From Opitutaceae bacterium (GTDB lineage Bacteria > Verrucomicrobiota > Verrucomicrobiia > Opitutales > Opitutaceae): DNA of 64,000 nt. Where the stretch lies: positions 1 through 64,000 of the forward strand of contig JAGYIG010000003.1 of NCBI GenBank assembly GCA_018402455.1. Reading direction: 5' to 3'. Position numbers and translations under genes: made by a program. Under the pieces are notes generated by a model. That model saw nothing but the letters and a program-made list of their open reading frames with translations, was not told the DNA's origin and did not search any database. Shown one piece after another: positions 1 through 64,000 of this stretch. Within the stretch, counting starts at the first letter, position 1. Every line of letters starts with the position of its first letter.

Positions 1-2042
1 CCCCCGCCAATGGCGTTGGTGCCGGCGGTTTTGGCCAGAGCCAAGGTGCCGTCATTGACGTTGGTGGCCCCATTGTAAGAGTTGGCGATGGTGCCGGCCA
101 GCGTGAGGGTGCCGTTGCCTGCTTGGGTGATACCATTCGAGCCAAACACCTGTCCGGATGCGGTGACGTTACCGGCTCCCGATACGGTGAGCGTTCCGGC
201 GTTGAGGTTGATCTGGTTGGAAAGGGTGAGGGTGCCAGCCGATGAGGCGATGGTGGTGGCGCCGGCGAGGTTGATTTGCGCCGTCAGCTCATTGGCACCG
301 GAGATATTATGAATCGCTCCGACGCCGGAATCCCCGGTGCCGTTCACCGTGAAGCTGCCTTCATCGAGGGTGATGCCGCCTTCCAGACCCAACGTGGCGC
401 CATTGGCGATCACGTTGCCAAAAGTGGAGTTCCCCAGAGCGTTGTCGCTGGCAGCGATGAGGGTGCCAGCCGAGACGGTGGTGATCCCGCCATAGGAACT
501 ATTGCCCGACAGGGTCAGGTCGCCGGTGCCTGCTTTGGTGAAGTCGGCATAAAAATCGGTGATGGTTCCGGAAAACGTGGTGTCGGCCGCGGTGTCGGTG
601 GTGAAGCTCCCGGAGTTGAGGAACAGGTTGCCGGAGCCGGAGAGGGAGCCGACGGTCTCGTCGTGAGCGCCATTGAAGCTGAGCGTGCCACTGGCCCCAA
701 TGACCACGTTGGAGGAATCGGCAATCACATTACTGGCCCCGGTACTGAGGGTGCCCCCAGTAATGGTGGTCGTGCCGGTATAAGTGTTCGAACCGGACAA
801 AGTCAGCGTGCCGGTCCCGATTTTGGTGAGTCCTCCCGACTCGCTGATGACACCGCTGAAGCTGGTGGAAGTGTTGTCGGCGCCGGCGGTCAGGGTGCCG
901 GAGCCCAAGGTGATATCGCCGGCGCCGGCGATGGAGCCCACGGTTTCGGAGTTGTTGTTCAAGTCGAACGTGGCGGCGGAAGCCACGGTCACGGCGGTGG
1001 AGTCGGACAGAACGTTGCTCGCTCCAAGCTGCAGCGTGCCTCCGTCGGTTATGGTGGTGGTGCCGGTGTAGGTGTTGGCACCGGAAAGCTGTACGGTGCC
1101 GGCTCCCTCGATCGTCAAATTCTGGGCCGCGCCGCTGATGACGCCGGACAAGGTCAGCGTGCCACTGTCCGATTGAATCGTGCTGGCGGAACCGAGGGTC
1201 ACGTTACCGGCCCATGAGTTGCTGCCGCTGACGTTGCGCAAGGCGCCGTTGGTTGAGATACCTGATCCATTGAGGGTCAGTGCTTCGCTGCCCACGCTGA
1301 TTCCTCCCTGCAGTTCGAGGGCCGCCCCGGAGCTCACCGTCACGCCACCGGCCGTGGTGCCCAGTGCGCTGTTATTTTGCACGGACAGGATACCTTGATT
1401 CACGGACACGGACCCGGTGAAGGAATTGGCCCCCGTTAGGATAAGGCTGCCATCTCCCTCTTTGGCAAAGCCGCCGGATCCGACCACCGCTCCTCCGGCA
1501 CTCGTAAAGGTCACGGTGTTGCCCGTGTTCTGGGCATCTATCGTCAACGTGTTGGCGTTGAGGTTGACGTCATCGGTGATGGTGAGATCGCCGCCGGTGC
1601 CGGTCAGATACCACGTCTGGCTGTTGGCCAAAGCGATCCGAGAATCGAGGGTATGGGTTTGGGTATTGCCGGCATGAACCAGCCCATCGCCGTTAGAGGC
1701 GTTGAAGGTCAGCAATCGGTCATTGGCATTCTCAGTAAAGGTCAAACCATTGGCGTTGTCGGTGAACCAGAACTGGCCCACCGTGCGGTTCGCGTTCATG
1801 ACCGGATCTGCGAGCGTGGGTCCCGCGTCATCGAACAGGGCACCTACCGTGGAGCTGTTGGGTTCGCCGCTGGTTACCCAATTTGGGTTGCGACCGTAGT
1901 TGTCGTTGCCACCTGATGAGCTGGTCAGTCGAACCCATTCTTTCATGCTGCTCAGCATGACCTGAGCGTGTCCGGTCCCCGCGCCAAGGAGCACGGTCAG
2001 GGCCGCAATGGCGAGCAATCTGATCTTCTTGCCCGGTGACAT
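1..2042 (-). CDS. Autotransporter-associated beta-strand repeat protein, 3' end outside window
   Basis: This reading frame runs without a stop from an ATG at 2042 to the window edge, giving about 680 visible residues. The N-terminus has a basic start, a hydrophobic stretch and an Ala-X-Ala-like end (GHAQ), which looks like a Sec signal peptide. The rest is a degenerate repeat rich in Gly, Thr, Ser and Asn, with recurring units such as GTGTLTLSGSNTYTGTTTI and GGTLQLGASNVL. This is the pattern of autotransporter-associated beta-strand (PATR-type) repeats, which form a secreted beta-helix. The C-terminus, where an autotransporter barrel or a PEP-CTERM anchor would lie, is outside the window. It is divergent from the cobA-hemD gene. 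A surface adhesin or passenger role is inferred from the repeat type only. Confidence 0.85.
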   Translation of the reverse strand, partial: MSPGKKIRLLAIAALTVLLGAGTGHAQVMLSSMKEWVRLTSSSGGNDNYGRNPNWVTSGEPNSSTVGALFDDAGPTLADPVMNANRTVGQFWFTDNANGLTFTENANDRLLTFNASNGDGLVHAGNTQTHTLDSRIALANSQTWYLTGTGGDLTITDDVNLNANTLTIDAQNTGNTVTFTSAGGAVVGSGGFAKEGDGSLILTGANSFTGSVSVNQGILSVQNNSALGTTAGGVTVSSGAALELQGGISVGSEALTLNGSGISTNGALRNVSGSNSWAGNVTLGSASTIQSDSGTLTLSGVISGAAQNLTIEGAGTVQLSGANTYTGTTTITDGGTLQLGASNVLSDSTAVTVASAATFDLNNNSETVGSIAGAGDITLGSGTLTAGADNTSTSFSGVISESGGLTKIGTGTLTLSGSNTYTGTTTITGGTLSTGASNVIADSSNVVIGASGTLSFNGAHDETVGSLSGSGNLFLNSGSFTTDTAADTTFSGTITDFYADFTKAGTGDLTLSGNSSYGGITTVSAGTLIAASDNALGNSTFGNVIANGATLGLEGGITLDEGSFTVNGTGDSGVGAIHNISGANELTAQINLAGATTIASSAGTLTLSNQINLNAGTLTVSGAGNVTASGQVFGSNGITQAGNGTLTLAGTIANSYNGATNVNDGTLALAKTAGTNAIGG

Positions 2043-2052
2043 ATCAACAATA

Positions 2053-2068
2053 TGAGGTGTTTACCTCA
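2053..2068. promoter_or_regulatory. Short inverted repeat just upstream of the surface repeat gene
   Basis: TGAGGT and ACCTCA form 6-bp perfect arms around a 4-nt centre, 11 bp before the start codon at 2042. The position fits either an operator or a 5'-UTR hairpin. The protein or role is unknown. Confidence 0.3.
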
Positions 2069-2187
2069 GTAAAACAAGCGTTTAACCCCATTGCCCGGAT
2101 CCGTGGGGCAGAGCGGTCGGAGCCGCTTTGAACCTCTCGTTAACGGAGGGCTTGGCTTGTGGCGCCGATTCTGCGACCGAAGGAGCA

Positions 2188-3729
2188 ATGCAGGCTACTG
2201 GCATGGTATTTTTGGTCGGCGCGGGTCCCGGTGATTTGGGGCTCGTGACGCTACGCGCAAAAGAGCTCATCAGGACGGCGGATGTCCTGGTCTATGACTA
2301 TCTGGTCCATCCTGATTTGGTCGATTGGGTGAAGTCGACCTGTGAGGTGGTCTACGTGGGCAAAAAGGCGGGATTTCATTCGATGCCGCAGGAAGATATT
2401 GAAGGGCTGCTGGTTAGGCATGCCAAGGCCGGTCACCAAGTCGTCCGGCTAAAGGGTGGAGACCCCTATGTTTTTGGCCGAGGGGGGGAAGAGGCCCGGG
2501 CTTTGGCCGCAGGCGGCATTCCCTTCGAGGTGGTGCCCGGGGTGACTTCGGCGCTCGCGGCCGGGGCCTATGCCGGCATCCCGCTGACCCAGCGCAATAC
2601 CAGCGCCTCGCTCGTCCTGGTCACCGGGCACGAGGATCCAACGAAACATGAGCTCCAAGTTGACTGGGCTCGGCTTGGCGGGCTGCAAAATACGACGCTG
2701 GCGATTTACATGGGCATGAGCCGTTTGTCGGACATTGCCGCAAAGCTGCAGGAAGGTGGCCTCGCCGCCACGACTCCGGCGGCGGTCGTGCAATGGGCTT
2801 CGCTGGGGCGCCAACGCAGTGTGACCGGGACGGTGGCCTCGATTGCCTCCCTCGCCGCGGAGGCGGGGCTGCAGGCTCCGGCCATCGTTTTTATTGGCGA
2901 TGTGGTGCGTCACCAGAAGAACGTGGATTGGTTCGAAAACCTGGCGTTGTTTGGTCGCCGGATCGTGGTGACCCGCACGCGCAGCGGCAACAGCGTGCTC
3001 CGTAACAAGCTCCAGCAGTTAGGGGCGGAGGTGGTGGAGCTGCCGCTCATCAACGTCGTGCCCGACGTGCCGCGAGAGACCCTGGTCGAGGTGTTCAGCG
3101 AATTGGGAACCTATGACTGGATCGTCTTCACGAGCGCGAATGGGGTGAGGATATTCTTCGAGCATTTTAATCAAGCCTACCCGGATATTCGCGCGCTGGG
3201 GCTTTTGCGCTTTGCGTGCGTGGGCGAAGCCACCGCGGCGGAAATCGAGAAGTATCAGATTGCCGTGGAGTGTCAGCCGGAGGTGGCCACGGCGTCTGCC
3301 CTGGCGGACGCGTTGATTGCGACGGGAAGTCTGGACAGCGCGAAGGTGATTACCGTGACCGGCAACCGGAACCGCGATGTATTGGTCCAAAAACTCGAAG
3401 CGGCCCGGGCGATTGTCGACACGCTGCCCCTTTATCGCACGGAGAAGCTCGACCTGAGCCAGCATGCCGCCGCCCACGATTTCCGGGAACGCGGCGCGGA
3501 TGCGGTGCTGTTTGCCAGCTCCTCGGCGGCGCAGGCTTTCGTCGATCAGGCCGAAGCCCTCGAGTTGGCTCCGGGGGCCCGCCAACCGCAGTTCGGGTCG
3601 ATGGGCCCGCAGACGTCGGCCACCCTGCGCGAGTTGAACCTGCCCGTGGATTTCGAATCGGCCGCTCCGGGGTTGGATGCCTTGATTGAAGCCTTGATCG
3701 AGTCGTTAGCCCAACAGATCGATCCGTGA
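2188..3729 (+). CDS. cobA-hemD: Fused uroporphyrinogen-III C-methyltransferase / uroporphyrinogen-III synthase
   Basis: The first half is a SUMT (CobA) domain: the SAM-binding VGAGPGDLGLVTLRA is near the start, followed by VVRLKGGDPYVFGRGGEEA and VTGHED. It methylates uroporphyrinogen III twice to give precorrin-2. The second half, starting about 260 residues in at RRIVVTRTRSG, is a HemD domain that cyclises hydroxymethylbilane to uroporphyrinogen III. The fusion therefore covers two consecutive steps leading to siroheme. The start is uncertain: ATG 2188 has AAGGAG only 2 nt away, ATG 2203 also fits the family, and an in-frame TTG lies at 2128. A CbiX-type chelatase at 47707-48594 could supply the metal-insertion step. 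Confidence 0.92.
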   Translation: MQATGMVFLVGAGPGDLGLVTLRAKELIRTADVLVYDYLVHPDLVDWVKSTCEVVYVGKKAGFHSMPQEDIEGLLVRHAKAGHQVVRLKGGDPYVFGRGGEEARALAAGGIPFEVVPGVTSALAAGAYAGIPLTQRNTSASLVLVTGHEDPTKHELQVDWARLGGLQNTTLAIYMGMSRLSDIAAKLQEGGLAATTPAAVVQWASLGRQRSVTGTVASIASLAAEAGLQAPAIVFIGDVVRHQKNVDWFENLALFGRRIVVTRTRSGNSVLRNKLQQLGAEVVELPLINVVPDVPRETLVEVFSELGTYDWIVFTSANGVRIFFEHFNQAYPDIRALGLLRFACVGEATAAEIEKYQIAVECQPEVATASALADALIATGSLDSAKVITVTGNRNRDVLVQKLEAARAIVDTLPLYRTEKLDLSQHAAAHDFRERGADAVLFASSSAAQAFVDQAEALELAPGARQPQFGSMGPQTSATLRELNLPVDFESAAPGLDALIEALIESLAQQIDP

Positions 3730-3781
3730 TGGGTCGCGCTTGCCCCGCCGGATGCGCCACCCAAGATCGGCGCCCATAGTC

Positions 3782-4882
3782 ATGAAGGTTCCTTTTCTCG
3801 ATTTATCCCGATCCCACCAGGCCCTGCGCGACGAAATCCTCCAATCGTTCGCCGCGACCTATGACGCCGGCCGGTTCTGTTTGGGGGACGACGTGGTCGC
3901 ATTTGAAAAAGAATTTGCCACCGCCAGTGGGGTCGCGGACGCCGTGGGCATAGCGAATGGCACGGCCGCCCTGCACTTGGTGGCCCGGGCGCTGAACCTC
4001 GGACCCGGCGACGACATCGTGGTGCCCGCCTTCACCTTCATCGCCAGTGCCTGGACGGCGAGTTACGTGGGTGCGCGACCGGTATTTTGCGACGTGGATC
4101 CGGCGACCTACAACGCCACGGCGGAAACCATCGCCGCGGCCATCACGCCGGCCACCAAGGCAATCGTGGTGGTGCATCTGTTTGGTCAGGCCGCGGATAT
4201 GGACCCCATTCTGGAACTGGGCCGGGCCCGGGGTATTCCCGTTATCGAGGACTGCGCTCAAGCCCATCTGGCGACCTACCGCGGCCGTCCCGTCGGGACG
4301 ATGGGGTGCGCGGGCACCTTCAGTTTTTATCCGACCAAGAATCTGGGCGGCGTGGGCGAGGGCGGCGCGGTGGTTTCGACGGACGCCGCCTTGCTGGAAC
4401 GGGTGCGGCTGCTGCGGGTGCACGGATCCAAGGTGCGCTACCAACACGACGAGGTGGGCTACAACTACCGGATGGAAGGGCTGCAAGCCGGGGCGTTGCG
4501 GGTGAAGCTCAGGCAGCTGGAGGCCTGGACCGCGGCCCGCCGCGCGCATGCGCAAACCTATCGTGAAGGTATCACCCTGGCGGATACCCAACTGCCGCAA
4601 CCCGCGGCCTGGGGCGATTCGGTGTATCACCAATTCACGTTGTTGCATCCGCGCCGCGATGCGCTGCGGGCTCATCTGGCTGACCACGGCGTTAGCACCG
4701 ATCTGATCTATCCGCGGGCGTTGCACGAACAACCCTGCTTTGCCGAGATCGGCCCGGCAACGGGGAGCCTGCCGGCGGCGGAAGCGTTGGCCCGAACGTG
4801 TCTCAGCCTGCCCATTTTTCCGGAGCTCACGGAGGCGGAGTTGGCTTACGTGATTGAGACCATCAACACCTTCGCCGGTTGA
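3782..4882 (+). CDS. DegT/DnrJ/EryC1/StrS family sugar aminotransferase
   Basis: A PLP-dependent enzyme of fold type I, 366 residues, normal for the family. The PLP lysine is Lys186 in FYPTKNLGGVGEGG. Also visible are the N-terminal VPFLDL, GTAALHL, the cofactor-binding VIEDCAQAH, and the C-terminal region that positions the substrate. These enzymes transaminate nucleotide-linked keto-sugars for cell-surface polysaccharide. The exact sugar cannot be told from sequence. I chose the ATG at 3782 because MKVPFLDL matches family N-termini. It lies about 50 bp after cobA-hemD and slightly overlaps or abuts trpF, so all of 2.2-6.8 kb may be one transcript. Confidence 0.88.
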   Translation: MKVPFLDLSRSHQALRDEILQSFAATYDAGRFCLGDDVVAFEKEFATASGVADAVGIANGTAALHLVARALNLGPGDDIVVPAFTFIASAWTASYVGARPVFCDVDPATYNATAETIAAAITPATKAIVVVHLFGQAADMDPILELGRARGIPVIEDCAQAHLATYRGRPVGTMGCAGTFSFYPTKNLGGVGEGGAVVSTDAALLERVRLLRVHGSKVRYQHDEVGYNYRMEGLQAGALRVKLRQLEAWTAARRAHAQTYREGITLADTQLPQPAAWGDSVYHQFTLLHPRRDALRAHLADHGVSTDLIYPRALHEQPCFAEIGPATGSLPAAEALARTCLSLPIFPELTEAELAYVIETINTFAG

Positions 4883-4886
4883 GCCG

Positions 4887-5564
4887 ATGATTGACGGAGT
4901 GCGGCTAAAATTTTGCGGACTGCGTTCCTTGGTGGATGCCGAGTATGCGGATAAACTCGGCGCGGATTTTTTGGGTTTTATTCTGTATCCAAAATCACCG
5001 CGTTATCTGCGGTTGCAGGATTTCATTCACTTGGTCCCCAACTTGCCGGCGGGGCGCAAACGGGTGGCGGTGATGGTCGCCCCGACGGTGACGGAACTGG
5101 CCGCGACCGCCGCCGCGGGGTTTGATCGGTTTCAGATTCATTTCCCGGCCGACACGCCGGATCAAACGGTGGCCCGTTGGTCCGAGACCGTGGGCGTGGA
5201 GCGCTTGTGGCTGGCACCCAAACGCCCGCCCGGAGGTCCCTACCACCAGGGGTGGTTGGATGCTGCCGCGACCCAGTTGGTCGACACTTTTCACGAGGCG
5301 GGTTTTGGCGGATCCGGCCAAACGGGAAATTGGACCGAGTTCGCCAAACTGAGGGAAGCGCATCCGCACCGCACCTGGATATTGGCGGGAGGGTTGACCC
5401 CGGATAAAATTGCAGTGGCCTTGGCTGAAAGCGGGGCCAACTTCGTGGATGTGAACAGTGGCGTGGAGACCGCTCCCGGCATCAAGGATCACACCAAGAT
5501 GCGCCAGATGGTTTTGGCGATACACCGGCAACGCGCTCCAGCCCCATCGCCCGATGCCTCCTGA
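4887..5564 (+). CDS. trpF: Phosphoribosylanthranilate isomerase
   Basis: TrpF converts N-(5'-phosphoribosyl)anthranilate to CdRP in tryptophan synthesis. The 225-residue product has the N-terminal KFCGLRSLVDA (usually KICG), with the catalytic Cys. The C-terminal phosphate-binding strands WILAGGLTP and VDVNSGVETAPGIKD are typical of the (beta/alpha)8 fold. The start at 4887 is 4 nt after the aminotransferase stop. Its 3' end overlaps the start of the next gene by 11 nt. No other trp gene is in the window, so trpF is unlinked here. Confidence 0.93.
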   Translation: MIDGVRLKFCGLRSLVDAEYADKLGADFLGFILYPKSPRYLRLQDFIHLVPNLPAGRKRVAVMVAPTVTELAATAAAGFDRFQIHFPADTPDQTVARWSETVGVERLWLAPKRPPGGPYHQGWLDAAATQLVDTFHEAGFGGSGQTGNWTEFAKLREAHPHRTWILAGGLTPDKIAVALAESGANFVDVNSGVETAPGIKDHTKMRQMVLAIHRQRAPAPSPDAS

Positions 5565-6804
5565 ATCGGAGCCAAGCGCGCCCAAACGGTTGGGCTGGGG
5601 ACCGGGATTGTTGATCGCCGCCACGGGAGTGGGGGCGGGCGATTTGATTGCTGCGGCGGTGGCAGGTCGCGCGTTTGGGGTTTCGGTGTTGTGGGTCGTG
5701 GTGGTGGGGGCGGCGTTGAAATTTCTGCTCAATGAGGGCATCGCCCGGTGGCAACTGGCGACGGGCACCTCGATCATCGCCGGTTGGCGGCAGCAACTCC
5801 CACGCTGGATTTCATGGTATTTTGGGGCCTACCTCGTGGTGTGGAGCTTTCTGGTGGCGGGGGCGTTAGGGTCCGCGGCGGGAGTGGCCTTGAAGTCCCT
5901 CTGGCCGGCGGCTCCCGGCGGAGTGGGCGGGTGGGCGGTCATCCATGCTTTAGCCGGGGGAGCGATCGTGGCTTGGGGCCGGTTTGCGATTTTCGAGCAG
6001 GCCATGCGAGTCTTGATCGGGATTATGTTTGTGGTCGTTCTGTTCTGCGGATGGCAGTTGATGCCGGCGCTGGGAGACGTGTTGCGGGGGCTGTTGTGGC
6101 CAACCCTGCCGACGGGTGGACTCTGGTTGCTATTGGGCCTGATGGGGGGGGTGGGAGGCAGTGCGACGATGTTGTGCTACGGCTATTGGATGCGGGAACG
6201 GGGTTGGCAGGGGATCGGGGTATTGCGGCGAGCGCGGCAGGACCTCGCGGCCGCCTACGCTCTGACCGCGATGTTTGGCCTGGCGATGATCGTGATCGCG
6301 GCCGGGGCCCAACCCGGTGACGCCTCCGGCACCGCGCTGGTGGTGGCCCTGAGCGAGCGCTTGGGCGAGTTGTTGGGGTGGTGGGGCAGGAGTGCCTTTT
6401 TGTTGGGGTTTTGGTGTGCGGTGGTGTCCTCGTTGATCGGAGTGTGGCAGGGGGTGCCCTACCTGTTCGCGGATTGGTGGAATCAAATCCGTCATCAAGG
6501 AGCGCCGACAGCAGAGCCCGCGGACGCAGCCAGTCCCGCCTATCGTTGGTTTTTGGCGTTCTTGGTTTTGCCGCCGCTCATCCTGCAAGTGTTCGATCGC
6601 CCGCTCCTCGTGGTGGTGATCTATGCGGTCGCCGGGGCGTTTTTCATGCCGTTGTTGGCCGGCACGTTGATGGTGCTGAACAACCGCCGCCAAGCGATGG
6701 GATCACTGAAAAATTCACGTTCGGTGAATGTTGGGCTCGCGCTTTGTTTACTGGTTTTTGGCGGTCTGTTCGCGGCGGAAGTGGTGGACCGTTTGGGGGG
6801 CTGA
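5554..6804 (+). CDS. Nramp-family metal transporter-like membrane protein
   Basis: A 416-residue polytopic membrane protein. The N-terminus reads GPGLLIAATGVGAGDL, equivalent to the DPGN-type first helix of Nramp proteins, where the motif here is GVGAGD. About eleven hydrophobic segments follow, ending near residue 415. Nramp proteins move divalent metals with protons. The replacement of the canonical DPGN by GAGD suggests a divergent subgroup whose substrate may differ, so transport of Mn or Fe should not be assumed. The ATG at 5554 lies inside the trpF 3' end, which indicates translational coupling. A terminator follows. Confidence 0.75.
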   Translation: MPPESEPSAPKRLGWGPGLLIAATGVGAGDLIAAAVAGRAFGVSVLWVVVVGAALKFLLNEGIARWQLATGTSIIAGWRQQLPRWISWYFGAYLVVWSFLVAGALGSAAGVALKSLWPAAPGGVGGWAVIHALAGGAIVAWGRFAIFEQAMRVLIGIMFVVVLFCGWQLMPALGDVLRGLLWPTLPTGGLWLLLGLMGGVGGSATMLCYGYWMRERGWQGIGVLRRARQDLAAAYALTAMFGLAMIVIAAGAQPGDASGTALVVALSERLGELLGWWGRSAFLLGFWCAVVSSLIGVWQGVPYLFADWWNQIRHQGAPTAEPADAASPAYRWFLAFLVLPPLILQVFDRPLLVVVIYAVAGAFFMPLLAGTLMVLNNRRQAMGSLKNSRSVNVGLALCLLVFGGLFAAEVVDRLGG

Positions 6805-6833
6805 TCATTCGTCTCGGGTAGGGCGAAGAAATA

Positions 6834-6863
6834 AAAAAACCGCCCCAAGGCTAGGGCGGTTTT
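6834..6863. terminator. Bidirectional intrinsic terminator
   Basis: AAAACCGCCC and GGGCGGTTTT form a perfect 10-bp stem around an 8-nt loop, with A-tract on one side and T-tract on the other. It sits between the convergent Nramp-like gene and fba and can end transcription from both. Confidence 0.85.
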
Positions 6864-6885
6864 GATTTAGGAAAGGCAACTCCAA

Positions 6886-7830
6886 TTAGAGCGAGGCACG
6901 CAAGTCGTCGAGTTGACCGGCCGATCCGAGAAGTTCGTTGCGGCTGGCAATGAACTTCGCGTATTCGGCGATGAAGATCTTTCCAGGCGGGCGGAAGTCG
7001 AACTGCTCCGGGTTGGCTTGGAAGAACTCGCGGTGCACACGGGTCCAGACCAGCCGGCCATCGGTATCGATGTTGACCTTGGTGACGCCCTTCTTGGCGG
7101 CGGGGAGGTATTCGTTCACATCGACGCCCATGGACCCGGCGATCTGGCCACCGGCGGCGTTGATGCGGGCCACCTCGTCCTGCGGCACGGAGGAGGAACC
7201 ATGCATGACCAAGGGGAAGCCCGGCAGACGGTCTTTGATTTTGTCGAGCACATCAAAATGCAGCGATTGGCGGCCCTTGAATTTGAAGGCTCCATGGCTG
7301 GTGCCGATGGCGCAGGCGAGGGAGTCGCAACCCGTCAGCTTGACGAATTCCTCGGCCTCGGCGGGATCGGTCAAACAGGCGTTGCCTTCCTCCACGACGA
7401 TGTCCTCCTCGACTCCGCCGAGCATGCCGAGCTCGGCTTCCACGGAGATGCCTTTGGCGTGAGCCCGATCGACCACCCGCTTGGTGATGGCGACATTCTC
7501 CTCGAAGGGATCGTGGGAGGCATCGATCATAACCGAGCTGAAAAAGCCGGAGTCGATGCAGTCGTAACAGGTCTCCTCGTCGCCATGGTCGAGATGGACG
7601 GCGAAGATGGCCTCGGGATAAATTTCGGATGCCGCCCGAATGACCGCTTCGAGCATGCGCTTGTCGGTATACTTGCGAGCTCCTTTGGAGATCTGAATGA
7701 TGAAGGGAGCCTTGGATTGGATGGCGCCCTGGAAAAGGCCCATCGCCTGCTCGGCGTTATTGATATTGTAAGCACCGACGGCGTATTTGCCGTAGGCGTG
7801 CTTAAACAACTGTGCAGTAGTTACGATCAT
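6886..7830 (-). CDS. fba: Class II fructose-bisphosphate aldolase
   Basis: A 314-residue zinc-dependent aldolase that cleaves or forms fructose-1,6-bisphosphate in glycolysis and gluconeogenesis. Family signatures are present: AVHLDHGDEETCYDCIDSGF with the zinc and catalytic residues, GTSHGAFKF, VMHGSSSVPQ and KVNIDTDGRL. The N-terminus MIVTTAQLFKHAYGKYAVGAYNINN fits without extension. The gene is monocistronic by its surroundings, with the shared terminator directly after its stop and an intergenic gap before the next minus-strand gene. Confidence 0.97.
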   Translation of the reverse strand: MIVTTAQLFKHAYGKYAVGAYNINNAEQAMGLFQGAIQSKAPFIIQISKGARKYTDKRMLEAVIRAASEIYPEAIFAVHLDHGDEETCYDCIDSGFFSSVMIDASHDPFEENVAITKRVVDRAHAKGISVEAELGMLGGVEEDIVVEEGNACLTDPAEAEEFVKLTGCDSLACAIGTSHGAFKFKGRQSLHFDVLDKIKDRLPGFPLVMHGSSSVPQDEVARINAAGGQIAGSMGVDVNEYLPAAKKGVTKVNIDTDGRLVWTRVHREFFQANPEQFDFRPPGKIFIAEYAKFIASRNELLGSAGQLDDLRASL

Positions 7831-7988
7831 GTTTCGGTTGGATGTGGGTTAAAGTGACCGAACAGCGAAGCTACCTACCGGAAGATTCGCCGGGCAAGGG
7901 GTTTTTAGCACAGATGGCCCCGGTCCGCGGCGCAGTTTTTGCCTGAAACTCCGCGTGGATGGAGAGTAAGGCCAATTTCGGGCCGCTT

Positions 7989-8945
7989 TCAGCCACCATC
8001 AGGCGGTTGGGCCGCCCGGGCTTCCCTGCGCATGGCATCCGCAATTTGTTGAGCAGCGGCCTGCTCGGCCTGAAGCGTGACCAACGCCTGCAGCTGATCG
8101 GCCGACAGAACGGCTTGGGCGCGGATGAGGGTATCGTCGGTGATGGTCACACCACCTTGGGCTGCCCCAAAATCGCGACTGCCGGCGCGGTTGGTAGCGG
8201 CGGCGGGCGCCGTCTCCGACAAAATCATGGTCAGCGCTTGAGCTTGGGCTGCGTTCAGCGGGGTTGAGGAGTAGCTCAGTCGGGACTCCAAGCGCTCCAC
8301 GACCACGCGCTGCGGTCCCGTCTCTTCGTATTGTTTGAGCGCGGCGTAGTTTTGATCGCCAATGGTGGAGTGAATCTGGGCATCGATTTCCGCCTGCGTC
8401 ATCTGCACCAGTTCACGCAATTGGTCCCGGTTTTCTCGACCGCCCAGGCCTTCTTCGCGGGCCGCAATGAACACATCACGAGCGGCGTTTTGTTTTTCCA
8501 CCAACAGGTCCTGCAGTTTACTCAACGTGGCGGGCGGGAGATTGAGCTGGGCAAAAAGATCGGCGTAGCGCCCGTCCAGACGGGCGCGCTGTTGTTGCTG
8601 AAAGGCGTGGGCATATTCGGGATCGGCCATCAGGGCCTGCATGCGGTTGCCAAACGCCGCGCGATCGAAGCGCCCTCGGTTGTTGGTCGGGCTCTCGGTA
8701 AGGATTTCCGTCTCCTCCGGCCGGCTGTCCATCGGCAGAACGGATTCCGGTTCTTCGGATGCCGTGGCGGTTGGCGACGACTCCGGTGTTGACATCCGCT
8801 CAGAGGAATTTTCGGGGAACTGCGATGCGGCCGCCAAGGCTCGGGTGAGGGCCTCGGCTCTTTGGTAATGGTGGTAGGCAAGACCGGCGGCGGTCACCGT
8901 GGTGATGCCCAGAATGACGACAGCAGCGAGACGAGGTTGTGACAT
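7989..8945 (-). CDS. Unknown membrane-anchored protein with helical, charged C-terminal region
   Basis: I do not recognise this 318-residue protein. Residues 7-24 are a single hydrophobic segment (signal anchor), followed by a Ser/Pro/Glu/Thr-rich linker to about residue 85. The remainder is predicted helical, Gln/Ala/Arg-rich, with runs such as LFAQLNLPPATLSKLQDLL and LQALVTLQAEQAAAQQIAD. The alternation of helix and LxxxQ-type spacing is reminiscent of Spy/CpxP-like periplasmic helical proteins, but no signature is firm. It is flanked by fba and the repeat array and is not in an obvious operon. Confidence 0.7.
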   Translation of the reverse strand: MSQPRLAAVVILGITTVTAAGLAYHHYQRAEALTRALAAASQFPENSSERMSTPESSPTATASEEPESVLPMDSRPEETEILTESPTNNRGRFDRAAFGNRMQALMADPEYAHAFQQQQRARLDGRYADLFAQLNLPPATLSKLQDLLVEKQNAARDVFIAAREEGLGGRENRDQLRELVQMTQAEIDAQIHSTIGDQNYAALKQYEETGPQRVVVERLESRLSYSSTPLNAAQAQALTMILSETAPAAATNRAGSRDFGAAQGGVTITDDTLIRAQAVLSADQLQALVTLQAEQAAAQQIADAMRREARAAQPPDGG

Positions 8946-9160
8946 GATAGGGTAAGACGTCCCAACCGGCCTAAAGTTTCAACTCACCAATAATCCGACT
9001 GCTTGGAAGGGCAGCCGGACCGGGGCAACCGGCGAGATTCGTCTCCATCTTAATGCCCTCCACATTCCCGCAGCTCCTAGACTGCGTCGAGCGTCGTCTC
9101 GTCACGGCGGAACGACCAAGGACTCAATTGGTTCACAGCAAACCCGGCGAGTTTGCCTGG

Positions 9161-9376
9161 CTTCCGCCTCACCTAGGCGGAAATTGTCGATCTGGCTGCC
9201 CGAGGGGCACCCATCCAGATCGATCCCTACGGGACGAATCCTGATGGATTCGCCATGTTTCCGCCTACCTAGGCGGAAACTGTCGATCTGGCTGCCCGAG
9301 GGGCATCCATCCAGATCGATCCCTACGGGACGAATCCTGACGGATTCGCCATGTTTCCGCCTACCTAGGCGGAAAC
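9161..9376. repeat. 96-bp palindromic tandem repeat (two units plus a third palindrome)
   Basis: CCTAGG occurs at 9172, 9268 and 9364, an exact 96-bp period. The units differ by three transitions. A 24-bp element of TTTCCGCCTA / TAGGCGGAAA arms lies at 9257-9280 and 9353-9376, with an imperfect copy at 9162-9182. Between them each unit holds two more inverted repeats: CGATCTGG...CCAGATCG, with nested TGCCC/GGGCA, and CGAATCC-TGAY-GGATTCG. The last palindrome overlaps the stop codon of the topoisomerase gene. The 8946-9160 flank holds no gene that I can support. Confidence 0.9.
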
Positions 9377-12156
9377 TCAAAGTCGGCTTTGGCTTTGGTC
9401 TTGGACAGGACGAGATGCGCGGAGAACTTGGATCCCCGCTTGGAAACGAAGCCTTCGAGCAACGGGGTCTTGCCCTGCGCCATTAATTTGCCGGCTTCGT
9501 CGCGGGTGATCTCCCGCTCGCAGAGGGTTTTTTTGAGCTCAAAGACGACGCGGGGCTCATTCTCGGCTCCAGTGGGCTTGGTCACCACCCAGGCATCCTT
9601 GGTTTCGTGAAACTGGGCTTCGTCGCCGTGTTGGGGGCTGGGTCCGATCAGGGTGGCCGCCGCGGGATCGAAATTTTTGGCCGTCCGTTTTTTGGCGCCG
9701 GGTTTGGCTTCGCGGGGCGGAAACTCCCAGCGCACGCGATTGCCGCTCTTGAGCAGGCAGGCGTCAAAGGGGCGACCCCGCTTCGAGATGAAGCCCTTGA
9801 TCAAGTCCGTCTTGCCCGTCTCGACCATCTGAATGACCTGATCGCGAGTGATCTCCTTTTGACACATCAGGCGGCCTACCCGGAAGGTGCGTTTGTAGTC
9901 ATCGCCCTCCCGCTGGCGCAGGATGTAATTGGTGGAATCCTCGCAGAGTTCTTCGCCGGTTTTGGGATCGGTCCAGAACGCCGGCAGGGTGCCGAGATCG
10001 GAGTCCTCCTGGCCAAAATCCAGGGTCACCTTGCGCACGCCCTCATCGTCGGGCGGAGCGAGTTTGAGTTTGGCGGGGAAATGCTTGCCGGTCCGGGCGG
10101 AAACAAAGCCGTCCAAGGGGCCGACTTCTCCCTTGGTGATCACTTCTTTGATCTCGGCCTCTTCGAGGCGGCGGCCACTGGTGACTTTGTAGACCGTGAG
10201 CAAGCTGTCCTGGGAGCGGTAGGCGCGCAGGGTCTCGATCATGGGCTGACCATCCGTGGGGGAGAGGATGTCCGTGACCCGGGTCTCACCCTCCTCCTCG
10301 TTGAAATTCTTAGTCCGCTCCACGATCCCTACGGTCTCTTGGACGACTTCTTTCATGAAGGTATCACGATCGTAGCGCCCGAACTCCATCTCCCGGAGTT
10401 TGAACTCCCATTCGCCGGTCATGTCGGGCTTGGTCATGGAATCCGCTTCGACCGCGTGGAGAAATTCCAGCAGCTGTTCCGCTTTGGCGGTGGGTTCCAA
10501 GTCGCGTTGGTTGCGCTCGATATATTTCTGGCGAATCAACCCATCGATGGTGTCGGCGCGGGTGGCGGGGGTGCCGAGTCCCCGTTCTTTCATGGCATCA
10601 GCCAACTCGTCGGCATCGACCAACTTGCCCGCCGTCTCCATGGCGGAGAGCAGGGTGGCTTCGGTGTAGCGGGGGGGCGGCTTGGTCTGTTCAGCGTGCA
10701 GATCCACCGCGAGGGTTTGGGCGTCTTCGCCAGGATTGACGGCTGGCAGGACCTTATCTTTGGCCGAGCCGGATTTGCCGTTGTTTTCGTCCACCCCGTC
10801 GCGGCCATATACGGCCAGCCAACCGGGGGCGGTGAGGATTTTACCCTCCGTTTTGAATCGATGTTCCGCCGCCACGGTCGAAATTCTCGTGGTGACATCA
10901 AATTCGGCCACGGGATAAAACGCGGCCACGAATCGACGGGCGATCATGTCGTAGACCTTGGCTTCAAGGTCATCGAGCTTCCGGGGTTCGGCCGTGGTGG
11001 GGATGATCGCAAAGTGATCGGAGATCTGCGCGTTGTTAAAAATGCGCTTGTTTGGTTTCAGCCAGCCGGCAGAGAGCACTTTCGCGGCATGGGTCGCCAG
11101 GTCGCCCGTCAGCTTTTGCAGGGTCTCCCGGCAGGTCGGCAGATAATCCTCCGGCAGCGCCCGCGAATCGGTGCGGGGGTAGGTGATCATCTTGTGCTTC
11201 TCGTAAAGGGCCTGCGCAATTTGCAGGGTGCGGCGGGCGGAGATCCCGAAGCGGTTGTTGGCTTCGCGTTGCAGCGTGGTCAGGTCGTAGAGGCGGGGGG
11301 AGATTTGGGTGGAGGCCTTTTTCTCTTCGGTGACGACAGCCGGTGGGTTGCCCTGACAGGCGGCCAGCACGGCCTGCGCGGCCGCTTCGTCCCAAAGGCG
11401 GTCCACCCGGTCATGTTGATCGGCTTTGGCAAACTGGGGGCGTTGATAGGTGCCCTCGTAGGAACCCGCGGCGACTTCAAACTCCGCGGTGAGTCGCCAG
11501 AAATCACGGGATTTAAAATTCCGAATTTCCAGCTCCCGAGCGACGATGAGCGCCAAAGTGGGCGTCTGCACCCGTCCCACCGAAGCGACGTTGCCGGCGC
11601 GGGAGCCAAACATCCGTTTGGTGAGCGCGCGGGTGCCATTGATGCCGATCAACCAATCGCTTTCGGAACGGCAGCGGGCTGCATCCGCCAGACCAGCCAT
11701 CTTTTCGCCGTCACGCAGGTTCTCGAAGGCGGTGCGAATGCCGCTGGCCGTCATCGTCTGCATCCAGGCCCGTTTCACCGGCAGCTTGGATTTGGAGAGC
11801 TGGTAAAGGTAGGTGAAGATCAGCTCGCCCTCGCGACCGGCGTCGCAAGCGTTGATGACCTGATCGATGTCTTTCCGCTTCAGCTGTTTTTTGAGGACTT
11901 TGAGTTTATCCTCGGAGGATTTGATGGGCTTGAGGCCGAATTTTTCCGGGATGATGGGCAGGGTTTGCAGCCGCCAGAACCCGTATTTCTTTTTGTCGAT
12001 ATCCTCGGGCATCTCCAGCTCCACGACGTGGCCCACGGCTGAGCTGATGACGTATTCGTCATTCTCGTAGACATCGCCTTTCTTCGGAATTTTGCCCAGA
12101 GCTTTGGCCAAGTCCGTGGCGACACTGGGTTTTTCGGCGATGATCAAGGACTTCAT
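9361..12156 (-). CDS. topB: DNA topoisomerase III (type IA)
   Basis: A 931-residue type IA topoisomerase that relaxes or decatenates DNA through a transient 5'-phosphotyrosine. The Toprim domain starts at the N-terminus (SLIIAEKPSVA) and contains the acidic motif DAGREGE near residue 105. The catalytic tyrosine is Tyr326 in MITYPRTDSR. The C-terminal 300 residues contain several copies of a short basic zinc-free repeat, for example GFVSARTGKHFPAKL, GFISKRGRPFDACL and GFVSKRGSKFSAHL. This is the Topo III C-terminal repeat arrangement common in this phylum. The protein ends FEFPPR, and its TAG stop lies inside the centre of a palindromic repeat. Confidence 0.93.
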   Translation of the reverse strand: MKSLIIAEKPSVATDLAKALGKIPKKGDVYENDEYVISSAVGHVVELEMPEDIDKKKYGFWRLQTLPIIPEKFGLKPIKSSEDKLKVLKKQLKRKDIDQVINACDAGREGELIFTYLYQLSKSKLPVKRAWMQTMTASGIRTAFENLRDGEKMAGLADAARCRSESDWLIGINGTRALTKRMFGSRAGNVASVGRVQTPTLALIVARELEIRNFKSRDFWRLTAEFEVAAGSYEGTYQRPQFAKADQHDRVDRLWDEAAAQAVLAACQGNPPAVVTEEKKASTQISPRLYDLTTLQREANNRFGISARRTLQIAQALYEKHKMITYPRTDSRALPEDYLPTCRETLQKLTGDLATHAAKVLSAGWLKPNKRIFNNAQISDHFAIIPTTAEPRKLDDLEAKVYDMIARRFVAAFYPVAEFDVTTRISTVAAEHRFKTEGKILTAPGWLAVYGRDGVDENNGKSGSAKDKVLPAVNPGEDAQTLAVDLHAEQTKPPPRYTEATLLSAMETAGKLVDADELADAMKERGLGTPATRADTIDGLIRQKYIERNQRDLEPTAKAEQLLEFLHAVEADSMTKPDMTGEWEFKLREMEFGRYDRDTFMKEVVQETVGIVERTKNFNEEEGETRVTDILSPTDGQPMIETLRAYRSQDSLLTVYKVTSGRRLEEAEIKEVITKGEVGPLDGFVSARTGKHFPAKLKLAPPDDEGVRKVTLDFGQEDSDLGTLPAFWTDPKTGEELCEDSTNYILRQREGDDYKRTFRVGRLMCQKEITRDQVIQMVETGKTDLIKGFISKRGRPFDACLLKSGNRVRWEFPPREAKPGAKKRTAKNFDPAAATLIGPSPQHGDEAQFHETKDAWVVTKPTGAENEPRVVFELKKTLCEREITRDEAGKLMAQGKTPLLEGFVSKRGSKFSAHLVLSKTKAKADFEFPPR

Positions 12157-12232
12157 AAAACGGGCAATACGGGGTGGGAGCGGTAAGAGAGGCGCCCGTC
12201 GGAAATCAAGGTTTTGTTTTCAAATAGCAAGA

Positions 12233-12254
12233 CGGGCGGACGTTTGTCCGCCCG
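12233..12254. terminator. GC-rich hairpin between sugar symporter and topB
   Basis: CGGGCGGAC and GTCCGCCCG form a 9-bp perfect stem with a GTTT loop. It lies after the symporter stop and before the topB start. The T-run is weak, so it may act as an attenuator or an mRNA 3'-end stabiliser as well as a terminator. Confidence 0.5.
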
Positions 12255-12329
12255 CTTTAAGGCCGTCACAACCCCCGACCAGACGGCATATTTCCGCCTC
12301 TTGGGAGCAAAGTAAAAAAGATCGCCGGC

Positions 12330-13754
12330 TCAGCGGGCGAGGGCGTCCAACGCATCCTCGTCCTCCTTCTGTTGGGCGATCGACCGCTCCATTTCGTGCT
12401 CCATGTTGGTGTCGATGCGGTAGAAGTAGAGCATGGCCGCGGTCAGCAGGGCAATGCCGGCCGGAATCAGGCTCATGAGCAACTTCATGCCCTCGATCGT
12501 TTCAGGAGACTGATCCACGTTGGCGACGAAGCCGAACGTGTATTCGAGCATCCAGAAACCGATGGCTGGCCCAATGGTCCAACCGATCTTCATCGCCGAG
12601 GTGCCGGTGGAGAGAATGAGCCCGGTGGAGCGATGGCCGAGCTTCCATTGCCCGTAGTCGGCAGTATCCGCGAGCATCGACCAGAACAGAGCCATCAACG
12701 GGGCGGTCATGCCGGCGCTAAGAACCTGGTGCACGAGCAGCAGGGTGAAGTTGTCGGGGGGGATGAAATAGAAGACAACGAGAAAGGCGACGTTGATCAG
12801 GGTCAGTCCGACAAAGGTTCGCCGCTTGCCGTTGAAAAGCACGGTGAACTGTTTCGTGAGGAGAACTGCGATGGCCTGAATTGCGCCGCCCACCGCGAAG
12901 TAGGTGCCGGCCCAAAGTTCGTTGCCCGAGACGTATTTGAAGTAGTGGGCCGTCGTGCCGGTGCGAATCGCAATCCAAAGGATGGTGAGGATACAGACGA
13001 CAACCAAGGCTCGCCAGGGTCCGTTTTTAGCCGCGATAGCGAGGTCTTTTTTAAGATTCTGTTGTTGGTTTTTCGGTGGCTCGACGCGTTCCTTGGTCGT
13101 TAAAAAGGCAACGACAAAGAGCCCGGCCGAGACGATGCCAAATACGAGCATCGTCAGCGAATAGCCCAACTGCTCGTTTTCTCCGCCGAACAGGATGACC
13201 AATCGTTGGTAGGCGAGGCTGACGACAGTTGTCCCGATGAAAGCGCCAAAGAAACGGAAGGAATTGAGCAATGTCCGTTGATCGGAACGCGGGGTCATCA
13301 CGCCCATCAGAGCGGAGTAAGGCACATTGATGGCGGTGTAAGCCATCATGAGGAAGGTGTAGGTGATGTAGGCGTAGACGGTCTTGGCGACGGGCCCCAT
13401 TTCAAAGGTGGTGAAGGTGAGGACGCCAAATCCCACCCAGAACGGCAGCACCCACAAAAGCCACGGCCGGAACTTGCCGAACCGGCTCTTGGTGCGATCG
13501 GCGATCATGCCCATGATGGGGTCGTTGATCCAATCCCAGGTCCGCGTGATGAAGAGCATCGTCGCAAAGGCACCCGCCGACAGTCCGAAAACATCGGTAT
13601 AGAAAATCGGCAGAAAATACATGAAGACCCCGAAATACAGGCAGGAAGCCAAATCTCCGGAGGCGTAGCCGAGCTTTTCACCCCACGTCAGGGGAGGGGC
13701 CACGGGTTTGGAACTCGCCGCGGTCGGCGTGGGGGAGGGTTCTTCAGATTGCAT
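12330..13754 (-). CDS. GPH-family (glycoside-pentoside-hexuronide) cation:sugar symporter
   Basis: A 474-residue MFS-type carrier with about 12 hydrophobic segments. GPH features include the N-terminal EKLGYASGDLASCLYF, the charged loop DPIMGMIADRTKSRFGKFRP after helix 2, and GMTAPLMALFWSMLADTADY in the second half. GPH carriers move melibiose, xylosides, glucuronides and similar sugars with Na+ or H+. The exact substrate is not readable. It stands alone, downstream of a candidate structured RNA and a LacI-type palindrome, which suggests sugar-dependent control. The N-terminal 25 residues are Pro/Ser/Thr-rich. Confidence 0.9.
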   Translation of the reverse strand: MQSEEPSPTPTAASSKPVAPPLTWGEKLGYASGDLASCLYFGVFMYFLPIFYTDVFGLSAGAFATMLFITRTWDWINDPIMGMIADRTKSRFGKFRPWLLWVLPFWVGFGVLTFTTFEMGPVAKTVYAYITYTFLMMAYTAINVPYSALMGVMTPRSDQRTLLNSFRFFGAFIGTTVVSLAYQRLVILFGGENEQLGYSLTMLVFGIVSAGLFVVAFLTTKERVEPPKNQQQNLKKDLAIAAKNGPWRALVVVCILTILWIAIRTGTTAHYFKYVSGNELWAGTYFAVGGAIQAIAVLLTKQFTVLFNGKRRTFVGLTLINVAFLVVFYFIPPDNFTLLLVHQVLSAGMTAPLMALFWSMLADTADYGQWKLGHRSTGLILSTGTSAMKIGWTIGPAIGFWMLEYTFGFVANVDQSPETIEGMKLLMSLIPAGIALLTAAMLYFYRIDTNMEHEMERSIAQQKEDEDALDALAR

Positions 13755-13789
13755 AAACGAAGTTAAGGGTGGGGATGGGCCGCTGATTT

Positions 13790-13806
13790 GACACCAGTGG
13801 TGCCAG
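13790..13806. promoter_or_regulatory. Candidate LacI-family operator upstream of sugar symporter
   Basis: TGACACCA-G-TGGTGCCA is a 17-bp odd palindrome with one mismatch, 36 bp upstream of the symporter start. A second CCAGTGG overlaps its right side. Size, symmetry and position fit LacI-type operators. No regulator gene is in the window to confirm it. Confidence 0.45.
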
Positions 13807-13885
13807 TGGGTCAGCCGAGGGGATAAGGGCGGAAGGTTGCGATGGGGTTAGGTAATACGAAAGGTTTTTAGGTCGTAAAAATTAA

Positions 13886-14053
13886 CGCTGCCTCCGCCCG
13901 GATACCGAGTCGAACGAAGCCTAGGCTATCGTTAATCTCGGGAGGGCCGATTCACCGTCGGATCAAGGCCGGAGGCGGTGATCCTTCGCGGTGGCGCGAA
14001 GCGGATAAGCAGGCGACCGCGGCAGCAACCGGGCAAGGCCCGGAGCCGTTTGC
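13886..14053. ncRNA. Candidate structured RNA in a 409-bp gene-free interval
   Basis: The gap 13755-14163 has no gene but is dense in complementary segments. GCTGCC (13887) pairs with GGCAGC (14021). GCCTCCG (13890) pairs with CGGAGGC (13970) and encloses two hairpins: CCGAG...CTCGG capped by AACGAAGCC-TA-GGCTATCGTT, and CCGA...TCGG. They are followed by ATCC-TTCGCG-GTGG-CGCGAA-GC-GGAT and GGGC-AAGG-CCCG. The outer and inner closing stems overlap, so they may be alternatives. Strand is undecided. It could be a small RNA or the leader of the symporter mRNA. Conserved cores of tmRNA, RNase P RNA, and TPP, cobalamin and SAM riboswitches were looked for and not seen. Confidence 0.4.
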
Positions 14054-14163
14054 CCCCAAGTCCTCTCTGCAGATTCTAAAAGCGGTGCCGCGTCGTCCCG
14101 CTTTCCGCCCCTCCAGCGCAAGTCACTCCACCACCCCGAGGTCGGTGACCCCGGACGGTCAGT

Positions 14164-15255
14164 TTACTCGCCTTCCAGCGTCGGGGTCGTGGCCATGGTG
14201 GCGACCACGGCATCAAGCATGATTTGGATGCTCTCGTCGGTTTCATCCCCCATGTTGGAGATGCGGAAGGTCTTGCCCTTGATTTTGCCGTAGCCGCCGT
14301 CGATCACCAGCGCGTGTTCCGCCTTGAGCCTCCGGTTGAGCGCACCGATATCGAGGTGGCGGGTGTTGGCGAAGCAGTTGAGGGAGAGCGAGCCGAATTC
14401 CTCCGCGGGGAACAGCTCAAACCCCTGTTCCCGCAGAGTGGTGCGGACCTTGGTATTGAGCCGGGCATGGCGTTCGAACCGGGTTTCCCGCCCCTCCGCG
14501 AAGATGTCCTCCAGTTTGGAGCGCAGCGCGTAAATGAGGGGGATGTTTGGCGTGCTGGGGGTCATGCCCTTCTCGTGGTTTTTGAGAAACTCGATCAAAT
14601 CGAAGTAGTAACCGCGGTTGGGCTGGGTTTCGGCGCGTTGCAAGGCGCGGACCGATACGGCACAGAGGGAAAGTCCCGGCGGCAGGGCCAGCGCTTTCTG
14701 GGATCCCGTGATCATGATATCAATGCCCAGTTCATCCTTGGGGATATCCAAGGCACTGAATGAGCTCACGGTGTCCACGATGGAGATCACGTCGGGGAAC
14801 TCCCGAATCACGGCCATCAGCGCTGGCAAGTCGCTCATGCAGCCACAGGAGGTCTCGTTGTGGATGAGGGTGATGGCATCGTAGGCACCGCTGGCGAGTT
14901 CAGCTCGAACGGCGAGGGGATCGACCGGCTGACCCCATTCAAATGGCAGGGGGGTGGCCGGCAGGCCATTGCGGTTGGCGACGTCATTCCATTTGTCCGA
15001 GAACGCGCCGTTCATGCAGTTGAGCACGCGTTTACGGCATACGTTGCGCAAGGCCCCCTCCATAATGCCCCAGGCGCTGCTGGTGGAGAGGAAGACGGGA
15101 TCGGTGGTGCCGAACAGCTCCTGCAAGCGCGGCTGGATTGACTGGTAGAGCGCGACGAAGTCCGGGCTGCGGTGCCCGATGGGCGCGGCAGTCATCGCCT
15201 GCATGGTTTTGGCCGAAACGGCGATGGGACCGGGAATGAACAGTTTGTAGCTCAT
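14164..15255 (-). CDS. Class V aminotransferase (alanine-glyoxylate / serine-pyruvate type)
   Basis: A 363-residue PLP enzyme. The N-terminus YKLFIPGPIAVSAKTMQAM and the HRSPDFVALY motif are typical of alanine-glyoxylate, serine-glyoxylate and 2-aminoethylphosphonate aminotransferases. The PLP lysine lies in ITGSQKALALPPGLSL, and the cofactor Asp in ISIVDTVSSFSALDI. The family is used in glyoxylate detoxification, serine metabolism or phosphonate use, and no neighbour decides which. It is 17 bp downstream of panD on the same strand, so co-transcription with panD is likely. Alanine or beta-alanine metabolism is a possible but unproven link. Confidence 0.88.
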   Translation of the reverse strand: MSYKLFIPGPIAVSAKTMQAMTAAPIGHRSPDFVALYQSIQPRLQELFGTTDPVFLSTSSAWGIMEGALRNVCRKRVLNCMNGAFSDKWNDVANRNGLPATPLPFEWGQPVDPLAVRAELASGAYDAITLIHNETSCGCMSDLPALMAVIREFPDVISIVDTVSSFSALDIPKDELGIDIMITGSQKALALPPGLSLCAVSVRALQRAETQPNRGYYFDLIEFLKNHEKGMTPSTPNIPLIYALRSKLEDIFAEGRETRFERHARLNTKVRTTLREQGFELFPAEEFGSLSLNCFANTRHLDIGALNRRLKAEHALVIDGGYGKIKGKTFRISNMGDETDESIQIMLDAVVATMATTPTLEGE

Positions 15256-15272
15256 GAAAAAGAGGGACGGCC

Positions 15273-15638
15273 TTACTCGACCGGTCGTTTGATGATGCGG
15301 GTGTTGGATTCGCCCAACAGCAGGATGCGGGGCTGCCAGTTGGCGGCGGCGGCTTCGTCCACTTGCGCAAAAACCATGATGGTGAGGAGGTCGCCTTTGG
15401 CGCCCAGGTGAGCGGTGGCGCCATTCAGTGAGATGGTCTTGGAACCTGCCGGGGCCGCAATGGCGTAGGTCTCGAAACGCTCGCCGTTGGCCATGTTGCC
15501 CACCAGTAACCTCTCGTATTCCCGGATTCCGACCATCGCCATGAATTCGCCATCGATGGCCAGGGAGCCTTCGTAGTGGAGCGAGAGGTCAGTGACTTCG
15601 GCCCGATGGATCTTGGACTTGAGTAGATTGAGTTGCAT
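15273..15638 (-). CDS. panD: Aspartate 1-decarboxylase proenzyme
   Basis: A 121-residue pyruvoyl enzyme that makes beta-alanine for pantothenate and CoA. The self-processing site is Gly24-Ser25 in [10 protein letters not shown]; cleavage there converts the Ser to the pyruvoyl group. [11 protein letters not shown] at the N-terminus and [15 protein letters not shown] in the body are family signatures. The start at 15638 places [13 protein letters not shown] at the normal family N-terminus and rejects an upstream in-frame start at 15674. It is divergent from lpxK with about 80 bp between starts. Confidence 0.95.
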
Positions 15639-15719
15639 GCGGTGGCGGCGGCAGAGATAGAGAACCGCGAACAAAGCGTTTCCGGTTGCGCGTCGTCAAC
15701 CGCCTATTGCCTAAAATCC

Positions 15720-16914
15720 ATGCCCAGTTCCTGGCTCAAACCAAAGCTCATCGCCTTCGAGCAGTTTGCCATCGATGTGGTCTACGGTCGGCGTGACGAC
15801 CTGCCGGCGGTGGTGTTTGCCGGGTTTCTCCAAGCGCTGTCCTATCTTTTTAAGGGGGTGGTGAAGTTGCGTTGGTTGCTCTACCGCAAACGCGTGCTCC
15901 ATGATCAACCGTTGGGCTGCCTGGTGGTGGTCGTGGGAAATCTGACGGTGGGCGGCACCGGGAAAACGCCGGTGGTCGAGAAGTTTGCCCGGGCCCTGCG
16001 GGATCGGGGGCGCCGGGTGGCCATCCTCAGCCGCGGTTACAAGAGCAAGGCCCCGCCGCTGTGAAGAAGCGGTGGTATTGGTCACCCATACCCAGGAGCC
16101 GCCACCCCGGATCGTGTCCGATGGGCAGGAGGTTCTGCTTAACAGCGAGCAAGCCGGGGACGAACCCTACATGTTGGCCCGGAATCTCCCGGGGGTGATG
16201 GTGCTGGTCGACAAAAACCGGGTGAAGGCCGGCACGTTTGCCATCAAGCAATTTGGTTGCGACACCTTAGTGCTCGACGACGGGTTTCAATACCTGCCGC
16301 TCAAGGGCCGGCTCAACCTGCTGCTGGTCGACAAAACCAACCCGTTCGGCAACGGCTTTTTGCTGCCCCGGGGCATTCTGCGAGAACCCATTTCCCACCT
16401 CAAGCGAGCCAGCTACGTCTTTTTGACCAAGAGCAACGGCGAGCGCGACGAGGAGCTGGAGGATTTGATTCGACGGCACAACCCCGACGCAGACGTTATC
16501 GAGTGCTCCCATCGGCCTCAATACCTGCAACGGCTGGGGGAGCCGCCCGAGACGGTATCGACCCGCCAGCCCTTGGAATTCCTGCAAGGCAAACGGGTGG
16601 GCGCCTTCAGCGGTATCGCGACGCCGGAGAGCTTCGAAAAATTCCTCCGGGACCTGGGCGCCGACATCATTTTCGTGCGACGTTTTCTCGACCACTACCG
16701 CTTCGAGTCGGCCGATTTTGTCGACCTTTTCAGCGCGGGGCTGGAGCACAAGGTGGATTACATTGTGACCACGGAAAAGGATGCCGTGCGGATTGATGCG
16801 GATCTCCCGTGTCCGGTGTCCATCTACTACCTGCGACTGGAAATCGAGATCATCAGTGGCGCGGAGGATTTCGATGAAGCGGTGGGACGTCTCTGTTTCG
16901 ATGAGGTCCGGTGA
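15720..16914 (+). pseudogene. lpxK: Tetraacyldisaccharide 4'-kinase, interrupted by two apparent single-base deletions
   Basis: LpxK phosphorylates the lipid A disaccharide at the inner membrane. The first part reads from [10 protein letters not shown] through the Walker [18 protein letters not shown] to [12 protein letters not shown] and stops at 16062-16064. The rest continues in another frame from [14 protein letters not shown] to the natural stop at 16914, with [11 protein letters not shown] (the DGFQ motif) and TTEKDAVRI. Adding one base after 16062 and one near 16080 would restore WKKRWYWLTHTQ and join both parts, as expected for the family. Because LpxK is normally essential in lipid A-making bacteria and only about 20 nt are affected, sequencing error is more likely than gene death. 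The window shows a Gram-negative type envelope (Pal, LolA-like), consistent with lipid A. Confidence 0.88.
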
Positions 16915-17039
16915 GCGCCGGGATCGATGATCGCCGCCCTCGCTGCTGAGCTGGGAGGCCCGAAAATCAAGCCAGCCAGCAGCGGACGATTCTCGCTTTC
17001 TCCCTTGCGAGCGGGAGGCGGCGGAGCGATAGCTTGGCC

Positions 17040-18173
17040 ATGCTGATTGATCCTCGCTTTCATGAACTGGCCAAGGGCCTCACTGGGTTTTCCATCAAGC
17101 TCAAACGCGGCGAACGCGTGTTGATTGATGCGTTTGACGTGCCCGACGAAATCGTCGTCGCGTTGATGCAGGCGGTGCGGGCGCGGGGCGGCACACCGGA
17201 CGTGAATTTCAACCACGCTCGCGTCACGCGGGAACTGCTCCTCGCCAGCAAACCCGGCGATTTCGAGGCCGCCGCGGCGGTGGCGCTCAAGCAAATGCAA
17301 GGCGTGGACGCCTACATCGCCCTGCGGGGATCGGAGAATATTTTTGAAAATTCTGACATTCCCGCGGCCAAGGTGCAGGCCTATGCCAAGGCAATGAAAC
17401 CGGTGTTAACGCATCGGGTAAACAAGACCAAATGGGTCGTATTGCGTTGGCCCACCGCCGCCATGGCGCAACAAGCGGCCATGAGCACGGAAGCGTTTGA
17501 AGATTTCTATTTCCGGGTGTGCACCCTGGATTATGCGCGGATGATTCCCGGCATGCGGGCGCTTCAAAAATTGATGGAGAAAACCGATCAGGTTCACCTC
17601 AAGGGCCCGGGCACCGATCTGCGATTTTCGATCAAAGGCATCGGCGCCTGCCCCTGTGGCGGCGACCGCAACATCCCGGATGGTGAGGTCTTCTCCTGCC
17701 CGGTCAAAGACAGCGTGGAAGGGGTCATTCAATACAACGCCCCGACCGTCTATCTCGGTTCCTCCTTCGACAACATCCGTCTCGAATTCAAACAGGGCAA
17801 AATCGTGGACGCTCGGGCGGATTCCCCGAAATCCACCAAACGGCTCAACGCGATCTTGGACAGCGATGCCGGCGCGCGTTACATCGGTGAGTTTGCCATT
17901 GGTTTTAACCCGCACATCCTCGAACCGATGCGGGACATCCTCTTTGACGAGAAGATCGCCGGCTCCTTCCACTTCACCCCCGGTCAGGCCTACGCCGAAT
18001 ACAGCAACGGCAACAACTCACAGGTCCACTGGGACATGGTCTGCATCCAACGCCCGGAATACGGTGGCGGCGAAATCTGGTTCGATGGCAAGCTGGTCCG
18101 CAAAAACGGCCTGTTCGTGCCGAAGTCGCTCCAAAAACTGAACCCGAAATACCTGCTCGGTAAGTCCAAGTAG
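17040..18173 (+). CDS. Aminopeptidase, M29 family-like
   Basis: A 377-residue protein resembling thermophilic M29 metallo-aminopeptidases. The N-terminal domain has [25 protein letters not shown], typical of the AmpS-like Rossmann part. The C-terminal half carries the metal-site regions [31 protein letters not shown] and [11 protein letters not shown] with Glu, His and Tyr/Asp ligands in family order. It removes N-terminal residues from peptides using Zn or Co. The start is ATG 17040; a TTG at 17034 has a better-spaced GGAG, so a two-residue extension is possible. A 23-bp gap separates it from the deaminase gene. Confidence 0.85.
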
Positions 18174-18195
18174 GGCGGGATTCACTGCCACGTTC

Positions 18196-19203
18196 ATGCC
18201 TTTATCCGAGCCGCAGTTGCGGGGCTTCATCCGCGCTCTCCCCAAGACCGAAACCCACCTGCATCTCGAAGGATCACTGGATTACGGCCTCCTGCACGCT
18301 TGGGATCCGGCCGAATATCCGGCGGATCCAGCGTGGCGATCGCCCGCGCATCGCTTCGAGAGTTTCCAGAAATTCGATGAAACGCTGCTCGGCCACGCCT
18401 TGCCGTGGTTCACTTCGCCGGAGCGTTACCACGAAGCCGCGCGGGTGACCTTCGCCCGACACGTGGAACAGAACGTGCGTTATGTGGAGACCAGTTTCCA
18501 CTTGGGTATCGTCGAGTTTGTGGAGTTTGGCGCGGCGGAGATCATCGCTGCCATCCGGGCCGCGGTGCCGCCCGGCTTGGAGGTGCGCATCTTTGCCGGC
18601 ATGCTCCGTTCCAACTACGCGGGACCCGTCCGACCGCTCATCGACGACTTGGTCAACTGGGACGATCTGGCGGGCGTGGATCTCCACGGTTTCGAGCAGG
18701 TTCCCACCGAGGATTGGTCCGCCCCCGTGTGGCAACGGCTCAGCGACGCCGGCAAGATCACCAAATGTCATGCCGGGGAGTTTGATGGAGCCCACCGGGT
18801 GCGGGAGGCGATCGAAGCGCTCGGCGTTTCCCGGGTCCAACATGGCGTGCGTGCGATCGAAGATCCCGCCGTGGTGCAACTCGCGGTCGATCGCGACGTG
18901 ACCTTCGATGTCTGTCCCATCAGCAATGTGAAATTGCAGGTCTATCCCGATTTACGCAGCCACCCTTTGCGCGCTCTAACGGCGGCCGGCGTGCGCTGCA
19001 CCATCAGCAGCGATGACCCGTTGGCTTTTGGTAATCAGGTGAGTGATGACTACTTCGCGCTCGCCACCGATGCGGACTACACGCTGACCGAACTCGCCGC
19101 TTTGGCCCGGTCAGGCTGGGAGGTGGCTGCCGTCACCCCGGAGGTGCGCGCTCAAAACCTGGCCGAGATCGCCCGGGTCACCAAAGTCTTCGCCGATGTC
19201 TGA
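18196..19203 (+). CDS. Adenosine deaminase family protein
   Basis: A 335-residue amidohydrolase of the adenosine deaminase superfamily. [12 protein letters not shown] gives the zinc HxH pair, CHAGEFDG the catalytic Glu and a His, VQHGVRAI a further His, and [11 protein letters not shown] the zinc Asp pair. Family members deaminate adenosine, adenine or aminofutalosine; the three are hard to tell apart by eye, so no symbol is assigned. It overlaps the next gene by 8 nt and follows the aminopeptidase closely, making 17.0-20.1 kb a likely operon for peptide and nucleoside salvage plus RNA modification. Confidence 0.88.
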
Positions 19204-20119
19204 ATCCTACCTTATCCCCGAGGGCATTCAGCGGAGCCGCGCCGACAAGGCGCTGGCGGCAGCCTTCCCCGAACACAGCCGCTCGGCCTGGCAGCGGTCG
19301 TTGGACGCTGGAGACGTTACCCGGGGCGGAGCGGTGGTGGGCAAAAAAGACGAAGTTTCCGCCGGAGATGTGCTCATACTGAAACCCCCAGTCCTGATCC
19401 CCACCGACCTCACGCCGGCAGACATCCCCTTGGATGTTTTGTTTGAGGACGAGTCGCTGTTGGTGGTGAACAAACCCGCCGGCATGGTGGTGCATCCCGG
19501 AGCCGGGACCTCCAGCAACACCTTGGTGCATGCCTTGCTGCATCATTGCGCGGGCAGTCTCAGCGGTATCGGTGGAGTGGAGCGTCCGGGAATCGTGCAC
19601 CGTTTGGACCGCGAAACCAGCGGGCTGATCGTGGTGGCCAAGACCGACAAGGCCCACCGGGGCCTGGCCACGCAATTTGCCGAACGCATATTGCATAAGG
19701 AGTATTTGGCCTTCGTCTGCGGTGTGCCGCGTCTGCTCAGCGGGGTGGTGGATCAACCCATCGCCCGCGATCCGCGTCATCGACACCGGATGGCCATCCT
19801 CGAGACCGGCCGCGCCGCCAAAACCGATTGGATGCTGGAGGAGAAATTCTCGGCCCAGAATGTCAGTCTGTTTCGCTGCGAGATTCACACCGGCCGCACG
19901 CATCAGATTCGGGTCCACTTGAAGTCGATCGGGCACTCGCTGTTGGGCGACCACACCTACGGATGGAAACCCATGGAGTATCCCGAGATCAAGGTGGCGC
20001 GGGTCATGCTCCACGCGACGCATCTGAAATTTGTCCACCCGACTACGGGAGCAACCCTCGATCTCACCGCGCCGCTACCGACCGATTTCACCGACCTGCT
20101 AAAGGTCCTGCGGGATTAG
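19196..20119 (+). CDS. rluD: RluA/RluD-family 23S rRNA pseudouridine synthase
   Basis: A 307-residue pseudouridine synthase with an N-terminal S4 RNA-binding domain ([19 protein letters not shown]) and the catalytic domain. The nucleophile Asp is in [18 protein letters not shown]. The second motif [20 protein letters not shown] is also present. RluD proteins modify helix 69 of 23S rRNA; the exact target here is inferred from the S4+RluA layout. It overlaps the 3' end of the deaminase gene by 8 nt. A large repeat array starts 24 bp after its stop. Confidence 0.9.
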
Positions 20120-20142
20120 GCAGAAAATATCGGGAGGCTGAA

Positions 20143-20872
20143 GCAGGTGCGGACGACACGGAGGTCGTCCCTCCCTGGCCGTGGCGTGGGGGGAAGGACC
20201 GGCTCTGTCCGGTCCGCAGTCGTATGGGCCGTGCCGACGGTGGCTTGAGTGGCTGTAACCTGAGAGGCAGGTGCGGACGACACGGAGGTCGTCCCTCCCG
20301 GGCCGTGGCGTGGGGAGGACCGGCTCTGTCCGGTCCGGCAGTCGTAGGGGCCAGGCCGACGGTGGCTTGAGCGGCTGTAACCTGGAGAGGCAGGTGCGGA
20401 CGACACGGAGGTCGTCCCTCCCTGGCCGTGGCGTGGGGGAGGGACTGGCTCTGTCCGGTCCGCAGTCGTATGGGCCGTGCTGACGGTGACTTGAGTGGCT
20501 GGAACCTGAGAGGCAGGTGCGGACGACATGGAGGTCGTCCCTCCCGGGCCGTGGCGTGGGGGATGACCGGCTCTGTCCGGTCCGCAGTCGTATGGGCCAG
20601 GCTGACGGTGGCTTGAGTGGCTGTAACCTGAGAGGCGTGCGGACGACACGGAGGTCGTCCTCCCCGCCGTGGCGTGGGGAGGGACCGGCTCTGGTCCGGT
20701 CCGGGCAGTCGTATGGGCCGTGCCGACGGTGGCTTGAGTGGCTGTAACCTGAGAGGCAGGTGCGGACATGGAGGTCGTCCCTCCTGGCTGTGGAGTGGGG
20801 GAGGGACCGGGCTCTGTCCGGTCCGCAGTCGTAGGGCCGTGCTGACCTTTGGCTTGAGTGGCTGAAACGGGC
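20143..20872. repeat. Six-copy tandem array of 121-124-bp hairpin-rich repeats
   Basis: Copies begin near 20143, 20267, 20390, 20513, 20634 and 20755. Each holds a hairpin with arms GGACGAC/GTCGTCC, a second with arms GGACCGG/CCGGTCC, then GACGGTGGCTTGAGTGGCTG and CCTGAGAGGCAGGTG. The sixth copy is the most diverged and has lost part of the first hairpin. All three reverse frames are almost stop-free across the array, but the repeat length is not a codon multiple and indels vary, so I do not call a protein. The next 200 bp (20873-21075) hold no gene that I can support. Confidence 0.92.
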
Positions 20873-21075
20873 TTGTCCCGCCTGCGCCAAGGCTTGCGGG
20901 CAACCAGCGAAGCCCCTGTTGACCCCGAACAGGCGATGACCCGAACGGAGAACTGCTTCGCTTCGGCGCCCACGGGAGATTCCGCCATCCGACCCAGGCC
21001 ACGAGCGCATGAATCCGATTCACCGACCAAACTAACCCTTTGCAGCGGACGATAAATTCAGAACTGGGCCGTTTC

Positions 21076-22518
21076 ATGATTGTTGGCATCGACTTAGGCA
21101 CCATACGTTTCGCTCATCAGTTACATCGATTCGAAGGCAATCCCACCTGATCCCGAGCCGACGTGATCCCCAGCAGTTCCAGACTCCATCCGTCGTGCAC
21201 GTGGGAGAGCGCGGCGCCATCGTGGGAGAGCCCGGAGGACTACGGCGGAGGGAGCCGGGGTTGCCGGTCTGTCGGTTTGCCGTTTCCATCGGGCAAACGG
21301 ATTGCACCGTCTTCACCGACTACCTTGATCATGCCTACTCGCCTGAAGCGATTTCGGCCCTCGTATTGCGCAAGCTCGCTGAGATGCCGAAGCCGCCTTG
21401 AGTGAGTCCATCACCGAGCGTCATCACCGTGCCCGCTAACTTCAACGACGCGCAACGTCAGGCCACCGTCACGCCGTCGCCCGCCGGCATCCCCGTGCTG
21501 GGGCTGGTCATATCGCTCGCCGCCGCGACATTTTTGGGCTTAATACCGTTGAAGGCGAGCGCCTGATTTTTTGTCTTCACGGGGAGGCACTTTCGATGCC
21601 ACCATCCTCAGTGCGACCCCCGACGGGCTCTACGCCACGCCACCGAGGGGGCCGATAATATCGGCGGCAAAAACTTTGATGAACTCATCATGGACATTGT
21701 GGCCGATCAATTCCGCGGCCGTTCGGGACTGATCCCCGACGAACCCGAAGCCATGCAACGGCTCCACGTCGCCACCCAGTCCAAAAATCGCGCTGTCCGC
21801 AATTCGCGGCAAACGTCATCTCCAGCCGCTATTTTGGCCGGCAAATCCCTGCGGTGACCCCCAACCGCGCCCAGTTTGAAACCGCGCCGAACTGTGTCGA
21901 GTTTGTCAGGAAGTGTGTGAACGGGCGCTCAAGAGTCAGGCGCTGTCTTGGGACGGCATGACGAACTCGTCTGACGGGTGGGTCCAGTTTGTTGGCGGTC
22001 GAGCGAAGGTGCGGGAAATGAGTGGCCTGCAACCGCCCGTGGTGGCGTCGTTGAACAACCCGCACGCCCTTGGTGTGGTTTGCTGGGCGGCCGCCTTGCT
22101 GGCCGAGCAATTCCATCGGTGACAAAAGACCGCCGCTCCTCCTAAACAACAGGTCACCAGCAATGAGCTGGGGCTTCGGCCTTGATCCCACGGAGCGCAA
22201 ACCGGTCTTCCATGCGATGATTGAGAAGAATGTCGCCGTGCCCACCTCGCCAAGCAGACGTTCTACACCCAGAAGGAGGACCGCACCTCGCTCTCCATTG
22301 AACCTGCTGCAACGCAAGGACCCGTTCACGCTCTCCTGAGACTCTGGGCCAGTTCACCTTCGGCCCCATCCGCCGACCCGAAGTTACACCCCGTGAGCAT
22401 GGAAATGGGTTACGATGGCACCGCCGGGTGACGGTGACGCCGCGGACGGACGTTCCGGGAATCCGTGGCCCGGGAGTTTTCCCAACAGGCCGAGTCCGAC
22501 CTGACCGCCATGCTCTGA
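21076..22518 (+). pseudogene. Decayed Hsp70 (DnaK-family) gene with many frameshifts
   Basis: Pieces of an Hsp70-type ATPase appear in order but in changing frames. They are MIVGIDLGT at 21076; HVGERGAIVGEPGGLRRREPG; ITVPANFNDAQRQATVT near 21430; GGTFDATILSATPDGLYA near 21580; ADNIGGKNFDELIMDIVADQF near 21650; RAQFETAP near 21866; ALSWDG near 21943; FTFGPI near 22353; and REFSQQAESDLTAML with its stop at 22516-22518. Frame changes fall roughly every 50-150 nt, too many for function as written. It is the stand-alone, short-C-terminus Hsp70 type rather than housekeeping DnaK. Either true decay or a poorly resolved assembly stretch would explain it. A remnant of an Hsp70/FGE-fold pair is suggested by the next gene. 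Confidence 0.75.
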
Positions 22519-22625
22519 ACACCTGCAAACCCTGCAGGTGCGCGCGTAACGGTTTTCTGGGACCCGATCAAACCAACGCGGCGGAGTGGCAGACGGGGTG
22601 CACTTGGCCGTCCGTCGCTAATGGG

Positions 22626-23037
22626 GCCGTCGGCCTGCTGATTTTAAGCGCGAAGACGCGAAGGGCGAGGTGAAGTAGCGAGTAGCGAGTAGTGGGTAGC
22701 GAGTATCCCGCGGTCGCGGGACCAGCGGAGCTGGGGGGCAGGGACGGAGAGGCAGGGGCCGTCAGCCTGATTTGAAGCGCTAAGACGCGAAGGGCGCGAA
22801 GCGGGTGGCGGAGAGTAGGGAGAGAGTGCGTCAAGCCGCGCCGCAGCGGGTTGGAACCGTAAATTTTGGTGATGGCTTCGAAGCGAAGGGCGTGAAGCGG
22901 GGGGAGTGAAGTAGCGAGTAGTGGGTAGCGAGTATCCCGCGGTCGCGGGACCAGCGGAGCTGGGGGGCAGGGGCCGAGAGGCAGGGGGCCGTCAGCCTGA
23001 TTTGAAGCGCTAAGACGCGAAGGGCGCGAAGCGGGTA
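22626..23037. repeat. Direct repeats of about 130 bp with a short third copy
   Basis: The block 22671-22806 recurs at 22908-23037 with small indels. Shared segments are GTAGTGGGTAGCGAGTATCC, CGGTCGCGGGACCAGCGGAG, GCCGTCAGCCTGATTTGAAG and CTAAGACGCGAAGGGCGCGA. A partial third copy occupies about 22626-22674. Within them, GCGAGTA-type heptamers repeat several times. Apart from these repeats and one dispersed core at 23189-23208, I see nothing coding in 22519-23300. Confidence 0.85.
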
Positions 23038-23188
23038 GGATGGAACGAAGGCCGGGTGGACGTGGGTTTTTTCAAACGCTAATCTGCGCTGATCCTCGCT
23101 GATGGGTTTCGAACGGGGAGGCACTGGGTTGTCCGCCGTTGCGGTGGGGTGGGGGAACGGCCTGCGGGTTGGCCGTCAGCCTGAAACC

Positions 23189-23208
23189 GGACGACACGGA
23201 GGTCGTCC
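23189..23208. repeat. Dispersed copy of the hairpin core
   Basis: GGACGACACGGAGGTCGTCC, a 7-bp inverted repeat around six bases, is identical to the first hairpin of the array at 20.1-20.9 kb and to the copy at 25643-25662. It is preceded here by GGCCGTCAGCCTGA, shared with the repeats at 22.7-23.0 kb. Confidence 0.9.
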
Positions 23209-23316
23209 CTCCCCGGGTTGGGAGGGCGTGACCGCCGGGCTCCTCTCGGACCGCGGACTTTAAGGTGATTGCCCTCCGCAAAAAACGCGTCCTCAAAAAA
23301 TGCTCGCTCCGGGCAA

Positions 23317-23921
23317 TGGCTGCCTGGAAGGCGGAGGAACTGCTCTCCTCCCCACCATGACGCCTCATGGAAGCCGCCCGCCTGCTCGAAGTCTCCCACG
23401 CGCCGCCGCCTCGCACGAGGCCCAGTTCAAGCAGCTGTGGTGACCAGATGGAGGACCGGATCGCCAGCGCCCTGACGCCCGGACTGGTGCAGCAAATATC
23501 GGGATGCGCCGCTCAGTTGCAGACTACCACGACGTGCTGACGCAGGCGTCGGATACCTCGACGTTGCCGACCTCTCAGCGGCAGGCTCCCGCGCCGCCGG
23601 CGGCATCCCCGTCTCCGTCCGTGGTCGCGACTGCCCCGCCGGCATCCGCCCGGCCTTCCGCGGAGCCATGGCTACCCGCGAATTACCGCTGCCGCGCTCA
23701 TTGCCGTGCTGGTGCTGAGCGGCGGGGATGGTTCATCTGGCAGAGTCGGCAGGGAGGCGGCGGAGCGATACCGGCAAGAGCAGATCGCCCAAAGGCGGTG
23801 CGGAGCTTGAGGCGGAGCAGGCGCGAGTGGCCGCCGAAGCAAAACGTCTGGCTGAGGAGGCCGAGCGCGAGGCCGCCGCGGCGGGCCGCCGCGGAGCAGG
23901 GAGCGTCAGGAACGGCTGCTG
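23317..23921 (+). pseudogene. Frameshifted 5' part of the TM/coiled-coil/FGE-fold protein gene
   Basis: Family-like segments occur in several frames: MAAWKAEELLSSP near 23317, EDRIASALTPGLVQQI near 23453, a Pro/Ala/Ser-rich linker near 23580-23660, a hydrophobic PRITAAALIAVLVLSGG near 23672 that would be a membrane helix, ERYRQEQIAQ near 23771, and a long charged helix VAAEAKRLAEEAEREAAAA near 23829. At least five frame changes are needed to connect them to the intact frame that starts at 23922. I infer an original single-pass membrane protein with a cytosolic N-terminus and an external coiled coil. The exact start cannot be fixed. Confidence 0.55.
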
Positions 23922-25463
23922 GTGCAGCTGCGCGCGGAGCTGGCGGAGCTACGGGTAACTTGGGAGGCGGTGGAGCGTCGCGAACGCGAGGCCGAACGGG
24001 ACCTCAGCGAAACCCGGTCCGAAGTCCGGTCGCTGCGCGATGCCGCAGGGCCCCTCCGCGCCGAATTGGCAGCGCGGGAGCGGGCGCAGAAATCGTATTA
24101 CGATTGGCTGCGGGAATACTTGGCGGTGCATCCAGCGCGGGTCAATCGGGCCAAGGCGGAGGAGTTGGTGTCCGCGCGGGCACCGGACGATGCCGAGCCT
24201 ATCGTGCGCGAGTTGCGGGCGCAGCTTGTCGAGTTGGAACGTGAAATTGAAAACGAACGCCGCGCGCGACTGACCCTGACCGGGGCGGTGCGCATCGAGT
24301 CGAGTCCGGCAGGCCTGGCGTGGGAAGCGGTGGACGCCTGGGGTCGCCCTTGGTCGGGGATTACCCCGGCGGACGTGACCGCCGCGGCCCTGGGACCCGT
24401 CAGCGTCACGATTACCCGTCCCGGATGGCGGTCGCAAGAGGTGAAGGCGATGGTGCGTCGGGAGGAACCGGCCCGGGTCGAGGCCGCGTTCCCGTCCGGC
24501 ATCCTCGAGCTGGCAGTCAGCGGCCCGAGCACCTACCAGGTGAAAATCAACGACCAGCTGGCCAAAGTGACCGGGAACCAGCTGGTCCTGCCGGCGGAAG
24601 TGCCCCTGTCGGTCGAAGTTTCCCACGAGGGTCACCAAGCAGAGTCCCGGGAACTGACCCTGCGCCCCGACCAGACCCGTCGATTGGAAATGACCTTGGT
24701 GGACTTGCGGCCAAAACCCGGGGAACGCTTCACCGTCCAAGGACTGGATTTGACCATGGTGCCGATCGCTCCGGGCACGTTAATGATGGGGAGTCCGACG
24801 AGCGAGCGTGATCGCGATGGAAACGAGACTCCGCACCGGGTGACGTTGACGCGTGCATATTGGTTGGGATCGACGGAGGTGACGCAGGGGCAGTGGGAGG
24901 CGTTGATGGGGAGCACCGTGCGCGAGCAGCGTGCCAAAGTTCCCCCTGATTGGCAGATGAGTGGGGAGGGAGACAACCATCCGATATACTACGTAAGTTG
25001 GGAAGAAGCGATGGAGTTTTGCCGGAAGTTTACGCAGCGAGAGCGAGCGGCGGGCCGGTTACCGGAGGGGTATGCCTACACATTGCCAACGGAGGCGCAG
25101 TGGGAGTTTGCGTGCCGGGCGGGTACGACGGGAGCTTATGCTGGGGAGCTAGATGCGATGGGCTGGTATGACGCCAACAGTAATTCAACGACGCACCCGG
25201 TGGGGCAGAAGCGCGCGAATGGGTGGGGTTTATATGACATGCACGGGAACGTGTGGGAGTGGTGTTTGGATTGGTATGGCGGTTACCCGTCGGGCAGCGT
25301 CATCGACCCTGCAGGTGTAAACTCGGGCTCCGACCGCGTTCGTCGCGGCGGCTGTTGGTACGGTGCCGCCCACCAGTCTCGGTCGGCCCGGCGGTTCGGG
25401 AGTTCGCCGGACTACCGCAACAGCAACCTCGACTTCCGCCTCGCCCTCACGCCTACGCTGTAG
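23922..25463 (+). CDS. Coiled-coil protein with PEGA-like region and C-terminal FGE-sulfatase-fold domain
   Basis: The open frame gives 513 residues. Residues 1-125 are a charged coiled coil (ELRVTWEAVERREREAE...). Residues 125-265 are beta-rich with PEGA-like wording (VRIESSPAGLAWEA, GPVSVTITRPGW). Residues 275-513 are an FGE-sulfatase (SUMF1/C-type-lectin-like) domain: PIAPGTLMMGS, STEVTQGQWEALMG, YVSWEEAMEFCRKF, LPTEAQWEFACRAGT, GLYDMHGNVWEWCLDW, and the ending RRFGSSPDYRNSNLDFRLA. The two active-site cysteines of true formylglycine-generating enzymes are absent (GGCWYGAAHQSRSARR), so sulfatase activation is unlikely and a binding or scaffold role is more probable. The real N-terminus lies upstream in a frameshifted stretch. 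Codon use becomes less GC-biased from about 24780. Confidence 0.8.
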   Translation: MQLRAELAELRVTWEAVERREREAERDLSETRSEVRSLRDAAGPLRAELAARERAQKSYYDWLREYLAVHPARVNRAKAEELVSARAPDDAEPIVRELRAQLVELEREIENERRARLTLTGAVRIESSPAGLAWEAVDAWGRPWSGITPADVTAAALGPVSVTITRPGWRSQEVKAMVRREEPARVEAAFPSGILELAVSGPSTYQVKINDQLAKVTGNQLVLPAEVPLSVEVSHEGHQAESRELTLRPDQTRRLEMTLVDLRPKPGERFTVQGLDLTMVPIAPGTLMMGSPTSERDRDGNETPHRVTLTRAYWLGSTEVTQGQWEALMGSTVREQRAKVPPDWQMSGEGDNHPIYYVSWEEAMEFCRKFTQRERAAGRLPEGYAYTLPTEAQWEFACRAGTTGAYAGELDAMGWYDANSNSTTHPVGQKRANGWGLYDMHGNVWEWCLDWYGGYPSGSVIDPAGVNSGSDRVRRGGCWYGAAHQSRSARRFGSSPDYRNSNLDFRLALTPTL

Positions 25464-25642
25464 GTTACGGCGCACACGGCAGTGCAGTTCGTAGGGGGAG
25501 CTGAGGAACCAGGACGTGAGTGGAGGCGACGAGAAGCGGGCAGGGTGGAAGCGGAGCGAGCCCGGCCCGCCGACCAAGCCGAAGCGAACGCCCCGCCGCA
25601 GGCGGCGATTCCATTTGTAAGGCTGAGCGGAGAGGCGACGGC

Positions 25643-25662
25643 GGACGACACGGAGGTCGTCC
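25643..25662. repeat. Dispersed copy of the hairpin core
   Basis: The same 20-bp inverted-repeat core as at 23189-23208, in the 267-bp gap between the FGE-fold gene and galE. Flanking CCTCCCCGGGT and GGCAGGGCGTGACCGC closely match the 23.2-kb copy, so the repeat extends beyond the core to about 55 bp. The rest of the gap shows no gene. Confidence 0.88.
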
Positions 25663-25730
25663 CTCCCCGGGTCGGCAGGGCGTGACCGCTGGGCGTGCTG
25701 TTGGGGTGGGGAGTGCCCTTCGGGGCACGC

Positions 25731-26720
25731 TTATTCCTGGAAACCTTCGGGGTGAGCTTGGTGCCACGCCCAGGCGGTTGCCACGATCGGCTCGATCGTT
25801 TGATACTTTATTTCCCACCCGAGCTCTGACTTGGCCTTGGCCGAGTCGGCATAGAGGGCAGGGGGGTCGCCGGCGCGTCGCTCCGCCATCTCGTAGGGGA
25901 CCTTCAGGCCGGACACCTTTTCGACCGCCTCGATGACCTCCAGCACCGATGTCGGCGTGCCGGTCCCCAGATTGTAAAATAAACCGGTGCCCGGTTCATC
26001 GAGTTTATCGAAAACGGCAATGTGGGCCCGGCTCAAATCGTCCACGTGCACGTAGTCGCGCAGGCAGGTGCCATCCGGCGTGGGGTAATCCTGACCAAAT
26101 ACCTTGAGCGGGGGGCGGCGGCCGGTCGCCGCGTCGATCGCGAGCGGAATGAGGTGACTCTCCGGGTCGTGGGCCTCCCCGATGGTGGCGTCTTCGGCGG
26201 CACCCGCGGCGTTGAAATAACGGAAGGCGGCAAAGCTCAGCCCGTGGGCATGGGCGAGGGCCTTGAGGGCATTCTCGATGTCGAGTTTGGTCTGACCATA
26301 GGGATTGATGGGGGCCTGCGGCAGATCCTCGGTGATGGGCATGCGCTCCGGTATCCCGAATGTGGCACAGGTGGACGAGAACACGAATTTGGTCACTCCC
26401 TCGGACAGCATGGTCTCGAGGAGCCGGAGGGTCGCGACCACGTTGTTGAAATAATACTTGAGCGGATCGGTCACGGATTCGCCGACGTAGGCGAAGGCGG
26501 CAAAGTGCATGACCAGGTCGATTTTCTCTTCGATCAGGATTTGGCCAACGGTGTCCGGATCGCCCAAGTCCCCGTCATAGAACGGAATATCCGGTGCCAC
26601 CGCCGCGCGATGCCCAAAAACCAAATTATCCAACACGACGGGGCGGTGTCCCGCGGCCTGTAATTGGCGCACACAATGGCTGCCGATGTAACCTGCTCCA
26701 CCTACGACAAGGACATTCAT
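25731..26720 (-). CDS. galE: UDP-glucose 4-epimerase
   Basis: A 329-residue extended SDR that interconverts UDP-glucose and UDP-galactose. The N-terminal NAD motif is VLVVGGAGYIGSH. The catalytic Ser/Thr lies in FSSTCATFG, and the Tyr-X3-Lys in NPYGQTKLDIE. FRYFNAAGA and LRDYVHVDDLSRAH are GalE signatures. Length and ends match the family. It is divergent from the acyl cluster, with 54 bp between the two starts, so the promoters of galE and the cluster must share that interval. Its sugar product likely feeds cell-surface glycans. Confidence 0.95.
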   Translation of the reverse strand: MNVLVVGGAGYIGSHCVRQLQAAGHRPVVLDNLVFGHRAAVAPDIPFYDGDLGDPDTVGQILIEEKIDLVMHFAAFAYVGESVTDPLKYYFNNVVATLRLLETMLSEGVTKFVFSSTCATFGIPERMPITEDLPQAPINPYGQTKLDIENALKALAHAHGLSFAAFRYFNAAGAAEDATIGEAHDPESHLIPLAIDAATGRRPPLKVFGQDYPTPDGTCLRDYVHVDDLSRAHIAVFDKLDEPGTGLFYNLGTGTPTSVLEVIEAVEKVSGLKVPYEMAERRAGDPPALYADSAKAKSELGWEIKYQTIEPIVATAWAWHQAHPEGFQE

Positions 26721-26774
26721 ACTGAGGCTTGTATTGCCATGTGGGCTGGGATGGCTAGCGGTTTTTATTCCACC

Positions 26775-28019
26775 ATGTCATTTGAAGCGCCCCGCATTGT
26801 CATCACCGGTATCGGACTCACCGCTCCGAACGGAAATTCTCTGGCTGAATACCGCCAAAACTTGCTCGATGGAGTATCGGGGGTGCAGCCGTTCGAAGTG
26901 CGTTACATGGGCAAGTCGCTGGCGGGAGTCTGCGATTTTGACCCCCTGAAATACCAGAAACGCAAGGAGGTCCGGGTCGGCACCCGGGCGGGCTCGATTT
27001 CCATTTATTGTGCCCGCGAGGCCGTGGCCCACAGTGGAATCGATTGGGAAAATCAGGCTCGTGATCGGGTGGGGGTTTACGTCGGCACCACGGAACACGG
27101 CAACGTCGAGACCGAGAACGAGATCTACGCGATTTCCAAATTCGACTACGATACGAAGTATTGGTCCCACTACCACAATCCGCGCACGGTGGCGAACAAC
27201 CCGGCCGGCGAGGTTTCGTTAAATCTGGGCATCACGGGACCCGCTTACGCCATCGGGGCAGCGTGTGCGGCCGGCAACCTCGGCCTGATCCACGCCACCC
27301 AGATGTTGCGCCTGGGCGAGGTGGATTTTGCCCTCTGCGGAGGGGTCAGCGAGAGTATCCACACCTTTGGGATTTTTGCCGGGTTCAAGTCGCAAGGGGC
27401 CTTGGCATCCCATGCCGATCCGACCAAGGCGTCGCGCCCGTTTGATCGGGACCGCAATGGCATCGTGGTTTCCGAGGGTGGTGCGCTCTACACGCTCGAG
27501 CGACTGGAGGATGCCCAACGGCGCGGGGCGACGATCTACGGCGAGATCGCCGGCTATCGGGTCAACAGCGATGCCAGCGACTACGTGTTGCCCAACCCCA
27601 CCCGCCAGGCCGAGTGTGTGCGGCAGGCGTTGAAATCCGCGGGCATGACCCCTTCCGATATCCACATCGTGAATACGCACGCCACGGCCACCCCGCAGGG
27701 GGATATTCAGGAGTGTGGTGCCCTCCGCGATGTGTTCGGGCAGAACTGCCCCGATACCCACATCAACAACACCAAGAGTTTCATTGGTCACGCCATGGGG
27801 GCGGCCGGCGCCTTGGAATTGGCCGGTAACCTTCCTTCGTTTGAGGATCTCACGGTGCATCCCACGATCAATGTCGATAACCTGGATCCGCAGTGCGACA
27901 TCCCCGGGCTGGTGCTCAATACCCCGGTAAAAGCGAAAAAAGTGGACACAATTCTGAACAACTCGTTTGGCATGCTGGGAATAAATTCCACGTTGATTGT
28001 GAAGCGTTTTACCGCCTAA
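26775..28019 (+). CDS. Beta-ketoacyl-ACP synthase (FabF/KAS II-like), first gene of the acyl cluster
   Basis: A 414-residue ketosynthase. The catalytic triad is intact: Cys164 in IGAACAAGNLG, His302 in VNTHATATPQGD and His339 in FIGHAMGAAGA. KS enzymes condense malonyl-ACP with an acyl thioester to lengthen the chain by two carbons. The start at 26775 gives the family-like MSFEAPRIVITGIGLTAPNG. The ACP gene follows after 18 bp. The Ala-rich nucleophile loop and HATAT (rather than HGTST) mark it as a divergent, pathway-dedicated KS rather than housekeeping FabF, which I infer is encoded elsewhere. It forms the start of an eight-gene same-strand cluster. Confidence 0.9.
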   Translation: MSFEAPRIVITGIGLTAPNGNSLAEYRQNLLDGVSGVQPFEVRYMGKSLAGVCDFDPLKYQKRKEVRVGTRAGSISIYCAREAVAHSGIDWENQARDRVGVYVGTTEHGNVETENEIYAISKFDYDTKYWSHYHNPRTVANNPAGEVSLNLGITGPAYAIGAACAAGNLGLIHATQMLRLGEVDFALCGGVSESIHTFGIFAGFKSQGALASHADPTKASRPFDRDRNGIVVSEGGALYTLERLEDAQRRGATIYGEIAGYRVNSDASDYVLPNPTRQAECVRQALKSAGMTPSDIHIVNTHATATPQGDIQECGALRDVFGQNCPDTHINNTKSFIGHAMGAAGALELAGNLPSFEDLTVHPTINVDNLDPQCDIPGLVLNTPVKAKKVDTILNNSFGMLGINSTLIVKRFTA

Positions 28020-28037
28020 CCTCCCTGTTTTTTCCTA

Positions 28038-28295
28038 ATGACCAAAGAAGACACCCAGCAGGTTGTGCTCGACATTATTGCCGATGTCGCTCCCGACGAA
28101 GATCTTACCAATGTGAAACCCGATGTTCGCCTGCGCGATCAGCTCGAGCTCGATTCGATGGATTTCCTCGATATCGTGATGGAGTTGCGCAAACGCCACA
28201 ACATTGAGGTGCCCGAGGCGGACTACCCGCAACTCGCCTCGCTCGACAGTTGTGCCGAGTATCTCACCCCCAAGTTCGAGGCGTTGGGTAAATAG
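28038..28295 (+). CDS. Acyl carrier protein
   Basis: An 85-residue acidic four-helix ACP. The phosphopantetheine attachment is Ser40 in LELDSMDFLDIV. It tethers growing acyl chains for the neighbouring ketosynthase, dehydratase and enoyl reductase. Housekeeping AcpP usually carries DSLD; DSMD and the position next to a divergent KS suggest a dedicated carrier. A Rho-independent terminator lies 22 bp after its stop, which separates it from the oxidoreductase genes. Confidence 0.93.
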   Translation: MTKEDTQQVVLDIIADVAPDEDLTNVKPDVRLRDQLELDSMDFLDIVMELRKRHNIEVPEADYPQLASLDSCAEYLTPKFEALGK

Positions 28296-28317
28296 ACCCG
28301 CAATTTTTTATCAATGG

Positions 28318-28344
28318 ACCGGGTCCTGACGGGCCCGGTTTTTT
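28318..28344 (+). terminator. Intrinsic terminator inside the acyl cluster
   Basis: ACCGGG and CCCGGT form the stem around a 10-nt loop, followed by TTTTTT. It lies after the ACP gene and 19 bp before the first oxidoreductase start, so the KS-ACP pair can be made at a higher level than the rest. Confidence 0.75.
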
Positions 28345-28362
28345 CATGGCCTCGTCTCTTTC

Positions 28363-29787
28363 ATGAACTCTGCGCACCACTACGATGTCGTCATCATCGG
28401 GGCCGGTATGTCCGGTCTGGCTGCGGGTATCCGCCTGGCGCACTTTGGCAAAAAGGTCTGTATTTTCGAACGGCACAACGCGGTCGGGGGATTGAACAGT
28501 TTTTACAGCCAGCAGGGACGTAAATTTGACGTCGGGTTGCACGCCCTGACGAATTTTGTGCGACCGGGCGTCAAGGGCACTCCGCTGACCAAGCTGTTGC
28601 GACAATTGCGGATTTCCCGCGATGAATTCCAACTCGCGGAGCAGAAGCGATCCCGGGTGGCCTTTGGCCCGAACGGCGAGACTTCGCTCACCTTCACCAA
28701 CGATTTTGCCGTCTTCGAGTCGGAGGTGGCGCGGGAGTTTCCGGGGCAAATTGATGGGTTTCGCGCGCTCGTGGCCACGGTGCGGAGCTATGACGACGTG
28801 AGTTTGGACGCGAAACCGGTGTCGGCTCGTCACGTGGTGCGGCGACACATCTCCGATCTGCTGTTGGAGGACATGTTGTTTTGCCCGGTGATGTACTATG
28901 GGAGCGCCGAGGAGCAGGACATGGAATTCGGCCAGTTCGTCATCATGTTCAAAGCCCTGTTTTTGGAAGGGTTTGCCCGACCGTTCGACGGGGTGCGGGT
29001 CATCCTCCGCACCCTGGTGGACAAGTATCGCGCCGCCGGGGGCGAGCGGCGCATGAAATGTGGCGTGCGCCGGGTGATCACCCGGGAGGGGCGCGCCACG
29101 GCGGTCGAGCTCGATGACGGAGCGGTCGTGACCACCGATCAGGTGATTTCCTCGATCGGGGCACCGGAAACCGAGCGCCTCTGGTCGCAGCCCGCCGGCC
29201 ATCAAGCCTCACCCGTCGGGGCGCTCTCCTTTGTCGAAACCATATCCATCCTCCAACGGCAACCCCGGGAGCTGGGTTGGGGCGACGACACCATCGTGTT
29301 CTTCAACGACCGTGAACGCTTCGACTACGTGGCCGCTACCGACGAAGTGGACCCCCGCAGCGGCGTGATTTGTTTTCCGAACAATTTCAACTACGAGAAC
29401 GGGCAGGAGCTGGCCGAAGGGGTGTTTCGCTGCACCTGTCTCGCCAACCATGCCCAATGGCAAAACCTGCCGGAAGCCTCCTACCGGCAACGCAAGGCCG
29501 AGTGGTTCCAAGTGATTCAAGCAAGCGCCCGACGCTTTCTTCCGGCGGTGTCAGACCAGACCCTGCAGGAGAGCCTGATCGCGACCGACATGTTCACCCC
29601 CCGCACGGTCGAGAAATTTACGGGCCACCTCGGCGGAGCGATCTACGGCTCGCCCCGCAAGCATCGGCAGGGCACCACCAGTTTGCCAAACGTCTACCTG
29701 TGCGGAACCGATCAGGGTTTTTTGGGCATCATCGGAGCGATGCTCAGCGGAATCTCGATGGCGAACTACCATATTCTCCGCGGATAA
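28363..29787 (+). CDS. CrtI-like FAD-dependent oxidoreductase 1
   Basis: A 474-residue flavoprotein of the phytoene desaturase / retinol saturase (CrtI) type. The dinucleotide motif is [14 protein letters not shown] with [10 protein letters not shown] after it. The C-terminal FAD contact is [20 protein letters not shown]. CrtI-type enzymes introduce or saturate C-C double bonds, or isomerise them, in long isoprenoid or acyl chains. Flanked by KS, ACP, FabZ and FabI genes, this copy most likely acts on an acyl chain (inference). No isoprenoid synthesis gene (crtE, crtB) is nearby. It is separated from the second paralogue by 191 bp that carry no gene I can support. Confidence 0.85.
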
Positions 29788-29978
29788 AAGCGGAAACGCC
29801 CCGGCGTGGAACCGGAAACGCGTTTGACCAAGAGGATCTAAATTCGTTGCTAGATATTCATTACCAACGGGTTGAAGGAAATCAGATCAGGGGTAAGAAG
29901 CAGCGGGCGGGGACGGGGACGGGATTATGCAAAACCAAGGTTGCGCTCGCTGCCGAGCGGTCTTCACTGGTCCGCTTC

Positions 29979-31451
29979 ATGGCTTATGACTGGCTAAAAG
30001 GTGTCGACGATGAGTATGATGTCATCGTCATCGGAAGTGGTCTTGGTGGTCTGACTGGAGCGAACTATCTCGCCAAGGCAGGGCACAAGGTCCTGCTGTT
30101 GGAGCATCATTACCAATACGGCGGATTGGCGACCTGGTTTACCCGCAAGGGCGGCCATATTTTCGACATCTCGTTGCACGGTTTTCCTATCGGCATGAAA
30201 AAATCGTGCCGCAAATACTGGTCGAAGGAAATCGCCGACTTGATCGTGCAGCTCACGGACGTCCGGTTTGTGAATCCCCAAATGGACGTGTGGACCGATT
30301 TCACGCGCGACGACTACACCCGGGTGTTGGTGGAGCAGTTCAAAGTGGACCGCGCCACGGTGGAGGCGTTCTACGACCATTTACGGTCGATGAATTTCTA
30401 CGACGACAATCAGGAAACGACCGGGGAGATGTTCGAGCGCTTTTTCCCGGGACGCAAAGACGTGCACCGCTTGTTGATGGAGCCGATCACCTACGCGAAC
30501 GGGTCCACGCCGGAAGACCCCGCGATCACGTATGGGATTGTCTTCTCCAATTTCATGGGCGCGGGGGTGTGGACGTTCCAGGGCGGGTCCGACCTGTTGA
30601 TTAAGAAGATGATTGCCGAGCTGAAGGCCAATGGCGTCGAGTGCCGCAAGCATGTGATGGTGCAGCGGGTTCTGGTGGAGGAGCGTGAAGGCTGCAAAGT
30701 CGTGGCAGGCGTCGTGGCGGGGAAGGACGGTCGCACGATTCGTGCGAAGGCGGTGCTCTCCAACGCGAACATCAAGAACACGATCCTGCGGCTGGCGGGG
30801 CGGGAGCATTTCACACCCGCCTTCCTGGCGGAGGCGGAGGCGGTCCGGATCAACACCAGCTCGTGCCAAGTCTATTTGGGTATTCGCAAGGGAGAGAGCA
30901 TCCCCCACATTGGCGACCTGGTCTTCACCTCGGCGGCGCCGGAATACAGCAGTTCCGAACTGGTCGACCTGCATACGACCAGTCGCACCTTTTCGGTCTA
31001 CTATCCCGACACCCGACCGGGGTCCGATCGCTACACCGTGGTGGCGTCGCTCAATGGCCGATACCCCCAATGGAATGCCCTGAGTGACGAGGAATACCAG
31101 CAGCACAAACAGCGGTTGATCGATGAGGCGATCGACTCTTTGGAAAACTTTATCCCCGGCGTTCGCGACAAGATTGACTGGATGGAGGCGGCGACTCCGC
31201 GAACGGTGGAACGTTACACCACGCACATGGCGGGCACCTCGTTTGGCACCAAGTTCGAAGGTCTGAAGGTTTCGATGAATCTGCCGGATGAACTCCCCGG
31301 GCTTTATCATGCCGGCTCAGTGGGCATCATCATGTCCGGCTGGCTGGGCACCATTAATTATGGCGTGATCACCGCCAACAAAATCGACAAGGTTCTCTAC
31401 GCCGAAAAGCAGGCCCCGACCGCCGTGGCGGCCGAGCCCGCCCGACCCTGA
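29979..31451 (+). CDS. CrtI-like FAD-dependent oxidoreductase 2
   Basis: A 490-residue CrtI/retinol-saturase-type flavoprotein. [19 protein letters not shown] and [12 protein letters not shown] form the FAD-binding N-terminus. [18 protein letters not shown] is the C-terminal FAD contact. It resembles its neighbour in architecture but is clearly a separate paralogue. The start at 29979 (MAYDWLKG) is chosen because family homology begins right after it; the open frame extends far upstream without homology, overlapping gene 1 in another frame. Its stop is 5 bp before the dehydratase start, so translation is probably coupled. Two tandem CrtI-like enzymes suggest two redox steps on the same chain. 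Confidence 0.87.
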
Positions 31452-31456
31452 ATTTC

Positions 31457-31903
31457 ATGTTCCAGCCGATCACCGACCTGATCCCGCACCGACCACCGTT
31501 TCTGTTTATCGACGAAGTGGTCGATCACAGCGAAACCACGCTGACCGCCCGGCGCCGGTGGCGCGCGGAGGAGGATTTCTACAGCGGTCATTATCCTAGC
31601 TCACCCATCACCCCGGGGGTATTGTTGTGTGAAGCCGTGTTTCAGGCGGGCGCCGCCTTCATGTCACTCCAAGCACAAGCGGAGGGGGCTGAACCGGGAG
31701 CCGGTATTCCCTTGTTGGCCAAGATCAGCGATGTGCGTTTTCGCCACCCGGTTTATCCCGGCGATGAGGTCTTCATTGATGTCGTCAAAAAGGAAGCGAT
31801 GGGGGGATTCACCATGATGTCGGGCCAAGTCAAAAAAGGGGACGGCACCCGGGTATTGACGGTATCTTTTGCGGTGGCGTGGAAGGTGCCGGAATCCAAC
31901 TAG
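31457..31903 (+). CDS. FabZ-like 3-hydroxyacyl-ACP dehydratase
   Basis: A 148-residue single hotdog-fold dehydratase that removes water from 3-hydroxyacyl-ACP to give trans-2-enoyl-ACP. LIPHRPPFLFIDEVV, catalytic His45 in YSGHYPSSPITPGV and Glu59 in LLCEAVFQAG are the FabZ/FabA signatures. It is only 5 bp after oxidoreductase 2 and 4 bp before the enoyl reductase start, so the three are co-translated. No ketoacyl reductase (FabG) is in the cluster, so the genome-wide enzyme would have to supply that step. Confidence 0.9.
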   Translation: MFQPITDLIPHRPPFLFIDEVVDHSETTLTARRRWRAEEDFYSGHYPSSPITPGVLLCEAVFQAGAAFMSLQAQAEGAEPGAGIPLLAKISDVRFRHPVYPGDEVFIDVVKKEAMGGFTMMSGQVKKGDGTRVLTVSFAVAWKVPESN

Positions 31904-31907
31904 TCCG

Positions 31908-32738
31908 ATGCCCGATTTCCTGAATCTTGCCGGCAAGACGTTGGTGGTGGTTGGCGTGGCCAATCGCAAAAGCGTGGCGTGGCTCACGGCCAAGACGCTG
32001 GAGGAGCAGGGGGCCAAGGTGGTCTACAGTGTTCGTTCCGTCGCGCGCCGGGATTCGTTGGGCAAGCTGTTGGGTGATCGCCCGGTGTTTGTTTGTGACG
32101 TCGAGGAAAAGGGAGCGGCGAATCGTTTGGCCGAGGAGGTGATGGCGGCCGGGCATGGTCCCATCCATGGTCTGGTTCATTCCATTGCCTTCGCGAACTA
32201 CCGCGATGGATTCAAACCCTTCGAGGAGACAAACCGGGAAGACTTCCTGCAAGCAACGGCGATCTCGGCGTTTTCGTTGGTTGAGTTGGCCCGAGCCTTC
32301 AAACCGCACTTCGCTCCCGGGGCGTCAGTGGTGACGATCGGCATCTCCTCCCTGCAGGTCACGCCGGACAACTATGGCTACATGGGACCCATCAAAGCCG
32401 CGCTCGAATCGGCCTCCCGCTTTTTGGCAAAATCCTTCAATCCCGAACCCGGCGTGCGATTCAACGTGGTGGGATCGGGACCACTGAAGACCAGTGCCTC
32501 CGCGGGGATTCCCGGTTATCTGGAAAGCTATCTGTATTCGGAAAAGCTCACGTTCCGGAAGCAGAACCTCGCCACGCAGGAAGTGGCGAACACCGTGGTC
32601 TTTTTGTTGAGCGAGCGCAGCAGTGGGCACAACGGAGCCACCTTGGTGGTCGATGCGGGTCTCGGCAGCAATTTCTACGACGCCGAGATCATTCGGCTGG
32701 CCATGCGGCGTGAGCGACCGGGCGAAACCTACTCATGA
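31908..32738 (+). CDS. FabI-like enoyl-ACP reductase (SDR)
   Basis: A 276-residue short-chain dehydrogenase of the FabI type that reduces trans-2-enoyl-ACP with NAD(P)H. The start VVVGVANRKSVAW is the FabI cofactor motif (GxxxxxSxA). The catalytic Tyr156-X6-Lys163 appears as NYGYMGPIK. Unlike E. coli FabI, the earlier active-site Tyr146 seems replaced (ITIGISSLQ-like region), so substrate geometry may differ. It overlaps the oleA start by 4 nt (ATGA), which shows translational coupling. Its presence allows full saturation of some units, alongside the CrtI-like desaturases. Confidence 0.9.
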   Translation: MPDFLNLAGKTLVVVGVANRKSVAWLTAKTLEEQGAKVVYSVRSVARRDSLGKLLGDRPVFVCDVEEKGAANRLAEEVMAAGHGPIHGLVHSIAFANYRDGFKPFEETNREDFLQATAISAFSLVELARAFKPHFAPGASVVTIGISSLQVTPDNYGYMGPIKAALESASRFLAKSFNPEPGVRFNVVGSGPLKTSASAGIPGYLESYLYSEKLTFRKQNLATQEVANTVVFLLSERSSGHNGATLVVDAGLGSNFYDAEIIRLAMRRERPGETYS

Positions 32739-33766
32739 AATTCAAGCATACGGTGATCGAGTCGATGGCGGTTGCCTTGCCCGACGAAGTGCTCAGCTCG
32801 GCCGAGGTGGAGCAGAGGCTGGCGCCGCTTTACGAACGGCTCAAGCTACCCGCCGGCCGGTTGGAGCTGATGACGGGGATTCAGGAACGGCGGATTTGGC
32901 CGGCGGGGACCCGGCCTTCGGACGCGAGTGCCCAAGCCGGACGGGCGGTGCTGGCCAAATCACGGCTGGCCTCGGCGCAGGTCGAGTTGTTCATGCACAC
33001 GGCCGTGAGCCGCGATATGTTGGAACCCGCCACCGCGTCCTTTGCGCACCGCAAAATCGGGCTCCCGGCCACAACGCAGATTTTTGACGTGTCCAACGCC
33101 TGTCTGGGCTTCCTGAACGCCATGACCGTGGCGGCGGGGATGATTGAGAGCGGTCAAATCCAATGTGCGCTCATCGCCTCCGGCGAAAACGGGGGCCCGT
33201 TGGTCGAGCACACCCTGCAAACCTTGCTGGAGCAGCCGCTGACCCGTCAGGAGATCAAACCGTATTTTGCCAATCTCACGATTGGGTCCGGCGCGGTGGC
33301 GGCCGTCCTATGCCATCGAGATCTCGCCCCCGAGGGTCACCGACTGGTGGGCGGAATTGCCCGGGCGGCGACGGCGCACAGCGAACTTTGCCAAGGCGAT
33401 ACCCATGGGGCCGACTCCCTGGCGATGCAGACGGATTCGGAGGCCCTGTTGGTAGCGGGGGTGGAGCTGGCCCAGCACACTTGGGCGGCCTTTCGTCAGG
33501 AATTGGGCTGGGCGACGGCGGACTTCGACCGGTTTATCTGCCACCAGGTGGGGCGCACCCACCGGCGTAAACTTTACGAAGCCTTGCGGCTGGATTTGGC
33601 CAAGGATTTCTCGACCTTCGAAACCTTGGGGAACACCGGCTCGGTGGCGTTGCCCGCCACCTTGGCCCAGGCGGTGGAGGCGAAAGCGATCAAGTCGGGC
33701 GACAAGGTGGGATTACTTGGGATCGGCAGCGGGCTGAATTGCCTCATGCTGGGCGTCGAGTGGTGA
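32735..33766 (+). CDS. oleA: OleA-type acyl-CoA/ACP head-to-head condensing enzyme
   Basis: A 343-residue thiolase-superfamily protein. It is closer to OleA than to FabH: SRDMLEPATAS carries Glu97, placed 26 residues before Cys123 (DVSNACLGF), the same spacing as the OleA Glu and Cys pair I recall from Xanthomonas. His270 (CHQVGRTH) and Asn300 (GNTGS) complete the active site. The end GLLGIGSGLNCLMLGVEW is also OleA-like. OleA joins two activated fatty acyl chains by non-decarboxylative Claisen condensation to a beta-keto acid, the first step to long-chain ketones and olefins. It is coupled to the enoyl reductase gene upstream and oleB downstream. Confidence 0.85.
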   Translation: MKFKHTVIESMAVALPDEVLSSAEVEQRLAPLYERLKLPAGRLELMTGIQERRIWPAGTRPSDASAQAGRAVLAKSRLASAQVELFMHTAVSRDMLEPATASFAHRKIGLPATTQIFDVSNACLGFLNAMTVAAGMIESGQIQCALIASGENGGPLVEHTLQTLLEQPLTRQEIKPYFANLTIGSGAVAAVLCHRDLAPEGHRLVGGIARAATAHSELCQGDTHGADSLAMQTDSEALLVAGVELAQHTWAAFRQELGWATADFDRFICHQVGRTHRRKLYEALRLDLAKDFSTFETLGNTGSVALPATLAQAVEAKAIKSGDKVGLLGIGSGLNCLMLGVEW

Positions 33767-33789
33767 ACGGACGGGAAATGGAATGACCC

Positions 33790-34675
33790 ATGAGTGAACT
33801 GCCCGCCTGGCTGACCGCCCTCTATCCGTTCACCCCGCAACGTTTCACGACCTCGCGGGGAGCGGGCATGAGTTATTTGGATGAGGGGGAAGGGGAGCAC
33901 GCGGTCCTCATGGTGCACGGCAATCCCACCTGGTCATTTTACTACCGCGAGCTCGTGAAGGAACTCCGGGGACAGACCCGTTGTATCGTGCCGGACCACG
34001 TGGGCATGGGGCTTTCGGACAAGCCCGAAACCTATCCCTACCGGCTGGCCGAGCGCATCGCCGACCTGGTGGAGCTGGTCGAGTCACGGGGGGTCACCCA
34101 GCTGGATCTGGTGGTGCACGACTGGGGCGGGGCCATCGGTTTCGGCCTGGCGGCCGCCCTGCCGGAGAAGATCCGGCGTATCGTAATATTGAATACAGCA
34201 GCCTTCCGGTCCACCCATCTGCCGGGGCGAATTGCCGTGTGTAAATTCCCGGGACTGGGCCCGGCGCTGGTGCGGGGCTTGAATGGGTTTGCGTGGCCGG
34301 CCACCTGGATGGCGATGAGCCGCCGGGCGCTCACCGGTGCTGAAGCCAAGGGCTACCTCTATCCTTATTCTTCGTGGTCCAGTCGCGTCGCCATCAGTGG
34401 GTTTGTGCAGGACATCCCGCTGGAGGCAAACCACCCCAGTTGGGCGACCTTGGCCAAGGTCGAGGCCGGATTGGCCCAGTTTCATAATCGCCCCATTTTG
34501 ATCGTGCGGTAGTCATACCAGTTGCCGGTTGCAGGACGACCATTTTTTCAAGGAGTGGACCGATCGATTTCCGGCAGCGGAACAGGTCTACCTCGAAGAT
34601 GCGGGGCACTATGTGTTGGAAGACGCGCACAACGATGCGCTGCCGCGCATCAAACAGCATTTGTTGACCCCGTAG
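33790..34675 (+). pseudogene. oleB: OleB-type alpha/beta hydrolase, frameshifted near the 3' end
   Basis: The first 240 residues read as OleB: MSELPAWLTALYPF, MVHGNPTWSFYYRELV, nucleophile Asp111 in VVHDWGGAIGFG, and GFVQDIPLEANHPSW. The frame stops at 34510. The C-terminus continues in the next frame as DDHFFKEWTDRFPAAEQVYL and DAGHYVLEDAHNDALP (with the catalytic His), ending at 34673-34675. A single small indel near 34500-34512 explains it. OleB decarboxylates the beta-lactone made by OleC to a cis-olefin; it resembles haloalkane dehalogenases. The damage could be a sequencing error or a recent loss. OleC and OleD are not adjacent; the next gene is malQ on the other strand. Confidence 0.8.
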
Positions 34676-34732
34676 TTTGCCCTCGGGGAGGGCCGGCCCG
34701 GATCCCCGGTGGAATACCGCGCTCCGGTGCTG

Positions 34733-36265
34733 TCAGCAACGCCCGGTCAGGGCGCCGAGGTTGCTGAGGTAGGGGGCGCTTTCGCGGATAAAGGTCTCCC
34801 AATCGTCGGCCCGATAGCGCCACTGCCAGTTGTCGGTTGATTTACCCGGGGTATTCAGGCGCGCTGCACTCCCCAGGCTCAACAGGTCCTGCACCGGGCA
34901 AATGGCGAGGGCGCTGACGGAACCGTAGGCGGTGCGAATGAGATCCCAACCGACATTTTCACCGGAGATTCGCAGATAGCGTCGGACGTGATCCTGGGTC
35001 TTGGCGTCGGCCGTGCGATACCAGCCCAGACTCGTGTCGTTGTCATGGGTGCCGGGATAAATCACGCTGTTGGCGATCAGATTGTGCGGCAGGTAGAGGT
35101 TGTCAGCATCGCCGCCGAAAGCGAATTGCAGAATCGTCATCCCGGGCAGGCCGGTGGCGTTGCGCAGTTCCACCACGCTTGGCGCCAACTCCCCCAGGTC
35201 CTCGGCGATCAGGCGGCAGGCGGGCAGGGCGGCTCGCACGGCTTGGAAAAACGCCATGCCGGGCCCCTCGATCCATTTGCCCTGCTTGGCCGTGGGATTG
35301 CCCGCGGGAATGGCCCAATAGGTATCGAAGCCGCGGAAATGATCGATGCGCAGGACATCACAGAGCCGCAAATTGGACCGAATTCGGTCAATCCACCACG
35401 TATAGCCATCGGCGGCGTGCGCGGACCACGCATAGAGCGGATTGCCCCAAAGCTGGCCGTCCTTTGAAAAGTAATCCGGCGGCACGCCGGCGACCGCCGT
35501 CGAACGGCCGGTTTCGGGGTCCACTTGAAAAAGTTCGGGGGTGGCCCACACATCCGCGCTGTCGGGGGCGACAAAGATGGGCGTGTCCCCAATGATTTGA
35601 ATGCCGGCTTTTTGGGCTTTGGCCCGCACCTGTTTCCATTGTCCGAAAAACAGATATTGAAAGAATTGGTAGGCTGCAGCGGAGGCCCTCACCGAGGGTT
35701 TTTGCCAAATTTTCGACTGTTGAGCCCGGTCGAGAAACCGAATTTCCTCCGGCCAATTCCACCAAGCGTCTCCACCGCATTCCTGCTTGAGCGCCATAAA
35801 GTAGGCGTAGGGCTCAAGCCAGGACCGGTTTTCCTGCAAGAAGGCGTCATAATCGCCATAAGGCGACCATTCGCGGTTGGATGCATCCCAAGAGGCATGG
35901 GCCTTGAAAAGCAGCGGCCATTTGAGCTGATAGAGCAGCCCGTAATCAATGCGTTCGCGGCTCAGTGATTGCAGCGGAACCAAATCCCCCGGGGCCAGGA
36001 GTTTGGCCTGCACCAAGGGCTGCAGATCGATGAAATAGGGATTACCGGCAAAAGAAGAGAAACACTGATAGGGCGAATCCCCGAAGCCCGTGGGACCCAA
36101 GGGGCACAACTGCCAATAACCGAGACCGGCCGCCTTCATTCCCGCAAACAGGCGATCGACGGAGCCGTCCAAAACCCCGATGCCTTGGTCACCCGGCAAC
36201 GAGCTGGGGTGCAACAGCAGTCCCGCCGAACGGAAATCCAACCAGTTAAAGAGAGGGGGGGGCAT
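34733..36265 (-). CDS. malQ: 4-alpha-glucanotransferase (amylomaltase)
   Basis: A GH77 enzyme, about 510 residues, that transfers maltosyl units between alpha-1,4-glucans for maltose and glycogen metabolism. GLLLHPSSLPGDQGIG and YWQLCPLGPTGFGDSPYQ are N-terminal signatures. The acid/base and nucleophile regions read DVLRIDHFRGFD and IAEDLGELAPSV, and FVYPGTHDND-like text (VIYPGTHDNDTSLGW) closes the site. The start at 36265 is chosen because homology starts there, although an in-frame extension reaches far upstream. It is 19 bp after the DksA-like gene, same strand. Confidence 0.92.
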   Translation of the reverse strand: MPPPLFNWLDFRSAGLLLHPSSLPGDQGIGVLDGSVDRLFAGMKAAGLGYWQLCPLGPTGFGDSPYQCFSSFAGNPYFIDLQPLVQAKLLAPGDLVPLQSLSRERIDYGLLYQLKWPLLFKAHASWDASNREWSPYGDYDAFLQENRSWLEPYAYFMALKQECGGDAWWNWPEEIRFLDRAQQSKIWQKPSVRASAAAYQFFQYLFFGQWKQVRAKAQKAGIQIIGDTPIFVAPDSADVWATPELFQVDPETGRSTAVAGVPPDYFSKDGQLWGNPLYAWSAHAADGYTWWIDRIRSNLRLCDVLRIDHFRGFDTYWAIPAGNPTAKQGKWIEGPGMAFFQAVRAALPACRLIAEDLGELAPSVVELRNATGLPGMTILQFAFGGDADNLYLPHNLIANSVIYPGTHDNDTSLGWYRTADAKTQDHVRRYLRISGENVGWDLIRTAYGSVSALAICPVQDLLSLGSAARLNTPGKSTDNWQWRYRADDWETFIRESAPYLSNLGALTGRC

Positions 36266-36284
36266 GGGAGGAAGAGCGGTAAAT

Positions 36285-36623
36285 TCAGCGTTTGCGCATG
36301 CAGGGAACGCAACTGACGGCGTCGGGCTGGATTTCGAGACGTTCGCGAGCGATGTCCGATCCGCAGACGAGGCAACATCCAAATGTGCTGGTATCAATTC
36401 TACGCTCGGCTTCCCGCAGCCGGTTCCGCTCATCCTCCAGCCGACGCTTACTCGCCAGCGCGATTTGTTGATATTGCATCGAATCCAAGCGGGACAGTCG
36501 TCCGATGGAGACATCAGGAGCGATCACCTCAGTTTGTGGGGAGAGGTCGCTGAGCTTTTCGGCAAGGTGAGTCATCCGGTCGACGATGATGCGCCGAAAG
36601 GGGGCTTGGGCTTCAGGAGTCAT
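36285..36623 (-). CDS. DksA/TraR-type C4 zinc-finger protein
   Basis: A 112-residue protein with a helical N-terminus and a C-terminal zinc finger, FGCCLVCGSDIARE...CVPCMRKR, the C4 pattern of DksA/TraR. DksA-type proteins bind the RNA polymerase secondary channel and adjust rRNA and stress promoters, often with ppGpp. The acidic DxxDA coiled-coil tip of DksA is not evident, so it is a family member but not necessarily DksA itself. The ATG at 36623 is preferred over an upstream in-frame start. It is in a minus-strand run with lepB and malQ. Confidence 0.75.
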   Translation of the reverse strand: MTPEAQAPFRRIIVDRMTHLAEKLSDLSPQTEVIAPDVSIGRLSRLDSMQYQQIALASKRRLEDERNRLREAERRIDTSTFGCCLVCGSDIARERLEIQPDAVSCVPCMRKR

Positions 36624-36693
36624 GGGCAAGGAAGGACCGGGCCAGACGGGCGAAAGGTGACCGAAAGATAGATAACTCACCCCCGGCCAACGT

Positions 36694-36735
36694 TTATTGA
36701 ATTAGACATAATGTTTATTGTGCGTAATTCAATAA
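36694..36735. promoter_or_regulatory. AT-rich 11-bp inverted repeat between lepB and the DksA-like gene
   Basis: TTATTGAATTA and TAATTCAATAA are perfect arms with a 20-nt centre in an otherwise GC-rich region, directly after the lepB stop. No T-run follows on the minus strand, so it is not a classic terminator. It could be an operator or contain the promoter of the DksA-like gene. Confidence 0.35.
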
Positions 36736-36743
36736 CGGGCAAG

Positions 36744-38015
36744 CTAGGGGGCGACCCCCCAATGGTCATTGAACGGATAATAGATGAACAACGGTTTACC
36801 GATGACGTCTTTTTCCGGCACGGTGCCCCAATAACGGCCGTCCAGGCTGCTAGCCGAATTGTCGCCCAAAGCCATGTATTCGCGTGGTGGCATGACGAAG
36901 GTCTTATCCGTATCGAGCAGTCCAAGTGCCCGATAGCCCGGAAAGTTTCCTTCCTGGGTGGCATTGGCATCAAACGCCGGAGCGCCCTCAATGGGTTCGC
37001 CGTTACGGTAAAACACAGGTTCCCTAATCTCGAGAACGTCGCCTGGTACCCCCACCAACCGTTTGATGTAGTACTGCTCTTTGGGTCCACTGCTCATCAA
37101 CCGATGCAAATTGGGAATGTTATCGGTCCGGAACACAAAGCCATCGCCCACGGTTGGTTTGACGAAATGGTAACTGATCCGATCTACAAACAGCTGATCT
37201 CCCGTGATGATGTCGAAAGACAAAATTCTGTCACCGACCCCGACTTTTTTGCCGGTTCCGAGTAAAACGCGTCCCCCCATCGGGAAATCTTCGGACAACG
37301 GAAACCGCTCGGAACCGTTGTAGAATGCATCCAGGATCACTTTCTCGAGGTCGAAATCGCCTGGCACGGTCACCTTCACGGGGGTCTGGTCGACATAGAT
37401 TTCGTAGACCCGTTTCTGCGTCGGAAAAATAAGCCATTTGCGCCCTTTCACCACGGCCGGCGGTTTAAGGAAATCGCGCACCTCATCGCGTTGGTCGGAA
37501 TACGAGCGGATGAGCGGGATGCGCACCTCACCCGCGATGGGCGCATCAATCCGATGAGGCACGGCCAATTGCGTGAGGAAACGGAGTCCCTTGGCGGCCA
37601 CGCCTGGCTCATCCGCCGTGGAGGGATAAACCTGTCCCGTCATACCGTTGTAGCTCGGCCACATGGAATTGGTGGGAATCTTGAAGGGCTGGAAAAAGAA
37701 GGCCCGGATCCCGAGGATGACGATCGCGGCGACGAGGAAAAACTCCACGTATTCGATGAAGGTGTTTTTGGGATAAAACGTGCCCCCGGTTTTGCGGAGC
37801 ACGCCCTCCAGGCTTTCGATGCCCAACTTCAAATCGCTGGCGACCGCTTTGTTATGGACCAGCCGCTTCAGGCCTTCCTTTTCCTGGCGCAACTCATGCA
37901 GCTCCTCGGCGGCCAGGACGTCGCGGCGGTAGTGTTCCACCTTTTCGGCCAACTCCAGCCAGTTGACAGCATGTTGGCGCATTTTGCGTTGAGCGGAGGC
38001 GAAGGGACCAATCAC
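36744..38015 (-). CDS. lepB: Signal peptidase I
   Basis: A long (423-residue) type I signal peptidase that cleaves Sec and Tat signal peptides on the outer face of the inner membrane. A charged N-terminal region of about 90 residues precedes one membrane helix (FFLVAAIVILGIRAFFF). The catalytic Ser117 is in IPTNSMWPSY, the catalytic Lys in YYIKRLVGVPGD, and the family box E is YMALGDNSASSLDGRYWG. The large insertion between the Ser and Lys boxes explains the length. It lies 40 bp after lepA on the same strand, the classic lepA-lepB pairing. Confidence 0.93.
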   Translation of the reverse strand: MIGPFASAQRKMRQHAVNWLELAEKVEHYRRDVLAAEELHELRQEKEGLKRLVHNKAVASDLKLGIESLEGVLRKTGGTFYPKNTFIEYVEFFLVAAIVILGIRAFFFQPFKIPTNSMWPSYNGMTGQVYPSTADEPGVAAKGLRFLTQLAVPHRIDAPIAGEVRIPLIRSYSDQRDEVRDFLKPPAVVKGRKWLIFPTQKRVYEIYVDQTPVKVTVPGDFDLEKVILDAFYNGSERFPLSEDFPMGGRVLLGTGKKVGVGDRILSFDIITGDQLFVDRISYHFVKPTVGDGFVFRTDNIPNLHRLMSSGPKEQYYIKRLVGVPGDVLEIREPVFYRNGEPIEGAPAFDANATQEGNFPGYRALGLLDTDKTFVMPPREYMALGDNSASSLDGRYWGTVPEKDVIGKPLFIYYPFNDHWGVAP

Positions 38016-38055
38016 GGAATTTTAGAGTGGAGGATTTTGGGCGGGACGACAGGCG

Positions 38056-39849
38056 TTAATTCTTGAGGACCTGAATGAAGGCATCGGGCGGAATCGAGAC
38101 CCGCCCAATCTGTTTCATCTTCTTTTTGCCTTCCTTCTGTTTGTCCAAGAGCTTTCGTTTTCGGGTGATATCACCACCGTAGCACTTGGCGGTCACGTCT
38201 TTACGCATCACCCGGACATTATCCCGGGCTATAATGTTCCCGTCCACCGCGGCTTGGATGGCGACCTTGAACATTTGCGGCGGGATGATTTCGGCGAGCT
38301 TTTCGCAAAGGTCCCTACCCTTGCCCGGCGCTTTGTCGCGGTGAACAATGCTGGAGAACGCGTCCACCGGCTCGCCGTTGATCATGATGTCCATTTTGAC
38401 GAGGTTTCCCGGCTGGTATTCACCCAGTTCGTAATCCATCGACCCATAGCCCCGGGTGATGCTCTTCAACCGGTCGTTGAAATCGATCAGGATCTCGTTG
38501 AGCGGCAGCACACAGGTCAGCATCACCCGCGTGGCATCCAAGGTATCGGTTTGTTCGATCGTGCCGCGTTTTTCCATCACCAGCGACATGATGTCGCCCA
38601 TCGAAGTGTTGGGGATATGGATGGCGGCTTTGATGGTGGGCTCACGGATTTCGGTGATGGATCCGGGCTCCGGCAGGTTGACCGGATTATCGACCTCGAT
38701 CATTTCCTGCCCGTGTTTGAACACTTGGTAAATCACGCTGGGATAGGTCGAAATGATCTCCACGTCGTGCTCGCGGCGGATGCGTTCCTGGATGATTTCC
38801 ATGTGCAGCAGACCCAGAAATCCACAACGAAAGCCGAAGCCCAAAGCCAGTGAGCTCTCGGATTGATACACGAAGGCGGCATCATTGAGGCGCAATCGGC
38901 CGAGGGCGGATTTGAGTTTTTCGTAGTCGCTGGATTCCAACGGATACAGCCCACAGAAGACCATCGGGCGGACTTCTTTGTAACCCGGCAACATGTCCGC
39001 GGCAGGCTCCCGGGTGAGGGTCAGCGTATCGCCGGTGTTGATGTCGGCCGGGTCCTTGATGGTCGAAACGATGTAGCCCACATCCCCCGCCGAGAGCACT
39101 GCTTTCTTGGCCATTTTGGGGGTAAAAATTCCGACTTCCTTGATCTCCGTTTTTTGCCCGGCCCCCATGAAGAGCATGTTGTCCCCCACTTTCAGCTGGC
39201 CGGAAAACACCCGGGCATAGGCGATGGCGCCGCGATAGGGATCATAGATGGAATCGAAGATCAGGGCACGGGTGCGGGGATAATTGTGCCAGCGCGGCGG
39301 CGGAATCTGTTTCACCACTGCTTCCAGAATATCCTCGATGCCGATCCCTGACTTGCCGCTGGCGAGAATGGCTTCCTCGGCCGGAATCATCAAAATATCT
39401 TCCAGTTGTTTGGTGCACAGCTCGAGGTCGGCGCTGGGCAGATCGATTTTGTTGATGACCGGTATGACCTTCAGGTCCTGCGCAAACGCCAGATGGGCGT
39501 TGGCCACGGTTTGGGCCTCCACGCCCTGAGCCGCATCGATCAACAACAGGGCCCCTTCACAAGCGGCCAGACTGCGCGAGACTTCGTAGGAGAAATCCAC
39601 GTGGCCGGGAGTATCCATCAAATTGAGACAGTAGTCGTGGCCGTCCTTGGCCCGGTAGACCATGGTGACGGGGTGGCTTTTGATGGTGATGCCCCGCTCC
39701 CGCTCCAGATCCATGGCGTCCAGGTGCTGGTCCGTCAGCATGCGTTCCGAAACCGTGCTGGTGTATTCTAGCAGTCGATCGGACAAAGTCGTCTTGCCAT
39801 GATCGACATGGGCAATGATGCAAAAATTCCGGGTAAGCGATACGTCCAT
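38056..39849 (-). CDS. lepA: Elongation factor 4 (LepA GTPase)
   Basis: A 597-residue ribosome-associated GTPase that back-translocates or remodels ribosomes under stress. The G1 motif is AHVDHGKTTLSDRL, the G3 LMDTPGHVDFSYEV and the G4 VINKIDLPSA. The C-terminus with VRVMRKDVTAKCYGGDITRK is LepA-specific and separates it from EF-G. The ATG at 39849 gives the normal family N-terminus; a longer in-frame extension lacks homology. It is between fabD and lepB on the same strand. Confidence 0.95.
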   Translation of the reverse strand: MDVSLTRNFCIIAHVDHGKTTLSDRLLEYTSTVSERMLTDQHLDAMDLERERGITIKSHPVTMVYRAKDGHDYCLNLMDTPGHVDFSYEVSRSLAACEGALLLIDAAQGVEAQTVANAHLAFAQDLKVIPVINKIDLPSADLELCTKQLEDILMIPAEEAILASGKSGIGIEDILEAVVKQIPPPRWHNYPRTRALIFDSIYDPYRGAIAYARVFSGQLKVGDNMLFMGAGQKTEIKEVGIFTPKMAKKAVLSAGDVGYIVSTIKDPADINTGDTLTLTREPAADMLPGYKEVRPMVFCGLYPLESSDYEKLKSALGRLRLNDAAFVYQSESSLALGFGFRCGFLGLLHMEIIQERIRREHDVEIISTYPSVIYQVFKHGQEMIEVDNPVNLPEPGSITEIREPTIKAAIHIPNTSMGDIMSLVMEKRGTIEQTDTLDATRVMLTCVLPLNEILIDFNDRLKSITRGYGSMDYELGEYQPGNLVKMDIMINGEPVDAFSSIVHRDKAPGKGRDLCEKLAEIIPPQMFKVAIQAAVDGNIIARDNVRVMRKDVTAKCYGGDITRKRKLLDKQKEGKKKMKQIGRVSIPPDAFIQVLKN

Positions 39850-39887
39850 TGGGTCGTTTAAAACGTTGGATGCCAGCGATTTGAGGA

Positions 39888-40793
39888 TCAGGCCGCGAGG
39901 TCCGACATTTCGGCGTAGCTGCGCACCACCCAGCTCCGATCGGTGCGTTTGGCCATGCCGGCCAGCACTTTGCCGGGACCGAGCTCCCACAGTTCCGTCG
40001 CGCCGTCGTTCACGGCCGCCCGGGTGCAGTCCTCCCACCGCACCGAGGACACGACTTGATTGACCAACGCCGCCTTGATGGCGGCGGGATTCGCGATCGC
40101 GGCCCCCGTGGTGTTGGTGTAGACCGTTAACTGGGGGGCGGAAAATGGAATCTCGGCCAAATAGGCGGCAAAGGCATCCTTGGCGGGTTGCATCAGGCGA
40201 CTGTGGTAGGCGCCGGCCACGTTCAAAGTAATGACCCGTTTCATCCCCCGGGCCTGGCCGGCGGCCACTGCGGCGGTGACCTGGCTTTGTTCGCCGGAAA
40301 TGATGATTTGTCCTGGAGCGTTGAAATTGGCCGTCTCAATGCCAAATTCTTCGCAAAGTTTTGCCACGTCTTTGCGCGATTCGCCGATCACCGCCGCCAT
40401 GCCACCGGTGGTTTGATCGCAGGCCTCCTGCATGAGCCGGCCCCGTTCCGCGACAATCTTGAGGCCGGTTTCAAAATCGAACACCCCTGCCGCGCAATAG
40501 GCGGTCAGTTCGCCCAAGCTCAGTCCGAGGGCCGCTGACACGCCGTCGAGCTTCCCCTGCTCTCGCAAAAGGCCGTGGAGGGCCATGCCGTGCACGAACA
40601 AAGCCGGCTGACAGATGGAGGTTTTGGTGAGCTCTTCATCCGGTCCGTTAAACGAAAAGGTGCTCAGCCCCCAACCCAGCACCGCATCCGCTTGGGCATA
40701 GAGCTCGCGGGCCGCCGTGTTCGCCTCGGCGAGCGACTGGCCCATGCCAACCTTTTGGGCACCCTGCCCAGCAAAAAGTAGTGCTATTCCCAT
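39888..40793 (-). CDS. fabD: Malonyl-CoA:ACP transacylase
   Basis: A 301-residue transacylase that loads malonyl groups onto ACP for fatty-acid synthesis. The nucleophile Ser lies in ALGLSLGELTAYCA (GxSxG), and the partner His in VAGAYHSRLMQPA. The N-terminus GIALLFAGQGAQKVGMG is typical. It could supply malonyl-ACP both to housekeeping synthesis and to the cluster at 26.8-34.7 kb. It is followed by lepA after 38 bp. Confidence 0.95.
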   Translation of the reverse strand: MGIALLFAGQGAQKVGMGQSLAEANTAARELYAQADAVLGWGLSTFSFNGPDEELTKTSICQPALFVHGMALHGLLREQGKLDGVSAALGLSLGELTAYCAAGVFDFETGLKIVAERGRLMQEACDQTTGGMAAVIGESRKDVAKLCEEFGIETANFNAPGQIIISGEQSQVTAAVAAGQARGMKRVITLNVAGAYHSRLMQPAKDAFAAYLAEIPFSAPQLTVYTNTTGAAIANPAAIKAALVNQVVSSVRWEDCTRAAVNDGATELWELGPGKVLAGMAKRTDRSWVVRSYAEMSDLAA

Positions 40794-40839
40794 AACGTAA
40801 AGGATCAGACGTAGGGCTCCGCGCCAACGAAACCAAGCC

Positions 40840-41805
40840 CTAAAAGCGATTCAGCCGACGGAAGTATTTGTCATCATCCTGCTCCGGCGGTCGCCAAGGC
40901 TCTCGAGCCGAATGGGCCGCGTCAAACGACTCTACGGGGAGCGTTGGCGTTGCGGGTGGCGGCGAGGGAGAGATCGTCGGCTCCGGCGCCCGTCCCACGG
41001 CGGGGAGCCTGCCGAATGGGTCGTCCCGCAACGCCGGGGGCGCCAACAGGCCGTCGGCGTAGGGATTGGTGCGTTTGGACCCGATGGACAGGGGCAGGTG
41101 GGACGCGCGGTCAGGGCCCCGGGACCACGCGGGTGACTTCGCGTTCGCGTTGCCAAAGCCTCCGGCGGTCAGGCCTTCGAGTTTTTCAAACGCAGGCCCT
41201 TTTGCCGGCATCAAGTCCTGCTGGGGGGCGACGGAGAGCGAGGCATCCAACCACCCCGCCATAAAGTCGTCGAGGGGGTTGGCGATCTGCGGGGGCAGCG
41301 CCTGCTCCGTCTCCCGTTTTCCTTTTCCGGGGCGTTCGGGAGGAGATTGGGTCGCTTGGTCCGCCAGCAGCAACCAATGCTCGGAACTGCCGGTCGTTGG
41401 ATTGAGTTCATCCTCCCTATCCGGTTCCAATTCTTCAGCGGTGGCGTCGGAGCGATGGTCGTCCTGCATCCCGGCCAACAACCAGTTTTCCTGCCGCCAC
41501 GCCGACCGGGTCTCGTCGCCGGTAGGAGCAGGACCCAGGGGCCCCACCACGGTCGGACCGCTCGCGGAGGCTTCCGTTTCCAACCGGCTGAATTCGATCG
41601 ATGCGCCCAACGCGGTTCTTTCCGTGGGTGACAGTCCCCTCTTGATGAGTTCGAGCTCCGTCAGATTCGTGGGGATCGAGTCCAGTGTCCGTTCCGGGGG
41701 CGGCGGGGATGGGGGTTGGTCCGTCGCCAGCGCGGCCGCACTGATCACGGTGACCAAAGACAAGGCCAAGCTCCGTCGGGCTTTTCGGTGAGATGGGATG
41801 TGCAT
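40840..41805 (-). CDS. Unknown exported, proline-rich protein
   Basis: I do not recognise this 321-residue protein. The start MHIPSHRKARRSLALSLVTVISAAALATDQ at 41805 makes a good Sec signal peptide. The mature part is rich in Pro, Ser, Ala and Asp/Glu with no hydrophobic segment and is probably largely disordered. Recurring phrases are HWLLLADQ/NWLLAGMQDD, hinting at a weak internal repeat. It lies between pilT and fabD, on the same strand. Link to pili cannot be established. Confidence 0.6.
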   Translation of the reverse strand: MHIPSHRKARRSLALSLVTVISAAALATDQPPSPPPPERTLDSIPTNLTELELIKRGLSPTERTALGASIEFSRLETEASASGPTVVGPLGPAPTGDETRSAWRQENWLLAGMQDDHRSDATAEELEPDREDELNPTTGSSEHWLLLADQATQSPPERPGKGKRETEQALPPQIANPLDDFMAGWLDASLSVAPQQDLMPAKGPAFEKLEGLTAGGFGNANAKSPAWSRGPDRASHLPLSIGSKRTNPYADGLLAPPALRDDPFGRLPAVGRAPEPTISPSPPPATPTLPVESFDAAHSAREPWRPPEQDDDKYFRRLNRF

Positions 41806-41846
41806 GAGCCCTCGGTGCGGTTTCAATTCGTGCCCGCTGCCGGCGT

Positions 41847-42932
41847 TCAATTAAAAAATATCCCCTTCAGGTTCATCTCCAGGGCCTGCGGATTGGGCGA
41901 GAAGCGGACGCCGTCGGCCTTGCTGATTTTTCCCTCTTTAATCAGCCGGAGGATGTCACGATTGAACGAATAGCTGTCTGCTCCGGTGCCGGAATTGAGG
42001 AGTTCCTGAATTTTGTCGGTTTGATTTTCCAGAATGAGGTTTTTGACCGTCGCATCCGCTGCCATGATCTCGTTGGCGGGCACCCGGCCGTTGCCCTCAA
42101 TGGTCGGAATCAGCTTCTGGCAAATGAAGCCCCGGAGGGAGCCGGCAATCTGACGGCGGGCCTGCGCCAACTGTTCCGGGGGGAAGAACTCGAACAGGCG
42201 GGTCAGCGACTGCGCGACGGTGGCCGCGTGCATGGTGGAAAGCACGAGGTGGCCGGTTTCGGCGGCGGAGATCGCGGTTTCAAAGGTCTCGCGGTCGCGC
42301 ATCTCACCGATGAGGATGATATCGGGGTTTTGCCGCAGCACAGCCCTGATCGCCAATTCGAAGTTCGGCACATCGGTTCCGATCTCGCGTTGTTGAAACA
42401 CCGATTTGTCGTCGACGAAGGTGTATTCGATCGGGTCCTCAATGGTGATGATGTGCCGATCGAGGTTGCGGTTAATCCAATTAAGCATCGCCGCCATGGT
42501 GGAGCTCTTGCCGGAACCGGTGGCGCCACAAATCAGCAAAATCCCATCTTTCGCCTTCGCCAGATTCAGCATGGGTCCCCCGTTCAGACCCAAGTCCTCG
42601 AACTCGGGCACGGTGCTTTTGATGTGGCGAAAGACGATGCTGGGCGTGCCGCGCTGATGGAACGCGTTCACGCGAAAACGACCGACGCCTTCAGTGGCGT
42701 AGGCGAAGTCGACTTGGTAAGTCTCTTCCCACATGGGCCGAAACACTCGCGGGACATGCTCATCCACGAACGCGCGGATCTCTTCGCCCGTGACCGGATC
42801 CATGTCCACCGGCTTGAGCTGCCCGGCCAGCCGGACATACCCCGGTTTGTTGGTTTTAATCACCACATCACTGACATCACTATCGACGGCGAGCTTCAGG
42901 AGGTCGTTAATTATCTCAGTATGAGGCGTCAT
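41847..42932 (-). CDS. pilT: Type IV pilus retraction ATPase PilT
   Basis: A 361-residue hexameric AAA-like motor that disassembles type IV pili for twitching motility. Walker A is CGATGSGKSSTMAAML, Walker B/Asp box ILIGEMRDRETFE, and the His box STMHAATVAQ. The N-terminal PAS-like part starts TEIINDLLKLAVDSDVSD. The ATG at 42932 is used because the earlier in-frame start adds an unrelated tail. PilU is a close paralogue and cannot be ruled out. No other pil gene is in the window. Confidence 0.9.
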   Translation of the reverse strand: MTPHTEIINDLLKLAVDSDVSDVVIKTNKPGYVRLAGQLKPVDMDPVTGEEIRAFVDEHVPRVFRPMWEETYQVDFAYATEGVGRFRVNAFHQRGTPSIVFRHIKSTVPEFEDLGLNGGPMLNLAKAKDGILLICGATGSGKSSTMAAMLNWINRNLDRHIITIEDPIEYTFVDDKSVFQQREIGTDVPNFELAIRAVLRQNPDIILIGEMRDRETFETAISAAETGHLVLSTMHAATVAQSLTRLFEFFPPEQLAQARRQIAGSLRGFICQKLIPTIEGNGRVPANEIMAADATVKNLILENQTDKIQELLNSGTGADSYSFNRDILRLIKEGKISKADGVRFSPNPQALEMNLKGIFFN

Positions 42933-43018
42933 GAGCGGTCGAGGATTCCAGAAAAGGGTTGCGGATTTATTAAAGTGACGTGGTTTCCTCGGCAAGGTCC
43001 ATTTCCCCCGCGCATCCC

Positions 43019-43900
43019 ATGAAGCATCCACCGTTGACCGGCACAATCACTGCATTGGTGACCCCTTTTCTCCGGGGCCACGTCGACACCAAGGGGTTGA
43101 CGAAATTGGTCAAAGCCCAAATCCAAGCCGGGGTCACGGGGCTGGTTCCGGTCGGAACCACCGGAGAATCACCGACGTTGTCGCACGACGAGCACATGGA
43201 AGTGGTGGAGACGGTGATCGCCACGGCCGCGGGCAAAGTCCCCGTGATTGCGGGAGCCGGATCCAATTCCACCCGCGAGGCCGAAGCCCTGACCGCTCGG
43301 GCCCACAAGGCCGGAGCCGATGCCATGCTGGTGGTGGCGCCCTATTACAACAAACCCAGCCAGGAGGGCCTGTTCCTTCATTTCAGCCGCGTCGCCGAAT
43401 CCACCGACCGACCGATCGTGCTTTATTCGATCCCGGGACGATGCGGGATTGAAATCGGGATCCGGACCGTGGAGCGCTTGCGCGCCAAATATCCGCATGT
43501 CTGCTACATCAAGGAAGCGGGCGGCACGGTGGACCGGGTCGATCAACTCAAATCCGCCCTCGGGGACGACTTGGTCGTGCTGAGTGGAGACGACAGCCTC
43601 ACCCTGCCCTTCATGGCCGTCGGGGCCGAGGGGGTGATCAGTGTGGCTTCCAACTACGTGCCCCGGGAAGTCGCCAAACTAGTGCGGGCGGCGGCCGCTG
43701 ATCAATATGCCAAGGCACGCGAGATCCACCGGCGGCTGTTCCCGTTGTTCAAGGCCCTCTTCGTCGAACCCAATCCGGTCCCGGTGAAGTGGGCCATGCA
43801 TCGGGCCGGCCGACTCAGCAGCCCCGATGTGCGAGCGCCTCTTTGTCGTCTATCTGCCTCCGGCCGTCGGGTGCTCCAGGCCGCCCTCGACTCCCTCTAA
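43019..43900 (+). CDS. dapA: 4-hydroxy-tetrahydrodipicolinate synthase
   Basis: A 293-residue TIM-barrel aldolase that condenses pyruvate with aspartate semialdehyde, the first step to diaminopimelate and lysine. GTTGESPTLSHDEH, VVAPYYNKPSQEGL, YSIPGRCGIEI and the Schiff-base Lys in CYIKEAGG are present. The start at 43019 matches family N-termini. It is divergent from pilT and followed by dapB after 9 bp, so both enzymes of the pathway entry are made together. Confidence 0.96.
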   Translation: MKHPPLTGTITALVTPFLRGHVDTKGLTKLVKAQIQAGVTGLVPVGTTGESPTLSHDEHMEVVETVIATAAGKVPVIAGAGSNSTREAEALTARAHKAGADAMLVVAPYYNKPSQEGLFLHFSRVAESTDRPIVLYSIPGRCGIEIGIRTVERLRAKYPHVCYIKEAGGTVDRVDQLKSALGDDLVVLSGDDSLTLPFMAVGAEGVISVASNYVPREVAKLVRAAAADQYAKAREIHRRLFPLFKALFVEPNPVPVKWAMHRAGRLSSPDVRAPLCRLSASGRRVLQAALDSL

Positions 43901-43909
43901 TCTCCGACC

Positions 43910-44644
43910 ATGAATGCCCCTTCCCTTGTCATCATTGGCGCCGCTGGCCGCATGGGTCAGGCCCTGCAATCCAACGCGGGCGAATTGAAGTTAACCGTAG
44001 CCGCCGCGCTGGATCAGGGGGGCGACCTCCCCGCCGGGATAGCCCAGGGCGATGTGGTGATTGATTTTAGTTTTCACACCGCCACTTCCGAGGTGATTGA
44101 ACACTGTGTGGCCCACCAAAAAGCGTTGGTGATTGGCACCACCGGACACCCCTCCGCGGCGAAGGCCGAACTCACGGCGAAGGCGGTGGGCATTCCAGTG
44201 GTTTGGGCCGGCAATTACTCGGTCGGCGTGAATCTACTCTATGCTCTGACCCGTCGCGCCGCGGCGGTATTGGGCCCCGAATACAATGCCGAGGTGACCG
44301 AAATCCACCACCGCTTCAAGCAGGATGCACCCAGTGGGACGGCCGCCCGTCTCTTGGAGATTATTCTGGCGGAGCGTAAACTCACCGACGACGCCCTCCG
44401 TCACGGCCGGAACGGAATCACCGGCGAACGCCGGGATGACGAAGTCGGGATCCACTCTTTGCGCGGGGGCGATGTGGTGGGCGAACACACGGCTCTGTTC
44501 GCCGGGATGGGCGAACGGCTGGAACTGACCCATCGGGCTACCGATCGCGGCATTTTTGCTCGCGGCGCACTGCGCGCCGCCCAGTGGGTGGTGACACAGC
44601 CGGCGGGTCTTTACGATATGCAGCATGTGCTAGGGCTCGAATAA
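43910..44644 (+). CDS. dapB: 4-hydroxy-tetrahydrodipicolinate reductase
   Basis: A 244-residue NAD(P)H enzyme that reduces the product of DapA to tetrahydrodipicolinate. The cofactor motif is IIGAAGRMGQALQ, followed by VIGTTGHP and the DapB signature EIHHRFKQDAPSGTA, which carries the catalytic His and Lys. The length is somewhat short but complete. It sits between dapA and ruvA, with only 4 bp to ruvA. Confidence 0.95.
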   Translation: MNAPSLVIIGAAGRMGQALQSNAGELKLTVAAALDQGGDLPAGIAQGDVVIDFSFHTATSEVIEHCVAHQKALVIGTTGHPSAAKAELTAKAVGIPVVWAGNYSVGVNLLYALTRRAAAVLGPEYNAEVTEIHHRFKQDAPSGTAARLLEIILAERKLTDDALRHGRNGITGERRDDEVGIHSLRGGDVVGEHTALFAGMGERLELTHRATDRGIFARGALRAAQWVVTQPAGLYDMQHVLGLE

Positions 44645-44648
44645 GGTT

Positions 44649-45251
44649 ATGATCACTTTTATCACTGGATCGCTGACCGAAGCCTCCCCGCTGCGCGCCG
44701 TCATCGAATTGAATGGACTGGGCTACGAAGTGAACATCCCCGTCACCACGGCGGAACGTCTCCCGGCGGTCGGAAAGCTCGTCAAGTTACACACGCACGT
44801 CGTCTACCGGGAGGATGCGCAAATGCTCTATGGCTTTGCCACGACCGAAGATCGGGATTTTTTTAGAATGATGATTGAGCACGTCAGTGGCGTGGGCCCC
44901 AAGGTCGCGCTTAGCATCATGAGTCGGTTATCGTTGCCTCTCTTGACCCAAGCCATTCGCGACAGCGATGTCACCACCCTCTCCAAGTGTCCGGGAATCG
45001 GTAAAAAAACCGCCGAACGGCTGGTCATTGAGCTCCGCAATCGGGTGGAAAGCGCCTCCGCTCCCGCGGTTGCCGTCACCGGGTCCGGCACTTCAGCCGT
45101 CGCCGCCGGAACCGTCAACGATGCGGTGGCCGCTTTGGTTGTTTTGGGCTACAAAACTGCGGATGCCGACAAGGCCATCAGGCAGGCCGTGCTGGCTTTG
45201 GGTGCGGACGCGCCCACGGAGCAGCTGATCAAACATGCGCTGGGACGATGA
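44649..45251 (+). CDS. ruvA: Holliday junction branch-migration protein RuvA
   Basis: A 200-residue junction-binding protein that works with the RuvB motor. It has the N-terminal OB domain (MITFITGSLTEASPL), two helix-hairpin-helix motifs (VSGVGPKVALSIMS, CPGIGKKTAERLVIEL), and the RuvB-contacting C-terminal domain (VNDAVAALVVLGYK). ruvB and ruvC are not in the window. Co-transcription with dapAB is suggested by the 4-bp gap. Confidence 0.95.
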   Translation: MITFITGSLTEASPLRAVIELNGLGYEVNIPVTTAERLPAVGKLVKLHTHVVYREDAQMLYGFATTEDRDFFRMMIEHVSGVGPKVALSIMSRLSLPLLTQAIRDSDVTTLSKCPGIGKKTAERLVIELRNRVESASAPAVAVTGSGTSAVAAGTVNDAVAALVVLGYKTADADKAIRQAVLALGADAPTEQLIKHALGR

Positions 45252-45419
45252 TGCCCGCGGCTGAAGCGTTTGCCCGCACCCGGAATGCCGGTAGCCGCTG
45301 GGGAGCGACGCCCAGCCAGCTCGGGGAGATTTGACCGCCTTCTCTCATGGCACCGGGCGCCCCGACCCCCTGCCCTGCCTCTGTCGGTCTCGAGTGGACC
45401 AGGCTTTGCGTTACATTAT

Positions 45420-46106
45420 TTAGCGCTGAAACTGAAAGGCAGTCATCGCCTCGCGCCGGGGGGTGTCGTCCAAGCCGAGCGGGGAAATCCACCGCGGATT
45501 GAGGCTCTGAACTTCGATCGGGTTGGAGGATTCCATCTGCCAACTATCGATCTCGGTTCGTTCGATGGGGGCAAAGTTGAGCTGGTTCATCCACGCAAAG
45601 GAGTCGCCGGGTGATCGCACAGTCCCCCACTGACCATTCCGGTGGCCGTGATCCAAAACAAACACCGTCTGATAGGTTGAATTGTCTACGGCAGGCAAAA
45701 CGGTTTTAGCAAATGTGGCTGCGCTGGACGGAGCGGTGGAACCGGAGTTCCCGGCCGTTCCCGGCTTTTGCAGCACCAAAACGACGGCGACACACGCTGC
45801 GGCTACAGAGGCTAAGGAGGTGCCCCAGCCCAGCCAGCGTCCACGACTGGCGGGAGCAGTGGAATCAAACTCGATTGGGCCGTTTTCGGCCCGCGACGCC
45901 GCGATCAGATTAGGAATGCTCGGCAGCGGCGCCTCGGTTTTGGCCAGCAGGTGCTGGGTGGCGCGCTCGATACGGCAATACTGCGCATAAATTTTCTGGC
46001 GTTCGGGACTTTGCGCGATCGCCTCCTCAATTTCGTGGACCTCTGCACCCGAGAGTTCTCGGTCGATGTAGAGATTCAGCATCTCGATAAAACGTTCGTG
46101 GTTCAT
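45420..46106 (-). CDS. Anti-sigma factor-like membrane protein
   Basis: A 228-residue protein with a cytosolic N-terminal helical region (FIEMLNLYIDRELSGAEVHEIEEAI) like the anti-sigma domain of RsiW-type proteins, one membrane helix at about 94-110 (LASVAAACVAVVLVL), and an outer part of about 115 residues. It starts exactly where the ECF sigma gene ends (TAATG overlap), which is the usual sigma/anti-sigma coupling. The zinc-binding HxxxCxxC set is not visible, so it may bind sigma without zinc. The periplasmic part is unrelated to anything that I recognise. Confidence 0.7.
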   Translation of the reverse strand: MNHERFIEMLNLYIDRELSGAEVHEIEEAIAQSPERQKIYAQYCRIERATQHLLAKTEAPLPSIPNLIAASRAENGPIEFDSTAPASRGRWLGWGTSLASVAAACVAVVLVLQKPGTAGNSGSTAPSSAATFAKTVLPAVDNSTYQTVFVLDHGHRNGQWGTVRSPGDSFAWMNQLNFAPIERTEIDSWQMESSNPIEVQSLNPRWISPLGLDDTPRREAMTAFQFQR

Positions 46107-46708
46107 TATTGGAAATCTTCTCCCAGTTTGCTGCGCAGGCTCTCGCGAGCCCGGGCTATGCGGCTTTTCACCGTGCCGATGGAAATTTGCAGGATATCTG
46201 CGATCTCCTCGTAGGTGAGGTTTTTGACGTTGCGCAGGATCAAAATTTCCCGGTGCTTCGGGCTCAGTTTTTCCATTCCGATCGCAATGCTGTCCACCAG
46301 TTCCTGGGTAACGGTGGCATCCTCGGGGGTTTCACTTTCGGTGACAAAAATTTCCGAAAGTGGGGTCTCGTTACCGTCTCCGACGGGTTGGTCGAAGGAC
46401 ACGGTCTTGTCCCGTTTTCGCCGCCACCAATACCAATACCGATTGCGGGCCAAATTGGTGGCTATCTGGTAAAGCCAGGTGGAAAAGGCTGAGTCTCCGC
46501 GGAAGTTTTCCAGGCCACGATGAGCTCGAATAAAGGCGTCTTGGGTGACCTCCTCGGCGTCCTGTTGGTTGCGCAGAAGTTGGTGTACCATGCCATAGAT
46601 CCGATCCCAGTAGCGGCTGACCATTTCCTCAAAGGCCGCCTGATCGCCGTTTTTGAAACGGAGAACCAGGGCACGGTCGAGGGCAACTTCTTGGGCTTTG
46701 GTAGTCAT
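46106..46708 (-). CDS. ECF RNA polymerase sigma factor
   Basis: A 200-residue sigma-70 family protein of the ECF class. Region 2 reads FEEMVSRYWDRIYGMVHQLL and DAEEVTQDAFIRAHRGLENF. Region 4 reads LSPKHREILILRNVKNLTYEEIA and ISIGTVKSRIARARESLR. The ATG at 46708 has a Shine-Dalgarno-like AAGG at good distance, whereas ATGs at 46723 and 46753 do not. With the membrane anti-sigma protein directly after it, this is a regulated stress or envelope response unit. Confidence 0.92.
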   Translation of the reverse strand: MTTKAQEVALDRALVLRFKNGDQAAFEEMVSRYWDRIYGMVHQLLRNQQDAEEVTQDAFIRAHRGLENFRGDSAFSTWLYQIATNLARNRYWYWWRRKRDKTVSFDQPVGDGNETPLSEIFVTESETPEDATVTQELVDSIAIGMEKLSPKHREILILRNVKNLTYEEIADILQISIGTVKSRIARARESLRSKLGEDFQ

Positions 46709-46864
46709 GGAACCTTCGGCCATTGGACGGGTGCTATCGACCTTTGTTCCCATGATGTGGCTTGATTTTTAACGGTTAAATTTCGCCCCCCCAGCGGGGT
46801 TTAAACCGTGATACCTTCGCTGATATTATTCATTTGTCAAAAACGGGCTTGCCTCTCGCGGATC

Positions 46865-46885
46865 GGCGTTCGTATTTCGAACGCC
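46865..46885. promoter_or_regulatory. Inverted repeat directly upstream of tRNA-Lys
   Basis: GGCGTTCG and CGAACGCC form 8-bp arms around TATTT, ending 12 bp before the tRNA. It overlaps a weak TTGCCT-N18-TATTTC promoter candidate (46849-46878), so it may be an operator or a pre-tRNA leader hairpin. Confidence 0.35.
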
Positions 46886-46897
46886 CCGCTGGGAAAT

Positions 46898-46973
46898 GGG
46901 TCGATAGCTCAATCGGTAGAGCAGTTGACTTTTAATCAATTGGTTCTGGGTTCGAGTCCCAGTCGGCCTACCA
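46898..46973 (+). tRNA. tRNA-Lys (anticodon TTT), CCA encoded
   Basis: A 76-nt cloverleaf: acceptor GGGTCGA pairs with TCGGCCT, the D-arm is AGCTCAATCGGTAGAGC, the anticodon loop is CTTTTAA with anticodon TTT, and the T-arm is CTGGGTTCGAGTCCCAG. The discriminator A is followed by an encoded CCA. Confidence 0.97.
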
Positions 46974-47025
46974 CCCACGGACAGCGGACCTCGCCGGTTG
47001 GGCCGGGAAAAGCAAGGGGTGGGAT

Positions 47026-47055
47026 TTGCGTTTTTTACCTCGCCGCTTGTAGTTA
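47026..47055 (+). promoter_or_regulatory. Possible sigma-70 promoter for the response regulator
   Basis: TTGCGT (47026-47031), an 18-bp gap and TAGTTA (47050-47055) lie about 55 bp before the response-regulator start. Matches to consensus are partial. Confidence 0.3.
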
Positions 47056-47111
47056 TCTTCCATCTACTTAAGGGGCTTACAAACCTCTTTCTCGTCCGTA
47101 ATTTTTCATTC

Positions 47112-47759
47112 ATGCACCGTCTGATCATCATCGAAGACCAAACTGCCATTCGCGAAATGTTGGTCGAGATTCTCAGGACCGAGCCGGACTACGTTCTGGT
47201 GGGGGAAAGTGGGGATGGGCAGAGCGCCCTGGCCCTGTGTCTGAAGGAAAAACCCGATCTTTTGGTGCTGGACGCCAAGCTGCCCGGGCTCAACGGCGTG
47301 GACCTCTTGCGGCGGGTGGTGCGACAGTTGCCGAAAGTCCGCGTGCTGGTCTTCTCCGGGTATGAAAACCCGGTGTTGGTGCGGGAGATGCTCGAGGCCG
47401 GTGCGCATGGGTTTGTCGAGAAGACGGCTGGGTTATTCGTCTTCAAGAAAGGGCTCGAGACTGTCGCCCGGGGCGGCACCTATTTCGGTCCTTCCGTAGC
47501 TGCTTTGATGCGCGACGTGGTCGCCAATCCCGCTGCTAGCCAGACCGCGGATTTTTTGACCGAACGTGAACGCGAGATCCTGCAATTGGTGGCGGAGAGC
47601 CACAGCACCAAGGAAATCGCCCTGAAGTTGGGCATCAGTGTGAAAACTGTCGACAATCACCGCACCAATTTGATGCGGAAATTGAATCTTCACGATGTGG
47701 CGAGCCTCACGCGTTACGCGTTGGACATCGGTTTGATTGAGTCCAAGACAACGAGCTGA
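47112..47759 (+). CDS. NarL/FixJ-family response regulator
   Basis: A 215-residue two-component regulator. Receiver: Asp8-9 acidic pair in IIIEDQ, phospho-acceptor Asp54 in LLVLDAKLPG, conserved Lys in FVEKTAG. DNA-binding: LTEREREILQLVAESHSTKE and LGISVKTVDNHRTNLMRKL, a LuxR-type helix-turn-helix. The start at 47112 restores the normal receiver N-terminus. No histidine kinase lies beside it. Its last 53 nt overlap the 3' end of the convergent cobalto/ferrochelatase gene. Confidence 0.93.
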   Translation: MHRLIIIEDQTAIREMLVEILRTEPDYVLVGESGDGQSALALCLKEKPDLLVLDAKLPGLNGVDLLRRVVRQLPKVRVLVFSGYENPVLVREMLEAGAHGFVEKTAGLFVFKKGLETVARGGTYFGPSVAALMRDVVANPAASQTADFLTEREREILQLVAESHSTKEIALKLGISVKTVDNHRTNLMRKLNLHDVASLTRYALDIGLIESKTTS

Positions 47760-48594
47760 CCGCCTCTTCGAGTCGTCGCGCCAGGAGCTGAAGAATTTCA
47801 TCCGACTCCCCAAGGGGAAGCGTTACGGCTACGCTTACCCCCGGAAATGCTTGGACGAACTCCGTGCAAATCGAAGCGATGTCTCCTCCGGCTCCCGCAT
47901 GGCGGCCGGGAAATATAAACTGTAACGCGACCACCACTTCCTGCTCGCCGGCGGAAGCGAGGTCTCGCAGGGCGCTCGCCAGCAGGGGTTCGTTAAAGGC
48001 GTAAGCTTCACCGTCCCGCCGTTCCATCGATGCGACCGCCACCCTGCCCTCATGGGACTGCCGCATCGCCGCCAGCGCCGCCCCCACCCGATTGCGCACG
48101 GCGGTGACGGCGGGGAGCGGACTGCCATGATCGGTAACAATCACGGCCGGGTGGCGAAATCCGTTTTCCTCCGCCGCGACGCTGACCGCCCGATCAAGGG
48201 CGGTCGCAATCACCGCGGCGGAATCGTCGACCTCCGACTCAAGACATGCCGCCAAGTGCAACGGACATTCGGGGTGGCGTATTTGCAGCTCCCGCAAACG
48301 AGGCGGCAGATAATCCCGCATGGCCCCGCTGGGACCAAAAAAAAGCGGTAATAGGATGGCGCAATGGCCACCCTCGCGGGCAAAGTCTGCCAACGCCGGC
48401 TCCAATAGTTGAGCGGGTTCGCCCCCCAGCTCTGCGGGCTCGACGCGATCGGAATGCAGCAGGGAATGAGCCCGCACCGGGAGACCGGTTTTCGCGGCCA
48501 ACCGCGCGGCGACCCGTCGCAGCGCCAACGTCGAGTCGGGTCGATAGGATCCATTGTCGAATAAAAAGCAGGTCGGCGTGGTTAAGTTGTTCAC
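47707..48594 (-). CDS. CbiX-type sirohydrochlorin chelatase
   Basis: A 295-residue two-domain CbiX/SirB-like protein, start GTG at 48594 (NNLTTPTCFLFDNGSYRPD). The second half has VIVTDHGSPLPAVTAVRNRVG, a CbiX-type metal-binding strand with Asp-His-Gly, and the first half carries a matching LFDNGSYRPDS without the His. FFGPSGAMRDYLPPRL and LQFIFPGRHAGAGGDI are further family-like segments. It inserts Co or Fe into sirohydrochlorin; with CobA-HemD at 2.2 kb it would serve siroheme. Its 3' end overlaps the response regulator by 53 nt in antisense. Confidence 0.78.
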   Translation of the reverse strand: MNNLTTPTCFLFDNGSYRPDSTLALRRVAARLAAKTGLPVRAHSLLHSDRVEPAELGGEPAQLLEPALADFAREGGHCAILLPLFFGPSGAMRDYLPPRLRELQIRHPECPLHLAACLESEVDDSAAVIATALDRAVSVAAEENGFRHPAVIVTDHGSPLPAVTAVRNRVGAALAAMRQSHEGRVAVASMERRDGEAYAFNEPLLASALRDLASAGEQEVVVALQFIFPGRHAGAGGDIASICTEFVQAFPGVSVAVTLPLGESDEILQLLARRLEEAVSSLSWTQSNRCPTRNA

Positions 48595-48610
48595 GCTGCC
48601 GTTAAATAAC

Positions 48611-48639
48611 TTGCGGCGGGAAAATCCATCCCCGATAAA
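48611..48639 (+). promoter_or_regulatory. Candidate sigma-70 promoter for the Pal gene
   Basis: TTGCGG (48611-48616), a 17-bp spacer and GATAAA (48634-48639) lie 28 bp upstream of the pal ATG. Spacing and both boxes are close to consensus. Confidence 0.45.
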
Positions 48640-48666
48640 AACCAAAGCCCTTTTTACTGATCTCCC

Positions 48667-49245
48667 ATGAGCAAATTTGCCAAGACACTCGTCCTCGCCC
48701 TCTCTGTTGCCACCCTTCTGTTCACCGGCTGCTCCAAAAAGCCGATCCGGCCCGATCCCAGCCAGACCGCGATGGGCCCCGGTGGCGCGGGTTACACGGA
48801 TCAAAGCATGCTGAACCCGACGGGCGTCGACACCTACGATCCCCTGTTTGCCGATGGTCTGTCCGGATTGGAGTCCCGCTCCGGCGTGATCGAGACCGAG
48901 GACATGATCCGCGGATTGCTCGAACCGGTGTACTTCGAGTTCGACAAGTCCGGCATCAATGCCTCCGAACGGGTCAAGCTCGATGCGGCCATCATGTATC
49001 TCGACGCCAACCCGAACCACAGTCTGCTGTTGGAGGGTCATTGTGACTGGCGCGGAACCGGCGACTACAACCTGGGCTTGGGCGATCGCCGGGCCGGGGC
49101 CGCCCGCGAATACCTTGAGACCGCCGGAGTCTCCCCTGCTCGGATCGAGACCTCTTCCAAAGGGGATCTCGAAGCCACCGAGAATGGGGATGATGCTCAA
49201 ATGGCGCGAGACCGTCGCGTCGAGCTCGTGATCCTCAAACTCTAA
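48667..49245 (+). CDS. pal: Peptidoglycan-associated lipoprotein (OmpA-like C-terminus)
   Basis: A 192-residue outer-membrane lipoprotein. The signal ends in a lipobox LFTGC with Cys22. Residues 78-190 are an OmpA-type peptidoglycan-binding domain: PVYFEFDKSGINASERVKL, LLLEGHCDWRGTGDYNLGLG, RRAGAAREYL and RDRRVELVI. Pal ties the outer membrane to peptidoglycan and partners with the Tol system. The rest of tol is not in the window. A strong terminator follows its stop by 21 bp. Confidence 0.93.
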   Translation: MSKFAKTLVLALSVATLLFTGCSKKPIRPDPSQTAMGPGGAGYTDQSMLNPTGVDTYDPLFADGLSGLESRSGVIETEDMIRGLLEPVYFEFDKSGINASERVKLDAAIMYLDANPNHSLLLEGHCDWRGTGDYNLGLGDRRAGAAREYLETAGVSPARIETSSKGDLEATENGDDAQMARDRRVELVILKL

Positions 49246-49265
49246 AGCAGCTCCCTTTCGCCGAT

Positions 49266-49300
49266 AGAGCCGACCGCATGACGGTCGGCTCTTTGTGTTT
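49266..49300 (+). terminator. Strong intrinsic terminator after pal
   Basis: AGAGCCGACCG and CGGTCGGCTCT form a perfect 11-bp stem with loop CATGA, followed by a TTGTGTTT tract. It ends pal transcription before the convergent peptidase gene. Confidence 0.85.
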
Positions 49301-49319
49301 GAGGAAACAGGCCGCCGGA

Positions 49320-50693
49320 TCAGCACCCCGCCAGGGATCGGAGCACCTGTTCACTCACCCGCATGCCGCGCTCCATCACGCGGAGGTCGAAGCTTTCATT
49401 CGGGGCGTGGAGATTGTCCTCGGGCAGAAAGAGTCCGAACATGACCGAGTCGAGTCCGAGCGTCTGCTTGATTTGCGCGATAATCGGCACACTGCCGCCT
49501 TCGCGGAGGTAAAGCGGAGGGTTGCCGAATACGTCGCCAATTGCCTGATCTGCCGCGCGAAAGGCGGCAGCTAGGACGGGGCTTTGATTAGGCGGGGTGT
49601 TGGCGCGGTCGGGTGGCACGACCACATAGGGCTGCCCGTCGTGATCGTCGTGAATTTTGAAATTCACATCCGCCGGCATGCGTTTCCGGATCGTTTGGTA
49701 GAGGAGTTGGCGAATTTTGACCGGGTCTTGATTGGCGACCAAGCGACAACTGATTTTCACAAATGCCCGGCTGGGGATGACGGTTTTAGAACCGGCTCCC
49801 TGATACCCCCCGCCGATACCGTTGAACTCCAACGTCGGCATGAAGCGAATGGCTTCCAAGGGACTGAAACCCTGCGGGGTGTAGAAGGCGGGAACACCTA
49901 AGAACTTCTGGTAGGCGGCATCATCGCCCCCGAGTTTTTTCAATTCGGTTTTTTCCCACTCCTCCACCTCCAGCACATCATCGTAAAATCCGGGAATGTT
50001 CACCCGCCCGTCCGGTCCGTGCAGCGAAGCGCACAATTCGCTCAGGGCTTGAATCGGATTGCGCAACACCCCGCCATGGAGTCCGGAGTGCAGATCCGAT
50101 TTGGCCGTGGTGACTTCCACTTCGCAGAGCACGAGGCCGCGTAGTCCGCACGTGATGACGACCTGATCGGGTGAGGGGATTCCGGTGTCGGACAGAAAAA
50201 CGAAATCCGCGGCCTGCAGGCGCTCGCGGTAGTCGGCCAAAAACCGGGGGAAGCTCGGACTCCCCATTTCCTCCTCCCCTTCGAGCATGAAGGTGATTCG
50301 CAGCGGCAGATCGGGCTCCTGTTCGAGGAGGCGTCCCACCGCGGCGATGTGCGTCATCAGGGGACCCTTGTTATCCGCGGTGCCCCGGCCATAGATGCGA
50401 TCACCCCGGACTTCGGGGGCGAAGGCGGGTGACTCCCACAGTTCGAGCGGATCAGCCGGTTGCACATCGTAGTGCCCGTAGATGATCACGTGGGGCCAAG
50501 AGGCATCCGTCCCCCGGGAGGCCAGAACGATCGGGTGCAGCTTGGTTTTTACCACTTCCACTTCAAATCCGATACTGGCGAGCAAATCGGAAACGAAGGT
50601 TTGGGCGTCCCTCATACCCGCGGCGAAGGCCGGGTCGGTGGACACACTGGCATGACTGACAAACTCCTTCAGCTTTTCAACGGGATCAAACAT
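49320..50693 (-). CDS. M20-family dipeptidase
   Basis: A 457-residue zinc peptidase of the M20/M25 type (CNDP/ArgE relatives). The metal site is spread over VIIYGHYDVQPADP, GRGTADNKGP, MLEGEEEMGSPSF and FLSDTGI. The C-terminal REGGSVPIIAQI and the closing DNLHAPNESFD provide further ligands. It hydrolyses dipeptides or acylated amino acids in the cytoplasm; the exact substrate is not readable. Convergent with pal, separated by the terminator. Confidence 0.92.
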   Translation of the reverse strand: MFDPVEKLKEFVSHASVSTDPAFAAGMRDAQTFVSDLLASIGFEVEVVKTKLHPIVLASRGTDASWPHVIIYGHYDVQPADPLELWESPAFAPEVRGDRIYGRGTADNKGPLMTHIAAVGRLLEQEPDLPLRITFMLEGEEEMGSPSFPRFLADYRERLQAADFVFLSDTGIPSPDQVVITCGLRGLVLCEVEVTTAKSDLHSGLHGGVLRNPIQALSELCASLHGPDGRVNIPGFYDDVLEVEEWEKTELKKLGGDDAAYQKFLGVPAFYTPQGFSPLEAIRFMPTLEFNGIGGGYQGAGSKTVIPSRAFVKISCRLVANQDPVKIRQLLYQTIRKRMPADVNFKIHDDHDGQPYVVVPPDRANTPPNQSPVLAAAFRAADQAIGDVFGNPPLYLREGGSVPIIAQIKQTLGLDSVMFGLFLPEDNLHAPNESFDLRVMERGMRVSEQVLRSLAGC

Positions 50694-50750
50694 GTCCCGA
50701 AGCTAGAGTCGCCCGGTCTCCACCGCTAGCCGGAAGACGCAAATCCGCGG

Positions 50751-51617
50751 CTATTTATTGCCGGGATCGGCGCCAATCTCCCGATCCATGATCGGCTCCA
50801 TTTCCAACGCCTCAAACTTCGCCTTGGCCTCGCGGTAGAGGGGCAGCAATGCCGGCGCGAGTTCCTGCAGCCGGGCAATCCGATTGTCCGGCGAAGGGTG
50901 GGTGGACAAAAACTCCGGAGGACGTCCCCCCTCCCCGCTGGCGGCTTTCATCTTCTGCCAGAAGGTCGCCGCCGCCCGGGGATCATACCCGGCCCCGGCG
51001 GCGAAGCGGAGGCCGATCACATCTGCCTCGGTCTCATGCAATCGGGAGAACGGCAGCATCACCCCCACTTGGGTGCCCGCGCCCAACAGCGTCCGCGCCA
51101 CCCAGCGATCGGAGGAAGCCATGTCCTCCGACTCCATGTAAACCTCGGCCCCCAATGCCACGGCTCCCGCCATCATCTGCTGGGTGACCCGTTCCCCCGA
51201 GTGGCGGGAGGTCACGTGCGCAATTTCGTGGCCGATCACGGCGGCCAATTCATCGTCACTTTCGACCAGCTCGAGCAGCCCGGTGTAAACCCCCACTTTT
51301 CCCCCGGGCAAGGCGAAGGCGTTAAGCTGTTCCGATTCGAACACCACAAATTCCCACTCGGCGTGCGGCAATTCCCGACCCACCGAGGCCGCGATGCGAC
51401 GCCCCACCCGATTAACCTGATCGATCGCCATTTTGTTGGTGGAGATCGGCTCTTCCTGCTTGATCTGGGAAAACGCACTCAGGCCCATCGCGGTCTCCTG
51501 CTCGGCGCTGATCAACAACAATTGGGAGCGGCCGGTTTCAGGGACGGTGGTGCACCCCGACCAGCCGCACGCCAGCAGCGCGATGAGTGATACGATCCCG
51601 GTTGGACGAATGGTCAT
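50751..51617 (-). CDS. M48-family metalloprotease lipoprotein
   Basis: A 288-residue exported protease. The start at 51617 gives a signal ending at the lipobox WSGC, Cys22. The zinc motif is [18 protein letters not shown] (HExxH) with the third ligand Glu in [28 protein letters not shown] is the M48 C-terminal signature. Family members such as LoiP/BepA act in the periplasm on misassembled outer-membrane proteins. It is directly downstream of purH (48 bp), same strand. Confidence 0.92.
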
Positions 51618-51665
51618 GGCGATCATTGAGGGGGTTTTAAGGGCCGAGGCAAACCCGCCCTTCAC

Positions 51666-53213
51666 TCAGTGTTTGAAGTGTCGGATCCCGGTAAAGACCA
51701 TCGCCATGTCGCGGGCGTCGGCGGCCGCAATGACCTCCTCGTCGCGCACGGATCCCCCCGGCTGGATCGCTCCGGTGGCGCCGGCATCAGCTGCGGCCAT
51801 CAGGCCATCGGCGAAGGGAAACAAGGCTTCGCTGGCTACCACCGAACCGGTCAAATCGAGCCCGGCTGCGCCGGCTTTCCACACCGCGATACGGGAGCTG
51901 TCGACCCGGGCCATTTGACCGGCACCCACCCCCAGGGTCCGCTCCCCGGAACAGTAGACGATGGCGTTGGATTTGACGTGTTTGCAAATTTTCCAGCCAA
52001 ACATCATTGCCGCCCACTCCACCGGCGTGGGTTGCCGTTTGGTGACCACCTTGAAGTCCCCCACTTTACCCAAGGTTTTGTCGCGATCCTGCAGCAAAAC
52101 GCCCCCGATCACGGAACGCACCTCTTGCAAGGACGAGGCACCCAGGCCCTCCCGGGCCACCATGAGCCGCAGGTTTTTCTTTTTCCCGAGGATAGCCAGC
52201 GCCTCGTCGCTGAAACGTGGCGCGATGATGACCTCGGTGAAAATGCCCTTGATCGTTTCGGCGAGCGCCGGGCCCAGGGTTTGGTTGACGATGATGATTC
52301 CACCAAATGGCGCCTGGCGATCCGTGGCGAAAGCGGCATCCCAGGCCTCTTCCAATGTATCCGCGCTGGCGACACCGCAGGGATTGGTGTGCTTAAGAAT
52401 GGCAACCGTCGGCCGCTCAAACTCACCAATCAGGTAGGTGGCGGAAGTGATGTCCAAGATGTTGTTGTAGCTCAGGGCCTTGCCCTGCAGCTGTTCAAAA
52501 TGGTCGTGGAAGGTCCCATAGAGGGCGGCCTTTTGGTGCGGATTTTCACCATACCGCAGATCCTGAGCCTTCGGCAGATCGAGGACAAAATCGGCCGGAA
52601 AACCGCCGAGGGACTCCAGATCCGGCCCGGTGGCCTGAGCTTCGAGATAATGGGCGATGGCAGCGTCGTAGCTGGCCGTGCGTTGGAAGACCTTCAGAGC
52701 CAATTGCCGTCGCAGCTCGCGCATCGCGGTATCATCCCCCATCGCGGCCAAAACCACCCCGTAGTCGGCCGGGTCACAGACCACGGTCACGGCTTCGTGA
52801 TTTTTCGCCGCGCTGCGCAACATCGAGGGTCCGCCGATATCGATGTTTTCGATGGCTTCCTCGCGGCTGACCATCGGCTTCGCCACCGTCTCCTCAAAGG
52901 GGTAAAGGTTGACGACCACCAAATCGATCAGGTCGATTCCGTGCTCCTTCGCGGCTGCGAGGTGCTCAGATTTGTCCCGCCGACACAGCAGTCCCCCATG
53001 CACCTTGGGATGAAGCGTTTTCACCCGGCCTTCCATCATTTCGGGAAATCCGGTGTGTTCGCTCACTTCAGTCACAGCCAATCCGGCCTCGGCCAGTAAG
53101 CGAGCGGTGCCGCCCGTCGATAACAGGCGATAACCGTGCAGATTGACCAGCGAGGTGGCAAACTCCACCAAGCCGCTTTTGTCGCTAACCGAAAGAAGAG
53201 CCAGTTTTTCCAT
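51666..53213 (-). CDS. purH: Bifunctional AICAR formyltransferase / IMP cyclohydrolase
   Basis: A 515-residue enzyme catalysing the last two steps of IMP synthesis. The N-terminal IMP cyclohydrolase domain has [38 protein letters not shown] and NLYPFEETV. The C-terminal AICAR transformylase domain has [37 protein letters not shown] and KSNAIVYC. The ATG at 53213 restores the normal N-terminus; a long upstream extension in frame is unrelated. Divergent from apaG. Confidence 0.96.
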
Positions 53214-53336
53214 CTCCCTGACTTTGTGCGGAGGAGCAAAATAGGAGGCAAGAGCGGACTCCGTTGCCGGGGGCCGACTCGCGAATTTACTCGGTTCGCC
53301 GGTTGCAACCATCGCCAGGGGCGCTCCTGTTGCCGA

Positions 53337-53738
53337 GTGGCAGTGTCCAACTCCAAAACGATTCCCGGCCTGAATGCACGTTTGGATCGCCTGGTTTACC
53401 ATCGCGGTGGTTCCAGCCTGCCCTTGGACAAGCCCCACGCTTTTGTCTATTTCATCACGATCGAGAATGCGTCCGATCAAACGGTGAAATTGCTGGGCCG
53501 GAAGTGGGTCATCGAACAGGCCGATGGCCAGCGTCAGGTCATCGAAGGGGACAAGATCGTGGGAGAAATCCCGCGACTGGCACCGGGCGAGTCCTTCTCC
53601 TACAACAGCTACCATGTCACCGGCACCAACGCCCGAGTGGTGGGCAGCTTTCACGGGACGGATGAATCCGGTGAACGCATCCACGTGGTGCTCTCCCCCT
53701 TCGAGATGATCATCCCGGCCGGGGATACACCGGCTTGA
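53337..53738 (+). CDS. apaG: ApaG-domain protein
   Basis: A protein of about 133 residues with an ApaG fold (fibronectin-like beta sandwich). HAFVYFITIENASDQTVKLL, GRKWVIEQADG and LAPGESFSYNSYHV followed by VVGSFHG are family features. The role of ApaG is not settled; it is linked to Mg/Co tolerance in enterobacteria. The start is probably GTG 53337 or GTG 53343 because homology begins only after these positions and no ATG is suitably placed. Confidence 0.85.
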   Translation: MAVSNSKTIPGLNARLDRLVYHRGGSSLPLDKPHAFVYFITIENASDQTVKLLGRKWVIEQADGQRQVIEGDKIVGEIPRLAPGESFSYNSYHVTGTNARVVGSFHGTDESGERIHVVLSPFEMIIPAGDTPA

Positions 53739-53796
53739 GGGGGCAAAGTTGGTCTTGCTCCGCGGCGACCGATGTCGCTCGCTCAGCCCTTACCTG

Positions 53797-55161
53797 ATGC
53801 AATTGATCGACCTCAACCGCGAAGGCGGTATCGGCGCCAACGCGCTATTCGTTCAAATCGGTGGTGTTAACCTGCTGATTGATTGTGGTTTACATCCTAA
53901 AATGATCGGCCGGGCCGCCTTGCCGGACTACGGCAAGGTCCGCCATGAGCGGGTGGACCTGATTCTGATCACGCATTGCCACCTCGACCACATTGGCAGC
54001 CTGCCCGTCGCGATGCGGCATTGGCCCAATGCTCCGGTGATGATGTCCACCTCCAGTCGGCTTATCATCGAGCGGATGCTGCACAACTCGTCCAATGTGA
54101 TGGTGAAGCAAAAGGCCGACCGGGATATTCCCGAATACCCCCTTTTCACTCACGAGGAGATCGACCGTTGTGCGCAACGCATGATCGGGGTGCCATTTGG
54201 CCTGACGAAGACCATCACCGGACTGCGGGCCTCCGAGGAAATCGAACTCATGCTCCACCCCGCGGGTCACGTGGTGGGAGCCGCCGCCGTGGAAATTCGC
54301 CACAAACACCGCGGCATCTTTTTCACCGGTGACGTGCTCTTCGACGACCTCCGCACCCTGCCGGGCGCTCGTTTTCCCCAGGGGCACTTCGACACCATCG
54401 TGACCGAAACCACCCGGGGCCTCACCGAGCGACCGGTGGGCAAAACCCGGGCCGATGAGGTCAGTCGGTTGGTCAAATCCATCAACGACACCATCGAACG
54501 CGGAGGTTCGTTTCTCCTGCCCGTGTTTGCCCTCGGGCGTATGCAGGAGGTGCTCACCATTCTGCACGATGCGCGGAGGTTTGGTCAGCTGGTCGAATGT
54601 CCGATCATCGGCTCCGGGCTGGGACTGGACCTGTGCAACTATTTCGACGAAATTCGCCGCAAGACCCAGCACGTGCGCTTCAATCGTTCGATTCTCAAGG
54701 AGCTGGGGCTTAAGTCCTTGCCGAGAAAGGTGGCTCCGGGGAAGGACGCGGAGCGCAACGGTCTGTTTATTGTCAGTTCGGGCATGCTGGTCGAAAACAC
54801 TCCCAGCTATGCCCTCGCCTCCGGCCTGTTGGGCCACCACCGCAACACGATCGGATTCGTGGGCCACTGCGATCCGGACACCCCTGGCGGCAAGCTGCAG
54901 ATGACCAAACCAGGGGAAGATTTTTTATTCGAAACCGTTCATGTGCGATCGCGGGTCAAAGCGCGAATTGAGCGGTTTGAACTGAGTGGTCACGCCGAGC
55001 GAGAGGAGCTACTGGAATTCGCTTTGCAGGCCGACCCGCGGGCCATCGTGCTCACGCACGGCGATCCCGAAGCCCGACAGTGGTTTGCCCGCGAGATCGA
55101 AACGCGGGCCAGCGCCATCAAGGTCCTCGACCCCACCCCCGGCCAAAGCTATCAAGTCTGA
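53797..55161 (+). CDS. Metallo-beta-lactamase/beta-CASP family nuclease
   Basis: A 454-residue MBL-fold hydrolase with a beta-CASP insertion and an RMMBL tail, the layout of RNA-processing nucleases such as archaeal/bacterial CPSF73-like proteins. Zinc motif: LILITHCHLDHIG (HxHxDH), further His in LHPAGHVVGAA, Asp in FFTGDVLFDD, and the tail motifs SGHAEREELLEF and VLTHGDPEA. It probably processes RNA in the cytoplasm. The ATG at 53797 gives the family-like IDLNREGGIGANALF. Directly after apaG, same strand. Confidence 0.9.
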   Translation: MQLIDLNREGGIGANALFVQIGGVNLLIDCGLHPKMIGRAALPDYGKVRHERVDLILITHCHLDHIGSLPVAMRHWPNAPVMMSTSSRLIIERMLHNSSNVMVKQKADRDIPEYPLFTHEEIDRCAQRMIGVPFGLTKTITGLRASEEIELMLHPAGHVVGAAAVEIRHKHRGIFFTGDVLFDDLRTLPGARFPQGHFDTIVTETTRGLTERPVGKTRADEVSRLVKSINDTIERGGSFLLPVFALGRMQEVLTILHDARRFGQLVECPIIGSGLGLDLCNYFDEIRRKTQHVRFNRSILKELGLKSLPRKVAPGKDAERNGLFIVSSGMLVENTPSYALASGLLGHHRNTIGFVGHCDPDTPGGKLQMTKPGEDFLFETVHVRSRVKARIERFELSGHAEREELLEFALQADPRAIVLTHGDPEARQWFAREIETRASAIKVLDPTPGQSYQV

Positions 55162-55190
55162 CCTCGCGGGCGGGGCGCCCGGCCCTTCCC

Positions 55191-56096
55191 TTACCAGCGC
55201 AACTGCTCGACGCCTTCGGGACGACCGACGGCGGTCAACAAACCGGTCGGCTCAAAAAGGCCGGGGGTAAATTCGAGGTCCAACTTTGCCGCCGTGACCT
55301 TGAACCGGACCTTGTCGCGGGTCTTTTCATCGCGCACATCGATGGTTTTTACGATCCATTGATCTCCCAGTTTTTTGAGGTCCATCACCGTGAGCTTGCG
55401 CCGGGGCTCTTCGGCCAAACCGAGGAACACCGCCTGCATAAGGGCCGAAAACTTAGCATCCAAATGCAGCCGCACGCCTTGGATTTCGGGATGGGCCTCC
55501 GCAAAATCGTTGGGGGGATACATCAAAAAGGACTGCACCGCTCGACCGCGGACCTGATCGGTCCCCTCGTAAACGAAATCCGGCCAGTGGATGAAAGGCA
55601 TCTGGAGTTCAAACATCGATAAACTAGTGCCTCCAATCGGGTCGAGCAGCGTTGAGGGATCTAACCGTTCATGCCCGTCGGGCGCTTCGTTGTTCCACCG
55701 CCAAGACTGGGGATTCGGACCGTTGTGCCCTAGTAAACGGTCCAGCAGGACCCCGTCCGGAGAGTTGAGCTGAGCGCGAAACGCCGATCCTTCCCGGAGG
55801 TGGGTGCCCCACATTTGCCCCGCGACGACGGACCGTTCTCCGGCGCGAGGTAAAATCTCCAAATCGAACTCAAGGTAGTAATCCCCCGGCAGGCCGAGAC
55901 TGCGAAACTGGGCCATAATTTCGGCCCCGCGCTCGTGGTCCGGGCTGCCATCGTTGAGGTAGCGTGGTTTGAGTCGGTTGCCCTTGTGTTGCGCCTCCGC
56001 CCAATGAGCTGACAACGTCAGAGCCGCCAAAAAAAGACAGACCGCTCGGGCGGTCTGTCGGGAAAGGGTCCAGCGGAAGCACTTCATGTGCTCCAT
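55191..56096 (-). CDS. LolA-like outer-membrane lipoprotein-sorting family protein
   Basis: A protein of about 301 residues (start 56096, or 56087) with a signal peptide (AVCLFLAALTLSAHWAEAQ). The mature part is beta-rich: PGDYYLEFDLEILPRAGE, VAGQMWGTHLREGSAF, LTVMDLKKLGDQWIVKTIDV and VRFKVTAAKLDLEFTPGLFE. The last portion resembles the uncharacterised outer membrane lipoprotein-sorting (LolA-like) family. A role in lipid or lipoprotein handling is inferred. It is 10 bp after secG on the same strand. Confidence 0.6.
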   Translation of the reverse strand: MEHMKCFRWTLSRQTARAVCLFLAALTLSAHWAEAQHKGNRLKPRYLNDGSPDHERGAEIMAQFRSLGLPGDYYLEFDLEILPRAGERSVVAGQMWGTHLREGSAFRAQLNSPDGVLLDRLLGHNGPNPQSWRWNNEAPDGHERLDPSTLLDPIGGTSLSMFELQMPFIHWPDFVYEGTDQVRGRAVQSFLMYPPNDFAEAHPEIQGVRLHLDAKFSALMQAVFLGLAEEPRRKLTVMDLKKLGDQWIVKTIDVRDEKTRDKVRFKVTAAKLDLEFTPGLFEPTGLLTAVGRPEGVEQLRW

Positions 56097-56106
56097 GACT
56101 CGGAAT

Positions 56107-56526
56107 TCAAGACTGAGGTTCCGTGGTCGGCTCGGGAGCGGGTTCGTCCAACTGCGGCGCCATAATCGCCGGAGCAGAGCCACCATCCAGAGCCTCGTTC
56201 GTGGCGGGGGCGAAGTCGGGCATGGTTGAGGCCGGAGTCTCGATCGTGGGCAGGGCCGATCCTGCCGCTTCGGATGCGCTGTTACGCACATGAATGTGAC
56301 CCAGATACAGGAGCAGACTCAGCACGAAAAACCCGATGGCCGAGTTGATGGTCGCCTTGGTCAGCACGTTTCCCGTGTCGGCACCAAAGGTGGCCTCGGT
56401 AGCGCCGCCGCCGAGGGCCGCCCCCATGCCACCGTCATTTTTGGCCTTCTGCATGAGGACAAGCAGCACCAGAAACAAGGAAACTAGGATAAGGATGAAC
56501 GTGAAGATACCGATCAAGAGAGTCAT
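56107..56526 (-). CDS. secG: Preprotein translocase subunit SecG
   Basis: A 139-residue SecG with two membrane helices ([19 protein letters not shown] and [16 protein letters not shown]) joined by the typical [20 protein letters not shown] loop. It supports SecYE in protein export. The 60-residue C-terminal tail is Pro/Ala/Glu-rich and unusual. The ATG at 56526 fits the family start. Confidence 0.92.
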
Positions 56527-56651
56527 GAAACGGTTAGGAGTGCCGAGGGGGACGGCGCTTGTCAATGCCAGGGACCTGCTTCTAAGTTTAGCCGTCCCTT
56601 TCCTCGGCAGCTCAGCCTTCAGGTCTGCCTGTTTACTGAATAGTCTCACCC

Positions 56652-58250
56652 ATGAAGTCTTCCCAGTCTTTACTTCGTCCCCTTTTTGCTGCGTTCGGCG
56701 TGGCGCTGTTGGCTGTCGCCCTCGCGGCCCAAGCCCCGGAAAATCGACCCAACATCATCGTCATCATGAGTGATGATCATGCTTATCAGGCGATTAGCTC
56801 CTACGGGCACGGGCTGAACCACACGCCCAACATCGACCGGCTGGCGGAGGAAGGGGCGTTGTTTACCCGCGCATCGGTCACGAACTCGATCTGCGCGCCC
56901 AGTCGCGCGGTGATGCTCACGGGCAAACACAGTTTCAAAAATGGCAAGGTGGACAACTTGCAGGCGTTTGATTGGTCGCAGGACAACTTTGCCAAACAGC
57001 TCCAACGGGCGGGATACCAAACCGCCTTGATCGGTAAAATCCACCTCGCCGGGACCCCCGAGGGTTTCGATTACAGCAAGGTGCTGCCCGGCCAGGGCCA
57101 CTATTACAACCCCGACTTCATCGTGAATGGCGAGGAGCGTCGGTTCCCCGGTTACGTGACCACGTTGACCACGGAGTTTGCGCTGAACTGGCTGCAAGAG
57201 GATCGGGATCCCGCCAGACCTTTCCTCCTGCTCTATCACCAGAAAGCACCGCACCGGGCGTGGATGCCGGAGCCGAAATACTTTTCCCTTTTTGAGGGCC
57301 GCTCATTTGAATTTCCCGATAATTTCTTTGATACCTACGCCGGTCGACCGGCGGCGGCCCATCATGAAATGGGGGTCTGGCAGGATCTGGATTTAGTCTA
57401 CGATCTGAAGATGTTGGATCCGGCAGAGGAGTTGCAGACAAGATATCGCGAACTCTTCAAAACCCACTACGGTCGGATGGATGCGGCGCAGCGAGCAGCC
57501 TGGGACCGCCACTACTTGCCCCAGATCGAAGCGTTCAAGGCCAATCCCCCGCAGGGCCGGGAGCTGGCCCAATGGAAGTTCGACCGCTACCTGCAGGACT
57601 ACCTGAGTTGTATCCAGTCGGTCGACGATGGGGTTGGTCAGTTGCTGGATTACCTCGATGACAGTGGTCTCGCCGCCAACACCCTCGTGGTCTACACCTC
57701 CGACCAAGGGTTTTTCCTCGGGGAGCACGGTTGGTTCGACAAGCGCTTCATGTATGAGGAATCCTTTCGGACGCCCCTCCTGATTCGATACCCCCGCGAG
57801 ATCGCGCCGGGGCAGCGGCTCGATCAATTGGTGCAGAACCTGGATCTGGCGGTTTCCTTTTTGGACTACGCCGGGATCGAGCCCCCGGCCGATTTGCAAG
57901 GCCAGTCCTTTCGCAACGTGCTCAATGGCGTCGATCCTTCCTTTCGCGATCACGCCTACTACACCTATTACGAATACCCGGCTGAGCACCGCGTGATGCG
58001 GCATTACGGCCTGCGCACCGATCGCTACAAGTTGATCCACTTCTATTATGATCTGGATTATTGGGAGCTCTACGACCTGGCGGTGGATCCCCGCGAGATG
58101 AACAACCTTTACGGCGTCCCCGCCTACCGGGAGGTCCAAACCCGTTTACACGAGAAACTGGAATCCGTTCGCGAGCACTACGGCGACAGCGATGAACTGA
58201 ACCAGCAGCATTTGGCTCGTTTTCTGGACTACCAACAGGACCGCCCCTGA
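56652..58250 (+). CDS. Secreted Cys-type sulfatase
   Basis: A 532-residue arylsulfatase-superfamily protein with signal peptide (residues about 8-28). The nucleophile region reads [15 protein letters not shown] with Cys81, which must be oxidised to formylglycine. Metal ligands appear in [12 protein letters not shown] and [16 protein letters not shown]. The C-terminal [20 protein letters not shown] is typical of this sulfatase group. It probably desulfates marine or host polysaccharides. The formylglycine-enzyme-like protein in this window lacks the catalytic cysteines, so its maturase must be elsewhere. Divergent from secG. Confidence 0.92.
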
Positions 58251-58269
58251 AGACGGTCACCCTCCCGGC

Positions 58270-59229
58270 TCAGGCTTCGACCCCCAGCTTTTCGAGAATG
58301 CGTTGAAGATCGTCGTTCGACGCGTAAGGGATCACAATTTGTCCCTTGTTGCCCGCGTGCTTCAAGGCGACCTTGGCGCCCAGATGGGAAGTGAGTCGTT
58401 TTTCGATTCCCGTGATCGTCGCCCCCGCCGGGGTATGGCGACTCTGGCGGGTTTTGCGTCCGGAACGGTCCGCCTTACGCGTCTGCACCAGCTTCTCCGT
58501 GGCCCGGACGCTCAGGCCTTCCTCGATGACCCGACGACCCAGCACCGAGCGTTCCTCCGGGGCTTCGACCCCGAGCAACACTTTGGCGTGGCCTACGCTC
58601 AAAATCCCCTTGGCCACATACCCTTGCATTTCGCCGTCCAAGGATAACAACCGCAGCGTGTTGGCCACGCCCGCCCGGCTTTTACCGACGCGATCCGCCG
58701 CCTGTTCCTGGGTGAGGTCAAAGTCCCGAATCAAACTCGCAAAGCCGTAGGCTTCGTCGATCGGATTGAGCCCTTCCCGCTGCAAGTTCTCAATCAGCCC
58801 CAGCGCCGCGGCGGAGGCATCGGTGGCCGTCACGACCCGGGCGGGGATGCGCTTGATTTTGAGGGCTTGAAAGGCCCGCCAACGGCGTTCACCGGCGATC
58901 AACTCATAACCTTGCGCCACCTTGCGCACCACAATCGGTTGCAACAGGCCTTCGGATTTGATGCTCTCCGCCAATTCCTCGAGTTGCCCCGATTTGATGT
59001 CGCGCCGGGCTTGATAGGGGGATGGCGATACCTGGCCCACCGCGATGTCTTCGAAATCAGTCGAAGGCGAGGATGACTCCGCCGCTGGTTTCGGCAGGGC
59101 TGGCGCGCGCCGTGGGCAGGTTCCCCACCTTCTTGGCGGCCGCCGCGGCGTGGGAGATTTTGAGGGGGTGGACGCGCCGGCGATCAACCCGCCGAGCCCG
59201 CGTCCGAGACGGGATTTGGATGCAGCCAT
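58270..59229 (-). CDS. parB: Chromosome partitioning protein ParB
   Basis: A 319-residue ParB/Spo0J. The CTP-binding nuclease-like domain carries LLQPIVVRKVAQGYELIAGERRWRA-type text (GERRWRAFQALK), then the helix-turn-helix region DLTQEQAADRVGKSRAGVANTLRLL. The C-terminal dimerisation domain ends the protein. It binds parS and guides origin segregation with ParA, which is not in the window. A short 6-bp gap separates it from the LysM gene upstream. Confidence 0.93.
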   Translation of the reverse strand: MAASKSRLGRGLGGLIAGASTPSKSPTPRRPPRRWGTCPRRAPALPKPAAESSSPSTDFEDIAVGQVSPSPYQARRDIKSGQLEELAESIKSEGLLQPIVVRKVAQGYELIAGERRWRAFQALKIKRIPARVVTATDASAAALGLIENLQREGLNPIDEAYGFASLIRDFDLTQEQAADRVGKSRAGVANTLRLLSLDGEMQGYVAKGILSVGHAKVLLGVEAPEERSVLGRRVIEEGLSVRATEKLVQTRKADRSGRKTRQSRHTPAGATITGIEKRLTSHLGAKVALKHAGNKGQIVIPYASNDDLQRILEKLGVEA

Positions 59230-59235
59230 GGTGGG

Positions 59236-59811
59236 TTATTCTCCGCCCGGGATAAAGAGGGTTTGGCCGACTTGAATCTTGGTCGGATCGACGATGCGGT
59301 TGGCGTTCTGGATGTCTTTTACGGTGGACCGAAAGCGCGCCGCGATGCTGGAGAGCGTGTCCCCCTTCTGGATCGTGTAACTTAATCCCTGCTTGGGAAA
59401 ATTATCGGTGAAGGTTGGCGCGGTGATGGCCGGCCGGGCCGCCATACCCTTGGCGATGGAATCCACCGCCGCATTGGTTTGCCGGGCCAATTCTTCGATC
59501 GCCTGGGCCGCCTTGGTTTGGGAGGTCGCATCCCCACTCGAGACCGAACGATTCAACTCCGCGACCGCCTCATTGAGCTGCGCAACCGTGGCGTAGGTTG
59601 TTTCCATGCCGTCCGTGCTGCGCATGAGCGCCGCATTCTCGCGTTCGAGCTGCTCGATGCGCAGGGACATCTCCCCCACCCGTTGGGCCAGAATTCTCAC
59701 ATCCTCTCGCAGTCCCGCGACCTGACTGCCGATGTTTTGGTTCATCGACTGTCCACTGACGAGGGAGGAAAATACGAAAGTGATCAGAGCCAGGGGGACA
59801 CAGCGTTTCAT
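59236..59811 (-). CDS. Exported coiled-coil protein with C-terminal LysM domain
   Basis: A 191-residue protein: signal peptide (ITFVFSSLVSGQ), a coiled coil at about 30-110 (LREDVRILAQRVGEMSLRIEQ...), and a LysM domain at about 145-190 (YTIQKGDTLSSIAARF and IQVGQTLFIPGGE). LysM binds peptidoglycan glycans, so it likely sits in the periplasm near the wall. It is transcribed directly before parB; whether it has a chromosome-partition role is open. Confidence 0.9.
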   Translation of the reverse strand: MKRCVPLALITFVFSSLVSGQSMNQNIGSQVAGLREDVRILAQRVGEMSLRIEQLERENAALMRSTDGMETTYATVAQLNEAVAELNRSVSSGDATSQTKAAQAIEELARQTNAAVDSIAKGMAARPAITAPTFTDNFPKQGLSYTIQKGDTLSSIAARFRSTVKDIQNANRIVDPTKIQVGQTLFIPGGE

Positions 59812-59866
59812 AACGGCCTAACTTGGGAAAAACCCTGACGGAAAACAAGTGGGTTGTCGTTTCTTC

Positions 59867-60862
59867 TTACGCCACCGCTGGGGTGATCAAAGACGTCATG
59901 GGTTGTGACGGAACCATCGCGCCCGTCGGTATCTCGAAACCGCGAAGAAAGTCCGCGGCGGGCAGCATGCGTCCGCCGGGGCGTTGGAGTCGCGTCAATT
60001 CAAGCGCCCCCTGCCCGGTGGCGAGGCAGAGGCGGGTGTCGGCGGTGGCGAGGCGAGTCCCCGGTGGGGTGTTCCCGCCATCAATATCGGGGGCCAAACT
60101 GGCCCCACCCAGTCGGAGGGTCTGCCCTCCGAACTCACAGTGGCAACCAGGCCAGGGATGCAGGCCGTTGATCCGCGCCGCCAATTCGCTCGCCGGGGCG
60201 GAAAAATCCAGCGCCCCGTCGCTCTTCGTCAGTTTCCGACAATACGAGGCCCGCGCGTGGTCCTGTTCGACAAATTGCAGGGTGCCCGCCGCCAGCAGGG
60301 GCAGGTTGCGCGCGATCAAGGGAACGCAGGCTGCCGCCATCTTGGCCTCCACTTCAACCGCGGTATCGGTGGGCAGAATGGGGCAGGTTTCGACGTCGGC
60401 CACGGGTCCCGCGTCCAGTTCTCGCACAATGCGCATGAGCGACACCCCGGTCTTCGCTTCCCCGGCCGCGATGGCGCTCTGAATTGGCGACGCGCCCCGA
60501 TAGGCGGGCAAAATGGAGGCATGCAGGTTGAGCGTCCCTTGGCGCGGGGTCGCGATAAACGCGTCGCGCAGGATGTGACCATAGGCCATCACGAGGGCGA
60601 GGTCGGGCGATTCCGCAGCCAGTTCCTCACAGACGGCTGCGGTCAGCCGGTCGGGTTGGCGAACCGGAATGGCCCGGTCCATAGCCCACCGCTTGATCGC
60701 GTTCGGCTGAACGCGCTGCCCGCGGCCGACGGCCCGATCGGGTTGGGTGTAGATGGCCGTCACGACGGCGTGAGTCCGTCCCACGGTCACCAACCACTCC
60801 AGCAGCGGAACCGCAATCTCATCGGATCCCATGAAAACCAGCTTGAGGGGATCAGTCTTCAA
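59867..60862 (-). CDS. fmt: Methionyl-tRNA formyltransferase
   Basis: A 331-residue enzyme that formylates initiator Met-tRNA. VFMGSDEIAVPLLEWL at the start, the catalytic region LNLHASILPAYRGASPIQ (SLLP-like) and FVEQDHARASYCRKLTKSDG in the C-terminal part are family marks. The start is TTG 60862, which overlaps the der gene by 11 nt; an ATG at residue 11 would cut the first strand. Gene order der-fmt is co-transcribed. Confidence 0.93.
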   Translation of the reverse strand: MKTDPLKLVFMGSDEIAVPLLEWLVTVGRTHAVVTAIYTQPDRAVGRGQRVQPNAIKRWAMDRAIPVRQPDRLTAAVCEELAAESPDLALVMAYGHILRDAFIATPRQGTLNLHASILPAYRGASPIQSAIAAGEAKTGVSLMRIVRELDAGPVADVETCPILPTDTAVEVEAKMAAACVPLIARNLPLLAAGTLQFVEQDHARASYCRKLTKSDGALDFSAPASELAARINGLHPWPGCHCEFGGQTLRLGGASLAPDIDGGNTPPGTRLATADTRLCLATGQGALELTRLQRPGGRMLPAADFLRGFEIPTGAMVPSQPMTSLITPAVA

Positions 60863-62324
60863 GGGTCTCGAAATCGGTTTCCGCCGCGGAGTCTGCCGCG
60901 GGGCGGCGGGAGCGCAGAGGTGCGCCCTTGCCCCGTTCTTTGTGCTTCTCCTTGCCGACGAGTTGGAACATCACCGGACACCCCTCCAAATCGAATTCGC
61001 GGACGATGTTGGACTCGAGAAAGCGGCGATAGTTTTCCGGCAGCTTTTCCTCGCGGTTGCAAAAAATCCGAATGCGAAAAGGCCGGTTGCCGGTTTGGGT
61101 GGCGTAGAAGATTTTGAACCGGCGATTGCCGATAACCGGCGGGGGCGTCTGCTGAGTCAGGCGGTTGAGCAGCGCGTTGAGCTTGGCCGTGGGGATAGTA
61201 TAATCGAGCCGGCGGTTCATTTTGACCGCGGCGTCCAACATGCGGTCGATTTCGAAATTACGCTTGGCCGAAACGAAGATCACCGGAGAACCCGCCGTAA
61301 AAAACAGCCGATCAAAGAGTGCTTTCTCATACTTCTCCCGGTAGTCCCGCTCACTCTTATACCTTTCGGTCGCGGGATCCCCTTGCTTGAAGGCCTCCAG
61401 CACGAGGTCCCATTTGTTGACCAGAACCACGATGGGCTTGTGCTCCTTGACCGCCTCACCCGCGATGGCCTTGTCCTGTTGGGTCACGCCATCCAGGGCA
61501 TCGACCACCATGAAGATGATATCCGCCCGGGAGATCGCATCGAGGGAGCGTAACCGGGAAAAATACTCCACCGGCGAAGCCAATTTGGTCTGCGCCTTGA
61601 TGCCTGCGGTATCGATCAACCGAAAATCGACGTCTTTCCCATACCGGGTTTTGAATCGAAACGGCAACTCCACCGCATCCCGGGTCGTCCCCGGCGTGGC
61701 ACTCACGATCAAACGCTCATCGCGCAGCAGTCGATTGCCCAGCGAGGACTTGCCGACATTGGGGCGACCGATGAAACACACACAAAGCGGGTCGGCCGCC
61801 GACTTGACCTCGTCCGACACCGGAGCGGGACCCAGTCGCGTCAGGATCTCACTGCGCAACTCCCCTTCCCCCCGACCGTGTTCCGCGGAAACCCGCAACG
61901 GTTCGCCCAGCCCCAAACGATAGGCCTCCGCCAGATCAATTTTTTCGTCATCGAAGTCCGCCTTGTTGATGACCAGCAGCACTTCTTTGCGGGAGCGGCG
62001 CAGCATCTGCGCAATGCGATCATCCAGGGCGGTGATGCCATCGAGGCCGTCGACGACAAAGACAATGAGGTCGGCTGCGACGATGGCGAATTCCACCTGT
62101 CGCTCCGAGGCGGCGGTAATTTCGGCCGTGCTCTCGCCCCCCTCGAGGCCCAAACCTCCGGTGTCCAACAACGTGTAATCGCCGGTGTCCACTTCCGCCG
62201 AGACCACGTCCCGGGTGATGCCGGGCTGGTCGTGCACAATCGAAACCCGTCGTTTCACCAGGCGGTTGAAAAGACGACTCTTGCCCACGTTGGGGCGACC
62301 TACCACTGCAACAGCACGTGACAT
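60852..62324 (-). CDS. der: Ribosome-associated double GTPase Der (EngA)
   Basis: A 490-residue GTPase with two G domains: GRPNVGKSRLFNRL with LLDTGG in the first, and GRPNVGKSSLGNRLL with LIDTAG and NKWD in the second. A C-terminal KH-like domain follows, plus a charged tail. Der helps mature the 50S subunit. Its ATG overlaps the stop of the aminotransferase gene as ATGA, indicating coupling. Confidence 0.96.
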   Translation of the reverse strand: MSRAVAVVGRPNVGKSRLFNRLVKRRVSIVHDQPGITRDVVSAEVDTGDYTLLDTGGLGLEGGESTAEITAASERQVEFAIVAADLIVFVVDGLDGITALDDRIAQMLRRSRKEVLLVINKADFDDEKIDLAEAYRLGLGEPLRVSAEHGRGEGELRSEILTRLGPAPVSDEVKSAADPLCVCFIGRPNVGKSSLGNRLLRDERLIVSATPGTTRDAVELPFRFKTRYGKDVDFRLIDTAGIKAQTKLASPVEYFSRLRSLDAISRADIIFMVVDALDGVTQQDKAIAGEAVKEHKPIVVLVNKWDLVLEAFKQGDPATERYKSERDYREKYEKALFDRLFFTAGSPVIFVSAKRNFEIDRMLDAAVKMNRRLDYTIPTAKLNALLNRLTQQTPPPVIGNRRFKIFYATQTGNRPFRIRIFCNREEKLPENYRRFLESNIVREFDLEGCPVMFQLVGKEKHKERGKGAPLRSRRPAADSAAETDFETLED

Positions 62325-63508
62325 CAGGTGGCGGGAGAGGTGCCGATGAACCGCTCCATCCGGTCACAGGCGGTGATGAGGTCTTCGTAACCCGTCGCGA
62401 AACAGGCTCGCACGTGGCCCCGTCCCCCGGGCCCAAAAGCGGTGCCCGGCACGACGGCCACTTTCTCGGCCTCCAGCAAACCGACCGCGAAGTCGGCCTC
62501 GGACAAACCGCTGGCGGTCACGTTGGGGAACGCGTAGAAGGATCCTCGGGGGGAATGGCAGGTCAGCCCCATGGCGTTGAAACGGCGCACAACCAAATCG
62601 CGGCGCCGGTGATATTGGTCCCGCATCCGCGCGACGGCATCCGCGCCGTTACGCAGGGCCTCCACGGCGGCATCCTGAGCGATGATCGAAGCGCACATCA
62701 TCGAATATTGATGCACCTTCATCATCGCATCGATGAGTTCCGCGGGGCCACAGGCATAGCCGATGCGCCAGCCCGTCATGGCAAAGGCCTTGGAGAAGCC
62801 GTGCAGAAAAATCGTGCGCTCCGCCATCCCGGGCAGCGCGGCAATGCTGGTGTGTTGCCCCTCAAAGGTCAGCTCGGAGTAAATCTCGTCGCTCAGCACG
62901 AGCAGGTCCTTTTGCCGGGCGAAGGCCGCGATTTTTTCCACCTGCTCCCGGGTGCACGTCCCCCCGGTCGGGTTGCACGGCAGATTGAGCATGAGGATTT
63001 TGACGCCGGGTTGCCAGGCCTCCTCGAGGGCTTCGACCGTCAGCGCAAAGTCATCCCGGGCGAAGGTGGGGACCGGGATGGCCTCGCCGTGCGCGAGGCT
63101 GATGCTGGGGTGATAGGAAACGTAACAAGGTTGATGATACATCACCTTGTCGCCCGGATTCAAAAAGGCGCGAAACGCCAGATCGAGGGCTTCCGAAACG
63201 CCGACCGTGACGATCACCTGGTCTTCCGGTCGGTAGGCGACCTCGAATTCCTGGGCCACGTAACGCGAGATTTCCTTCCGCAGTTCCGGGGTGCCCAGGT
63301 TGGAGGTGTAATAGGTCCGGCCCTTTTCCAGACCGTAAATGGCCGCCTCGCGGATGTGCCACGGGGTGGTGAAATCGGGCTCGCCCACGCCCAAAGAAAT
63401 GACCTCCTGGCCCTTCATCTTGGCCACGAGTTCAAAAAAGTCGCGAATGCCGCTTTTCGGCAGCGAGGCCACATGGCCCGCCACCCACTGGGAGGGATTG
63501 ACTTGCAT
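62324..63508 (-). CDS. Class I/II aminotransferase (aspartate-type)
   Basis: A 394-residue PLP fold type I enzyme. VISLGVGEPDFTTPWHIREAA, the PLP lysine in LHGFSKAFAMTGWRIGYA and LPCNPTGGTCTREQ are signatures shared by aspartate, LL-diaminopimelate-type and alanine aminotransferases of the I-gamma group. The substrate is not certain; it could complete a DAP or Asp branch. It follows the Lrp/AsnC-like regulator by 14 bp, same strand, suggesting regulator-linked amino acid control. Confidence 0.9.
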   Translation of the reverse strand: MQVNPSQWVAGHVASLPKSGIRDFFELVAKMKGQEVISLGVGEPDFTTPWHIREAAIYGLEKGRTYYTSNLGTPELRKEISRYVAQEFEVAYRPEDQVIVTVGVSEALDLAFRAFLNPGDKVMYHQPCYVSYHPSISLAHGEAIPVPTFARDDFALTVEALEEAWQPGVKILMLNLPCNPTGGTCTREQVEKIAAFARQKDLLVLSDEIYSELTFEGQHTSIAALPGMAERTIFLHGFSKAFAMTGWRIGYACGPAELIDAMMKVHQYSMMCASIIAQDAAVEALRNGADAVARMRDQYHRRRDLVVRRFNAMGLTCHSPRGSFYAFPNVTASGLSEADFAVGLLEAEKVAVVPGTAFGPGGRGHVRACFATGYEDLITACDRMERFIGTSPAT

Positions 63509-63522
63509 GGCGGTCGAAAGCG

Positions 63523-64000
63523 TTACGGCGCGACATCAAGGCGCTGGCTCGGGCTCTCGCCCGGCGAGAGCAAAAACCCTTGGTCCTTGTAACAGCGCAG
63601 TAGGAAATGCGTGGCGGTCGAGAGCACGCCTTCGATGGTCGAAAGTTTTTCCGAAACAAAGGCCGCGACCTTTTGCAAGGAGGGGCCGCGCACGATCACC
63701 AACAGGTCATAGCCCCCGGAGACCAGCATACAGGTGTGCACCTCGTCGAATCGGCTGATGCGCTCGGCGAGCCGGTTAAATCCCCGTCGCGTTCCGGAGA
63801 GATCCGCACTTCAATCAGGGCTTCAACCGCCACTTCAGCGGCGGACTCGCGGGAGAGATCCAGCACGGGCCGCCAGCCGAGAAAGATCCGGTCTTTCTTC
63901 AACTGCTCCAGATGCTGCTCCACCTCGGCTTCCGCCAGCCCGGCGACCTGCGCCATTTGCGCAGCCGTGAGGCTGCCGCCTTCGAGTAAGAGCTTGAGAA
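63523..64000 (-). pseudogene. Lrp/AsnC-family regulator, frameshifted and cut by the window end
   Basis: The upstream frame (to the window edge) carries a winged-helix start MAQVAGLAEAEVEQHLEQL and ends VEALIEVRISPERDG. The downstream frame continues as RLAERISRFDEVHTCMLVSG and GYDLLVIVRGPSLQKVAAFV, the ligand-binding RAM domain, to a stop at 63523. Restoring one G in a G-run near 63783 gives PERDGGFNRLAERISRF, the expected sequence, so a homopolymer error is likely. It probably regulates the aminotransferase next to it. The N-terminus lies beyond 64000. Confidence 0.8.

Follow-up and report, generated by a model that had tools for sequence, protein, structure and literature searches.

A gene cluster in the draft genome of an Opitutaceae bacterium raises the question of why enzymes of type II fatty acid synthesis and two CrtI-like oxidoreductases should stand in one row with OleA, the enzyme that joins acyl chains head to head. 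We analysed the cluster within a window of 64,000 nucleotides (positions 1 to 64,000 of contig JAGYIG010000003.1). It probably specifies a synthase of the discrete (type II) kind, dedicated to a polyunsaturated acyl chain and coupled to head-to-head joining by OleA, a reading in which we infer both the product and the chemistry of the CrtI-like proteins.

An eight-gene cluster of two modules

Eight genes occupy positions 26775 to about 34676 of the plus strand: KS, ACP, CRTa, CRTb, FabZ-like, FabI-like, OleA and OleB, in that order and each where an earlier note on this DNA had placed it. The flanking genes are on the minus strand, galE upstream (25731-26720; TIGR01179, 415 bits, cut-off 262) and malQ downstream (34733-36514; NF011080, 625 bits, cut-off 477). 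The cluster consists of two modules, KS-ACP-CRTa and CRTb-FabZ-FabI-OleA-OleB, whose junction is the largest gap, 191 bp between CRTa and CRTb. The remaining distances are 18 bp (KS-ACP), 67 bp (ACP-CRTa), 5 bp (CRTb-FabZ), 4 bp (FabZ-FabI) and 23 bp (OleA-OleB), and FabI and OleA overlap by 4 bp; the spacing of 4 to 24 bp reported earlier holds for most gaps and fails for those of 67 and 191 bp.

The first module opens with a dedicated FabF-like ketosynthase (KS, 26775..28019; Pfam PF00109/PF02801) and a dedicated acyl carrier protein with a DSM serine (ACP, 28038..28295; PF00550). In residue alignments of KS, ACP, FabZ, FabI and OleA, which included only ORFs inside a length range, the KS Cys-His-His triad, aligned to FabF 4b7v, is invariant (38/38 rows) and Ser40 of ACP is present in 42/42 rows. 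With 322 bits, KS stays under the cut-off of the housekeeping FabF model TIGR03150 (494). Elsewhere in the genome another KS adjoins an ACP, and the proteins of the cluster are 30% (KS) and 28% (ACP, over 58 aa) identical to that pair. An ordinary FabF and ACP were rejected on these identities and on scores under the cut-offs. Large KS-bearing frames were also observed on contigs 32 and 80 of this genome.

In the second module, the FabZ-like 3-hydroxyacyl dehydratase (31457..31903; PF07977) has His45 and Glu59 in 26/26 rows of the same kind of alignment. The FabI-like enoyl reductase (31908..32738, its start being the nearest in-frame ATG; PF13561) forms a distinct subfamily: the inner Tyr156 and Lys163 are kept in 25/25 rows, the outer Tyr found in S. 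aureus FabI is Ile146 in 25/25, and the best score with the FabI equivalogs is 163 bits against a cut-off of 362.

Gene order within and beyond the family

All eight genes occur in the same order at a single locus in 13 of the 22 family genomes examined. Two more family genomes carry seven of the genes; CRTb and CRTa are 4.7 and 10.3 kb apart in them, and in both of these loci OleA runs off the end of the stretch. In the window's family the two modules are often joined, whereas elsewhere in the order they mostly lie at separate sites. The complete CRTb-to-OleB block was found with the KS triad elsewhere in L119 and L135 (family f1) and L122 (f5), and the same block is present, interrupted, in L120 (f4). 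Outside the order, KS adjoins CRTa at 1 and ACP at 2 of 20 CRTa loci (L067-L086), and CRTb is the sole cluster gene seen at 10 CRTb loci (L126-L134, L136). Genes for TPR, FHA, M41-peptidase/AAA and BrkB-type membrane proteins are recurrent neighbours of CRTa in distant genomes and proved to be unrelated. The earlier reading had presupposed an order conserved in relatives; this is borne out within the family and, for the core of the cluster, in another phylum, and with such recurrence the arrangement is not due to chance. Beyond the window's taxonomic order most of the genes are dispersed.

Co-occurrence with OleA and exchange with PfaD

We searched 240 genomes of the phylum at E-value limits of 1e-20 for CRTa and CRTb and 1e-45 for OleA. 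CRTa and OleA occurred together in 62, CRTa without OleA in 3, OleA without CRTa in 4 and neither in 171; these counts come from genomes that are not independent samples, assume that the sets of 240, 288 and 387 genomes are nested by handle number, and leave out one CRTb match (G221) that was a cross-hit of a CRTa gene. CRTa or CRTb is present in 64 of the 66 OleA genomes (60 have both), and PfaD (TIGR02814) was over its cut-off in none of these 64 (0/64), nor in any CRT-bearing genome among the 240; the CRT-bearing G099, G179 and G218 gave weak PfaD-family matches of at most 36.5 bits (cut-off 449). Both OleA genomes without either CRT (2/2, members of one family) have PfaD. In G046 PfaD and OleA form one contiguous stretch with two large KS-matching frames; in G126 these genes are spread over different contigs. 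PfaD had no match in the window's own genome, and on this absence a hidden Pfa synthase was rejected. Among 345 genomes of a second phylum, 19 had CRTb and 26 had PfaD over the cut-off, with none shared. This fits chance, since 1.4 shared genomes would be expected and a count of zero has a probability of 0.22; five of the CRTb-bearing genomes there gave weak PfaD-family matches.

In Shewanella and Photobacterium, which make C31:9 with Pfa synthase and OleABCD, the chains that OleA joins come from a dedicated system of the PUFA type (PMC6463001, in extract); pfaA-E and oleA have been expressed together in E. coli in the search for polyunsaturated ketones (PMC6463001). The CRT genomes among the 240 differ in having no PfaD over the cut-off, and the cluster encodes small separate enzymes in place of megasynthases. 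The proposal that discrete enzymes and a CrtI pair replace Pfa and feed OleA gains indirect support from the co-occurrence of OleA, CRTa and CRTb, and from the presence of PfaD, among OleA genomes, only where both CRTs are absent; the broken frame of OleB and the mostly scattered genes outside the order tell against it.

There is a modest chance that the genes are co-located without being coupled, in which case the Ole enzymes would draw on housekeeping fatty acids for ordinary olefins, mono-unsaturated or saturated, and KS-ACP-CRTa-CRTb would make a separate lipid or polyene pigment. Modules that lie separately across much of the order, and genes scattered beyond it, would fit this, as would four CRT-bearing genomes without an OleA match (G108, G150, G185, G235) and a Desulfobulbales block without OleA, described below. 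Against it stand the near-complete co-occurrence of CRT and OleA genes, the exchange with PfaD, and the association of CRTb with FabZ, FabI, OleA and OleB even where the KS triad is elsewhere. In L073 and L225 OleA also adjoins the KS-ACP-CRTa triad in divergent orientation. On balance we favour a synthase coupled to OleA.

OleA and candidate genes for the later Ole steps

The head-to-head condensing thiolase OleA (32735..33766) scores 458 bits (cut-off 285) with NF006720 (PRK09258), which we take to be the OleA model, as the 3row alignment supports, and 254 bits with chain 3row_A, presumably OleA of X. campestris. Glu117-Pro, Cys, His and Asn are each present in 39/39 aligned rows, and a Glu-Pro rule is given as an OleA signature in an excerpt of PMC7064751. 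In a tree of selected loci with few outgroup rows and very long branches, OleA is split from three other thiolase-fold proteins of its own genome with support 100/99, and 3row falls on the OleA side. It does not group with FabH, and the identity first assigned to it stands; tree and residues together rule out a FabH in place of OleA. Judged by these two lines, the protein is a true OleA.

The haloalkane-dehalogenase-like first part of OleB (33790..34512; PF00561) contains an HDWGG stretch, presumably the nucleophile motif, and scores under the cut-off of NF002938. The gene is present as described earlier, and its frame is broken near 34500: the first part stops at 34512, and the remainder, read from the DNA in another frame (34502..34676), had no family match on its own in Pfam or NCBIfam. 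Away from the cluster, the same genome encodes OleC (616 bits against 478, profile positions 52-550, with NF006754, which we take to be the OleC model), adjoined by an OleD candidate of the 3-beta-HSD type (3Beta_HSD, by our assumption the OleD family). A search of the larger loci of relatives at 1e-15 gave neither OleC nor OleD beside OleA, bar an OleD-like gene near the L197 block. As in the OleABCD system of Xanthomonas campestris, OleA carries the signature residues, OleC exceeds its cut-off, and there are candidates for OleD and OleB; unlike in that system, OleC and OleD lie away from OleA, and genes for a dedicated acyl supply accompany it.

Were OleB truly broken, the pathway of this strain might stop at a beta-lactone or ketone, since OleA by itself is reported to form ketones, and oleACD lacking oleB to form beta-lactones (PMC6463001 and PMC7064751, both in part). 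We consider this improbable: relatives have OleB in one open frame of at least 297 aa with the full C-terminal pattern at 13 of 14 loci, the remaining locus (L150) having been scored on a wrong frame, and the break may stem from misassembly, the genome being a draft of 100 contigs.

A related block in Desulfobulbales

KS-ACP-CRTa-CRTb followed by a FabZ-like gene was found at 5 of 7 Desulfobulbales loci (L194-L198), and the other two (L199, L200), cut by contig ends, are consistent with the same block. KS, ACP and CRTb of the window are 61-63%, 60-62% and 56-61% identical to their Desulfobulbales counterparts. At the one locus scanned, a gene for a FabG/KR-type SDR lies between CRTb and FabZ. 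OleA, FabI and OleB had no match within the stretches fetched around the block, and OleA is present in 90/93 genomes of the Desulfobulbales family set. Downstream of the block in L197 are tol-pal-like genes.

Desulfotalea psychrophila, a member of Desulfobulbales, belongs to the same NCBI family as Desulfopila, and the orthologous KS-ACP-CRTa-CRTb block was seen in its relatives within that family. This species makes C31:8 and C31:9 hydrocarbons without PUFA-type PKS genes, its FASII clusters contain the CrtI-like DP2405/DP2406, and PUFA synthesis through FASII and phytoene-dehydrogenase-like proteins was proposed by Rattray 2009 (PMC2649909). The statement in the earlier note that no system of this composition had been described overlooked that Desulfotalea cluster. 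The FASII clusters of D. psychrophila and Kuenenia stuttgartiensis resemble the present one in combining a FabF-type KS, ACP and phytoene-dehydrogenase-like genes, without a PUFA-type PKS, in a proposed anaerobic PUFA route (PMC2649909). Here, unlike there, OleA/OleB and a FabI-like gene are linked, the KS triad is intact and no radical SAM gene is among the eight. The words OleA, olefin and head-to-head are absent from the main text of Rattray 2009 (PMC2649909), and the Ole link, the complementarity with Pfa and the distribution appear to be new within the literature searched.

The likeness to anammox ladderane loci that had been pointed out for this cluster extends to FabF, ACP, FabZ and CrtI-like genes, which it has in common with candidate ladderane clusters (PMC2649909), and not to an altered KS such as Rattray describes in three anammox paralogues. 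A cyclised acyl chain, ladderane-like or other, such as anammox bacteria make, is very unlikely: radical SAM and methyltransferase were unmatched among the eight genes, the KS triad is intact whereas those of Kuste3606, Kuste2805 and Kuste3348 are altered, and D. psychrophila, with a syntenic cluster, has no detectable ladderanes (PMC2649909).

The two CrtI-like flavoproteins

CRTa (28363..29787) and CRTb (29979..31451, the start being the nearest in-frame ATG), the first gene of the second module, are both CrtI/CrtISO-like FAD oxidoreductases (PF01593). Their best NCBIfam match is carotenoid isomerase, under the cut-off (CRTa far below), and both miss the CrtI phytoene desaturase model TIGR02734 (CRTa 56 and CRTb 80 bits, cut-off 238). 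They share the Amino_oxidase family and an FAD-binding motif with the carotenoid flavoproteins CrtI, CrtISO and CrtD, and differ from them in scoring far under the curated cut-offs and in their acyl-carrier context; on the scores, carotenoid desaturases were rejected. CRTa and CRTb fall on the two sides of a branch with support 99, each side holding both phyla, in a quick tree of selected loci labelled by best match to the window, in which long branches meet (L080_CRTa_300 is very long, and L062/L063 are divergent). A search of plasmids for CRTb gave no match. That the pair works on carotenoids or other isoprenoids, as its CrtI/CrtISO-like sequence might suggest, is hardly credible, given scores far under the carotenoid cut-offs among the best 25 families listed, the company of KS and ACP in two phyla and, by analogy, the failure of the CrtI-like anammox kuste3336 and kuste3607 to replace CrtI in E. 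coli (PMC4790861).

A proposed route to a polyene

In the pathway that we propose for the OleA-coupled synthase, the acyl chain would be lengthened by KS while bound to the dedicated ACP, reduced by a FabG and dehydrated by the FabZ-like enzyme. We presume that FabG is the housekeeping enzyme here; in Desulfobulbales its gene is part of the cluster. CRTa and CRTb may set or shift double bonds on acyl-ACP. They are less likely to be true phytoene desaturases than flavin isomerases or allylic desaturases that work anaerobically, and would be the counterpart of the dehydratase/isomerase domains in Pfa synthase. The FabI-like enzyme would reduce those cycles due to stay saturated. From two such chains OleA would form a head-to-head product, which OleD and OleC, encoded elsewhere in the genome, would turn together with OleB into a long-chain polyene, most likely like C31:8/C31:9.

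The route by which Desulfotalea arrives at C31:8/C31:9 in the absence of a PUFA-type PKS was still unexplained in 2009 (PMC2649909), and the enzymes that form the rings of ladderanes had yet to be identified in 2023 (extract of PMC9821293). The same kinds of genes are candidates for ladderane biosynthesis. We tentatively suggest a third general PUFA route that would use neither oxygen-dependent desaturases nor Pfa, in which a discrete KS-ACP system works with a pair of paralogous flavoproteins that introduce cis double bonds into the growing acyl-ACP without oxygen; it may extend across the window's phylum and Desulfobulbales, be interchangeable with Pfa before OleA, and be where the PUFA-like part of ladderane clusters probably originated. 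The Opitutaceae have cultured members, and the eight-gene set with OleA attached is a short, testable form of an unsolved lipid pathway. The cluster may reveal new chemistry of anaerobic acyl desaturation or isomerisation.

Organization of the cluster

In the draft genome containing the window (3.67 Mb, 100 contigs), which we take to belong to the Verrucomicrobiota, we found a cluster of eight genes, all on the + strand and flanked by galE and malQ, both on the − strand. The cluster encodes a ketosynthase (KS, 26775-28019), an acyl carrier protein (ACP, 28038-28295), two CrtI/CrtISO-like FAD oxidoreductases (CRTa, 28363-29787; CRTb, 29979-31451), a FabZ-like protein (31457-31903), a FabI-like protein (31908-32738), OleA (32735-33766) and OleB (starting at 33790). 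With the CRTb and FabI starts set at the nearest in-frame ATG, the intergenic gaps from KS to OleB are, in order, 18, 67, 191, 5, 4, −4 and 23 bp. The 191-bp gap is the point where two modules, KS-ACP-CRTa and CRTb-FabZ-FabI-OleA-OleB, meet. The OleB gene of the window is frame-broken, with a stop at 34512 and the remainder, to 34676, in a different frame. OleB of relatives is a single frame of at least 297 aa in 13 of 14 loci; at the fourteenth (L150) the script chose the wrong frame.

Elsewhere in the window, the ORF list shows at positions 20088-21104 a repeated Pro/Arg/Gly-rich pattern with multiple open frames on each strand, which looks like a non-coding repeat array; we take the gene beside it to be RluD-like. 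The protein at 23922-25463 has a C-terminal HGNVWEWCLDWY stretch after a coiled-coil-like part, presumably the motif of formylglycine-generating enzymes. Contigs 32 and 83 of the same genome each have several AMP-ligase-like matches, and contig 32 also has large KS-bearing frames; these matches resemble those of a putative hybrid NRPS/PKS cluster.

Conservation of gene order

All eight genes were found in the same order at a single locus in 13 of the 22 family genomes with fetched loci (L047, L048, L049, L137, L144, L145, L146, L149, L150, L152, L154, L155 and L156), and part of these loci carry inserted genes. In two more family genomes (L142, L143) a single locus, interrupted by inserted DNA, holds seven of the genes, and the fetched stretch ends within OleA; in three others (G143, G010, G223) the two modules lie at separate loci. 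The remaining four (G260, G080, G140, G339) are partial or were examined in part. Among 27 family loci compared, galE adjoins KS in 20/20 loci that hold KS and malQ adjoins OleB in 7/16 that hold OleB; because the galE-KS junction is kept in all 20, it is the steadier end of the cluster. Two family genomes (L137, L144) share a gene of ∼454-475 aa inserted between CRTa and CRTb, and a search of the L144 copy against NCBIfam at 1e-10 gave no match.

In the other families of the order, the KS-ACP-CRTa triad is present in 11 of 14 CRTa loci (exceptions L055, L056 and L065), and L122 has a complete second module, L120 an interrupted one and two genomes (G001, G172) a split one. Outside the order the genes are scattered: at 20 CRTa loci (L067-L086) KS adjoins CRTa in one and ACP in two, and no other cluster gene occurs at any of 10 CRTb loci (L126-L134, L136). 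For the triads of two genomes of family f5 (L062 in G163, L063 in G128), identity is 75-76% for KS, 78-81% for ACP and just 31-32% for CRTa. Both of these CRTa proteins sit on a long tree branch, and CRTa may have been replaced there by a divergent paralogue.

Co-occurrence with OleA and PfaD

Across the phylum, CRTa was detected in 112 of 387 genomes, CRTb in 77 of 288, and OleA (E <= 1e-45) in 66 of 240. Shared-set counts assume that these three genome sets are nested by handle number, and leave out a cross-hit of CRTb in one genome (G221). Of the 288 genomes, 73 have both CRTa and CRTb, 5 only CRTa, 3 only CRTb and 207 neither; of the 240, 62 have both CRTa and OleA, 3 only CRTa, 4 only OleA and 171 neither. 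Since the genomes are related, Fisher values for co-occurrence are not probabilities of independence. Four CRT-bearing genomes (G108, G150, G185, G235) have no OleA match.

The earlier note proposed that the discrete enzymes and the CrtI-like pair replace a Pfa polyunsaturated-fat synthase and feed OleA. PfaD (TIGR02814), the marker for Pfa, exceeded its cut-off in 3/240 phylum genomes (G046, G126, G121). At least one of CRTa and CRTb, and no PfaD over cut-off, was found in 64 of the 66 genomes with OleA; the remaining two, G046 and G126, which belong to a single family, carry PfaD and neither CRT. PfaD is followed in G046 by two frames of >2,300 aa with KS matches and then OleA, and in G126 PfaD and OleA are on separate contigs. 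In three CRT-bearing genomes (G099, G179, G218) PfaD matches do not exceed 36.5 bits, the cut-off being 449. Contig 1 of G121 (L171, L223) has three PfaD matches over cut-off, two of them within open frames of >6,000 aa; this genome has neither OleA nor CRT matches.

A related block in Desulfobulbales

A 16S probe pattern returned eight named records, seven Desulfobulbales-type by title and one Electryonea. CRTb is present in all seven and had no match in the Electryonea record. In five of the seven fetched Desulfobulbales loci (L194-L198), KS-ACP-CRTa-CRTb is followed by a FabZ-like gene; L199 starts at CRTb with FabZ after it, and L200 has KS-ACP-CRTa and then a CRTb truncated where the contig ends. 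The scanned gene between CRTb and FabZ in L197 is an SDR of the FabG/KR kind, and a gene of ∼250 aa occupies this position in L196, L198 and L199 also. Identity to the window is 61-63% for KS, 60-62% for ACP, 56-61% for CRTb, 39-42% for CRTa and 33-41% for FabZ. In a quick tree with long-branch warnings, CRTa and CRTb fall on opposite sides of one branch (support 99), with both phyla on each side. OleA (E <= 1e-30) was found in 90 of 93 genomes of the Desulfobulbales family set, a few matches being partial. Among 345 genomes of this second phylum, CRTb occurs in 19 and PfaD over cut-off in 26 with an overlap of 0, which taken alone is compatible with chance. The genes 3' of FabZ in L197 encode proteins similar to ExbB/TolQ, ExbD/TolR, TonB/TolA, TolB and FtsJ, together with a TPR protein; downstream in L194 a TonB-like gene was the sole one scanned.

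According to Rattray et al. 2009 (PMC2649909), the D. psychrophila lipid extract contains C31:8 (4%) and C31:9 (1%), PUFA-type PKS genes are absent, and FASII clusters include the CrtI-like DP1860, DP2405 and DP2406; an anaerobic PUFA route was put forward. Desulfopila, the source of L197, shares one NCBI family with D. psychrophila, a link at family level. A 2016 review (PMC4882568) describes tandem pfa and ole genes in G. bemidjiensis and states that every C31:9 maker then known also produces EPA or DHA, which does not fit the D. psychrophila report. A pfa-like cluster was suggested as the source of the G. bemidjiensis C31:9 precursor by Shulse and Allen 2011 (PMC3098273). Acceptance of Pfa synthase chains by OleA, as shown by Allemann et al. 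2019 (PMC6463001), provides a precedent for the synthase-OleA coupling proposed for the cluster. Other papers report that kuste3336 and kuste3607, CrtI-like proteins of anammox bacteria, had no CrtI function in E. coli (PMC4790861), and that oleABCD in freshwater Opitutae genomes was interpreted as carbon storage (PMC5673642). Among the open-licence papers listed by our searches, judged by titles, abstract openings and term counts, we found none linking CrtI-like FASII clusters with OleA or with Verrucomicrobiota.

Active sites and a proposed pathway

We aligned proteins inside a length range from the fetched loci and found the active-site residues kept throughout: KS Cys164, His302, His339 and Lys334 (38/38 rows), ACP Ser40 (42/42), FabZ-like His45 and Glu59 (26/26), FabI-like Tyr156 and Lys163 (25/25), and OleA Glu97, Cys123, His270 and Asn300 (39/39). 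At the position of the outer active-site Tyr in S. aureus FabI, all 25 FabI-like proteins have Ile, and because of this replacement we assign them to a separate subfamily. OleA aligns over almost its whole length with chain 3row_A (254 bits), which we take to be X. campestris OleA, and a tree splits it from three other thiolase-fold proteins of its own genome (support 100/99).

For CRTa and CRTb alike the best-scoring model is carotenoid isomerase, at a score far under cut-off. Carotenoid isomerase is redox-neutral, and together these points favor flavin isomerases as the probable function of the pair, the alternative being allylic desaturases. In the proposed pathway, the dedicated KS and ACP would build the chain, the FabZ-like enzyme would dehydrate it, and the FabI-like enzyme would carry out selected reductions, with double bonds presumably set by CRTa and CRTb. 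OleA would then condense two chains, and the olefin would be completed by OleD, OleC, which is encoded on contig 15 of the same genome, and OleB.
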